A stretch of DNA of 32,091 nt from a virus, in IMG/VR virus record IMGVR_UViG_3300021962_000387, positions 1-32,091 of that record, one strand, 5' to 3'. The notes under the pieces are model-generated. The model was not told where the DNA came from and made no database searches. It saw nothing but the letters and a program-made list of their open reading frames with translations. Below are positions 1 to 32,091 of the stretch, in pieces (positions within the stretch are counted from its first letter, which is position 1; every line of letters starts with the position of its first letter). The translations under genes and the position numbers were made by a program.

Positions 1-776
1 ACGATAGATTACAAGTTGCTAATGCTTCTGCAACATATGCAACTAAAGCATCACCAACGACTTCAGGCGTTCTCGCGCATACGGGTCGCGCAACCATCTC
101 AACTAATCTTGCTGTATCTGGTAACTCTGCTATCTCTGGTAACGAAACAGTAGGCGGTTCAATTACTGCTACAGGAAACATGACTGCTAGTGGTATTGTT
201 AGCGGTTCAGAACTTGTTTCAACAAACGCAAGCGGCGATGAAGGTGGTGAGATCAAATTAACTAAACCACCAAATGGAACTCTTGATGGTGGCGTAACAA
301 TTGATGCCTATCAAAATAAAATAAGATTCTTTGAACAAGGCGGAAGTGCCCGTGGTGCGTATATTGATCTTTCAGTTTGTGTTGGCGGAGCAGGAACTAA
401 TCTCCTAGCAGGTGGCGGAAGTTCATCAAATGCGTTTTCGGGCATTCTTGTAGGCGCTAATGTTATTTCAGCAGACTCAACATCAGATCGTCTAACATTT
501 GTTGCTGGATCGGGTATTTCACTTGCGGCTAATCCATCTACAGATACAATCACTATTGCAGCAACTGGTGGCGGTGGTGGATCATCTAACAGTTTCTCAG
601 GTATTCTTGTTGGTTCCAACGTCGTTTCAGCAGATTCTACAACAGATAGACTCACGCTTATCGCTGGTTCTGGTATTTCACTTGCGGCTAATCCGTCGAC
701 AGATACAATCACTGTAGCGACAACAGCTGCTTCTACAGGTAAGGCTATTGCAATGGCGATAGTGTTCGGGGGATAA
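1..776 (+). CDS. Tail fibre / virion structural protein, 5' end outside window
   Basis: The reading frame is open from position 3 to the stop at 774-776 with no in-frame stop, so the gene begins upstream of the window; the ATG at 180 is probably internal. The visible 257 residues are rich in Gly, Ser, Thr, Ala and Asn, as in phage fibre and appendage proteins. The C-terminal half holds two near-identical 53-residue units (423-581 and 582-about 728), each containing FSGILVG, SADST, DRLT and AGSGISLAANPSTDTIT, the kind of beta-rich repeat seen in marine T4-like phage fibres. The gene lies one base upstream of a small virion gene and the LamG protein, so it belongs to a host-contact module. The exact role (fibre or baseplate appendage) cannot be fixed from the fragment. 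Confidence 0.7.
   Translation, partial: DRLQVANASATYATKASPTTSGVLAHTGRATISTNLAVSGNSAISGNETVGGSITATGNMTASGIVSGSELVSTNASGDEGGEIKLTKPPNGTLDGGVTIDAYQNKIRFFEQGGSARGAYIDLSVCVGGAGTNLLAGGGSSSNAFSGILVGANVISADSTSDRLTFVAGSGISLAANPSTDTITIAATGGGGGSSNSFSGILVGSNVVSADSTTDRLTLIAGSGISLAANPSTDTITVATTAASTGKAIAMAIVFGG
423..728 (+). repeat. Two tandem 159-nt (53-codon) repeats in the fibre gene
   Basis: The unit starting at 423 (SSNAFSGILVG) is repeated from 582 (SSNSFSGILVG) in the same frame, exactly 159 nt later. The core AGSGISLAANPSTDTIT is identical in both at protein level, while several codons differ by synonymous changes. This points to an older duplication kept under selection rather than a recent copy. 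Confidence 0.85.
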
Positions 777-777
777 T

Positions 778-1134
778 ATGGCTAATCCTAACATTGTTAA
801 TGTGACAAACATTCTTGGTAATACAGCTACACAAACTGTATCAACTAGCATGGCTACTATCGTTTCTAATCCAGCTTCATCTGGATGTGTCTATAAGATC
901 AATTCGTTGTCAGTAGCCAACTATGCTTCTAACACATATAACATCAATGTTCAGTTGAACAATGGCGGTGCAAACAGCTACATAGCAAGAAACGTAACTG
1001 TTCCTGCTGGATCTGTTATTTCAATCGTTGGTAAAGACACTGGATTCTATCTACTCGAGAATGTTTCTATTCAGTTATCATCATCGTTTGCTTCTGCATT
1101 CCACGCCGTTTGCAGCTGGGAGAGAATCAGCTAA
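778..1134 (+). CDS. Small virion/tail-associated protein (unassigned)
   Basis: A 118-residue protein rich in Ser, Asn, Val and Thr with alternating hydrophobic residues, consistent with an all-beta structural protein. No catalytic motif, signal peptide or membrane segment is visible. The ATG follows the upstream stop by one base, and its own stop (TAA, 1132-1134) overlaps the next ATG, so it is translationally coupled to both neighbours. Similar short proteins sit beside fibre genes in T4-like phages of marine bacteria. The placement suggests a fibre tip, collar or adhesion accessory protein, but this is inference from context. Confidence 0.6.
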   Translation: MANPNIVNVTNILGNTATQTVSTSMATIVSNPASSGCVYKINSLSVANYASNTYNINVQLNNGGANSYIARNVTVPAGSVISIVGKDTGFYLLENVSIQLSSSFASAFHAVCSWERIS

Positions 1135-2072
1135 TGTCTAGAATTAGACCAGAGGGTGGTTTATCTGGTGCGTATAGAACGCCTACAGTAGCAGCTGCTA
1201 GTGGGATATGGTCGCTTAGAGATTTAGAAAGAAATCTTAGAACAAACACATGGCCATCTGACTATGGTGATGGCGTTGATGATTACTTCAAGCTCAACGG
1301 TTTCTTGATTCATGGAGATGGCGCTAACAACGACACAAACAATCTAATTTACGATAACTCTACGGACAAAGTTCCGTTCAGTGGCACAAACAGCGTATTC
1401 TTTAACGGTTCAACAGACTATCTAACATTACCAAACACAGTCACGGTTGGTAGTGATGTCTATACATTAGAAGGATGGTTCTATGCTAGTGTTGTTTCAT
1501 CAGCTGAAATTCCGATCGTAAAATTACATAACTCAACTCAAACTATTGATATTAGAATCGTAAGCAGCAAACTTCAAGGTCGTATCAACACTTCTTCTAC
1601 GATTGTTGGTGGAGATACAACAATCAATGCGAATCAGTGGTATCACTTTGCTCTTGTGAAAGAGTCTGGTGGAACAGCAAAACTGTATATCAATGGCGTT
1701 GCAGAATCAACTACCGCAACAGACTCAACAACTTATGGTTCATTTACAACTCCTAGAGTTGGCGCAAATCAGGTGCCTAGCTTATATTTTGGCGGATGGA
1801 TTTCGAACGTTCGTCTTCTAAGAGGAACTGCTCTTTATACAACTAATTTTACACCTCCGACTTCAGCTCTTACTGCGATTACGAATACAACATTCTTAGT
1901 TTGTCAGTCGTCTAGTGCTACCACTGACAATTCTGCAAACGCATATACGATTACTCAAAACGGAACACCTACTCCTACTTCTGGTGCGATATCTCTCACG
2001 CGCTCTGGTAATCCTGGTCAAGGAACATTAGCCCATTCAGTGAACCAGCAGGTTACTGGTCTACGTATCTAA
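1134..2072 (+). CDS. LamG/concanavalin-A-like tail protein, N-terminal part (frameshifted)
   Basis: The ATG at 1134 overlaps the preceding TAA; an in-frame ATG at 1110 lies inside the upstream gene and is less likely. The 312 residues start with a short conserved-looking head (GIWSLRDLERNLRTNTWP, about residues 25-42). A LamG-type lectin domain follows (about residues 88-243), marked by FFNGSTDYLTL, TLEGWFYAS, WYHFALVKES, KLYINGVAES and FTPPTSALT. After GNPGQGT the frame runs into unrelated residues and stops at 2070-2072, while the homologous sequence carries on in the -1 frame. LamG domains bind carbohydrate or protein ligands, so a host-surface adhesion role is likely. The real protein is probably one chain ending at 3901. 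Confidence 0.75.
   Translation: MSRIRPEGGLSGAYRTPTVAAASGIWSLRDLERNLRTNTWPSDYGDGVDDYFKLNGFLIHGDGANNDTNNLIYDNSTDKVPFSGTNSVFFNGSTDYLTLPNTVTVGSDVYTLEGWFYASVVSSAEIPIVKLHNSTQTIDIRIVSSKLQGRINTSSTIVGGDTTINANQWYHFALVKESGGTAKLYINGVAESTTATDSTTYGSFTTPRVGANQVPSLYFGGWISNVRLLRGTALYTTNFTPPTSALTAITNTTFLVCQSSSATTDNSANAYTITQNGTPTPTSGAISLTRSGNPGQGTLAHSVNQQVTGLRI
2024..2034 (+). other. Apparent 1-nt deletion (frameshift) in the LamG gene
   Basis: Up to about 2027 the 1134 frame reads ...GNPGQGT. From about 2030 the -1 frame reads SPFSEPAGYW and runs on into a LamG domain. Adding one T to the TT at 2028-2029 gives GQGTFSPFSEPAGYW, restoring the FSPF linker found between LamG units here (compare TPFSPFTPTS near 2690). 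No classic slippery heptamer is present. The lesion is a homopolymer indel, either an assembly error or a genuine mutation. Confidence 0.7.
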
Positions 2073-2209
2073 ACGGTTCGTCTATACTAAGTTTTGCAGC
2101 GAACTCTAATTATCTTATCGGCACACAAAACTTCACAGTAGAATGTTGGGCGTTTATAAATTCTACAGGATCAATACAAGGTCTTGTAACATCGCATCAA
2201 ACTGGTGGT

Positions 2210-3901
2210 ATGTTCCAGTTTTATGTTACTGCTGGCAGAAACGTATTTGCAGCAGTCAACGTCGACGGCGGTGCTACCAGTGGATATACAAACCTGACTA
2301 GCTCAGGAACTATCACTAATGGAACATGGAATCATCTTGCTCTTGTTCGTAATGGAACTGAAGTAGCAATCTATATCAATGGTGTAAAAGATTCTAATAC
2401 TGTTACACTTTCTGCTGGCACAAACATTGGTAGCTATGGTGGCAATAAAGCTATTTACATTGGTTCAACAGCAGATCAAGGAAATAAACTCTTAGGTCAT
2501 TTATCTAATGTTAGATATGTTGTAGGAAACGCAGTCTATACATCAAACTTCACTCCTTCAACTTCTCCATTGACGGCTGTTAGCGGGACGCAAATATTGA
2601 CGTGCCAAGATAACAGATTCAAAGATAATTCAACGAACGCATATACTGTTGCTTTCGTAAGCGCACCAGCTATAACACCATTTTCACCATTTACTCCAAC
2701 ATCAAAATACAATCCAACAAATAATGGCGGTAGTTTATTCTTTAACGGAACAACAGATTATGCAAGAGTTCCTGTTGCAGTAACCAACTTTGGTTTAGGA
2801 ACAGGAGATTGGACTGTAGAATACTGGGTCTATTTCAACAGCGTAGCTGCTGGTTGTGGCGTAGTTGACTTTAGAACATCAGGCGGTGGCTCATCGCAAA
2901 CAAAGGTCACGACATATCTTTCTGCTGCATCAACATTCAGTTTCTATGCTTCTGGTTCCGTAAGAATTTCGCATACTGTCATACCTAATCAATGGTATCA
3001 TGTTGCTGTTGTAAAATCAAGTGGCGTAACTAAGTTTTATCTTAACGGTGCAGCAGCAGGAACAACATACACAGATACAATTGATTATGGATCATCTGCT
3101 CAAATGACGATTGGTGTTTTGGGTGATGTATTATCTGGAGGATATCTACCTGGATATGTTAGTGACGTTAGAATAACAAAGAGCGCCATTTATACAACTA
3201 ACTTTACGCCACCAACACAACCTCTTGATGTTTCAACGAGTTCTTACTTATTGAAAACGACTAACGGTAAAGTCATAGATCAAACTGGTAATATGTCGAT
3301 CGCGACTGTCAGCACAGCTAAACTATCGACTACTCAGAGCAAGTTTGGTGGAACAGGAATAGCGTTCAATGGTTCATCAGATTATCTTGCTTTATCTGCA
3401 TATAATAGCGTGCAAGCCAACATTCCAGCGTTGCATCTTGGCGTTTCTAACTTTACGATAGAAGGTTGGGTATTTCCTACGTCGTTCACAGCAACAAAAA
3501 CTATCTTTTTCATTAACGGACTCGGAACAGCTTTCGCTGGACTTAGACTTGATATCACAACGAGCGGAACCTTACAACTTCTCGTATCTGTTTCTGGTTC
3601 TGCTTGGGCTATCAACTATACGGCACCATCGCCAGCGTTGACATCAAACGCATGGAATCATATTGCGATCGTAAGATCTGGATCAAACTTCTACATTTTC
3701 ATAAACGGCAGTCAGGCTGGTGCAACACAAACAAACTCTAGCGGTTTGTATGCAGGTAACGGATTCAATTTGATCGGTGCTATTTTGAATACAACTTATC
3801 AACAGTTTTTCATAGGATATATGGACGAGCTGCGTTTCACACGATATGCTAGATATACAACAAGTTTTACGCCGTCAGCAGCACCGTATAAAGACAGATA
3901 G
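2210..3901 (+). CDS. LamG-repeat tail protein, C-terminal part (frame-displaced continuation)
   Basis: The ATG at 2210 is only the first Met in this frame. Coding sequence that fits the family is readable back to about 2030 (SPFSEP, then GYWSTYLNGSS), after an in-frame stop at 2009-2011. Three further LamG-like domains follow the one in the upstream piece: about 2075-2570, 2735-3215 and 3360-3875. Each shows an NG(S/T)xDY-type strand, a (T/F)xEGW or VEYW strand, W(N/Y)H(I/V/L)A(L/I/V)V and FYINGxxxG, and ends with a YTT(N/S)FTP(P/S) motif. There is no RBS before 2210. It is best read as the distal two thirds of a protein of about 920 residues that starts at 1134, probably an adhesin or fibre. 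Confidence 0.7.
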   Translation: MFQFYVTAGRNVFAAVNVDGGATSGYTNLTSSGTITNGTWNHLALVRNGTEVAIYINGVKDSNTVTLSAGTNIGSYGGNKAIYIGSTADQGNKLLGHLSNVRYVVGNAVYTSNFTPSTSPLTAVSGTQILTCQDNRFKDNSTNAYTVAFVSAPAITPFSPFTPTSKYNPTNNGGSLFFNGTTDYARVPVAVTNFGLGTGDWTVEYWVYFNSVAAGCGVVDFRTSGGGSSQTKVTTYLSAASTFSFYASGSVRISHTVIPNQWYHVAVVKSSGVTKFYLNGAAAGTTYTDTIDYGSSAQMTIGVLGDVLSGGYLPGYVSDVRITKSAIYTTNFTPPTQPLDVSTSSYLLKTTNGKVIDQTGNMSIATVSTAKLSTTQSKFGGTGIAFNGSSDYLALSAYNSVQANIPALHLGVSNFTIEGWVFPTSFTATKTIFFINGLGTAFAGLRLDITTSGTLQLLVSVSGSAWAINYTAPSPALTSNAWNHIAIVRSGSNFYIFINGSQAGATQTNSSGLYAGNGFNLIGAILNTTYQQFFIGYMDELRFTRYARYTTSFTPSAAPYKDR

Positions 3902-3918
3902 CCAATAATTCATTTTTT

Positions 3919-3926
3919 TATAAATA
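3919..3926 (+). promoter_or_regulatory. T4-type late promoter (TATAAATA) upstream of gene 67
   Basis: An exact match to the T4 late promoter core recognised by gp55, preceded by a run of T. It lies 24 nt upstream of the ATG at 3951, which leaves room for a short leader with AAGGA at about 3939-3943. It is the first promoter-like element after the fibre genes and probably opens the head operon (67 to 21). Confidence 0.75.
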
Positions 3927-3950
3927 GAATCACAAAACAAGGACTTTACT

Positions 3951-4154
3951 ATGGAACAAATTTACACCGCTATTCAAGCCGCTGCAGAACAAGACGCCGC
4001 CGGATTCCGCGACGCTATCAATTCTGCTTTAGCTGCTAAAATCGAAGATGCCCTCGAGCTGAAAAAAGTAGAGATTGCATCTAACATGTTCAACAATCAA
4101 GAAGTTTCCGCAGAGGAGATCGAAACTGATGAAGACGTTCAAGCAACTGCGTGA
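3951..4154 (+). CDS. 67: Prohead core protein gp67-like
   Basis: A 67-residue protein whose N-terminal half (MEQIYTAIQ, AAAEQD, FRDAINSALAAKIEDALELKKVEIASNMF) follows the pattern of T4 gp67: a short start, then a helix ending in a KxxIAxNxF-like turn. The C-terminus is acidic (EVSAEEIETDEDV). In T4, gp67 is an internal prohead core protein that is cleaved by the gp21 protease during maturation. Here it is the first gene after a late promoter and sits two genes upstream of the protease/scaffold/capsid block. It is shorter than T4 gp67 and lacks its long Asp/Glu tail. The next gene overlaps its 3' end in another frame. Confidence 0.7.
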   Translation: MEQIYTAIQAAAEQDAAGFRDAINSALAAKIEDALELKKVEIASNMFNNQEVSAEEIETDEDVQATA

Positions 4155-4710
4155 AGCTATCGCTAAGGAAGAAAACCCAGAAGCTAAAGCTCTCCGCCCA
4201 CGCGCTCAGGGCGAACAAGATTTTTACGACGCGCATACTCGTAACGTAACAGACTATCCTGTAAAGGGTGCTGGCGCAGAAAATAAAGGTCAAGCTGAAC
4301 ATCAACCAGAGAACGGCGATCGTTCTCCTATTCAGCAGGGCACATCTAAGCTCGCTGATAAGTCTGGTTTCAAGGGAAGTAAGACTCCTATGACTCGCGC
4401 TGATAAAACACAAGGCGACATGAAACCTGTAAAGACAGCTGCTTCTTCTGTTAGCGCCCCTGCGTTTTCAGAATCAGCATTTATCAATGCGCCAGTTATC
4501 AATGAATCAGACGAAGACGTTATGGAAATTGAACTGATGAACGGTGATATCATCGAAATCAATTCAGATATCTATAACTCAATTCACGAAGTATTTGATA
4601 AGCTGAACACAGGTAATCAAGTTGTATTCAAAGCCGCCGTCAACGAAAGCGCTGATTCATTTGAGCGTATCCTTGACTTCGTTGCAGAAGTAATGGGTGA
4701 GGACGAATAA
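4129..4710 (+). CDS. Putative prohead core / head-associated protein
   Basis: The start at 4129 is chosen over an upstream in-frame ATG (4075) because GAGGAG (4113-4118) lies 10 nt before it and the protein then begins MKTFKQLREAIA, an amphipathic leader common in internal head proteins of T4-like phages. The 193 residues have a hydrophilic, probably disordered middle (residues 20-120, rich in Lys, Gln, Gly, Pro). The compact acidic C-terminal part contains MEIELMNGDIIEINSDIYNSIHEVFDKLN and ends FVAEVMGEDE. It occupies the position of T4 gene 68 but I see no clear sequence match, so a core or capsid-associated role is inferred from location. It overlaps gene 67 by 26 nt and touches the next ATG (4710). 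Confidence 0.55.
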   Translation: MKTFKQLREAIAKEENPEAKALRPRAQGEQDFYDAHTRNVTDYPVKGAGAENKGQAEHQPENGDRSPIQQGTSKLADKSGFKGSKTPMTRADKTQGDMKPVKTAASSVSAPAFSESAFINAPVINESDEDVMEIELMNGDIIEINSDIYNSIHEVFDKLNTGNQVVFKAAVNESADSFERILDFVAEVMGEDE

Positions 4711-5096
4711 TGGCTGCCGAAGGTATCGTAAACAAACACAATAAGGGCGGTTGGGTCATTGCGAAATTCAACGCAAGTGGATTCTTGAAAATGAATCACC
4801 CAACAGCAACTATCGGAGCAAACTCTGCTGGTGAAACTGTCACTCGTATGAATATCGTTTCAGCTGAATGGTCATGTGGCAATAATACATATTGGCAAGT
4901 TCAGCGTGGAGCTAATACTATTTTGCTTCTTACAGACGGTCAGCACGTTATGGATCTTTCTGATTCACGACTAATTGACAACGGAACAGCAGAAGCAACA
5001 TCAAACGTTGTCGTAACAAAAGTAGGCGTAGGTCCAGCAACACTTATTCTTAAGTTGCATAAGACGACCTCAATCGCTGGAGGCTCGCAATACTAA
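4710..5096 (+). CDS. Unassigned head-module protein
   Basis: A 128-residue protein whose ATG overlaps the upstream TAA and whose own stop (5094-5096) overlaps the gp21 start, so it is coupled on both sides inside the head operon. The composition (many Thr, Val, Asn, Gly; few charged clusters) and alternating hydrophobics suggest a beta-sandwich: WVIAKFNASGF, YWQVQRGANTILLLT and NVVVTKVGVGPATLILKLHK. T4 has no gene of this kind between 68 and 21. A capsid decoration or head-vertex protein would fit the position and predicted fold, but no motif proves it. Confidence 0.5.
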   Translation: MAAEGIVNKHNKGGWVIAKFNASGFLKMNHPTATIGANSAGETVTRMNIVSAEWSCGNNTYWQVQRGANTILLLTDGQHVMDLSDSRLIDNGTAEATSNVVVTKVGVGPATLILKLHKTTSIAGGSQY

Positions 5097-5749
5097 TGAA
5101 ACTCATCTGCGAAGTAAACGAAGATCTCAAGATCATTACAGAATCTAATGAAGCAGGTGAAAAACAGTTTTTCCTTGAAGGTATCCTCATGCAGGGTAAC
5201 GTCAAGAACAAAAACGGTCGTATCTATCCAACACAAACACTAGCCAACGAAGTTGCTCGATATAATCGTGAGTTCGTTGAGCAAAACCGCGCTTATGGTG
5301 AGCTTGGTCATCCACAAGGTCCTACGATCAACCTCGAGCGCGTATCTCACATGATCAAGTCACTGCGTCAGGAAGGCGATAATTTCGTCGGTCGCGCAAA
5401 GATCATGGATACTCCATACGGAAATATCGTAAAGAATTTGATGAAGGAAGGAGCCAAGCTTGGTTTCTCTTCACGTGGCATGGGATCGCTAGTAAAAAGA
5501 GGCGATATCATGGAAGTTCAGAACGACTTCTATCTTGCCACAGCTGCTGATATCGTTGCTGATCCATCTGCTCCACAGGCGCTTGCTAATGGAATCATGG
5601 AAGGCAAGGAGTGGGTTTGGGACAACGGCATTCTTGTAGAAAAAGAAGTCGCTCAAATCAAAAAGAGTATCGACGAAGGTTACGGCACAAAAGAAAATCG
5701 TGAAGAAATTCTTCTGCGCGCATTCAATACGTTCCTAAAGAAACTCTAA
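5096..5749 (+). CDS. 21: Prohead maturation protease gp21
   Basis: A 217-residue homologue of T4 gp21 (about 212 residues), the serine protease that digests the scaffold and trims capsid proteins before DNA packaging. The herpesvirus-assemblin-like residues are visible: His72 in GELGHPQG and the Ser125/Ser126 pair in GFSSRGMGSL, with EGILMQGNVKNKNGRIYP (28-45) and DTPYGNIVKNLMKEGAKLG in the expected order. ADIVADPSAP (151-160) supplies the conserved Asp region. It is followed by the scaffold and major capsid genes, as in T4. The enzyme is expected to act inside the prohead and to cut at (L/I)xE|(A/G) sites; one such site is visible in gp23 here. Confidence 0.95.
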   Translation: MKLICEVNEDLKIITESNEAGEKQFFLEGILMQGNVKNKNGRIYPTQTLANEVARYNREFVEQNRAYGELGHPQGPTINLERVSHMIKSLRQEGDNFVGRAKIMDTPYGNIVKNLMKEGAKLGFSSRGMGSLVKRGDIMEVQNDFYLATAADIVADPSAPQALANGIMEGKEWVWDNGILVEKEVAQIKKSIDEGYGTKENREEILLRAFNTFLKKL

Positions 5750-5761
5750 TTACGCCATTTT

Positions 5762-5769
5762 TATAAATA
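5762..5769 (+). promoter_or_regulatory. T4-type late promoter (TATAAATA) for scaffold/capsid genes
   Basis: An exact TATAAATA preceded by a T-run, 41 nt upstream of the gp22 ATG at 5811, with GAGGAG in the leader just before the start. A second late promoter here would allow gp22 and gp23 to be made in excess over the protease. Confidence 0.75.
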
Positions 5770-5810
5770 AACTAGAAGAATCTTCTAATAACCCTGAGGA
5801 GAATATCAAT

Positions 5811-6917
5811 ATGTCAGGTCAGGAAAATAACGTCGAAAAGCTCGACGTGCAAGAAGCAAAAAAGGCGAGCTACGGCGTTAATGCTGAGATCGCTGACCCT
5901 ACTGGAGTTCAGGCATCAGTTCCTGGTGGCGTTGCCCAGCAAGGTGAAAAGTCTGGTCCTATGACACAGGGTTCAGGCATCAAGCCATATACCAAGGTAG
6001 GCATGATCAATTCAATGGTTCAGGCTCTTGGTGGTATGAAGAAGGCAGAAGTATCTGCAATGTATGACAAGTTTAAGGGCGATAAGACAAACCCAACTCA
6101 GGGTTCTTCTGTTGATCCAAAGCAGCGTTCAATCGGCGAAGACGTAGCTCCTCGCGTTGCTCGTCTTACTGCTGAAGATATCGACGTTTCAGAAGACGTT
6201 AAAGCCATTTTCGCTGGTATGGAAGTATCAGAGGAATTCATCACTAAGGCTGCAGAAGTTTACACGGCAGCCGTTCTTTCAAAGGTCAATGAGCAGCTCG
6301 AAGCTGTAGACGCCAAGTTCGATGACTCACTGTCAGAAGAAGTTTCTTCTGTAAGCGAAGAGCTCGTTGAGCGCGTTGACACATATCTCGACTACGTTGT
6401 AGAGCAGTGGATGGAAAACAACTCCGTCGCTATCGAACGCGGTCTAAAAGCTGAAATCATTGAGTCTTTCATGTCAGGCCTGAAGGGTCTGTTTGAAGAA
6501 CACTACATCGATCTTCCAGATGAAGCAGTTGATGTTGCTGAAGAACTCGCCGATAAGGTTGAAGCTCTTGAGTCAGCCATCAATGAAGAAATGGAAAAGA
6601 ACATTGAGCTTTCAAATAAGCTCAAGGAATTCGAACGTGATATTACGTTCGCAGAAGTTTCAGAAGGCCTGACAGATACGCAAGTCGCAAAACTGCAGTC
6701 ACTTTCTGAAGCAGTCGACTTCGAAGATGCAGAGTCATACAAGAAGAAGATTGCTACTCTTCGTGAGAGCTACTTCCCAACAAAGGCTTCGGCCGGGTCT
6801 TTGACAGAATCAGTAACTCTCGATGAGGAACCAGTGGGCGACGACGTCGCTGAAAAGCAGGTTCCAGTTGAAATGGCTGCTTATATGTCCGCAATTTCAC
6901 GCGGCATCAAAAAGTAA
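5811..6917 (+). CDS. 22: Prohead scaffolding protein gp22
   Basis: A 368-residue, highly acidic, mostly helical protein. The C-terminal two thirds resemble T4 gp22: a GLFEEHYIDLPDEAVDVAEEL segment, then a coiled-coil stretch (ADKVEALESAINEEMEKNIELSNKLKEFE, about residues 245-275) and a tail with LTDTQVAKLQSLSEAVDFEDAESYKKKIATLRESYFP. Gp22 forms the internal core around which gp23 assembles and is degraded by gp21. It is longer than the T4 protein (about 269 residues); the extra N-terminal 110 residues are Gly/Gln/Pro-rich and low-complexity (PGGVAQQGEKSGPMTQGSG). It sits between gp21 and gp23 with its own late promoter and a strong RBS. Confidence 0.92.
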   Translation: MSGQENNVEKLDVQEAKKASYGVNAEIADPTGVQASVPGGVAQQGEKSGPMTQGSGIKPYTKVGMINSMVQALGGMKKAEVSAMYDKFKGDKTNPTQGSSVDPKQRSIGEDVAPRVARLTAEDIDVSEDVKAIFAGMEVSEEFITKAAEVYTAAVLSKVNEQLEAVDAKFDDSLSEEVSSVSEELVERVDTYLDYVVEQWMENNSVAIERGLKAEIIESFMSGLKGLFEEHYIDLPDEAVDVAEELADKVEALESAINEEMEKNIELSNKLKEFERDITFAEVSEGLTDTQVAKLQSLSEAVDFEDAESYKKKIATLRESYFPTKASAGSLTESVTLDEEPVGDDVAEKQVPVEMAAYMSAISRGIKK

Positions 6918-6940
6918 AAACAATTAGGAGAAATAGTAAA

Positions 6941-8344
6941 ATGGAATCTCTGAACGAATCAATTCAGAAGAAGTGGCAGCCAGTCCTGGAACATCCTGAT
7001 CTGGCTCCCATCAAGGATACACACAAGCGCAGCGTAGTTGCTCAGCTTCTGGAAAACCAGGAGAAGGCTGCTCGTGAAGACGGATTTGGTTCCGGCGGTT
7101 ATCGCGCTCCAGGCCTCCTGGGCGAAGCTGCTCCAATCAACTCAATGGGCACATCATCTTCAACAGCTGGTGACGGCTCGGTCGATACTTTCGATCCAGT
7201 TCTGATCTCGCTCGTTCGTCGTTCGATGCCTAACCTGATCGCATACGATATCTGCGGCGTTCAGCCAATGACAGGTCCAACAGGCCTGATCTTCGCAATG
7301 CGTTCACGTTACTCAGCTCAGAACGGTTCGGAAGCTCTCTTCAACGAAGCTAACACAACCTTCTCTGGTTCAGCTGCTGGTAACACTGCTTCACGTTTCG
7401 TTGTTGGTAACACATCAGGCGGACGTGTTCAGGAAGCTAACGATCCAACACTTCGCGCTTCAGCTGCTACATCTGGTTCATATACTGTTTCAACAGGTAT
7501 GGCTCGTTCAGCTGCAGAACGTCTTGGTGACGGAACTACAGCTGGTGGTAACTTCCAGGAAATGGCATTCAGCATTGAGAAGGTTGCGGTTACAGCAGTA
7601 TCACGCGCTCTCAAGGCAGAATACACAATGGAACTCGCACAGGACCTGAAGGCAATTCATGGTCTTGACGCTGAGACTGAACTCTCAAACATCCTCGCTT
7701 CTGAAATCCTGTCAGAAATCAACCGTGAAGTTGTTCGCACGATCAACTACACAGCTTCTGCTGGTGCTCAGGAAAACGTAACAACGGCTGGAACGTTCAA
7801 CCTTGACGTTGACTCAAACGGTCGTTGGATGGTTGAAAAGTTCAAGGGTCTCCTGTTCCAGATCGAACGCGAAGCTAACCAGATTGCCAAGGCAACCCGC
7901 CGTGGTAAGGGTAACGTTCTGATCTGCGGATCGGACGTTGCATCAGCTCTTCAGATGGCTGGCGTTCTGGATTACACTCCAGCTCTCGCTAACAACCTGA
8001 ACGTTGACGATACAGGTAACACTTTCGCTGGTGTTCTCAATGGTCGTATCAAGGTCTACATTGACCCATACTTCGCATCGTCAGCTGGTAACCAGTATTT
8101 CACACTCGGCTACAAAGGCTCTTCAGCTTTTGACGCTGGTCTGTTCTACTGCCCATACGTTCCTCTCCAGATGGTTCGCGCTATCGGTCAGGATTCGTTC
8201 CAGCCTAAGATCGGTTTCAAGACACGTTACGGAATGGTTGCAAACCCATTCGCAACATCTTCAGCCGACGGCGCTATCGGTGCTCCAAACACCAAGGGTT
8301 ACAACACCTACTATCGTTTCGTCAAGATTTCAAACTTGATGTAA
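6941..8344 (+). CDS. 23: Major capsid protein gp23
   Basis: A 467-residue homologue of T4 gp23 (521 residues), the HK97-fold major capsid protein. Family signatures include MESLNESIQKKWQPVLEH at the N-terminus, DPVLISLVRRSMPNLIAYDICGVQPMTGPTGLIFAMRSRY (about residues 85-125), AEYTMELAQDLKAIHGLDAE (about 226-245) and GFKTRYGMVANPF near the C-terminus. A gp21 cleavage site, LLGE|AAPI, lies at residues 59-66, giving a predicted mature chain from Ala63. The RBS is TAGGAG, 11 nt before the ATG. Codon use looks more C-ending than in the fibre genes, as expected for a very highly expressed gene. A strong terminator follows directly. Confidence 0.97.
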   Translation: MESLNESIQKKWQPVLEHPDLAPIKDTHKRSVVAQLLENQEKAAREDGFGSGGYRAPGLLGEAAPINSMGTSSSTAGDGSVDTFDPVLISLVRRSMPNLIAYDICGVQPMTGPTGLIFAMRSRYSAQNGSEALFNEANTTFSGSAAGNTASRFVVGNTSGGRVQEANDPTLRASAATSGSYTVSTGMARSAAERLGDGTTAGGNFQEMAFSIEKVAVTAVSRALKAEYTMELAQDLKAIHGLDAETELSNILASEILSEINREVVRTINYTASAGAQENVTTAGTFNLDVDSNGRWMVEKFKGLLFQIEREANQIAKATRRGKGNVLICGSDVASALQMAGVLDYTPALANNLNVDDTGNTFAGVLNGRIKVYIDPYFASSAGNQYFTLGYKGSSAFDAGLFYCPYVPLQMVRAIGQDSFQPKIGFKTRYGMVANPFATSSADGAIGAPNTKGYNTYYRFVKISNLM

Positions 8345-8392
8345 TCGAAACCCTCCATGTGGGAGGGGATAAGAAGACGGGTTCAAACCGCA

Positions 8393-8422
8393 AACTGGGG
8401 GATCTTCGGATCCCCCTTTTTT
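8393..8422 (+). terminator. Rho-independent terminator after gene 23
   Basis: GGGGGATC, a TTCG tetraloop, and GATCCCCC form a stable hairpin followed by TTTTTT. This would end the capsid transcript and isolate the next gene, which has its own late-promoter motif three bases downstream. Confidence 0.9.
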
Positions 8423-8424
8423 GT

Positions 8425-8432
8425 TATAAATA
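8425..8432 (+). promoter_or_regulatory. Late promoter (TATAAATA) directly before the tail-tube-like gene
   Basis: An exact TATAAATA immediately after the gene 23 terminator and ending only 5 nt before the ATG at 8438. With T4 spacing, transcription would start at or within a base or two of the ATG, so the transcript would be leaderless. No Shine-Dalgarno sequence is present. Confidence 0.7.
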
Positions 8433-8437
8433 GTCTT

Positions 8438-8986
8438 ATGAGCGCAGTCGAAAATCTACCATCAAACATCAACTTCCTTGGGCAAAACGGTTTTCGATTT
8501 GCAATCAAGAGACTTCCCAGTGTGAACTATTTCTGTCAAGGAGCTACGATTCCTGCGGTAGGAATGAACGCAATCGAAAGCCCAACACCTTTTGCTTCTG
8601 TTCCTCGCCCTGGCGATAGAATCACTTATGATCCTTTGGTTATTCGTTTCAAAGTAGATGAAGATCTAACGAACTACTTCGAGATCCAAAAATGGTTGGA
8701 AGGTTTGGGTCACCCTGATAGCCTACAGCAAACGCGAGATCTATCTAAGAACATCAATAACAATCTTATTGCTGGAACACGCCCAGTAGGTTACTATACA
8801 ACTTTCCTATCTGACGCCACACTTTCTATTCTTACGAGCGCCAAGAACCTCAATAAGAATATCTTCTTTTACGATCTGTTCCCAATCAGCCTAACTGAAC
8901 TGAGTTTTGAGTCGACGAACACTACGATTGAGTATCTTGAGGCTACAGCCACATTCCGATATCGTAAATACGAACTTGAGCAATAA
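8438..8986 (+). CDS. Tail tube (gp19)-like structural protein
   Basis: The start is set at ATG 8438 (MSAVENLPSNINFLGQNGF); an in-frame ATG at 8357 lies upstream of the terminator and would translate through it. The 182 residues match a tail-tube/baseplate-tube type protein of T4-like phages: NFLGQNGFRFAIKRLP, FCQGATIPAVGM, PRPGDRITYDPLVIRFKVDEDLTNYFEIQKWLEGLG, and a C-terminal strand pair ending ATATFRYRKYELEQ. Such proteins stack as hexameric rings around the tail channel (gp19) or start the tube (gp54). Which of the two this is cannot be decided here. In T4 gene 19 lies with the tail genes, so a position just after gene 23 is a rearrangement. Confidence 0.7.
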   Translation: MSAVENLPSNINFLGQNGFRFAIKRLPSVNYFCQGATIPAVGMNAIESPTPFASVPRPGDRITYDPLVIRFKVDEDLTNYFEIQKWLEGLGHPDSLQQTRDLSKNINNNLIAGTRPVGYYTTFLSDATLSILTSAKNLNKNIFFYDLFPISLTELSFESTNTTIEYLEATATFRYRKYELEQ

Positions 8987-9050
8987 TGACCCCTGAACAC
9001 AGTTCTTATTATATCAGCAATCAATCGAGTTGTCAAGACGAAAATAAGCC

Positions 9051-9079
9051 TTGACATTCGTGCATCAATATAGTATGAT
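9051..9079 (+). promoter_or_regulatory. Sigma70-like promoter of uvsY
   Basis: TTGACA (9051-9056), 17-nt spacer, TATGAT (9074-9079). The preceding base gives CTTGACA as in the other promoters of this family. The ATG of uvsY begins 7 nt after the -10 box, where initiation is expected, and there is no Shine-Dalgarno sequence, so a leaderless mRNA is likely. It starts the long recombination/late-sigma operon. Confidence 0.8.
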
Positions 9080-9085
9080 ATCATC

Positions 9086-9523
9086 ATGAAACTAGAAGAT
9101 ATTTACGCCATGTGGGAAACTGATTGCAAGTATGATGACCTCAACTTGGATAAAGAATCCCTCAGCATCTCATCCCTCCACGCCAAATACAATCGCTTGC
9201 TGAGCGAAACGCGCAGCCAGTTGCGTTCTGCTGTAATCAAGAAGAAGTCACACTACAGCACACTCCGCGATTACTATCTTGGCAATCTTAATAATCCAGA
9301 AGACCTAGAACGCATTGGGCGTCAACCATTCCTCAACAAAGTTCTCAAGAACGAAGTGCAGGGCTATATCGACGCTGACGGTGATCTAGTTCGTATGGAT
9401 GAACGTATTGCTCTGCTCGAAGAAAAGGTAGAAGTGATTGTCGAGATCATGAAGTGCATTCACAAGCGAGGTTATGACATCAAGTCCGCTATTGAGTGGA
9501 GAAAGTTTACGAATGGTTTCTGA
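9086..9523 (+). CDS. uvsY: Recombination mediator UvsY
   Basis: A 145-residue, helical, highly charged protein resembling T4 UvsY (137 residues): MKLEDIYAMWETDCKYD at the start, a middle KKSHYSTLRDYYLGN that matches the T4 ALKARLDYYSGR region, and a C-terminal helix with IMKCIHKRGYDIKSAIEWRKF. UvsY hexamers load the UvsX recombinase onto gp32-coated ssDNA during recombination-dependent replication. The next gene is uvsW, as in T4, overlapping by 11 nt. The ATG lies directly at the predicted transcription start; the N-terminus matches T4 UvsY at this point, which supports the start. Confidence 0.85.
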   Translation: MKLEDIYAMWETDCKYDDLNLDKESLSISSLHAKYNRLLSETRSQLRSAVIKKKSHYSTLRDYYLGNLNNPEDLERIGRQPFLNKVLKNEVQGYIDADGDLVRMDERIALLEEKVEVIVEIMKCIHKRGYDIKSAIEWRKFTNGF

Positions 9524-11009
9524 TCTAACACTTACGAAAGTCAATGAAGCTATGCTTCGCGTCGAAGGCGATATGGGTATCGCGCGCGAGCTGTCAGAAC
9601 ATTTGACTTTCGAAGTGCCAGGAGCTAAGTTCTCACCGAAGTATAAGTCGCGAGTGTGGGACGGTAAGATCAGACTTTTGAACTCACGAAACATGCAAGT
9701 TTATGCTGGTCTTGTTCAAGAGATTCAGAAGTTCTGTGATGAACGTGATTATACGTTGGATGTTGATCCAGATCTAGTTGTTACTGAGGAGTTTTCTCTT
9801 GCAGAAGCTAAAGAGTTCGCTGATTCCCTTTCTCTGCCGTTTGTTCCACATGATCACCAGCTTCGTGCATTCGCCCTTGCTATACGTCACGCTCGCGGTA
9901 TTCTTATTTCTCCTACTGCAAGTGGTAAGTCACTGATTGCATACTTGATCGTGAGGTTCTACATTGAAACATATCAAAGTCGCATTCTTATTCTTGTGCC
10001 TAATATCTCTCTTGTTCATCAGCTTACCTCTGATTTTGCTGAATATGGTCTGGACGTGGAATCTTACGTCCATAGAGTATTTGGCGGACAAGATAAACGA
10101 TCTGACAGATTAATTGTAATCTCAACATGGCAGTCGGTCTACGAACTTCCGAAGTCATATTTCGATATGTTTGATGTGATCATTGGTGACGAAGCGCATC
10201 TGTTCAAAGCGCAGTCGCTCACTAAGATCATGACAAACGCAACTAACGTGAAGTATCGTTTCGGTATGACAGGAACGTTGGATGGTAGCGTAGTCAATGA
10301 ACTTGTGCTGACTGGACTGTTTGGTCCTACGCATAAGATCATTGATACAAAGGAGCTCATTGATAGTGGAAAACTTGCAGCAATCAAAGTTAAGTGTCTT
10401 GTTCTCAGCCATCCTATCGAGGAACGTAAGAAGTTGGTTGCTGGAACCTACCAAGATGAAGTCGAGCACATTATTTCTTATCAACCTCGCAATCAATTCA
10501 TTCGTAATCTTGCTGTATCTCTCAGGGGGAATACGCTGATTCTTTATGCTTATGTTGAGAAGCACGGTGAAGTTCTGTATGAAATGATTCGCGAAAAAGC
10601 AGGTGAGCGCAAAGTGTTCTTTGTGCATGGTGGAGTTGACGGTGAAGAGCGCGAAGCGATTCGTGGTATCGTTGAAAAGGAAAGCGATGCAATCATCGTC
10701 GCTTCTTACGGAACGTTCAGCACAGGCATAAATATCAAGAACCTTCATAACGTGATATTTGCGAGCCCGACTAAAAGCAGAATCAGAACGCTACAGTCAA
10801 TCGGTCGTGGGCTTCGCATTTCAGATACAAAAGATAGCATGACGCTGTTCGATATCGCTGATGACTTGTCTCATAATAAGAAAAAGAACTACACGCTGAA
10901 TCATCTTATCGAACGAGTCAAGATGTATAGTTCAGAAGGATTTCCTTACGAGCTACACAATATCAAATTGAAGCAACAAGTTTCTGAAAGAAACCTATTC
11001 AATGATTGA
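9513..11009 (+). CDS. uvsW: UvsW DNA/RNA helicase
   Basis: The start is set at ATG 9513, inside the uvsY 3' end, giving 498 residues (T4 UvsW about 503); an in-frame codon further up (9474) would only add residues overlapping uvsY. The N-terminal domain has KYKSRVWDGKIRLLN (about residues 45-60), typical of the family. Superfamily 2 motifs follow: motif I SPTASGKSL (133-141), motif II DEAH (226-229), motif III GMTGT and motif VI QSIGRGLR (428-435). UvsW unwinds R-loops and branched DNA, shutting down origin initiation and favouring recombination-driven replication and fork repair late in infection. The gene is coupled to uvsY and overlaps the next gene by 8 nt. Confidence 0.95.
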   Translation: MVSDLTLTKVNEAMLRVEGDMGIARELSEHLTFEVPGAKFSPKYKSRVWDGKIRLLNSRNMQVYAGLVQEIQKFCDERDYTLDVDPDLVVTEEFSLAEAKEFADSLSLPFVPHDHQLRAFALAIRHARGILISPTASGKSLIAYLIVRFYIETYQSRILILVPNISLVHQLTSDFAEYGLDVESYVHRVFGGQDKRSDRLIVISTWQSVYELPKSYFDMFDVIIGDEAHLFKAQSLTKIMTNATNVKYRFGMTGTLDGSVVNELVLTGLFGPTHKIIDTKELIDSGKLAAIKVKCLVLSHPIEERKKLVAGTYQDEVEHIISYQPRNQFIRNLAVSLRGNTLILYAYVEKHGEVLYEMIREKAGERKVFFVHGGVDGEEREAIRGIVEKESDAIIVASYGTFSTGINIKNLHNVIFASPTKSRIRTLQSIGRGLRISDTKDSMTLFDIADDLSHNKKKNYTLNHLIERVKMYSSEGFPYELHNIKLKQQVSERNLFND

Positions 11010-11448
11010 ATTTGATAAGACCTACTCTTTCATGATAGACAACATAAAGTTTGGTTCGTTGTCAAATGAAAAGATCATAGACATCTTCAAAGACGGAAGA
11101 GTCGCTTCACATTTCTTAGAAAAGATGTTAGAAGAATGGTTTCCAGAACTAGTTTTCGTTGATGGCAATGGATACGATCACATCAACAAGAAAAGCAAAG
11201 TAAAATATGATCAGAAGTGTTTTACTAAAGGTGGTTGTGGTTTTGCAAAGTCTATTCTAGTTGGTGGTGGGAGAACGTTCAATCTAGCAGAAGCAACTAA
11301 GCATTCAGCAGAAATGAACTATATCATATGCGACATAGTAGACTTTCCTAAAGTTAAAGTAGTCTTTGCTAAAGGCAAGGATCTCTTAACTCGATATCCG
11401 AAATGCAGAATACCATTTAGAGATAGAGAACTCATTTTTAAGGAGTGA
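11002..11448 (+). CDS. Conserved-looking phage protein, possible PD-(D/E)XK-type nuclease
   Basis: A 148-residue protein with a basic centre: VDGNGYDHINKKSKVKYDQK, then CFTKGGCGFAKS, GGGRTFN, and a predicted strand MNYIICDIVDFPKVKVVFAKG followed by LLTRYPKCRIPFRDRELIF. The order Asp (GYD) then a short spacer and Gln-Lys before a strand is reminiscent of PD-(D/E)XK nucleases with a degenerate (E/Q)xK motif. This is a weak structural inference only; I do not recognise a named T4 homologue. It lies between uvsW and the Sm-like gene with overlapping ends, so it is expressed with the recombination genes. A DNA-processing role would fit, but nothing proves it. Confidence 0.5.
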   Translation: MIEFDKTYSFMIDNIKFGSLSNEKIIDIFKDGRVASHFLEKMLEEWFPELVFVDGNGYDHINKKSKVKYDQKCFTKGGCGFAKSILVGGGRTFNLAEATKHSAEMNYIICDIVDFPKVKVVFAKGKDLLTRYPKCRIPFRDRELIFKE

Positions 11449-11828
11449 TGATGGATCAGGGCGAAGTTTATTTTCTAAAACTGAATAGCGGCGAAGATCT
11501 TCTTTGCCAGCTCGTCGGTGACGAAGAAGAATATCTTTTCATAACGCAGCCATATCGTGTAGACCTTATGCAATCTACGGCTACAATGACCGTGACTACA
11601 ACTATCATGAGATGGATTCCATTTGAAAGCCTAATGGAAGAAACTATCTGCCTAGACAAGAAAAACGTCTTGACATATATGGAAGTTGATGATATAGTAG
11701 CTATGAAATATCGTAATACTATCAGCGATCAATCTAAGAAAGAGCGCGAAGAAACAATGGATCGTTTGCTGAGGATGAGCAAGTTATTGCAAGAACCTTC
11801 TTCAAACACTTTCGGAACCCTACACTAA
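11448..11828 (+). CDS. Sm-like (LSm/Hfq-fold) small protein
   Basis: The RBS AAGGAG (11440-11445) precedes three candidate starts: GTG 11445, ATG 11448 and ATG 11451. An ATG start is preferred; 11451 has the better RBS spacing and 11448 overlaps the upstream TGA. The first 60 residues (VYFLKLNSGEDLLCQLVGDEEEYLFITQPYRVDLM) have the strand pattern LKLxxGExLxCxLxxxxxxxLxIxxPxxV of Sm-like proteins in T4-like phages, followed by a strand pair with IMRWIPFE and a helical charged tail. A second protein of this type is at 29342. Sm folds bind RNA or act as ring adaptors; the partner here is unknown. It lies directly upstream of gene 55 (stop and start overlap). Confidence 0.55.
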   Translation: MMDQGEVYFLKLNSGEDLLCQLVGDEEEYLFITQPYRVDLMQSTATMTVTTTIMRWIPFESLMEETICLDKKNVLTYMEVDDIVAMKYRNTISDQSKKEREETMDRLLRMSKLLQEPSSNTFGTLH

Positions 11829-12367
11829 TGACCAAAACTAAGCCCAAAAAGCATTATGTAAACAACAAAGAGCTTTATGCTGCTATGGTTGAATACAAAA
11901 CTTTAGTCAACGAGGCTAAAGACGCAGGTAAGCAGAATCCCCGTATTCCAAATTACATTGGTGAGTGTATCATGAAGATCGCTACTCATCTTGCGTATCG
12001 TCCGAACTTTGCGAACTACACGTTCCGCGAAGAAATGATCTCGGATGGTATTGAGAACTGCTTACTGTATATCAATAACTTCGATCCAAGCAAGTCGCAG
12101 AATCCGTTTGCATACTTTACGCAGATCATCTACTTTGCTTTCATTCGACGCATTCAGAAAGAGAAGAAGCATCTTTACACGAAGTATGCTGCTATTGAAT
12201 ACGCTAACATCATGGGTGAGACGTCTGAGTCTCAGGGAGGTGATAGCGGTTCCTACGATACAGATATCAAGTATGGTGAGTGGTCTAAGGAACAGATGGA
12301 AAAATTCATGGCTGATTTTGAAGCAAGTAAAGGTATCAAGCGCGGAGGTAAGAAAGCATCGGCATGA
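11828..12367 (+). CDS. 55: Late transcription sigma factor gp55
   Basis: A 179-residue homologue of T4 gp55 (185 residues), the divergent sigma70-family factor that directs RNA polymerase to TATAAATA late promoters, aided by the sliding clamp gp45. The region-2-like core is visible at about residues 60-120: TFREEMISDGIENCLLYINNFDPSKSQNPFAYFTQIIYFAFIRRIQKEKK. The C-terminus is short and basic (KGIKRGGKKASA), where T4 gp55 carries its clamp-binding tail. The matching late-promoter motifs in this window (3919, 5762, 8425 and two CTAAATA variants) are its expected targets. It overlaps gene 47 by 4 nt (ATGA). Confidence 0.95.
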   Translation: MTKTKPKKHYVNNKELYAAMVEYKTLVNEAKDAGKQNPRIPNYIGECIMKIATHLAYRPNFANYTFREEMISDGIENCLLYINNFDPSKSQNPFAYFTQIIYFAFIRRIQKEKKHLYTKYAAIEYANIMGETSESQGGDSGSYDTDIKYGEWSKEQMEKFMADFEASKGIKRGGKKASA

Positions 12368-13425
12368 AGATTGCTTTGATTACAGATACGCACTGGGGTG
12401 TTCGTAACGATCAGCTCGCGTTTCTTGACAACAACAAGAGATTCCTAGATGACATTTTCTTTCCGTATCTCGACGCTCATAGCATTGATACTGTTATCCA
12501 TCTCGGTGATCTCGTTGATCGCCGTAAATATCTCAACATCAACACAGCTAAACGCCTGCGTGACGATTTTATATCACCATTACACGCAAGAGGCATCCGC
12601 GCACACCTCATCATCGGAAACCACGATACATACTACAAGAACACGAACTCAGTCAACTCCATTCGAGAGTTTTACGAAAACGATTTCCGCATCTATGAAT
12701 CTGCAGCAGAAGTAGAGTTCGACGGTGTTCCCATACTTTTCTTACCGTGGATTTGTGAGGACAACCGCGAAGACACCCTCAAACTCATTGGTGAAACGAA
12801 TGCTCAAATCGCGTTGGGACACTTGGAGCTCGCTGGTTTTGAAATGTATCGCGGAAGTCCCGTCAGTCATGGCGATGACCGCGTTCTTTTTGATCGGTTT
12901 GATTTGGTATGCAGTGGTCATTACCATCACCGCTCTACTTCTGGGAACATTCATTATCTTGGTAGCCATGCTGAGTTTACTTGGAGCGACTACGATGACC
13001 CTAAAGGATTCCATATATTGGATACGGAAACTCGTGAACTTACGTTAATAGAGAATCCATATAAGATGTTCCGCAAGCTATGGTATAATGACAAAGACAA
13101 AACATCAGATGAAATGATGGATCGTGACTTCAGCAAGTATGCTGGCTCATACGTCAAGTTGATTGTATCAAACAAGGACAATCCATTCGTCTTTGATCTG
13201 TTCACGACAAAGCTGTATGAAGCCGGACCGCTTGAAGTTACTATCGTTGAAGATCATCGTAACATGGACGCCATTGACGAACAGGACTTGTTGAATGAAG
13301 CTGAGGATACGCTGACTATCTTGTCAAAGTATATTGGCACGATTGAGTCTAACGTTGATAACAAAGAGCTTGACAAGTTGATGCGTTCGCTATATAATGA
13401 AGCTCTTCAGATGGAAGTTGAGTGA
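12364..13425 (+). CDS. 47: Recombination endonuclease subunit gp47 (Mre11-like)
   Basis: A 353-residue calcineurin-like phosphoesterase. Metal-binding motifs appear in order: DTHWG (8-12), GDLVDRR (48-54), GNHDTYY (85-91), then LGHLELAGF and SGHYHHRS for the last two His motifs. Together with gp46 it forms the T4 SbcCD/Mre11-Rad50-like complex that resects DNA ends for strand invasion and degrades host DNA. The start overlaps gp55 (ATGA) and the stop overlaps the small gene before 46, so subunit levels are coupled. It is close to the length of T4 gp47 (about 339). Confidence 0.95.
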   Translation: MKIALITDTHWGVRNDQLAFLDNNKRFLDDIFFPYLDAHSIDTVIHLGDLVDRRKYLNINTAKRLRDDFISPLHARGIRAHLIIGNHDTYYKNTNSVNSIREFYENDFRIYESAAEVEFDGVPILFLPWICEDNREDTLKLIGETNAQIALGHLELAGFEMYRGSPVSHGDDRVLFDRFDLVCSGHYHHRSTSGNIHYLGSHAEFTWSDYDDPKGFHILDTETRELTLIENPYKMFRKLWYNDKDKTSDEMMDRDFSKYAGSYVKLIVSNKDNPFVFDLFTTKLYEAGPLEVTIVEDHRNMDAIDEQDLLNEAEDTLTILSKYIGTIESNVDNKELDKLMRSLYNEALQMEVE

Positions 13426-13607
13426 TGGAATTCGTTGAGGATGAAGTTTACGTTGATCGTGAAGGCAACGAATATAAGTATCTTTACAAAACTGGTGGCG
13501 TGACTGTTTTTGAGTCCGCAGATGGTAAGCGAATCGTCCAACACTTTTCTGGGCGATACAGATGGGATGACCAAGATCATCCTCGTGACATTATTGGAAA
13601 GAAATGA
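13425..13607 (+). CDS. Small unknown protein between 47 and 46
   Basis: A 60-residue acidic protein (MEFVEDEVYVDREGNEYKYLYKTGG, then VTVFESADGKRIVQHFSGRYRWDD). The ATG at 13425 overlaps the gp47 stop, and its TGA overlaps the gp46 start, so it is embedded in the complex operon. The alternating strands suggest a small beta-sheet protein. T4 has small unknown genes (47.1, 46.1, 46.2) around here, but I see no specific match. It may be an accessory of the 46/47 nuclease; that is only a location argument. Confidence 0.6.
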   Translation: MEFVEDEVYVDREGNEYKYLYKTGGVTVFESADGKRIVQHFSGRYRWDDQDHPRDIIGKK

Positions 13608-15307
13608 TTCACTTCACTAAAGTCCGTTGGAAGAACTTTCTTTCAACTGGCAACGCATTCACAGAAATTCAGCTAGACAAAAACGACTCTACCCTCATCG
13701 TTGGTGAAAACGGTGCGGGTAAGTCTACGATGCTTGACGCCCTATGCTTCGGTCTATACGGTAAGCCATTCCGTAAGATCAAGAAGGATCAGCTAATCAA
13801 CTCAGTCAACGGTCGTGACGTTGTTGTTGAAATTGAGTTTTCTGTTCACGATCATCAGTATGTCGTAAGACGTGGAATCAAACCAAGTTTATTTGAAATT
13901 ATAGAAGACGGCAAACTGATTGACCAAGACGCAGCTGCGCGTGACTATCAGGAAATGCTTGAGAAGAACATCCTCAAGCTGAGTATGAAGTCGTTCACGC
14001 AGATTGTGATTCTTGGCTCGTCGTCGTTCGTTCCGTTCATGCAGTTGACAACGAGCGTTCGCCGTGAAGTCATCGAGGATCTGTTGGATATCCGCGTCTT
14101 TTCCTCGATGGCACTTCTTCTCAAAGATCGCGTAGCAACTAATCGCGAGGAGCATAAGCTCAATGAACAAGACATCTCTTACACGCAGGAAGGTATCAAG
14201 GCGCAAGAAAAACTTCGCACAGAGCTTGATGAAAAGCGAGCCGAGAAAATTGAGGAGTTCAACGAGCGTATCAAACAGGCTCAAGAGAGTATTACACGCG
14301 AGGAAGCAAGCGCGGCTGCATTGGGATCTGCCATTGACGAGCTAATGAGTCAGTGTGGTGATCGTGACGCAGTTAGCGCAAGAGTTCAAAAAATCTTGAC
14401 GCTCGAGAAGAGCTTGGAGTCTAAGAAAGCAAACGCCCGTAAAACCATCAAGTTCTATACCGAGAACGATGAGTGTCCTACATGCACACAGCATATTGAT
14501 GATCACATCAAGACGGAGAAGATCAGTGAGAAAGAAAAAGCGATCGAAGAAGTTGAAGCCGCGCTTGAAAAGCTGTCTGACGAGCTCTCAAAAGGAGAAG
14601 ATACTCTTGCGTCAATATCAAAGATACAGCAAGATATATCTCGGAAGCAGAATGATCTTAGCTCTAAACTCAACAACATCAAGGTGTATCAAAAAGAAAT
14701 CTCTGTTTACACCAAAGAAATCGACAGTCTTAACAAAACGGAAGCAACCTATACGCAATCCAACATATCTACCTTACAGTCAGATCTTCAACGGTTTTTG
14801 GGGATAAAGGAACGTATCCTTCGCGATAAGGAGATGTATGAACTGGCTACAGTTATCTTGCGTGATAGTGGCATCAAGTCTCGTATCATCAAGCAATACA
14901 TTCCAGTTATCAACAAGTTGGTGAATAAGTATCTAGCAGCCATGGATTTCTTCGTGAAGTTTGAGCTCAATGAACAGTTCGAAGAAAAGATCTTGTCGCG
15001 TCATCGTGATGACTTCACCTACGATTCATTCAGTGAAGGTGAAAAGATGCGTATCGACTTAGCTTTGTTGTTCACTTGGCGTTCTATCGCTCGTATGAAG
15101 AACAGCGCAAGCACGAATCTACTGATTCTAGACGAAGTGTTCGACGCATCACTTGACGCCAATGGTTGCGACGAGTTCTTAAAGATCATTCATAATCTTG
15201 AGGATACAAACATCTTTGTTATCTCTCATAAAGGTGACGTGCTGCACGATAAGTTCAGCAACATCATTCGCTTTACCAAACAGAAAAACTTTAGCAGGAT
15301 TGTATAA
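13604..15307 (+). CDS. 46: Recombination endonuclease subunit gp46 (Rad50/SbcC-like)
   Basis: A 567-residue SMC-like ATPase, close to T4 gp46 (560). The N-terminal half-site has Walker A GENGAGKST (34-42). A long coiled coil (about residues 180-400) is interrupted by the zinc-hook CPTC (291-294), which dimerises two molecules. The C-terminal half has the ABC signature FSEGEKMRIDLALL (about 475-490) and Walker B LLILDEVFDASLD (about 505-517). With gp47 it resects double-strand ends for recombination-dependent replication. The ATG overlaps the upstream stop, and the stop overlaps the next gene's ATG. Confidence 0.96.
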   Translation: MIHFTKVRWKNFLSTGNAFTEIQLDKNDSTLIVGENGAGKSTMLDALCFGLYGKPFRKIKKDQLINSVNGRDVVVEIEFSVHDHQYVVRRGIKPSLFEIIEDGKLIDQDAAARDYQEMLEKNILKLSMKSFTQIVILGSSSFVPFMQLTTSVRREVIEDLLDIRVFSSMALLLKDRVATNREEHKLNEQDISYTQEGIKAQEKLRTELDEKRAEKIEEFNERIKQAQESITREEASAAALGSAIDELMSQCGDRDAVSARVQKILTLEKSLESKKANARKTIKFYTENDECPTCTQHIDDHIKTEKISEKEKAIEEVEAALEKLSDELSKGEDTLASISKIQQDISRKQNDLSSKLNNIKVYQKEISVYTKEIDSLNKTEATYTQSNISTLQSDLQRFLGIKERILRDKEMYELATVILRDSGIKSRIIKQYIPVINKLVNKYLAAMDFFVKFELNEQFEEKILSRHRDDFTYDSFSEGEKMRIDLALLFTWRSIARMKNSASTNLLILDEVFDASLDANGCDEFLKIIHNLEDTNIFVISHKGDVLHDKFSNIIRFTKQKNFSRIV

Positions 15308-15852
15308 TGGAATTACTAAAAGGCAATGATCCACGACTAAAAGAAACGTGTCCTGAGTTTGATTTCGAGAACGGATACTTCGTTGAGACTGGTGTTTCGA
15401 TGGATGCCAAAGATCTGTATGAACTGCTTCGTGACGAGATGATTAGACACAAAGGTGTTGGTCTATCTGCTCCTCAACTTGGTATTATGGTTCGTGCGTT
15501 CGTGATTGGTAATCCTAACGAACCAGAAAGCATCATTGGTGTGTTCAATCCAATCATTACAGATTATGACGAGGAGCAAGTTGTATATGAAGAAGGATGT
15601 GTCAGCTATCCAGGATTGTTCATCAAGATCAAACGTCCGAGAAGTATTCGTGTGCGATACCGTGGATGGAATGGGGAGGCTGATACCGTCCGCTACGAAG
15701 GTTATACAGCACGAGTCTTCCAGCACGAATACGATCACCTCAATGGAATTACTTATCAGACCCGTGCTAATCGTTATCACCTAGATCAAGCTCGCAATTT
15801 CAAAGCTAAGGCAGAACGTAAACTTGAGAATCTCAAGCGAAAAGCTGGATAA
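15307..15852 (+). CDS. def: Peptide deformylase
   Basis: A 181-residue peptide deformylase, which removes the formyl group from N-terminal Met of new proteins at the ribosome exit. All three family motifs are intact: motif 1 GVGLSAPQLG (50-59), motif 2 EGCVSYPG (96-103, metal ligand Cys98) and motif 3 HEYDH (140-144, metal ligands His140 and His144, catalytic Glu141). Full length and intact motifs argue for an active enzyme. Phage deformylases are known in cyanophages and marine phages, where support of photosystem protein turnover or rapid phage translation has been proposed. It is the last base-overlapping partner of gene 46 and lies upstream of two unassigned genes. The C-terminus has a charged helix (NFKAKAERKLENLKRKAG). 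Confidence 0.95.
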   Translation: MELLKGNDPRLKETCPEFDFENGYFVETGVSMDAKDLYELLRDEMIRHKGVGLSAPQLGIMVRAFVIGNPNEPESIIGVFNPIITDYDEEQVVYEEGCVSYPGLFIKIKRPRSIRVRYRGWNGEADTVRYEGYTARVFQHEYDHLNGITYQTRANRYHLDQARNFKAKAERKLENLKRKAG

Positions 15853-15853
15853 G

Positions 15854-16297
15854 ATGTTCGATGAAGTAGGCGTGAGTAAGGAAAAGCTCCACTCATGTCT
15901 ACGAACTATGGGAACTGAACATCTTTTCAATCAGCAAATGAAAGATATGTGGAAACCTGAGTTTCCTACTATCAACTATTGCTATACAGTCTGTGAGTAT
16001 CTGTATTGGTATGTTTGTCAGGCTACAACTGAGTGGGATATCCGAACAACTGATATTCCTAGCACGCCTGGAATCAAGCACTGGTTTCTACGCCGCACAG
16101 ACGGACAAGTTATAGATTTGACTGCAGATCAGTTTGACAACTACGACGAGATCAACTATAATATGTCTAAACGTTCGGGATTCATTCAGTCCGGCTGTAT
16201 AGGACCGAGTAAACGCGCACGAGTTTTGGCTACACTTATGGGACACGATGAAGAATCTTGGAAGCCTACAGTCAATCCCCTCTACTTCTTCGTATGA
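15854..16297 (+). CDS. Unassigned protein with Cys-His-Asp order (papain/transglutaminase-like?)
   Basis: The ATG at 15854, one base after the deformylase stop, is preferred to an in-frame ATG at 15824 inside deformylase. The 147-residue protein has a Cys-rich helix NYCYTVCEYLYWYV (41-54), then KHWFLRRTDGQVIDLTADQF (75-94), and a C-terminal part with SGFIQSGCIGPSKRARVLATLMG. The order Cys43/Cys47, His76, Asp88 and the HWFL...VIDLT strand pair resemble the Cys-His-Asp core of transglutaminase/NlpC-like folds. It could be a cysteine hydrolase, or a conserved fold without activity. I recognise the HWFL/IDLTADQF pattern from hypothetical phage proteins but no function. It overlaps the next gene by 50 nt. 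Confidence 0.5.
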   Translation: MFDEVGVSKEKLHSCLRTMGTEHLFNQQMKDMWKPEFPTINYCYTVCEYLYWYVCQATTEWDIRTTDIPSTPGIKHWFLRRTDGQVIDLTADQFDNYDEINYNMSKRSGFIQSGCIGPSKRARVLATLMGHDEESWKPTVNPLYFFV

Positions 16298-17513
16298 CGA
16301 TTGGCTGAAAGAGCAGACCTTCAAAAATCATGATACTGAAACGGTTCGTCGAACTATCCACGACGAGCTGAAGTCGTTTGGTGAATTGCCTACAGAAGAA
16401 TACATTCTGTGGCAGAAGTGGGAAGAGGTCAACAACCTCTATCCTATGCAAGAAAGTGTGTTGTTTGGTGAACCAGCATATCTAAACGACAAACACGCAA
16501 TCCTGATTCCACAAGTCAAGCAGCTTATGTGGGACGGCGATAACATCGATGATCTCGAACCAGAGGTTATCTGGACTAATGATCCTGCACATAAATCAAT
16601 CAAGGATCATTGGACAGTGCTGCGCGTGATGATTCATACACAGCAGCATTCTGGTTCTATTGGTCGAGGAATGAACTTTATCATTCGTGATCGAAAGACC
16701 AAGAAGTATCTCGGTGTTATCGCCGTGGCATCAGATTTCCTTGATCTGGGTGCTCGTGACGAAAAGATTGGTTGGACTCGTGATCAGCGAACTATCGAGC
16801 AGCGCATCAAGCACACTGCAGTGTGCTCGACCATCGTGCCAGTTCAACCGTTTGGTTACAACTTCCTTGGTGGAAAGTTGCTCGCGCTTCTATGTTTATC
16901 AGATGTCGTTCAAAACAAGTGGAAGGAACTCTACGGTTCACGTCTTGTTGGTTTGACTACGACTTCGCTCTATGGTAAGGATAAGGGCGGTCATGGAATG
17001 TCGCAGTATGACAATCTGAAACACTGGAAGAAGATGGGATACTCACGCGGCGCATCACCTTTGCGTATGTCTATCGCCACGCGCGAGCTCGCGTATGAGT
17101 GGGCGCATGCGAACATTCCAGAAGATTACTTTCACTATCTGATCGAGAAGGGACCAGACGGTGAACCTGTCGTTCGTGATAGACTGAATCGTTTTCATCA
17201 GAAGATCTATCGTGCGCTGAAAATTCCTGGGAACGTATTCACAAGCGATCACGATCGTGGAATCTACTTCGCTTCGCTCTACACAAACGGATACGAGTTT
17301 CTTCGCAACGATATCAAGGAAGAGCAACTGACTCCTGCTGCAGATTTCACCGTGGACTATCTCACGGCGCTTTGGAAAAAGTATGCAACTCATCGCTATA
17401 CCAAGCTGCAGGAAACTAGCCGCGTCAGCGACTCCATTCTCTATTATGACGACATGAGCTGGCTGGATTGGGCGGCGGCTAGGGAAAAGTATCTAAAAGA
17501 CGTAGGAAGGTAA
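16248..17513 (+). CDS. DUF4338 (DruA)-like protein
   Basis: A 421-residue protein whose centre (about residues 135-275) follows the pattern of the DUF4338/DruA family: GRGMNFIIRDRKTKKYLGVIAVAS, DLGARDEKIGWTRDQRTIEQRI, then STIVPVQPFGYNFLGGKLLALLCLSD, WKELYGSRLVGLTTTSLYGKDKGGHGMSQYDNLKHWKKMGYSRG. Regions on either side are unique; the N-terminal part has HDELKSFGELPTEEYILWQKWEEVNN. DruA is known from the Druantia anti-phage system, and DUF4338 proteins also occur in phages and transposons without a known reaction. The start at ATG 16248 gives a 50-nt overlap with the previous gene; the next in-frame Met is near 16446. It is the last gene of the uvsY-led operon. Family assignment is by pattern memory, and function is unknown. 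Confidence 0.55.
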   Translation: MKNLGSLQSIPSTSSYDDWLKEQTFKNHDTETVRRTIHDELKSFGELPTEEYILWQKWEEVNNLYPMQESVLFGEPAYLNDKHAILIPQVKQLMWDGDNIDDLEPEVIWTNDPAHKSIKDHWTVLRVMIHTQQHSGSIGRGMNFIIRDRKTKKYLGVIAVASDFLDLGARDEKIGWTRDQRTIEQRIKHTAVCSTIVPVQPFGYNFLGGKLLALLCLSDVVQNKWKELYGSRLVGLTTTSLYGKDKGGHGMSQYDNLKHWKKMGYSRGASPLRMSIATRELAYEWAHANIPEDYFHYLIEKGPDGEPVVRDRLNRFHQKIYRALKIPGNVFTSDHDRGIYFASLYTNGYEFLRNDIKEEQLTPAADFTVDYLTALWKKYATHRYTKLQETSRVSDSILYYDDMSWLDWAAAREKYLKDVGR

Positions 17514-17538
17514 CACAGCTCGTTACACACCTGATTCT

Positions 17539-17558
17539 ACACCCGAATACACCCGAAT
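17539..17558 (+). repeat. Two direct copies of ACACCCGAAT
   Basis: Two perfect, adjacent copies of a 10-mer in the short gap after the DUF4338-like gene. They could be a protein-binding site, but nothing else supports that. Confidence 0.5.
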
Positions 17559-17585
17559 AGAGCGAAAGTAACACAAAAAGTTACA

Positions 17586-17614
17586 AAAAAAGTGGCTGAA
17601 AAGCCACTTTTTTC
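17586..17614 (+). terminator. Rho-independent terminator ending the uvsY-to-DUF4338 operon
   Basis: AGTGGCT (17591-17597), GAAA loop, AGCCACT (17602-17608), with flanking A-run and T-run extending the stem and giving a U-tract. A promoter begins 13 nt further on, marking a clean operon boundary. Confidence 0.9.
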
Positions 17615-17626
17615 TTTTGAGGGGGC

Positions 17627-17655
17627 TTGTCAATCCGCCACGGCTGCTATAGAAT
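17627..17655 (+). promoter_or_regulatory. Sigma70-like promoter
   Basis: TTGTCA (17627-17632), 17-nt spacer, TAGAAT (17650-17655), directly after the terminator. It drives the small gene at 17687, with AAAGGA in the leader. Confidence 0.75.
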
Positions 17656-17686
17656 GAAAATATAAGGTGAGTTGAAAGGAAACGAT

Positions 17687-17902
17687 ATGAATACCGATTA
17701 CGCCTATGAAATGTATCGCCGCCTTCTGGCTTCGGCGCTCGAACACGTCGAGTTCACAGCGAACACTTCGTATCGCCTCAAGCGGATTGCTGATAGCCAT
17801 CATTGCGGCAACGGCTACTTCTCGTTCGACGGCATTCTCGACGATCTGACCGATCTGTTTGGTAATGAAGATCTCGCTTCTGACATTCTCAACAAAGCCT
17901 AA
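17687..17902 (+). CDS. Small unknown early-type protein
   Basis: A 71-residue protein starting at ATG 17687, after GAAAGGAAACGAT; a TTG at 17672 is not needed. The sequence is helical (MNTDYAYEMYRRLLASALEHVEFT, YRLKRIADSHHCGNGYF) with an acidic end (DDLTDLFGNEDLASDILNKA). There is no motif of known function. It is the first gene behind a strong host-type promoter, in a block of short genes that looks like phage early genes with host-directed or regulatory roles. Confidence 0.65.
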   Translation: MNTDYAYEMYRRLLASALEHVEFTANTSYRLKRIADSHHCGNGYFSFDGILDDLTDLFGNEDLASDILNKA

Positions 17903-17912
17903 GGAGCTGACC

Positions 17913-18248
17913 ATGAAAATCGCATCTGATCTCGAAGCTGGCATCCAGCGTTACATCGCCGCCATCAAAGCGGACTATCGCGGAAAAGGCGAGCTGAGTG
18001 AAATTCGCGCCAAGATGGTCGAGGAGTTCGACGCCTCGATCCGTTATGAGATCCATCGCAAGTTCATTAAGGTGATCACGGGTCCGCAGACCAGCGTCCA
18101 TTCGTTCATTATGCGTGAAGACGATGGCAAGTTCAAGCGCGGCGACATTCTCAAGGCTGCAAGCTGGAAAGCGCCCGCCAAGAACTTCGCTCGTGGTAGT
18201 GTGCTCTCGATGATTCACTTGAGCGGCGTTCGCTGGACAGGGGCTTGA
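17913..18248 (+). CDS. Unknown phage protein (GDILKAASWKAPAKNFARG motif)
   Basis: A 111-residue protein with ATG 17913, 6 nt after AAGGAGC. The N-terminal half is helical and charged. The C-terminal half contains FIMREDDGKFKRGDILKAASWKAPAKNFARGSVL, a stretch I have seen in several unrelated phage small proteins, without a known function. Its stop (TGA, 18246-18248) lies inside the -35 box of the next promoter, showing tight packing of early-type cassettes. Confidence 0.65.
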   Translation: MKIASDLEAGIQRYIAAIKADYRGKGELSEIRAKMVEEFDASIRYEIHRKFIKVITGPQTSVHSFIMREDDGKFKRGDILKAASWKAPAKNFARGSVLSMIHLSGVRWTGA

Positions 18249-18273
18249 CAATCTCCCGCCAATCCGCTAGAAT
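18245..18273 (+). promoter_or_regulatory. Sigma70-like promoter
   Basis: TTGACA (18245-18250) overlapping the upstream stop codon, 17-nt spacer, TAGAAT (18268-18273). It drives the gene at 18299 and those overlapping it downstream. Confidence 0.75.
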
Positions 18274-18298
18274 GAACTATATGATGAAAGGAAAGATC

Positions 18299-18703
18299 AT
18301 GGCTTATACGTTCGACGCTCAAATCGTTTCTGATCTTCACAAGGACGCCTATGGCGTTCGTCCGAGCACATTCTGGTGGGAATGCTGGCAGAACGCCAGC
18401 GACGATGAGCGCCAAGCCGAGTGGGATGACTTGCTCGAAGTCCTCGATCGCACTATGGCTCGCGAACAGGAAGAAGAGCGTATCGCTCTCGCAGAGTTCG
18501 ACAAGGAAGTCCTTTCCATCATGGAGATCGGCAAATGCGATGAGCGCACTGCTCTCGCTTGGATGACTCCGCTGGAGTTTGAGGACAACCCGAACCTGAA
18601 CTCGCAGGACATCGAGCATTGGGTCTGGCAAGCTGGTATTCTGTTCACGGAACGTGGGCGCGAAATCGTCGAGACGGTCAAGCAGATTCATGGAGTGAAG
18701 TGA
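18299..18703 (+). CDS. Unknown phage protein
   Basis: A 134-residue acidic protein starting at ATG 18299 after GAAAGGAAAGATC. It begins MAYTFDAQIVSDLHKDAYGVRPSTFWWECW, a pattern recurring in small proteins of large phages. A helical DDERQAEWDDLLEVLDR segment and IEHWVWQAGILFTERGREIVETVKQIHGVK follow. It has many Trp and no Cys pair or membrane segment. Its stop overlaps the next start (TGATG). Function unknown. Confidence 0.65.
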   Translation: MAYTFDAQIVSDLHKDAYGVRPSTFWWECWQNASDDERQAEWDDLLEVLDRTMAREQEEERIALAEFDKEVLSIMEIGKCDERTALAWMTPLEFEDNPNLNSQDIEHWVWQAGILFTERGREIVETVKQIHGVK

Positions 18704-18897
18704 TGGCTATCAAGTATCAAATCCAAGTCGTCGAATCCGAGCGTGGTTGGGGTCGTGAATATTGGCAAGAAGTGTTCGATACCTATGATGAAGCCAAGGC
18801 TCGCATCAAGGAAATCAACTCGAAGAACACGAGTATTCGTGCGCCCGATTACTACATGCAAGCCGATGATACCATCGAAGCAATTGAGGTGAAGTGA
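18703..18897 (+). CDS. Small unknown protein
   Basis: A 64-residue protein with ATG 18703 overlapping the preceding TGA and preceded by GGAGTGAAG. The sequence (MAIKYQIQVVESERGWGREYWQEVF, then DTYDEAKARIKEINSKN) has a strand-helix pattern with an acidic C-terminus. It is coupled to genes on both sides by stop-start overlaps. Function unknown. Confidence 0.6.
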   Translation: MAIKYQIQVVESERGWGREYWQEVFDTYDEAKARIKEINSKNTSIRAPDYYMQADDTIEAIEVK

Positions 18898-19073
18898 TGC
18901 CTAGGATCAATCTCATCGAGAAAGAGCTGAACGAAAACTTCAAAAAGGCGATTATTGGCGTTATCGTTCAGCTGACTGTGTTCTTCACTGGTGCTACTCT
19001 GCTGATCATGTCGCTTGGCTGGCAGCTCGGGCTTGGAATCATTCTGTTGACGATGTATCTGAAAGCGGAATAA
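18897..19073 (+). CDS. Small inner-membrane protein (two helices)
   Basis: A 58-residue protein starting MPRINLIEKELNENFKK. It has two hydrophobic segments: about residues 19-39 (IIGVIVQLTVFFTGATLLIMS) and 43-55 (LGLGIILLTMYL). The ATG overlaps the upstream TGA, and its TAA overlaps the next ATG, so it is embedded in the early-type operon. A small membrane protein made early could act on the host envelope, in superinfection exclusion or as an antiholin-like factor; none of this is shown by the sequence. Confidence 0.65.
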   Translation: MPRINLIEKELNENFKKAIIGVIVQLTVFFTGATLLIMSLGWQLGLGIILLTMYLKAE

Positions 19074-19231
19074 TGGCTAAGAAGAAAGCAACGATCAAGA
19101 CGTTTTCTGCGTTCACGCAAGGCGGAGCTACTAAGCTGGCTTTGTTCTATAAGAGCATTGGCAAGAAGTTGCTCACTAATCCTACGCTCAATCCCGCCAC
19201 AACTCTGTGGGAAATCAAGGTTGAGTGGTGA
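19073..19231 (+). CDS. Small basic unknown protein
   Basis: A 52-residue, Lys-rich protein (MAKKKATIKTFSAFTQGG, then ATKLALFYKSIGKKLL) with its ATG overlapping the preceding stop. The basic N-terminus suggests nucleic-acid or ribosome contact, but no motif is recognisable. It ends two bases before the next promoter's -35 box. Confidence 0.5.
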   Translation: MAKKKATIKTFSAFTQGGATKLALFYKSIGKKLLTNPTLNPATTLWEIKVEW

Positions 19232-19232
19232 C

Positions 19233-19261
19233 TTGACAATTCATAGCCAATGTGGTATGAT
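19233..19261 (+). promoter_or_regulatory. Sigma70-like promoter of the CobT-like gene
   Basis: TTGACA (19233-19238), 17-nt spacer containing GCCAATGTGG, TATGAT (19256-19261). The GCCAATGTGGTAT stretch is shared with the promoter at 21599. Confidence 0.85.
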
Positions 19262-19284
19262 AAGTCATAATGAAGGAGACACTC

Positions 19285-21576
19285 ATGGCTGACACACCGA
19301 AACTCGTAGATCCTGGCTCGCTCGACAAGCTCGCGAAGCTGTTGGCTGCTGAGAACATTATGGTCGAGCATCGTCCGATCAAGACAGCCTACTTCGACGT
19401 GAAGAATCGCGTTCTCGCTCTGCCTATGTGGAAGCAGATGACTGAGACGCTGTATCATATGCTTGTGCTCCATGAAGTCGGTCATGCGCTGGAAACTCCC
19501 GCTGACGGCTGGAAGGGCGCGATCGACAAGGTCAAAGAAGAGGAAGAGTCCGCATACGTTGCGCAGACATTCCAAGGCTACCTGAACGTTGTCGAAGACG
19601 CTCGCATTGAGCGCAAGATCAAGAACAAGTTTCCTGGTTCACGTCGTGACTTCCTCGAAGGCTACGACTGGTTGCATGAACAGGACTTCTTCTCTGTTAA
19701 GTCTCGCGAAGTCAATGAGCTGTCGCTGATTGATCGTATCAATCTCTATTTCAAGCTCGGCGCACGTATCCGTATCAAGTTCAACGAAGAAGAAGCTGTG
19801 TTCGTGAAACGAGCAGAGCAGACGCTCACGTTCGACGAAGTCGTAAAGCTGGCTGAAGATCTTCTAGCCTATGCTAAGAAGAAGAAGGAAGAGAACGAAG
19901 ATGAAGAAGAACAGCTGAGCATCACTATCAAGTCTGAAGAAGGTGAAGATGAATCTGATGAAGATTTTGACTTCGATGATGAAGGCGAAGAAGATAGCGA
20001 AGCTTCTTCTGGTTCGGAAGAAGGTGCTAAGACTGAATCAAAGCAGAACGAAGGCGGTGACGGCAAGCTCGGAGGCAGCTCTAGCAAGCCTATGGAAGAA
20101 GCAACGACTGATCAGTCCATGTCTGAGCGCATGGAAGAACTGCTCGATCCTTCTTTGGCTAATCGCACGTTCAGCTATATCCACTTCCCGAAGGACTTGA
20201 CTCACGAAGAGTTCACGGTCAGCTATCGCAAGCTGCTGGATATCATCAACAGCGACTTAGCCAAAGCTAAGGGCGGTGCTGAAGTTATCAGCTATCGTAA
20301 CACGCTGCTGAACAAGTTCCGCTCTGAGAACAACTCCGCCATCAACTATATGGTCAAGGAGTTTGAGCGTAAGAAAGCAGCTCTGTCGTATAGCCGCACG
20401 AAGCAAGCGAAGACTGGTGTTATCGACGTGAACAAGCTGCACAGCTACAAGTTCAACGATGATATCTTCAAGCGCCTGAACATCGAACCTACTGGCAAAA
20501 ATCACGGTGTTGTCGTTGTTCTCGATATGTCTGGTTCTATGTCTGCGAACTATCGTGGTGCGATGGATCAGCTGATCTGTCTTGCTATGTTCTGTCGTCG
20601 CGTTGGTATTCCTCATCGTATCTACGGTTTCACTCAGGTGACCAATCGTTTCTACAAGGAAGATCCGAATCGCTACAAAGCAAAGCAGAACAAGCTCCAG
20701 GCTATCAAAGCGCGACTGAGCAACAAGTCGTTCGTGTTCCCTGATACTGGCTTTGATCTTGTTGAGTTTTTCCACGAGTCTATGTCGTTGAAGGACTTCA
20801 ACGCGATGGTTGGCACGTTGCTCATTTCATCGAAGATGATGGAAATGGACATGAACGAAATGATCGACGGTCAATACATTCGTTACTGGATCAACGAAAG
20901 AATGCAAGCTGATTCTTGGTCTACTGCGTTCGAATATCTCGGTCTCGGTGGAACTCCGCTCAATGATGCGATCCTCGTGTCGCGTGATCTGATGGCTAAG
21001 TTCCGCAAGGAAAAGAATATTCAGATCATGAACTTCGTGTGCATCACCGACGGCGAGAGCAATCACTCGTCGTTCTATCGTGCCCATTCGAATGGTGGTC
21101 ATAATAACCATTATGAATCGCTTCCGTTTGGTGGTTCAAAGCACGTGTCGATCTTCGTAGACGAAGAATCTCGTATTCAGACTTCTATGAAGTTCAATAA
21201 TGCGCATGAGATCACTGGTATGTTGGCGCGCACTGTTCGTCAGTCTCAAGATGCTAACTTCGTTGGCTTCTATATCGTAGGTGGTTCGTATGACGTTCGT
21301 CACGTTTCGTATCGCTACCTGAGCTACACCGAAGGTGTTGCGTTCCAAGAGAAGTGGAAGAAGAACAAGAGCGCAGTGATCCCTAACATGCTCAACTTCG
21401 ATGAGTTCTATATCATCAACGGTGGTCGTAATCTTCGTAGCCAACAAGCTGCGTTCGATGAAGCCAACAATGATATGAAGAAGGGTCAGCTCGCCAGAGC
21501 GTTCATTTCCGCCCAGAATAAGCGTGGTGCAAGCCGTGCAGTTCTCGGTAAATTCATCGAAAAGATCGCTGCATGA
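19285..21576 (+). CDS. CobT-like VWA protein with N-terminal HEXXH metalloprotease motif
   Basis: ATG 19285 is chosen because AAGGAG lies 8-13 nt before it; an ATG at 19270 precedes that RBS. The 763 residues divide into three parts. The N-terminal domain has HEVGH (63-67) plus a downstream VVEDARIER, matching a zinc-peptidase HEXXH...E pattern. A low-complexity acidic linker follows (about 200-260). The C-terminal von Willebrand A domain has the MIDAS motif DMSGS (414-418) and TDGES (about 590). The gene is paired with the AAA+ gene at 21871. Such pairs are annotated cobT/cobS in cyanophages after cobaltochelatase subunits, but resemble general MoxR/VWA systems. A role in remodelling or cutting a host or phage protein complex is plausible; cobalamin synthesis is not shown. 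Confidence 0.85.
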   Translation: MADTPKLVDPGSLDKLAKLLAAENIMVEHRPIKTAYFDVKNRVLALPMWKQMTETLYHMLVLHEVGHALETPADGWKGAIDKVKEEEESAYVAQTFQGYLNVVEDARIERKIKNKFPGSRRDFLEGYDWLHEQDFFSVKSREVNELSLIDRINLYFKLGARIRIKFNEEEAVFVKRAEQTLTFDEVVKLAEDLLAYAKKKKEENEDEEEQLSITIKSEEGEDESDEDFDFDDEGEEDSEASSGSEEGAKTESKQNEGGDGKLGGSSSKPMEEATTDQSMSERMEELLDPSLANRTFSYIHFPKDLTHEEFTVSYRKLLDIINSDLAKAKGGAEVISYRNTLLNKFRSENNSAINYMVKEFERKKAALSYSRTKQAKTGVIDVNKLHSYKFNDDIFKRLNIEPTGKNHGVVVVLDMSGSMSANYRGAMDQLICLAMFCRRVGIPHRIYGFTQVTNRFYKEDPNRYKAKQNKLQAIKARLSNKSFVFPDTGFDLVEFFHESMSLKDFNAMVGTLLISSKMMEMDMNEMIDGQYIRYWINERMQADSWSTAFEYLGLGGTPLNDAILVSRDLMAKFRKEKNIQIMNFVCITDGESNHSSFYRAHSNGGHNNHYESLPFGGSKHVSIFVDEESRIQTSMKFNNAHEITGMLARTVRQSQDANFVGFYIVGGSYDVRHVSYRYLSYTEGVAFQEKWKKNKSAVIPNMLNFDEFYIINGGRNLRSQQAAFDEANNDMKKGQLARAFISAQNKRGASRAVLGKFIEKIAA

Positions 21577-21598
21577 TGATTTTGGCGGGGAAAGGGGC

Positions 21599-21627
21599 TT
21601 GTCAATTCTCCGCCAATGTGGTATCAT
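21599..21627 (+). promoter_or_regulatory. Sigma70-like promoter
   Basis: TTGTCA (21599-21604), 17-nt spacer with CGCCAATGTGG, TATCAT (21622-21627). It precedes the 50-residue gene at 21658. Confidence 0.8.
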
Positions 21628-21657
21628 AAGTATATGATGAGAAAAGGAGATGGCGTC

Positions 21658-21810
21658 ATGTTCAAGGTAACTTATACTCTCAAGGGCGAAAACAAGCTGT
21701 TGACGGATGAATCCGCCACGTTTCGTTATCTGAAGGATGCGTTCACGTTCATGCGTCTCCTGATGAATTCTGCTGGGCTAGTTGGTAAGCCCACTATTGA
21801 GCGCATGTGA
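21658..21810 (+). CDS. Small unknown protein between the CobT-like and CobS-like genes
   Basis: A 50-residue protein with ATG 21658 after AAAAGGAG. The sequence MFKVTYTLKGENKLLTDESATF is a likely beta-hairpin, followed by a helix (LKDAFTFMRLLMNSAG) and a short tail. It has its own promoter and ends just before the next one, so it is a one-gene cassette separating the VWA and AAA+ genes. Function unknown. Confidence 0.55.
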   Translation: MFKVTYTLKGENKLLTDESATFRYLKDAFTFMRLLMNSAGLVGKPTIERM

Positions 21811-21811
21811 C

Positions 21812-21840
21812 TTGACAATCAAGTCGCCCTGTGGTATAAT
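21812..21840 (+). promoter_or_regulatory. Consensus sigma70 promoter of the CobS-like gene
   Basis: TTGACA (21812-21817), 17-nt spacer, TATAAT (21835-21840): a perfect bacterial housekeeping promoter, predicted to be the strongest in the window. Confidence 0.9.
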
Positions 21841-21870
21841 ATATTATATGATGAGGAAAGGTGATAGGCT

Positions 21871-23055
21871 ATGAAGGACGGTCAGAAGAAGTTTCTCGAG
21901 CTTGCTGTTGCTAAGTTCGGTGCAGGTAATACGGTTGATCGTAACGAGATCGTTGCGTTTGCTGAAGAACAGGGTGTTCGTGGCGTCGACTTCTGGTGGA
22001 TGATCAAGCCAGAGTATCGCGTGACTCGTGGTTTCTATCGTATTCCTGGCGGTGAATCTCATGTTGAGATGGCTGCTGATATCGTTCCTATCTCTATCCG
22101 TCGTGAGACTCCTGTGGCTCCCAAGAAGTTTGATCCGAATGCAGTTTCCGAGCATGACTATGCTCAGGTTCCGGCTAAGGATAAGCACTACGTTCCGTTC
22201 GGTGAATTCAAGATGATTGAGAAGATCGTTGCTTCTGGCAAGTTCTTCCCTGTGTTCATCTCTGGTCACTCAGGCAACGGCAAGACGTTCATGGTCGAGC
22301 AGGTGTGTGCCAAGGTTAAGCGTCCGATGATTCGTGTTCAGATGTCGCGTGAGACTGACGAGGACGATCTCATCGGTGGCTTCCGTCTCATCGACGGTGA
22401 GACTAAGTTCATGAAGGGTCCAGTGCTTCGCGCGATGGAGATCGGTGCGTTGCTTCTCATCGACGAAGCTGACCGTGCTGATCCTGGCAAAGCGATGTGC
22501 TTGCAGGGTATCCTCGAAGGCAAGCCCTACTACATGAAGAAGACTGGTGAGATTGTCGAAGCTGCTCATGGCTTCAATGTGATTGTGACTGCTAACACGA
22601 AGGGTCGTGGTTCTGACGACGGTCGTTATGTTGCGGCTACGATGCTCGACGATGCTTGGCTTGAGCGCTTCCCGATCACTATCGAACAGGAATATCCGAC
22701 TGCTGCTATCGAGAAAAAGATCTTGACAAACTATCTCAGTGATGATACAATTACTGAAGATGATAAGGCGCTCATTGAGCATCTTACTGTTTGGTCGGAA
22801 ATCATCCGCAAGACTTTCACTGAAGGCGCGATTGACGAGCTCATCTCAACTCGTCGCCTTGTTCATATCGCACAAACGTATCGCATGATCGGCGATCGCA
22901 TGAAGGCTATCCGTTTGTGCATCAATCGTTTCGACGAAGAGACGAAGACTGCGTTCCTCGATCTCTATGCTAAGGTTGATCCTACGATCAATCCCGTCCC
23001 CGAGACTCCGGCTGCTCCACCCGCAGCGGAGAACACTCAGGAAGTTTCTTTCTGA
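21871..23055 (+). CDS. cobS: CobS/MoxR-like AAA+ ATPase
   Basis: A 394-residue AAA+ protein. The N-terminal 60 residues form a small winged-helix-like domain (VAKFGAGNTVDRNEIVAFAEEQG). The ATPase core has Walker A GHSGNGKT (132-139), Walker B LLLIDEAD (Asp198, Glu199), sensor 1 in VTANTKG and an arginine-finger region (WLERFPITIEQEYP). A helical lid and a Pro/Ala-rich tail follow (PVPETPAAPPAAENT). CobS is the ATPase of cobaltochelatase and homologues are common in T4-like cyanophages. Here the partner is the metalloprotease/VWA protein at 19285, so the pair may work as a MoxR-VWA-type remodeller. The RBS is AAAGGTG before ATG 21871. Confidence 0.88.
   Translation: MKDGQKKFLELAVAKFGAGNTVDRNEIVAFAEEQGVRGVDFWWMIKPEYRVTRGFYRIPGGESHVEMAADIVPISIRRETPVAPKKFDPNAVSEHDYAQVPAKDKHYVPFGEFKMIEKIVASGKFFPVFISGHSGNGKTFMVEQVCAKVKRPMIRVQMSRETDEDDLIGGFRLIDGETKFMKGPVLRAMEIGALLLIDEADRADPGKAMCLQGILEGKPYYMKKTGEIVEAAHGFNVIVTANTKGRGSDDGRYVAATMLDDAWLERFPITIEQEYPTAAIEKKILTNYLSDDTITEDDKALIEHLTVWSEIIRKTFTEGAIDELISTRRLVHIAQTYRMIGDRMKAIRLCINRFDEETKTAFLDLYAKVDPTINPVPETPAAPPAAENTQEVSF
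22723..22751 (+). promoter_or_regulatory. Possible internal promoter inside the CobS-like gene
   Basis: CTTGACA (-35 at 22723-22728), 17-nt spacer, TACAAT (22746-22751), inside coding sequence. It fits the same rule as the intergenic promoters and could raise expression of the winged-helix and S21 genes downstream, neither of which has a visible promoter of its own. It may also be chance. Confidence 0.4.
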
Positions 23056-23088
23056 GTGTAATTCAAACCACCAATGGAGTATATTGTT

Positions 23089-23352
23089 ATGACTAAGACT
23101 GCATCCGTTCTCACCGCTCTCCAGAATGGTGAGGAACTGACCGCTGCACAGATTCGTTCGCGATTCGGTGCAGGCAATCCTCATGAAGTGATTCGTTCGC
23201 TCCGTGAATCTGGTCACGCTATCTATCTGAACGAGCGCACGAATTCAAAGGGTGAAGTCACCCTGAAGTATCGCCTCGGCACGCCTTCGCGCAAGATGGT
23301 TTCGCTTGCTTATGCTATGATGGGCAACGAAGTTTTCACGCACGCAGCGTAA
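23089..23352 (+). CDS. Small winged-helix DNA-binding protein
   Basis: An 87-residue protein starting at ATG 23089, 9 nt after GGAG; an in-frame ATG at 23074 includes that RBS and is rejected. The order SVLTALQNGEELTAAQIRSRFG, then NPHEVIRSLRESGHAIYLNERTN and VTLKYRLGTPS, reads as helix, turn, recognition helix and a beta wing, typical of winged-helix regulators. The C-terminal helix (KMVSLAYAMMG) may dimerise. It sits just after the AAA+ gene and before S21, and may control phage or host transcription. The target is unknown. Confidence 0.65.
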   Translation: MTKTASVLTALQNGEELTAAQIRSRFGAGNPHEVIRSLRESGHAIYLNERTNSKGEVTLKYRLGTPSRKMVSLAYAMMGNEVFTHAA

Positions 23353-23359
23353 GCTATAT

Positions 23360-23391
23360 AGAGGGGGGATGGACCATTACGTCTCCCCTCT
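23360..23391 (+). other. Stable hairpin upstream of the S21 gene
   Basis: AGAGGGGGGA (23360-23369) pairs with TCTCCCCTCT (23382-23391), a 10-bp stem with one G-T pair and a 12-nt loop. No clean T-run follows, so it is not an obvious terminator. It ends 9 nt before the GGAG that serves S21, and could be an attenuator, an mRNA-stabilising element or a translational control site. Confidence 0.6.
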
Positions 23392-23410
23392 TACTTCTAT
23401 GGAGTTATAA

Positions 23411-23650
23411 TTGGCTACTGATAATCGTGAACCTTGGGAACACCTCAAGGGAATTTCTGTCACTGTTCGTAATAACGATGTGAACGGTGCTCTTCGCATT
23501 TTGAAGAAAAAGGTTCAGCGTGAAAACCTTCTGCGTGATCTTGCTGAGCACGAACACTATACAAAGCCTTCTATCAAGCGACGCATGAAGAAGCAAGCTG
23601 CTGTGGTTCGTTGGAGAAAAAAGCAGGCTGAGATTGCTGAAACGCTGTAA
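23411..23650 (+). CDS. rpsU: Ribosomal protein S21 (bS21) homologue, TTG start
   Basis: A 79-residue protein with the bS21 pattern: SVTVRNNDVNGALRILKKKVQREN, LLRDLAEHEHYTKPSIKRRMKKQAAVVRWRKKQAE, matching the R(D/N)NxVxxALxxLKKKxQRE and HYxKPSxKR motifs of bacterial S21. The start is TTG 23411, set by GGAG (23401-23404) six bases upstream; no ATG fits. bS21 binds the 30S platform next to the anti-Shine-Dalgarno and takes part in initiation. Phage-borne S21 is known in pelagiphages and other marine phages and is thought to replace the host subunit to favour phage mRNAs. The N-terminal 13 residues are extra compared with host S21. Confidence 0.88.
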   Translation: MATDNREPWEHLKGISVTVRNNDVNGALRILKKKVQRENLLRDLAEHEHYTKPSIKRRMKKQAAVVRWRKKQAEIAETL

Positions 23651-23691
23651 GCCTAGCATACATAATATCATCATTTCACTTTGGAGTAATC

Positions 23692-24549
23692 ATGGCAGCA
23701 ATTGAAATTTCAGTATCTATTGAAGAACTACGCAAAAAGAAGATCTTCGTCGCTACGCCAATGTATGGCGGTATCTGTGGTGGACAGTATTGTAAGTCAA
23801 CAGCTGATCTTGCTATGCTGGCTGCTCAGTATGGTATGGACGTTCGCTTCTTCTATCTCTTCAATGAATCACTCATTACTCGTGCACGAAACTATCTCGT
23901 GGACGAATTTTTGCGTTCAGACTGCACTCACCTGATGTTCATTGACTCGGACATTGGCTTTGACCCGAACGACGTTATCGCTCTTTCTGTTATCGCAGAA
24001 GAAGGATCAGACAAGCATATTGTATGCGGTCCTTATCCAAAGAAGTGTATCGCTTGGGAAAAGATCAAGCGCGCAGTCGATAAGGGATTTGCAGACAAAG
24101 ATCCTGGCGTCCTTGAAAAGTATGTTGGCGACTATGTCTTCAATCCAAAAGAAGGAACTGGATCTATCGCTCTCGATGAACCAGTTGAAGTTCTTGAAGG
24201 CGGCACTGGCTTCATGATGATTCAACGCGCTGCGTTGGAAAAGTTCCAGGCTGCATATCCACAATACATGTATAAGCCAGATCACGTTCGCACAGAACAC
24301 TTCGATGGTTCGCGCGAGATCCTTATGGCTTTCCAAGCTGAAGTTGATCCAGCATCTAAGCGATATCTATCAGAAGACTACTGGTTCTGCCAAAAGGCTT
24401 GGGATATCGGTATCAAAACTTGGTTGTGTCCTTGGATGAAGCTCCAGCACATGGGTTCTTATGTGTTTGGCGGTTCGCTTATTGATCTGGCTCAGATTGG
24501 TGCTGGCGCTACTGCTGACGAGAGCTCTAAACCAAAGAAGCTGAAATGA
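23692..24549 (+). CDS. GT-A-type glycosyltransferase
   Basis: A 285-residue protein with a nucleotide-sugar glycosyltransferase core: KKIFVATPMYGG at the start of the first strand (17-27), RARNYLVDEFLRSDCTHLMFIDSDIGF with the metal-binding DSD at 85-87, and EGGTGFMMIQRAALEKF later. Near the C-terminus, LSEDYWFCQKAWDIG carries a likely acidic catalytic region. Such enzymes in T4-like phages modify phage DNA, virion proteins or host surface sugars; the substrate cannot be read from the sequence. The RBS is TTTGGAG before ATG 23692. The lysine-rich tail (SSKPKKLK) is probably flexible. Confidence 0.8.
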   Translation: MAAIEISVSIEELRKKKIFVATPMYGGICGGQYCKSTADLAMLAAQYGMDVRFFYLFNESLITRARNYLVDEFLRSDCTHLMFIDSDIGFDPNDVIALSVIAEEGSDKHIVCGPYPKKCIAWEKIKRAVDKGFADKDPGVLEKYVGDYVFNPKEGTGSIALDEPVEVLEGGTGFMMIQRAALEKFQAAYPQYMYKPDHVRTEHFDGSREILMAFQAEVDPASKRYLSEDYWFCQKAWDIGIKTWLCPWMKLQHMGSYVFGGSLIDLAQIGAGATADESSKPKKLK

Positions 24550-24554
24550 AACAC

Positions 24555-24583
24555 TTGACAACTGCACACAAACGTGATACTAT
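24555..24583 (+). promoter_or_regulatory. Sigma70-like promoter of gene 45
   Basis: TTGACA (24555-24560), 17-nt spacer, TACTAT (24578-24583), followed by a strong AGGAGG RBS. It opens the replisome operon. Confidence 0.8.
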
Positions 24584-24604
24584 TTACATCTAGGAGGTTA
24601 TATG

Positions 24605-25270
24605 ATGAAGCTATCTAAAGAAACTACGGAAATCCTCAAGAACTTCGCTGCTATCAATCCATCCCTGATCTTTCAGGCTGGTCAGATTCAGAAAACTGTT
24701 TCGCCACAGAAGACAGTTCTTGCTAAGGCTAACGTCAGCGAAAACTTCGACAAGGAGTTTGCTATCTACGACTTGTCTCAGTTTATCTCTACTGTTTCAA
24801 TGTTTGATGATCCTGATCTGAAGCTCGGTGATGAGTCCATCGTCATCAGCAATGGTAAGGCTAAGACAACTCTTCGTTATGCAAAGAGCGATTTGATCCA
24901 GTCACCTCCGTCTAAGGAAATCAATCTTCCTTCTACAGAGATCAGCTTTACTCTAGAAGACACCGCACTGCAGAGTGCGCTTCGTGCGGCTGGTGTTCTT
25001 TCTCTACCTGAGCTTGCTCTTGTCGGTCGTAACGGTAAAGCATATCTTGCTGCGATTGATTCTCGCAACGAAGCATCAAACTCATTTGAGTATGAAGTTG
25101 GTGAAGCTAAGGTAAACTACAAGATGATCTTCAAGATTGAAAACCTGAAGATCCTGAATCGCAATTATGAAGTTCGCGTTTCCGCTAAAGGTATCGCGCA
25201 CTTTGCTTCTAAGACTAATGATGTTGAATACTGGATTGCTACTGAACAGAGCAGCAAATACGGTGAGTGA
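24605..25270 (+). CDS. 45: Sliding clamp gp45
   Basis: Start chosen at ATG 24605 (7 nt after AGGAGG) rather than ATG 24602, because the protein then begins MKLSKETTEILKNFAAIN, matching T4 gp45 MKLSKDTTALLKNFATIN. The 221 residues are close to T4's 228. AIYDLSQFISTVSMFDDPDL and the C-terminal YEVRVSAKGIAHFASKTNDVEYWIA follow the family pattern. Gp45 is a trimeric clamp that tethers polymerase gp43 and also activates late transcription with gp55. A terminator follows, and clamp loader 44 lies beyond it, so the clamp may be made in excess of the loader. Confidence 0.94.
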   Translation: MKLSKETTEILKNFAAINPSLIFQAGQIQKTVSPQKTVLAKANVSENFDKEFAIYDLSQFISTVSMFDDPDLKLGDESIVISNGKAKTTLRYAKSDLIQSPPSKEINLPSTEISFTLEDTALQSALRAAGVLSLPELALVGRNGKAYLAAIDSRNEASNSFEYEVGEAKVNYKMIFKIENLKILNRNYEVRVSAKGIAHFASKTNDVEYWIATEQSSKYGE

Positions 25271-25274
25271 TTAT

Positions 25275-25305
25275 AAGGGGACTTCGGTCCCCTTCCTTCT
25301 TTTTG
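25275..25305 (+). terminator. Rho-independent terminator between 45 and 44
   Basis: AAGGGGAC (25275-25282), TTCG loop, GTCCCCTT (25287-25294), then CCTTCTTTTT. Since no promoter is seen before gene 44, this is probably a partial terminator that lowers clamp-loader expression relative to the clamp. Confidence 0.85.
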
Positions 25306-25318
25306 ATATGGAGCCAAA

Positions 25319-26257
25319 ATGCGCGAAGAATTCCTCTGGGTTGAAAAGTATCGTCCTCGTAAGATTGCAGATTGTATTCTGCCTGAAGATCTCAAAGCAA
25401 CATTCCAACAGTTTGTGAACGATGGTAATATTCCAAATCTTCTTCTCTCTGGTAGTGCTGGTGTTGGTAAAACTACAGTGGCTCGTGCCATGCTCGAAGA
25501 AATCAACGCGGACTACATCGTCATCAACGGATCGATGAATGGTAACATCGACACGTTGCGAACTGACATTCGAAACTTCGCTGCGACCGTTTCATTCACA
25601 GGCGGACGTAAGTATGTTATCCTTGACGAAGCCGACTATCTAAACGCAAACTCAACTCAACCTGCTCTTCGCAATTTTATGGAGGAATATTCGTCCAACT
25701 GTGGTTTTATCCTTACATGTAACTTTGTCAATCGTATCATCGATCCTTTGCATTCTCGATGCTCTGTAATCGAGTTCAAGATTGGTGCGAGTGAAAAGGC
25801 AGAGCTTGCAAAGCAGTTTCTTTCGCGCGCATGCGGGATCCTTGATCAGGAGAACGTAGGCTACGATAAGAAGGTTCTTGCTGAAGTTATCATGAAGCAC
25901 TTCCCTGATTGGCGTCGAGTGTTGAATGAGTTGCAGCGATACTCAGCTAGAGGTCAGATCGACTCTGGTATCTTGGCTTCTGTTGATAACGTAGAGATCA
26001 AGGAACTTGTTAAGTATCTGAAAAGCAGAGAATACGAAGCTATGCGTAAGTGGGTTGGTCAGAACTCTAGCATGGATGTGAATGTTCTGTTCCGCAAGCT
26101 CTATGACGCAGCAAGCACCGTTATGAAACCTGAGTCTATTCCTTCGCTCGTTATGGCTTTGGCTGACTATCAGTATAAGGCTGCGTTCGTTGTGGATCAG
26201 GAGATCAATTTGGCTGCTTGTATGACTCAGATTATGTTGGACTGTGAGTTCAAATAA
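25319..26257 (+). CDS. 44: Clamp loader large subunit gp44
   Basis: A 312-residue AAA+ protein (T4 gp44 319). It has FLWVEKYRPRKIADCILPE at the N-terminus, Walker A GSAGVGKTT (45-53), Walker B LDEAD (102-106) and the SRC arginine-finger motif in DPLHSRCSVIEF. A C-terminal helical collar holds MRKWVGQNSSMDVNVLFRKLYDAAS. With gp62 it opens and loads gp45 onto primer-template. The RBS is TGGAG before the ATG. Confidence 0.96.
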   Translation: MREEFLWVEKYRPRKIADCILPEDLKATFQQFVNDGNIPNLLLSGSAGVGKTTVARAMLEEINADYIVINGSMNGNIDTLRTDIRNFAATVSFTGGRKYVILDEADYLNANSTQPALRNFMEEYSSNCGFILTCNFVNRIIDPLHSRCSVIEFKIGASEKAELAKQFLSRACGILDQENVGYDKKVLAEVIMKHFPDWRRVLNELQRYSARGQIDSGILASVDNVEIKELVKYLKSREYEAMRKWVGQNSSMDVNVLFRKLYDAASTVMKPESIPSLVMALADYQYKAAFVVDQEINLAACMTQIMLDCEFK

Positions 26258-26284
26258 CATCTTGAAATCTGATGGAGATATATT

Positions 26285-26590
26285 ATGACTGCTGCAAGAC
26301 GTGAAGGTAAAGGCGCTAGAGTTTGGCGCAAGGTTCCAGATGAAACTGAAATGTTCGTGAACACACTCGACGGCAAGCAAGGTATCCGTGCCAAATGCTG
26401 TCCGTCTTGTGGTGAAACAAAAGCTCTAGGTCAGTTCTACTACAAAGGCATATCGAAGCGATTCGATAAGGTCACCGACCTTCATGAACGGATCTGTGTC
26501 GTATGCTGGGATGAGAAGAAGCTCTCTCAGAGGAGACGTAAAAACGAAGTTCCCGCTAACACTGTTATGAACTTTATCTCAAATGAGTAA
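26285..26590 (+). CDS. Zinc-ribbon-like protein inserted between 44 and 62
   Basis: A 101-residue basic protein with two Cys pairs, CPSC (39-42) and CVVC (71-74), about 28 residues apart, typical of a treble-clef or zinc-ribbon fold. Between them lies GETKALGQFYYKGISKRFDKVTDLHERI. The C-terminus is basic (KKLSQRRRKNE). T4 has no gene here. It overlaps the gp62 start by 8 nt, so it is co-translated with the loader and may be an accessory replication or nuclease factor. Cysteine spacing of this kind also occurs in HNH-type or HTH-linked zinc proteins, but no HNH residues are seen. Confidence 0.6.
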   Translation: MTAARREGKGARVWRKVPDETEMFVNTLDGKQGIRAKCCPSCGETKALGQFYYKGISKRFDKVTDLHERICVVCWDEKKLSQRRRKNEVPANTVMNFISNE

Positions 26591-26978
26591 TCCATTCGTA
26601 TACGTCGAGAGTGTCACTAACTCTAAAAAGAACCTGATGCGCGGGTCGGCGAACGACGAGCTATCAGAAAAGCTGTATAAGCCATTTCTGACGAATCGTT
26701 CGCTATCCTACTTTCAGGATTGTGTCCTTTACGCCAACGAGATGAATATGCGTTCTCATCTCGAGAACAAGTTGCAATATGAGTATTTCCTAAATAGCCT
26801 GCGGAAGCGGAAGAGGAAAGGCTCCAAATGGGGCAAAGATAAACCCGACGCGACCGTCGAAATGATCATGGAGTATTTCGGCTATGGTCGTGCTAAGGCG
26901 GAGCAGGTGCTCAGAGTCTTGACCGATGAACAGCTAGCCATGATCGAGGTAGCACTCGATAAAGGTGGAAAAGGATGA
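26583..26978 (+). CDS. 62: Clamp loader small subunit gp62
   Basis: A 131-residue protein resembling the first part of T4 gp62 (187 residues): NPFVYVESVTNSKKNL, then EKLYKPFLTNRSLSYFQDCVLYANEMN, and LENKLQYEYFLNSLRKRKRKGSKWGK. The C-terminal segment has MIMEYFGYGRAKAEQVLRVLTDEQL. Gp62 is the single non-ATPase subunit of the gp44(4)/gp62 loader. It is shorter than T4's, as in many non-enteric T4-like phages. Its stop overlaps the regA start (ATGA-type). Confidence 0.88.
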   Translation: MSNPFVYVESVTNSKKNLMRGSANDELSEKLYKPFLTNRSLSYFQDCVLYANEMNMRSHLENKLQYEYFLNSLRKRKRKGSKWGKDKPDATVEMIMEYFGYGRAKAEQVLRVLTDEQLAMIEVALDKGGKG

Positions 26979-27382
26979 ACGCATCGGTTGAAAACATGGT
27001 CGAAGTCAAACTTCGATCAGCAGAAGATTTCCTAAAGATTCGCGAAACACTAACTCGTATCGGAGTCGCATCTAGACGCGATAAGGTATTGTTTCAGTCA
27101 TGTCATATCCTGCATAAGCAGGGTCGTTACTATATCGTTCACTTCAAAGAATTGTTCGCCCTAGACGGTAAGCCTACAAACTTCTCAGATGAAGATAAGG
27201 CTCGTCGTAACACAATCGCCAATCTGCTTGCCGAATGGGAGTTGATTGATGTTGTTGATACAGAGCGAACTAAGGATCCTGTTGCGCCACTGAATCAAAT
27301 CAAGATTCTAGCGCATAAGGAAAAGCATGAATGGAAGTTGGAAGCCAAATACAATATTGGTAAAAAGCGAACCAACGACTGA
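26975..27382 (+). CDS. regA: Translational repressor RegA
   Basis: A 135-residue homologue of T4 RegA (122), with near-identical blocks: EDFLKIRETLTRIGVASRRDKVLFQSCHILHKQGRYYIVHFKELFALDG, EEDKARRNTIANLLAEWELIDVV and the end KEKHEWKLEAKYNIGK. RegA binds the start region of several early mRNAs, including its own and clamp genes in T4, and blocks ribosome binding. An in-frame Met at residue 8 (26996) would be nearer the T4 start but has no RBS; 26975 is coupled to gp62. The gene keeps its T4 place after 62, but 43 no longer follows directly. Confidence 0.95.
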   Translation: MNASVENMVEVKLRSAEDFLKIRETLTRIGVASRRDKVLFQSCHILHKQGRYYIVHFKELFALDGKPTNFSDEDKARRNTIANLLAEWELIDVVDTERTKDPVAPLNQIKILAHKEKHEWKLEAKYNIGKKRTND

Positions 27383-27387
27383 TCGTG

Positions 27388-27394
27388 CTAAATA
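27388..27394 (+). promoter_or_regulatory. Late-promoter-like CTAAATA upstream of hsp20
   Basis: CTAAATA, one base off the TATAAATA core at its first TA, lies between the regA stop and hsp20 (ATG 27451). The same GCTAAATAG sequence precedes the endolysin gene (28206), which supports it as a real variant of the late promoter. Confidence 0.5.
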
Positions 27395-27450
27395 GAACGT
27401 GATGCCTTCGGGGTCACATAACATAATCTCGCTTAATAGGAGACATTACT

Positions 27451-27912
27451 ATGAACGACTACGCACAATTCACAAAGATCCCATCACTCTTCGATAAGTT
27501 TGATCCTATGTCTGTCGGTTTCGACAAGACATTCAAACTGCTTGCTGATCAGCTCGAAACTATCGGCAAGAATGTTCCTGGCTATCCGCCATACAACATC
27601 AAGAAGGTTGATGAGAACAAGTATGTCATCGAAATGGCAGTCGCTGGATTCGCTAAGACGGATCTGGAAGTCACGCTGGATGGTGGTAAGCTAACCATCA
27701 CTGGTAAGACAAAGGACGCCAACGACGTGGATAATGCTAATGCGTATTACTTCTACAAGGGAATCGCAGAGCGCGCATTTACTCGCACGTTCACTCTTGC
27801 TGATTCTGTAGAAATCAAGAACGCAGAAATGGTTAACGGTATTCTTAAGGTATGGCTCGAGAACTTTATCCCTGAGCATAAGAAGCCTAAGAAGATCGAC
27901 ATCAAGGACTAA
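27451..27912 (+). CDS. hsp20: Small heat shock protein Hsp20
   Basis: A 153-residue alpha-crystallin-domain chaperone. The domain (about residues 45-145) has YNIKKVDENKYVIEMAVAGFAKTDLEVTLDGGKLTITGKTK, then RTFTLADSVEIKNAEMVNGILKVWLENFIPEHKKPKKIDIKD, ending in the family's C-terminal basic tail. Such proteins hold unfolding proteins in solution; in T4-like cyanophages hsp20 is common and may aid capsid or tail folding, or host proteins under stress. RBS TAGGAG before ATG 27451. A terminator follows. Confidence 0.92.
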   Translation: MNDYAQFTKIPSLFDKFDPMSVGFDKTFKLLADQLETIGKNVPGYPPYNIKKVDENKYVIEMAVAGFAKTDLEVTLDGGKLTITGKTKDANDVDNANAYYFYKGIAERAFTRTFTLADSVEIKNAEMVNGILKVWLENFIPEHKKPKKIDIKD

Positions 27913-27938
27913 TTCCTTTATTGAGATTTTCATTATGC

Positions 27939-27967
27939 GCTGGGCGGCAGCAGTCGCCCAGCTTTTT
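27939..27967 (+). terminator. Rho-independent terminator after hsp20
   Basis: GCTGGGCG (27939-27946), 8-nt loop, CGCCCAGC (27955-27962), then TTTTT. It separates hsp20 from the DUF1127/endolysin genes. Confidence 0.9.
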
Positions 27968-27989
27968 CCGTTTGCACAGGAGACACACA

Positions 27990-28160
27990 ATGATCAAATG
28001 GATCAAAGATACATACAGATACTATAACACAATCATCGAACTTTCTAAACTCACAGACAAAGAACTGAACCATCTTGGTCTCACACGTTTCGATATCGCA
28101 CAGGTAGCACTCAAAGAATACTGGAGATCAAATGGTATCCCTTCTCAATCTTTTCGCTGA
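27990..28160 (+). CDS. DUF1127-like small protein
   Basis: A 56-residue protein beginning MIKWIKDTYRYYNTIIELSKL, with the DUF1127 core L(S/T)DxELxxLGLTRxDIxxVA (TDKELNHLGLTRFDIAQVAL). The ATG at 27990 follows CAGGAGA; an in-frame start at 27921 would run through the terminator. DUF1127 proteins are small, basic, arginine-rich and abundant in alphaproteobacteria, where some affect small-RNA and stress responses. Finding one in a phage suggests an alphaproteobacterial host. Function here is unknown. Confidence 0.7.
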   Translation: MIKWIKDTYRYYNTIIELSKLTDKELNHLGLTRFDIAQVALKEYWRSNGIPSQSFR

Positions 28161-28209
28161 ATTCAAATCTATGCTCCGTTCCATGATGGGTAATCGTTTC
28201 TACGGCTAA
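28132..28209 (+). CDS. Possible 25-residue microprotein
   Basis: ATG 28132, six bases after GGAG (28123-28126), overlaps the end of the DUF1127 gene in another frame and encodes MVSLLNLFAEFKSM, LRSMMGNRFYG, an amphipathic helix. Its stop sits within the late-promoter-like CTAAATA. The RBS is good and the helix sensible, but very short ORFs arise by chance. Confidence 0.35.
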   Translation: MVSLLNLFAEFKSMLRSMMGNRFYG

Positions 28210-28212
28210 ATA
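28206..28212 (+). promoter_or_regulatory. Late-promoter-like CTAAATA upstream of endolysin
   Basis: CTAAATA followed by GG, then AAGGAGG RBS at 28221-28227 and ATG at 28233. A late-type site is expected for a lysis gene sitting within an otherwise early/middle region. Confidence 0.55.
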
Positions 28213-28232
28213 GGCTCCGAAAGGAGGCGCTC

Positions 28233-28853
28233 ATGGCATTAGTAACTTTTGAGCAATTAAACGAGTTCTTTGAAGACACAGACGAAAACATCATCGAACC
28301 GTTTGTGGAACCCCTGAATGAAGTGATGGAGTTCTACGAGATTAATACGCCACAACGTATTTCTATGTTCCTCGCTCAAGTTGGTCATGAATCAGGTGGA
28401 TTAAGAGCAAGAAAAGAAAATCTAAACTACCGAGCAGAAACGCTCGTTAAGGTATTCCCGAAGTATTTCCGTGGTAAGAATCCAAACGACTATGCGAAGC
28501 AACCAGCAAAGATCGCCAATCTCGTCTATGCAAATAGAATGGGTAACGGTTCTGTTGAGTCTGGTGATGGCTATCGCTACTGCGGTCGCGGTCTTATCCA
28601 GCTGACGGGTAAGAGCAACTATCAAGCATTCGCTTCTGACATGAACATGGATCTTGCTGAAGCGACTGAATGGTTGGAAAACGAAGAGGGTGCAGCTTGG
28701 TCTGCTGGTTGGTTCTGGGATTCTCGTGAACTAAATCAATGGGCTGATAAAGGTGACATCCTTACAGTAACCAAGAAAATCAACGGTGGAACAATCGGTC
28801 TCGAAGATCGTAAGCATCATTATGAAGCAGCCTTAGAAATCTTTGGAGGTTAA
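28233..28853 (+). CDS. GH19-type endolysin
   Basis: A 206-residue chitinase-19-fold muramidase. Catalytic-type glutamates are Glu53 in QVGHESGGLRA and Glu62 in RKENLNYRAETL. The family block YRYCGRGLIQLTGKSNYQAFASDMN and the substrate-cleft NGGTIGLEDRKHHYEAALEIFG follow. It hydrolyses peptidoglycan glycan strands at lysis. No signal peptide or membrane anchor is visible, so it needs a holin; the next gene (28856) fits. Late-promoter-like motif and AAGGAGG RBS upstream. Confidence 0.93.
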   Translation: MALVTFEQLNEFFEDTDENIIEPFVEPLNEVMEFYEINTPQRISMFLAQVGHESGGLRARKENLNYRAETLVKVFPKYFRGKNPNDYAKQPAKIANLVYANRMGNGSVESGDGYRYCGRGLIQLTGKSNYQAFASDMNMDLAEATEWLENEEGAAWSAGWFWDSRELNQWADKGDILTVTKKINGGTIGLEDRKHHYEAALEIFGG

Positions 28854-28855
28854 TG

Positions 28856-29332
28856 ATGCCACGTTTCTCAATAGAGACAGACGAACCAACGCCAAAACCA
28901 GCGATGGATCAGCTACCACCTGCTACGAAAGGTGCAGGTGCTTCTATTCAAACTAATTGGGTAGATCCTTCACCACGCAGCAGCTACGGCGCTGCACCAG
29001 CTGCTCCTCAGTTGTCGGAAGCTGCTCAGCTCGCTAAGATTGAACTTGAAAAGAAGCAGTGGGAAGCTGAAAACGCAAAGCAGAATGAAGACTGGATGGT
29101 CAAGAAGTGGCGTCCCGCAATGGGATGGTGCTATATGGTCATCTGCGTTCTTGATATGGCTATCTTCCCTGTTCTGTGGTCTATCGTTCAGGTGATGACT
29201 AAATCACCTCTAACACAATGGAATCCTCTAACGCTGCAAGGCGCTGGTCTATTCCATCTCGCAATGGGCGCAGTCCTTGGTATCGCCGCATGGTCCCGCG
29301 GCCAAGAAAAGATGCAAGGTGTAACAAAGTAA
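28856..29332 (+). CDS. Putative holin (GTA-holin-like)
   Basis: ATG 28856 is 6 nt after GGAGG; ATG 28853, overlapping the endolysin stop, is the alternative. The 158 residues have a Pro/Ala-rich N-terminus, a charged helix (AKIELEKKQWEAENAKQNEDW, about 60-80) and then hydrophobic segments: GWCYMVICVLDMAIFPVLWSIV (about 90-111) and GAGLFHLAMGAVLGIAAWS (about 128-147). KKWRPAMGWCYM resembles the RPxxGW entry of the GTA-holin family. Position right after endolysin supports a holin that makes the inner-membrane lesion, though membrane topology is not certain. Confidence 0.7.
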   Translation: MPRFSIETDEPTPKPAMDQLPPATKGAGASIQTNWVDPSPRSSYGAAPAAPQLSEAAQLAKIELEKKQWEAENAKQNEDWMVKKWRPAMGWCYMVICVLDMAIFPVLWSIVQVMTKSPLTQWNPLTLQGAGLFHLAMGAVLGIAAWSRGQEKMQGVTK

Positions 29333-29341
29333 GGAAATGAT

Positions 29342-29689
29342 ATGAACGTGAATCCTGTGAACGTGAATGAAGTTCAAAATGCTCAACTTGAAGTTATGAT
29401 GCTTCGTCTATTGAATGGCGATGAAATCGTAGGGAAAGTCGGAGTGGTGGGTAACATGATCAAGGTCGTGAAACCCGCCGCTGTTATGGTTCAACCAGGA
29501 GCTGCTGGCAAAGCACAGATGGCGTTGGTCGATTTCATTCCTATGGCTAAAACTAAAGAGATCATCCTTGATCCCCGTAATGTTATGTTCACCTACGAGC
29601 CAGACGGTCAGATCGAGTCTGCGTATAACCAAAACTTCGGTTCAGGCTTAGTTCTTCCTAAGAAAGGGATCTTGACAACTGCGTCCTGA
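29342..29689 (+). CDS. Second Sm-like small protein
   Basis: A 115-residue protein: MLRLLNGDEIVGKVGVVGNMIKVVKPAAVMVQPG, then MALVDFIPMAKTKEIILDPRNVMFTYEPD, the strand order of Sm-like proteins found in T4-like cyanophages. It parallels the protein at 11448 (LKLNSGEDLLCQLVGDE), suggesting two paralogous RNA- or protein-binding rings. The C-terminus (YNQNFGSGLVLPKKGILTTAS) is extended. RBS AAGGAAATGAT before ATG 29342. The stop lies within the promoter of gene 43. Confidence 0.6.
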   Translation: MNVNPVNVNEVQNAQLEVMMLRLLNGDEIVGKVGVVGNMIKVVKPAAVMVQPGAAGKAQMALVDFIPMAKTKEIILDPRNVMFTYEPDGQIESAYNQNFGSGLVLPKKGILTTAS

Positions 29690-29700
29690 TGTGGTAATAT
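29672..29700 (+). promoter_or_regulatory. Sigma70-like promoter of gene 43
   Basis: TTGACA (29672-29677), 17-nt spacer with GATGTGG, TAATAT (29695-29700). The ATG of gene 43 is 7 nt after the -10 box and lacks a Shine-Dalgarno sequence, as in uvsY, suggesting a leaderless polymerase mRNA. Confidence 0.75.
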
Positions 29701-29706
29701 ATCATC

Positions 29707-32091
29707 ATGACAAAGTTTTACACAAACGCCATTGAGTATGGTAACAATATTCTCGTTCGCGGTTACGATCGCGGACGAGCCTTCAACGAAAAGATTCCAT
29801 ACAAGCCAACACTCTATCTTCCATCTAAGCGCGAAGGCGCAGAGTGGAAAGACATTCGTGGCGCGCAGCTCGACCCGATGCCGTTTGAGTCCATGCGTGA
29901 TGCCAAAGACTTCCTAAAACGATATGAAGATGTCAGCAACTTCAAGTTGTATGGTATGCCTCGTTTCATGTATGCGTATCTGAACGAAGAGTATCCAGAT
30001 GAAATCGTTTATGATCGTGAGCTCATCAAAGTAGCATACATTGATATCGAAGTCAGTTCAGAGTTTGGTTTCCCTACAGTAGAACGTGCATCGGATACAA
30101 TCACTGCTATCACTCTCAAGAAAGATGGTATCTTCCACGTTTGGGGATATGGTGAGTTCAAGACTGATCGCGCAGACGTTCAATACTATCAGTGCAATAA
30201 CGAGAAAGAGCTTCTCATCAAGTTCCTCAGCGAATGGAGCAATGAGTATCCAGACATCGTGACTGGTTGGAACGTCACGTTCTTCGATATTCCATATCTT
30301 GTTCGTCGCATGAATACAGTTCTTGGTGAAAGTGAAGCTAAACGTTTCTCTCCTTGGCGTATGTTTAAGGAACGTCAGGTTCGCACAAAGTTCAAAGACG
30401 AACTCGCATATACTATCTGCGGTGTTGCAACTCTCGACTATCTCGAGATGTATATGAAGTTCACATACTCTCAGCAGGAAAGCTACAAGCTAGATCACAT
30501 CGCGTTCGTTGAACTCGGTGAGCGAAAGTTATCGTATGACGAATACGAAACGCTGCATGAGTTCTATATGAATGACTTCCAGCGATTCATCGAGTATAAC
30601 ATTCGAGATACTGAACTTGTTGAAAAGCTCGATGATAAGATGAAGCTGATTGATATGGCTCTCGCGCTCGCATACGACGCGAAGGTTACTCTGCTTGACG
30701 TATTCACCCAAGTGCGCATGTGGGATGTTATCATTCATAACCATCTCTATAAGCAGAAGATTGCGGTTCCTGTCGAAGGCGGTGGATCAAAAGAAGAACA
30801 GTATGTTGGCGCTCACGTTAAGGAACCTAAGCCTGGTGCTTATGATTGGGTCATGTCGTTTGACTTGAACTCTCTGTATCCGCATCTCATCATGCAGTAT
30901 AACATCAGTCCTGAAACTTTGCTTCGTGACAAACGAGGTAATGCGATGAAGGTTGAGACGAGCGTCGATGAGTTGCTAGATGGAGTGTTCCCTGAAGTTC
31001 CTGAAGGATATGGACTAGCAGCGAATGGATGCTTCTTTGATAAGTCGCATCAAGGCTTCTTGCCTGAGATCATGGAACGTATGTATAATGATCGTGTCGT
31101 CTATAAAGAAAAGATGATTTCTGCTCAGAAAGAGTATGAAGCAACCAAGTCAAAGCAAGCGTCTAAAGATATCTCACGATACAAAAATATGCAGCTTGCT
31201 AAGAAAGTTCAGTTGAACTCAGCTTACGGTGCGATCGGTAATCCATACTTCCGCTTCTTCGATATCAACCAAGCAACTGCGATTACACTCGGTGGTCAGC
31301 TTTCCATTCGTTGGGCTGAAAACGAGATGAATAAGTATTTGAATAGGCTATTCAAAACAAAGGACGCAGATTATGTCATTGCTGCAGATACGGATTCGTT
31401 ATACATCTGCTTTGATCGACTTATACAAATGGTCTTTGAAGAACGAGGAAAGAAACTTGATTCTTCTGAAGATTCGAAGCAGATGGTCGTTGACTTTTTG
31501 GACAAGGTGGCTCGCGAGAAACTTGAACCTGTTATTGATAAGATTTATCAGGATCTTGCTGATCGGATGGCATCGTTCCAACAAAAGATGAACATGAAGC
31601 GTGAGGTTATCGCTGATCGTGGTATCTGGACTGCGAAGAAACGATACATCCTCAACGTTCATGATTCTGAAGGCGTGCGTTACGCAAAGCCAAAACTGAA
31701 GATCATGGGAATCGAAGCAGTCAAGTCATCGACTCCTGCTGTGTGTCGTGAGGCTATCAAAGACGCTCTGACTATCATCATGACCAAGGATGAAGAGGAC
31801 TTACATAAGTTCATTGCTGAGTTCAAAACGAAGTTTTCTCAGCTTTCGTTTGAGCATGTAGCATTCCCACGATCTGTTCAGGATCTAGCTAAATATGAAC
31901 GCGAAACAAAAGGTGTTCCTATTCACGTTCGTGGTGCGTTGCTATACAACGGACTTGTAAAGTCGATGAAGCTCCAGAAGAAGTATGAGCTCATCAAGGA
32001 TGGCGAAAAGATTCGTTTCTCGTATCTTAAAATGCCAAATCCGCTCAGAACAAATGTCATTTCATCATTTTCATCGTTACCAGACGAGTTT
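29707..32091 (+). CDS. 43: DNA polymerase gp43 (family B), 3' end outside window
   Basis: The frame is open from ATG 29707 to the window edge (795 codons, no stop), encoding a T4-type family B replicative polymerase. Exonuclease motifs: Exo I YIDIEVSS (Asp113, Glu115; T4 112/114), Exo II GWNVTFFDIPYL (about 188-199) and Exo III region YNIRDTELVEKL. Polymerase motifs: A DLNSLYPHLIMQYN (Asp386), B KKVQLNSAYGAIGN (about 500-513), C ADTDS (Asp561, Asp563), and KKRYILNVHD. All catalytic residues are present. T4 gp43 has 898 residues; the catalytic spacing is shorter here, so roughly the last tenth or less is missing. The gene begins without an RBS. Confidence 0.97.
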   Translation, partial: MTKFYTNAIEYGNNILVRGYDRGRAFNEKIPYKPTLYLPSKREGAEWKDIRGAQLDPMPFESMRDAKDFLKRYEDVSNFKLYGMPRFMYAYLNEEYPDEIVYDRELIKVAYIDIEVSSEFGFPTVERASDTITAITLKKDGIFHVWGYGEFKTDRADVQYYQCNNEKELLIKFLSEWSNEYPDIVTGWNVTFFDIPYLVRRMNTVLGESEAKRFSPWRMFKERQVRTKFKDELAYTICGVATLDYLEMYMKFTYSQQESYKLDHIAFVELGERKLSYDEYETLHEFYMNDFQRFIEYNIRDTELVEKLDDKMKLIDMALALAYDAKVTLLDVFTQVRMWDVIIHNHLYKQKIAVPVEGGGSKEEQYVGAHVKEPKPGAYDWVMSFDLNSLYPHLIMQYNISPETLLRDKRGNAMKVETSVDELLDGVFPEVPEGYGLAANGCFFDKSHQGFLPEIMERMYNDRVVYKEKMISAQKEYEATKSKQASKDISRYKNMQLAKKVQLNSAYGAIGNPYFRFFDINQATAITLGGQLSIRWAENEMNKYLNRLFKTKDADYVIAADTDSLYICFDRLIQMVFEERGKKLDSSEDSKQMVVDFLDKVAREKLEPVIDKIYQDLADRMASFQQKMNMKREVIADRGIWTAKKRYILNVHDSEGVRYAKPKLKIMGIEAVKSSTPAVCREAIKDALTIIMTKDEEDLHKFIAEFKTKFSQLSFEHVAFPRSVQDLAKYERETKGVPIHVRGALLYNGLVKSMKLQKKYELIKDGEKIRFSYLKMPNPLRTNVISSFSSLPDEF

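Follow-up and report, generated by a model that had tools for sequence, protein, structure and literature searches.

What does a relative of the Druantia protein DruA do in the recombination operon of a phage, and does the small gene that overlaps it take part? The question is raised by an IMG/VR record of 32,091 bases (the whole stretch, called the window below), a fragment of a T4-like phage whose gp23 is closest to that of Pelagibacter phage Mosig (64%).

The operon and its DruA-like gene

The gene order in the window is gp23 ... UvsW, an unknown gene, gp55, gp47, gp46, peptide deformylase, a small gene that we name Y, and the DruA-like gene. Downstream lie small ORFs, then a VWA-type protein, an AAA ATPase, gp45 and gp44.

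9474..11009, + strand: UvsW helicase (UvsW_N, 7e-17)
11828..12367, + strand: gp55 late sigma factor (phrog_234, 3e-61)
12364..13425, + strand: gp47 recombination nuclease subunit, a metallophosphoesterase
13604..15307, + strand: gp46 recombination nuclease subunit, Rad50/SbcC-like
15307..15852, + strand: peptide deformylase (Pfam, 5.6e-34), the usual upstream neighbour of the DruA-like gene
15854..16297, + strand: Y, a YunG-like Cys-His-Asp protein of 147 aa, ATG start
16248..17513, + strand: DruA/DUF4338-like protein of 421 aa with a predicted GNAT fold (PF14236), ATG start
16248..16297, + strand: overlap of Y and the DruA-like gene, 50 nt (41-50 nt in relatives)
19270..21576, + strand: large protein, here called VWA ('peptidase' in the annotation of relatives), a conserved downstream neighbour
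21871..23055, + strand: AAA (CobS-like) ATPase (AAA_5, 1.4e-21), a conserved downstream neighbour

The initial annotation had placed two ORFs overlapping by 50 nt after gp46 and deformylase; the coordinates and the neighbours agree with it, and both ORFs lie on the + strand. Both ORFs are real and conserved across independent contigs. Their proteins are 69-100% identical in six or seven other IMG/VR contigs, where the overlap recurs with 41-50 nt, so the gene pair is not a product of chance; Y taken singly is 79-100% identical across 7 IMG/VR contigs. A strong hairpin with A/T-rich flanks (17585-17614) stands directly 3' of the DruA-like gene and may be the end of the operon.

The DruA-like gene turns up repeatedly in the recombination/replication operon of T4-like phages or, in cyanophages, in the clamp-loader cluster. 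Its phage branch occurs in at least 595 IMG/VR stretches and in the cultured phages Mosig, HTVC008M and S-PRM1. Among 143 contigs fetched by the DruA-like protein, most loci with recognisable neighbours show the order gp47-gp46-(deformylase)-DruA-(VWA-AAA), which is identical in the pelagiphages Mosig and HTVC008M. Deformylase is found immediately 5' of the DruA-like gene in 38 of 115 DruA-anchored loci, and VWA is the first shared downstream gene in 30. In the Ignavibacteria phylum, the phage DruA profile gave a single weak match across 198 genomes.

The window gene belongs to the branch that lies beside gp46/deformylase (alpha). A second branch (beta, phrog_19197) is placed between gp44 and gp62 in cyanophages; its member from S-PRM1 scores 38.8 bits against PF14236, above the cut-off of 27. 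Several T4-like phages hold two DruA-like paralogues, for example contigs L026, L023 and L062. In HTVC008M an alpha and a beta gene (86116-87258 and 99535-100656) are found, the alpha in a deformylase-like position and the beta by the polymerase.

Y, a small protein with a predicted catalytic set

A possible cysteine-hydrolase order of residues had been noticed in Y, and the order stood up to alignment and modelling. C43, H76 and D88 are invariant across 10 sequences from phages, one archaeon and bacteria; two near-identical contigs depart from this, with Phe in place of the Cys (GHFH for GHCH). The structure prediction suggested for this protein gave an AlphaFold model with a pLDDT of 86.3, in which a helix begins at C43 and H76 falls within a strand.

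15980..15982, + strand: codon of Cys43, the predicted nucleophile, at the N-terminus of helix 43-54 (model)
16079..16081, + strand: codon of His76, in an HWF motif and strand 75-81
16115..16117, + strand: codon of Asp88, in a DLTADQF motif

Y matches phrog_12251 (4e-7) and the YunG family PF24585 (1e-4), the latter with 22.9 bits, below the Pfam cut-off of 27. Members of both families have the same Cys, His and Asp (L103, for instance, within PF24585) and a DLTxDQ[FY] motif, whereas the phage forms possess an N-terminal half of their own. A literature search on YunG found nothing relevant. The Cys-His-Asp order and the secondary structure fit the papain/transglutaminase pattern. The leading fold matches are weak (Z of 4.0 for LapG, 3.6 for PeiP, 2.9 for a transglutaminase and 2.8 for a papain-like toxin) and come with no match in sequence, a likeness too weak for membership among these thiol enzymes. 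On its sequence, Y is a divergent YunG-type protein with a predicted Cys-His-Asp set in the papain/transglutaminase order. A PDB sequence match to staphylococcal protein A was set aside as a chance likeness of a short helix, since the stretch concerned (GFIQS...PS) is native to the YunG family.

Related domains also appear in fused forms. In phiCbK (L296, 3971-4642) a YunG-like domain is joined to a Mor-type HTH, between the genes of DNA polymerase I and an exonuclease, and in Asanoa a Y relative is fused to a NUDIX domain. A 735-kb phage (L181, LR756501.1) has the domain inside a 1237-aa ORF (3113-6823), together with what by eye are an apparent nucleotide deaminase and a tRNA nucleotidyltransferase/HD domain.

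One-sided coupling of Y to DruA

Pairwise searches with Y of the window reached just seven contigs, all of its own clade, and at first indicated no co-occurrence. A YunG-like profile reversed this picture by revealing a divergent sister subfamily of Y in other DruA-bearing phages. Searching IMG/VR with the sister subfamily alone yielded 257 stretches, of which 80 were kept. Among T4-like phages of IMG/VR, DruA is present in 44/44 Y loci that reach at least 700 nt beyond deformylase, a count made on contigs that are fragments, with finite sensitivity and with Y seeds taken from DruA-bearing loci, a possible source of search bias. In the other direction, Y is present in 9 of 38 DruA-anchored loci spanning UvsW to DruA and missing from 29. 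It was found in 0/40 informative control loci, anchored on gp46 of Melnitz, none of which carries DruA either (Fisher p of 9e-4 for 9/38 against 0/40, relatedness ignored).

Marine phage records give the same result. All 12 that bear Y (11 of Synechococcus and one single-cell virus) are among the 28 DruA carriers listed for cyanophages and marine phages; gp23 is present in about 450 cyanophage records. The 12 records amount to about three lineages, and the chance of such an overlap with DruA is about 2e-4.

On a tree of 73 DruA proteins the distribution of Y calls for 8 changes, at least 6 of them with firm branches, and these repeated gains or losses count towards a coupling. Within T4-like phages, then, Y is found only with DruA, and DruA often without Y: the coupling is one-sided. 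The DruA-like gene does not require Y, as Y is absent from most DruA loci. The proposal of a two-gene system survives in that Y implies DruA; the two are no fixed pair, and the constant neighbours of DruA are gp46, deformylase and VWA/AAA, while Y moves within the region. The three things on which that proposal had been made to depend, a DUF4338 match, a conserved Cys/His/Asp set and co-occurrence, were all found.

Could Y be an independent accessory gene, one that inserts in a permissive region and has no joint action with the DruA-like protein? We regard this as quite possible, if on the doubtful side. Y occupies at least five positions according to clade (before gp55, between gp55 and gp47, between deformylase and DruA, after DruA, and between VWA and AAA). 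The 29 DruA loci that lack it point the same way. Outside T4-like phages its relatives do without DruA, in phiCbK-like phages and the 735-kb phage, and in Myxococcus phage Mx1, known from a tblastn list only. Against independence, no T4-like contig, marine record or control locus in the counts above has Y without DruA, and phage S-T4 holds both genes despite a distance of about 90 kb. On balance, the arguments for and against a functional link between Y and the DruA-like gene weigh about equally.

A probable early promoter inside Y

A perfect sigma-70-type promoter lies within Y, upstream of the ATG of the DruA-like gene at 16248.

16134..16162, + strand: TTGACA-17-TATAAT, within Y
9051, 11670, 13370, 16134, 18245, 19233, 21812 and 22723, + strand: near-perfect sigma-70 sites (11-12/12, spacer 17)
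9036, - strand: near-perfect sigma-70 site

Its bases are kept at 11-12/12 in seven relatives (L001-L006, L086), spelled by Phe-Asp and Tyr-Asn in codons that are identical across all seven. The + strand of the window has eight sites of at least 11/12, all with a spacer of 17, where 0.4 are expected. Several stand a little 5' of gene starts, and the eight are likely early promoters of the phage. Over all loci, a promoter upstream of DruA occurs in 18/148, against 6% by chance; the enrichment being modest, we treat the Y-internal promoter as a feature of the clade. In the window clade, the DruA-like gene is probably served by an early promoter of its own, of the host-sigma type; its conservation suggests that the DruA-like protein is made early and in part independently.

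The DruA-like protein and phage Mu Mom

Likeness to DruA/DUF4338 had been proposed and is borne out. The 421-aa protein matches PF14236 (DruA, formerly DUF4338) over residues 124-278 with an E-value of 3.5e-15 and 56.4 bits, above the Pfam gathering cut-off of 27, and also matches PADLOC DruA (1.7e-12) and phrog_19197 (4.5e-29). Its AlphaFold model (pLDDT 84.9, pTM 0.83) contains the beta-alpha-beta order typical of GNATs.

16560..17060, + strand: GNAT core, residues 105-271 (model secondary structure; VIA-align range 100-366)
16845..16862, + strand: QPFGYN, residues 200-205, candidate acyl-CoA phosphate loop, GNAT motif A-like
17001..17042, + strand: SQYDNLKHWKKMGY, residues 252-265, GNAT motif B-like

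The motifs QPxGxN, GGKL, TTSLYG, SQYD and W(K)KMG are kept in an alignment of 40 relatives with 22-96% identity. Residues R170, Q200, N205, K210, T238-S240 and S252-D255 are invariant in these 40 diverse sequences and lie near the expected active site. Within QPFGYN, a putative equivalent of GNAT motif A, positions Q200, P201, G203 and N205 do not vary; within SQYDNLKHWKKMGY, a putative equivalent of motif B, S252-D255, K258 and G264 are invariant.

Nearly all the best VIA-align rows for the model are GNATs, with Z of 8-9.6. The top solved match is Mom of phage Mu (8bv8; Z 9.6, 171 residues, 4.0 Å) and the second-listed is SpeG (Z 9.1), the top rows being tied within about 1 Z unit. A Foldseek search against the PDB gave no E-value below 0.001, and its top match, malonyl-CoA decarboxylase, was discarded (TM 0.22, rmsd 26 Å). 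In BFVD, the Mom of a Salmonella phage was matched with an E-value of 8e-4. Judging from the profile match and the model, the product of 16248-17513 is very likely a DruA relative with a GNAT fold. The fold itself is not new, as DUF4338 has already been called a GNAT domain (PMC10853773).

Mu Mom (PF25680), an enzyme of DNA adenine modification, shares the GNAT core. Direct profile comparison of the phage DruA family with Mom gave no match (hhalign probability 0.2%); the profiles are related by way of IS66-linked DruA. The profile of IS66-linked actinobacterial DUF4338 proteins scores 84 against the phage family (best of 15 shuffles, 18) and 66 against Mom (best shuffle, 20), in single comparisons whose hhalign E-values are not database E-values; the position beside IS66 was checked for two of these proteins. 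Mom S124 is the serine for which the 8bv8 title describes an inactive Ala mutant, and IS66-linked DruA has an invariant Ser at the aligned position. The phage branch has Gly at this position and another residue in place of Mom D149; hence its fold is related and it is not a Mom. The DruA-like protein has no Pfam match to PF25680 either, and as no direct homology was found we dismissed its identification as Mom.

The closest viral structures to the model in BFVD are from giant viruses, Faunusvirus (A0A3G4ZXG3, E 5e-20) and Yasminevirus (A0A5K0UAJ3, 7e-16); these model-based matches suggest that the DruA-like family extends into eukaryotic viruses.

A possible acyl-modification pathway

We propose that the locus encodes a phage DruA-type GNAT acyltransferase in a T4-like operon, with an optional thiol-enzyme partner, Y; as a whole, this reading falls somewhat short of an even chance. 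The DruA-like protein would transfer a small acyl group from acyl-CoA either to a base in nucleic acid or to a protein bound to DNA, and this could mark or protect phage DNA, or gp46/47 and the replication machinery. Y, as a small papain/transglutaminase-type enzyme (Cys43-His76-Asp88), would serve the same pathway, for instance as the enzyme that hydrolyses or exchanges an amide or acyl group; a shared pathway is made probable by the restriction of Y, in T4-like phages, to those with DruA. We infer the use of acyl-CoA, the target on DNA or DNA-bound protein and the place of Y in the pathway, and we put forward a DNA-directed role for the DruA-like protein tentatively.

The acylated substrate might instead be a protein such as the host RNA polymerase, a ribosomal protein or a part of the replisome, in the service of host take-over. 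Most GNATs act on protein or small-molecule amines, and many of the VIA-align matches are protein or polyamine acetyltransferases. The frequent neighbour, peptide deformylase, is an enzyme of protein N-termini, and the early expression suggested by the conserved promoter would also suit this role. Yet Mom, which heads the structural matches, modifies DNA; bacterial relatives are found beside DNA enzymes, and the phage copies beside gp46/47 or the clamp loader. We consider action on such proteins rather unlikely.

A further alternative, that the protein is a catalytically dead GNAT which binds DNA or acts as a scaffold within the recombination complex, draws on the motif A-like loop, which ends in Asn and not Gly/Ala, and on the replaced key residues of Mom; it appears improbable in view of the many invariant polar residues near the expected active site.

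The prediction of an acyltransferase lends itself to a test by mass spectrometry on virion DNA, since the phage branch is abundant, lies in a known operon and has cultured carriers. Y, confined in T4-like phages to those with DruA, offers a second handle on the chemistry. It is a more speculative and on present evidence unlikely extension that T4-like phages of aquatic bacteria have an undescribed module that acylates their DNA or the proteins bound to it, the GNAT being the writer and Y an optional editor of the added group. If true, bacterial DruA would be a DNA-acting acyltransferase related to Mom.

DruA-like phage proteins were known before, from cyanophages (PMC12774648) and from a Mosig gene annotated as DUF4338. 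In the literature searched we found no report of the place of the alpha branch in the operon, of the profile bridge between DruA and Mom, or of Y as a partner found only with DruA; the recurrent Cys-His-Asp partner seems to be new.

Druantia and other contexts of DruA

The initial annotation also raised inter-phage competition, with DruA known from an anti-phage system. Neither such competition nor a Druantia-type defence gained support from the evidence. Druantia type I comprises DruA, DruB, DruC, DruD and the DruE helicase. Scanned with PADLOC, the ten larger proteins of the window include no DruB-E and nothing like DruE, and the locus is not a Druantia system. Druantia DruA and the window protein are alike in their profile match above the curated cut-off, and the motifs GR, RD..IGW, GK, TTSLYG and SQY[DN] are common to the phage protein and two bacterial DruA proteins (L199, L198). 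The window protein differs by its phage replication/recombination operon, its own N-terminal region and the missing DruB-E partners. A 2026 paper on Druantia (PMC13316683) describes the components other than DruE as having no recognised domain. The Phold paper (PMC12774648) lists Synechococcus phage DruA-like proteins (phrog_19197), known by structure, as defence-like; they are of the same family as the window gene, but of the beta branch. That the gene is a phage-borne weapon, a Druantia piece turned against competing phages, finds favour in those cyanophage proteins and in the closest curated family being Druantia DruA, and is very improbable given the missing DruE-type helicase, the retention of the gene in a core operon of diverse phages and the presence of the same family beside IS66 transposases.

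DNA enzymes are the common thread of the phage and bacterial DruA contexts examined. In L199, as in Druantia type I, the bacterial DruA adjoins a DEAD helicase. In L198 (G135:C1:1178000-1196000, 7735-16774) it is followed by a NurA nuclease, a HerA helicase, a UvrD/PD-DExK protein and a type III methyltransferase, in what looks like a DruA-containing DNA-processing cluster unlike Druantia I-III. In two Actinobacteria (L200, L201), short DUF4338 proteins directly adjoin IS66 transposase genes; beside IS66, the annotation 'DruA' probably marks a transposon gene and not defence.

Other genes share the slot around gp46 and deformylase. In methylophage Melnitz, which has no DruA, the place between gp46 and deformylase is taken by a DUF1599 protein, described as 'nucleotide modification associated' (L303, 7716-8024), which is no more than a hint, and Mosig has three 2OG-Fe(II) oxygenases around gp46/deformylase (L178, 2900-6322). 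From these two cases, the gp46/deformylase slot seems to be a hot spot for possible modification enzymes.

Follow-up and report, generated by a model that had tools for sequence, protein, structure and literature searches.

A phage MoxR-type AAA+ ATPase and its putative zinc-metallopeptidase partner: probably a protein-remodelling pair rather than cobalamin synthesis enzymes

T4-like cyanophages carry, in this order, a 'peptidase' gene (PHROG 459) and a 'CobS/porphyrin biosynthetic protein' gene (PHROG 249), as in S-PM2p119/p120. Counts of B12 auxiliary metabolic genes routinely include cyanophage cobS; in PMC9983427, for example, it appears under 'Vitamin B12 synthesis'. According to a 2021 paper (PMC8651126), the 'peptidase' annotation of cyanophage cobT is a mistake. 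A 2016 review (PMC5083919) states that the cobS of cyanophages is in fact not homologous to that of bacteria; we found nothing in the literature that settles the function of cyanophage cobS. In group 2.2 jumbo phages, as PMC7824862 describes, a MoxR ATPase adjoins a vWA protein whose N-terminal part is a metallopeptidase, and the role proposed there is virion assembly, not host attack. The aerobic cobaltochelatase subunits CobS and CobT likewise comprise a MoxR-clade ATPase, an acidic linker and a C-terminal VWA domain, and CobT works with CobN. NorD is the partner of the MoxR ATPase NorQ. To our knowledge, no peptidase domain occurs in the NorQ/NorD and CbbQ/CbbO-type pairs.

We analysed 32,091 nucleotides of DNA from a T4-like phage (IMG/VR record IMGVR_UViG_3300021962_000387, hereafter the window), which encodes such a pair (Table 1). 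It is the pair already known as 'peptidase' and 'cobS' of T4-like cyanophages: families and order are the same, as is the place between gp46 and gp45/gp44, and among the matches listed the cyanophage peptidases share about 28-38% of their residues with the window protein. Unlike the cyanophage pair, the window pair encloses a conserved ORF of 50 aa, which is present in all 23 close loci (59-100% identity) and was found in none of the distant ones. The group 2.2 jumbo-phage pair follows the same domain logic; searching Atu_ph07 with our peptidase-VWA alignment (A1) gave no match, in a comparison that had no positive control and did not cover the example proteins of PMC7824862. The peptidase-VWA gene starts at the ATG at 19285, with a further in-frame ATG at 19270.

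Table 1. Position of the pair, its motifs and its neighbours in the window.
Feature	Coordinates	Strand	Basis
Sigma-70-type promoter of peptidase-VWA gene, 11/12, TTGACA-17-TATGAT	19233..19261	+	consensus match; conserved in close relatives
Metallopeptidase-VWA protein (P0001), 763 aa	19285..21576	+	full-length PHROG 459 'peptidase' match, E 4.7e-182
Zincin-like N-domain, about residues 12-200	19318..19884	+	AlphaFold2 model, Foldseek, VIA-align
HEVGH, residues 63-67: two candidate zinc ligands and catalytic-position Glu64	19471..19485	+	79/79 rows
Glu104, candidate third zinc ligand in N-V-V-E-D-A-R-I-E (inferred role)	19594..19596	+	79/79 rows
Acidic low-confidence linker, about residues 201-270	19885..20094	+	composition, charge, pLDDT
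VWA domain, about residues 407-712	20503..21420	+	MIDAS conservation, Foldseek
Sigma-70-type promoter-like site before small ORF, 10/12	21599..21627	+	consensus match
Small ORF between both genes, 50 aa	21658..21810	+	same place in 23/23 close loci
Sigma-70-type promoter of AAA gene, 12/12, TTGACA-17-TATAAT	21812..21840	+	consensus match; conserved in close relatives
MoxR/CobS-like AAA+ ATPase (P0002), 394 aa	21871..23055	+	PHROG 249 'porphyrin biosynthesis' E 7.5e-102; AAA_5 E 1.4e-21
Walker A GHSGNGKT, residues 132-139	22264..22287	+	core residues invariant, 77/77 rows
Walker B LLIDE, residues 195-199	22453..22467	+	D198, E199 invariant, 77/77 rows
Winged-helix protein, 92 aa, 3' of AAA gene	23074..23352	+	Pfam HTH_39 match at E 0.00039, slightly short of its cut-off

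The peptidase-VWA proteins were aligned in 79 rows, the window and 78 loci (truncated loci L002 and L030 left out), and the ATPases in 77 rows, with three short fragments left out. Thinning at 88% identity gave alignments A1, A2 and A3 of 47, 47 and 36 rows, and in the thinned 47-row set identity to the window peptidase-VWA protein ranged from 30 to 76%. An earlier note on this DNA, made from the sequence alone, had described a CobT-like layout: HEVGH and a downstream Glu, then an acidic linker and a MIDAS-bearing VWA domain. All of these elements were located, the MIDAS intact, and Glu64 and the Walker B Glu199 stand at the positions that it had named. In the linker, 23 of the 40 residues between 201 and 240 are Asp or Glu, the family median net charge is -26, and pLDDT falls below 50 over residues 218-267. 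The MIDAS residues (D414-x-S416-x-S418, T557 and D589) are identical in all 79 aligned rows. Foldseek matched the VWA domain best to NorD VWA domains; the CobT structure 9uka and its relatives were not among the matches listed, to which we give no evidential weight. The description of the partner as a MoxR/CobS-like ATPase also held, given the AAA_5 match, the invariant Walker residues and matches to midasin, CobS, NorQ and CbbQ. The locus thus has the two components of a MoxR-VWA pair, a MoxR-clade ATPase with intact Walker motifs and a linked VWA protein with a MIDAS, and resembles the NorQ/NorD and CbbQ/CbbO-type pairs in the VWA fold, nearest to NorD, and in the ATPase matches. A PADLOC search for defence or anti-defence families returned no match for the peptidase-VWA protein and only weak IetA matches for the ATPase (best E 0.00014). 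Phage XG4 encodes peptidase and VWA on two ORFs in swapped order, which indicates that the two domains are separable modules.

The metallopeptidases ZMPSTE24 and BepA belong to family M48, and BlaR1 to family M56. The earlier note had suggested structure prediction as a check on the N-domain, and would have counted the lack of a zincin fold or of a third zinc ligand against its proposal. Neither lack was found, since the fold is predicted and His63, Glu64, His67 and the third-ligand candidate Glu104 are identical throughout the 79 rows. The AlphaFold2 model of residues 1-200, predicted to be gluzincin-like, reached a pLDDT of 89.1 and a pTM of 0.84, with Glu104 on the second long helix (H90-115). 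Of the best 12 Foldseek matches, 11 were minigluzincins or ArdC (probability 0.54-1.00); the E-values were weak, the best being 0.075 and none of the 91 matches reaching 0.001. VIA-align superposed the domain on ZMPSTE24 with a Z of 8.0 (rmsd 3.5 A across 144 residues) and gave Z values of 7.0 for BlaR1, 6.9 for ArdC and 6.6 for BepA, in a range (Z 5-8) that by the program's own caveat can reflect common arrangements. Searching solved structures with A1 as the profile returned chance-level matches only. The zincin fold is therefore indicated by the predicted model together with fold matches of moderate strength, and the HExxH with a conserved downstream Glu that marks gluzincins is present. 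The N-domain shares the predicted fold, the HExxH and a Glu on a later helix with the minigluzincins (selecase, abylysin, jannalysin), ZMPSTE24, BepA and BlaR1, at about 9-21% identity in aligned rows. By itself an HExxH is weak evidence, because 710 of 20,000 shuffles of the peptidase-VWA protein contain one; its significance comes from conservation. The HExxH was accompanied by N..ED.R[IV][ED] in 4/4 distant phage records and in 18/18 genome-contig loci that reach the N-domain, and mean column identity was 51% in the N-domain versus 37% over the whole protein. These results support the assignment of the modelled domain as a gluzincin-like zincin and a putative peptidase.

The two genes travel together. 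In 79 of 80 viral loci the AAA gene follows downstream in the same orientation, and the one remaining locus is cut by its contig end. Among the 23 distant loci (L082-L104) the AAA gene was present in 18, and in four of the five misses the contig runs out within the VWA gene; in the fifth (L101), which may be a fragment, the peptidase reading frame stops in the linker, no VWA was found, and the genome bin yielded no AAA. In a phage collection 463 records matched the peptidase-VWA protein and 835 the ATPase, with the same tallies by record name for both (Synechococcus 365, Cyanophage 61, Prochlorococcus 24), compared as tallies and not record by record. A single scan of a genome collection gave 19 loci, mostly in metagenome-assembled genomes, and no clear cellular relative.

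The earlier note had credited each gene with a strong promoter, and this was borne out by consensus matching: the sites score 11/12 and 12/12, and a match of at least 10/12 precedes the VWA gene in 22/22 and the AAA gene in 24/24 close sequences (window included). In the distant set such a site precedes the VWA gene in 19 of 53 cases and the AAA gene in 30 of 56. The late motif NATAAATA was found upstream of neither gene in these close sequences (0/22 and 0/24). The transcriptome literature consulted yielded no timing for cobS or the peptidase; for cyanophages, PMC2984593 reports that some genes carry an early as well as a late promoter. The promoters are of host type and the pair is placed among replication genes, so its action probably precedes or accompanies DNA replication, its target being perhaps a host protein or the phage replication or transcription machinery. 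We consider it probable that the pair is an early-acting remodelling motor of the MoxR-type AAA+ class that works with a zinc metallopeptidase as co-factor, and that it does not serve cobalamin synthesis. As in other members of its clade, the ATPase would form a hexamer. The VWA domain would bind the target through its MIDAS and hand it on, by way of the acidic linker, to the motor and the peptidase; the N-domain, judging from its invariant HExxH and Glu, would then cut the remodelled target in a limited way.

The same machinery could instead act as a virion-assembly chaperone and maturation protease, the MoxR/VWA part remodelling and the peptidase trimming structural proteins. This role is the one proposed for the analogous jumbo-phage pair, with a precedent in Acidianus two-tailed virus (PMC7824862); the T4-like gene context with hsp20 nearby agrees with it, and early-made factors can act on virion proteins. 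However, in the window the late motif TATAAATA precedes structural genes (3919, 5762, 8425) and not the pair. Moreover, Methylophilales phage Melnitz-2, which has a 62% identical major capsid protein, the same gene order and its own prohead core serine protease, lacks the pair, as its whole genome gave no A1 or A3 match. The conserved sigma-70-type promoters, the lack of a late promoter close by and the existence of a syntenic relative without the pair lean against an obligatory role in assembly, and we regard this explanation as unlikely.

The zincin fold could also be kept without catalysis, serving the MoxR/VWA motor by binding the target or as a structural zinc domain. Genuine CobT may hold a degenerate relative of the N-domain, since it has no HExxH and its VEQARVE segment aligns with VEDARIE. 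Against this, Glu64, at the position of the catalytic base, is as invariant as both His residues and Glu104, the N-domain is the better conserved part of the protein, and in profile comparison the N-domain alone matched CobT with a probability of only 0.5%. We therefore find an idle domain quite improbable, and a catalytic one remains our preferred reading.

Cobalamin synthesis was rejected as the best explanation after the curated cut-offs, a CobN search and 25 genuine CobT had been compared. The peptidase-VWA protein, whose acidic linker and VWA domain are CobT-like enough for a weak match, scored 20.1 bits (E 0.00022) against TIGR01651 CobT, whose cut-off is 759.05 and which a control CobT matched at 960; the ATPase scored 62.6 bits against TIGR01650 CobS (cut-off 558.55). 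PF06213, the CobT N-domain, did not match the peptidase-VWA protein at E<=1, and CobT_C (PF11775) gave 12.2 bits for a cut-off of 21, whereas the control CobT passed both. CobS_N occurs in 2/2 genuine CobS and is absent from the phage ATPase, and an HExxH lies inside 0/25 genuine CobT domains versus 79/79 phage rows. CobN, which the earlier note had reported missing, was indeed found in none of 23 phage records (0/19 virus records, window included and many of them fragments, and 0/4 further complete phages), in a search that detected CobN in 5 of 14 control genomes. These data support the conclusion that the phage pair is not orthologous to CobS/CobT, agree with the earlier note's preference for a remodelling machine, and favour the label 'peptidase' over cobT for the partner gene. 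That the pair are CobST-like chelatase subunits borrowing a host CobN to raise cobalamin, as the claim in PMC8651126, the 24% identity of the ATPase to a CobS adjoining a genuine CobT and a profile probability of 86 over the ED.RIE helix (full phage family versus 25 CobT) might suggest, fits poorly with scores far below the cut-offs, a CobT without HExxH, the lack of CobN in the 23 records and the denial of cobS homology in PMC5083919, and we hold it to be highly improbable.

The label 'cobS', taken as vitamin B12 synthesis, is thus probably misleading. If the partner is a true zincin and the ATPase a protein remodeller, inferences on B12 from virome cobS counts are unsupported, and two core genes of phages that abound in the ocean encode a protease whose target can be sought. 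Tentatively, cyanophage 'cobS' may be no B12 gene at all. It would instead encode the motor of an ATP-driven metalloprotease that almost every marine T4-like cyanophage possesses, as do related phages of SAR11 and other bacteria; made early, this protease would remodel and cleave one particular host protein as the phage takes over the cell, and in the lineage of the window the 50-aa protein would be its adaptor or inhibitor. The winged-helix protein, an uncertain member of the module, occurs in 17 of the 23 close loci and in 6 distant ones.

In the VWA protein and its ATPase partner, the two ORFs, the HEVGH sequence, the MIDAS and the Walker motifs were all found as described in the earlier note. 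Although an HExxH arose in 710 of 20,000 shuffles of the VWA protein, its presence here is not fortuitous, since the motif never varies across relatives. H63, E64, H67, E104 and D105 were unvarying in 79 of 79 aligned rows, as were the MIDAS residues D414, S416, S418, T557 and D589; after thinning, the rows had 30-76% identity to the window protein. The N-domain (residues 1-200) is the better conserved part of the protein (mean column identity 51%, versus 37% for the whole). Its motif is also kept in the farther phages Mosig, DLP6, S-PM2 and XG4, and in all 18 genome-contig loci reaching this domain.

The N-domain was modelled with confidence (pLDDT 89.1, pTM 0.84); HExxH lies on a helix at 54-70 and Glu104 on another at 90-115, alongside three strands. 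The first 10 Foldseek rows were all minigluzincins and ArdC, with weak E-values (best 0.075). ZMPSTE24 was the top VIA-align match (Z 8.0, rmsd 3.5, 144 residues), followed by BlaR1, ArdC, BepA, minigluzincins and IrrE; judged by title or known fold, 22 of the best 25 rows are zincin-type proteins. These matches suggest a zincin-type fold, which the earlier note proposed to look for in residues 1-190. Since VIA-align itself warns that a Z under 8 can reflect a common arrangement, the zincin argument needs fold, motif and invariance jointly. In the full-length model (pLDDT 77.2, pTM 0.66) the acidic linker was unstructured, and the VWA domain best matched NorD VWA domains bound to NorQ.

The pair is already known and widespread. 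In cyanophages, cobS is reported to be a core gene (PMC3037559). Its interest is that the common functional label is probably mistaken, the putative activity being that of a protease. Against the curated CobT model the VWA protein scored 20 bits (cut-off 759; a genuine CobT, 960), and the ATPase scored 63 bits against the CobS model (cut-off 559). Within the CobT domain, no HExxH was found in 25 genuine CobT loci, taken from 53 matching genomes among 200 sampled in one phylum; one of these ORFs carried HEPAH upstream of the domain. The consensus VEQARVE of genuine CobT parallels VEDARIE of the phage family, so CobT may carry a degenerate cousin of the phage zincin domain; comparison of the N-domain alone with the CobT profile (probability 0.5%) did not confirm this idea. 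No CobN was found in the 23 phage records searched, many virus records being fragments, in agreement with the lack of a CobN-like chelatase noticed earlier. A passage of a 2016 review holds that cyanophage cobS is not truly a homologue of bacterial cobS, yet discusses cobalamin (PMC5083919). Elsewhere, cyanophage cobT is called "mistakenly annotated as a peptidase" and CobN hijacking is proposed (PMC8651126); our results point the other way on this relabelling. No experimental test of either protein was found in the open-access literature searched. In phages, the name "CobT" covers more than one type of protein: no ED.RIE motif was found in that of Vibrio phage ICP2, and no HExxH in that of Nican01.

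In 79 of 80 viral loci the VWA gene is followed, in the same orientation, by the ATPase gene, with intergenic gaps of 32-701 bases (window included); the sole exception is cut by a contig end. One genome-contig locus, L092, has the two genes on opposite strands. In Pseudoalteromonas phage XG4 the domains are separate ORFs ordered VWA, peptidase, AAA; this swapped order means that the split is not explained by a frameshift. At locus L101, the 7.9 kb that follow the peptidase domain yielded no VWA or AAA, and the genome bin no AAA; the locus is a fragment, or else its peptidase stands alone.

Gene content and PHROG matches identify the window as part of the genome of a T4-like phage. It encodes a scaffold protein and the major head protein (PHROG 237, 138), UvsY and a UvsW-type helicase, followed by gp55, gp47/gp46 and the pair, then by the sliding clamp, the clamp loader, a translation repressor, Hsp20 and an endolysin. 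The head protein is 64% identical to that of Pelagibacter phage Mosig, 62% to those of Methylophilales phages and about 62% to those of cyanophages. A role in virion assembly has been proposed for the jumbo-phage pair (PMC7824862). However, neither gene of the pair was found in the whole record of Melnitz-2, a phage with matching gene order whose head is closely related; that kind of capsid can thus be built without them, which weakens the proposal.

Features of the window and of related loci
Feature	Locus	Position	Strand	Remarks
Late motifs TATAAATA, T4-type	window	3919, 5762, 8425		beside structural genes
Fourth NATAAATA	window	10727		inside helicase gene
gp55-like late sigma factor	window	11828-12367		
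Peptide deformylase	window	15307-15852	+	PHROG 2890, E 1e-37
DruA-like (DUF4338) protein	window	16248-17513	+	Pfam E 3.5e-15; PADLOC DruA E 1.7e-12
VWA protein	window	19285-21576		763 aa
50-aa ORF	window	21658-21810	+	between the two genes; promoter-like site of its own; kept in 23/23 close loci
AAA ATPase	window	21871-23055		394 aa
PHROG 1574 protein	window	23692-24549	+	E 5.1e-61
XG4 ATPase	L085	8170-9454		two overlapping frames; frameshift or sequencing error; record unverified
Peptidase-domain ORF	L101	3-899		ends in linker
ICP2 "CobT"	L130	1883-3625		passes CobT_C; HECYH near N-terminus

The promoter that the earlier note placed before each gene is kept: among close relatives with enough upstream DNA (window included), sigma-70-type sites preceded the VWA gene in 22 of 22 and the ATPase gene in 24 of 24, and the late motif NATAAATA preceded neither (0/22 and 0/24). 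Exact TATAAATA occurred three times in the window, for 0.73 expected from Markov resamples (4 of 300 reached three). In the distant set, sigma-70-type promoters were weaker (VWA gene 19/53, ATPase gene 30/56) and the late motif preceded the VWA gene in 2 of 53. In DLP6, promoters are reported upstream of the peptidase gene and of the gene that precedes the CobS-like ATPase; they are of a phage-specific kind, not sigma-70 (PMC5349666). Early expression of the pair can only be inferred, since cyanophage genes with both promoter types have been described (PMC2984593).

The PHROG 1574 protein, encoded after the pair and before the sliding clamp, is possibly glycosyltransferase-like. The DruA-like protein is, judging by sequence, a homologue of a defence-system component kept in phages; in Mosig, the matching position is occupied by a DUF4338 protein. 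The peptide deformylase, shortly upstream of the pair, is found at about the same place in Mosig and Melnitz.
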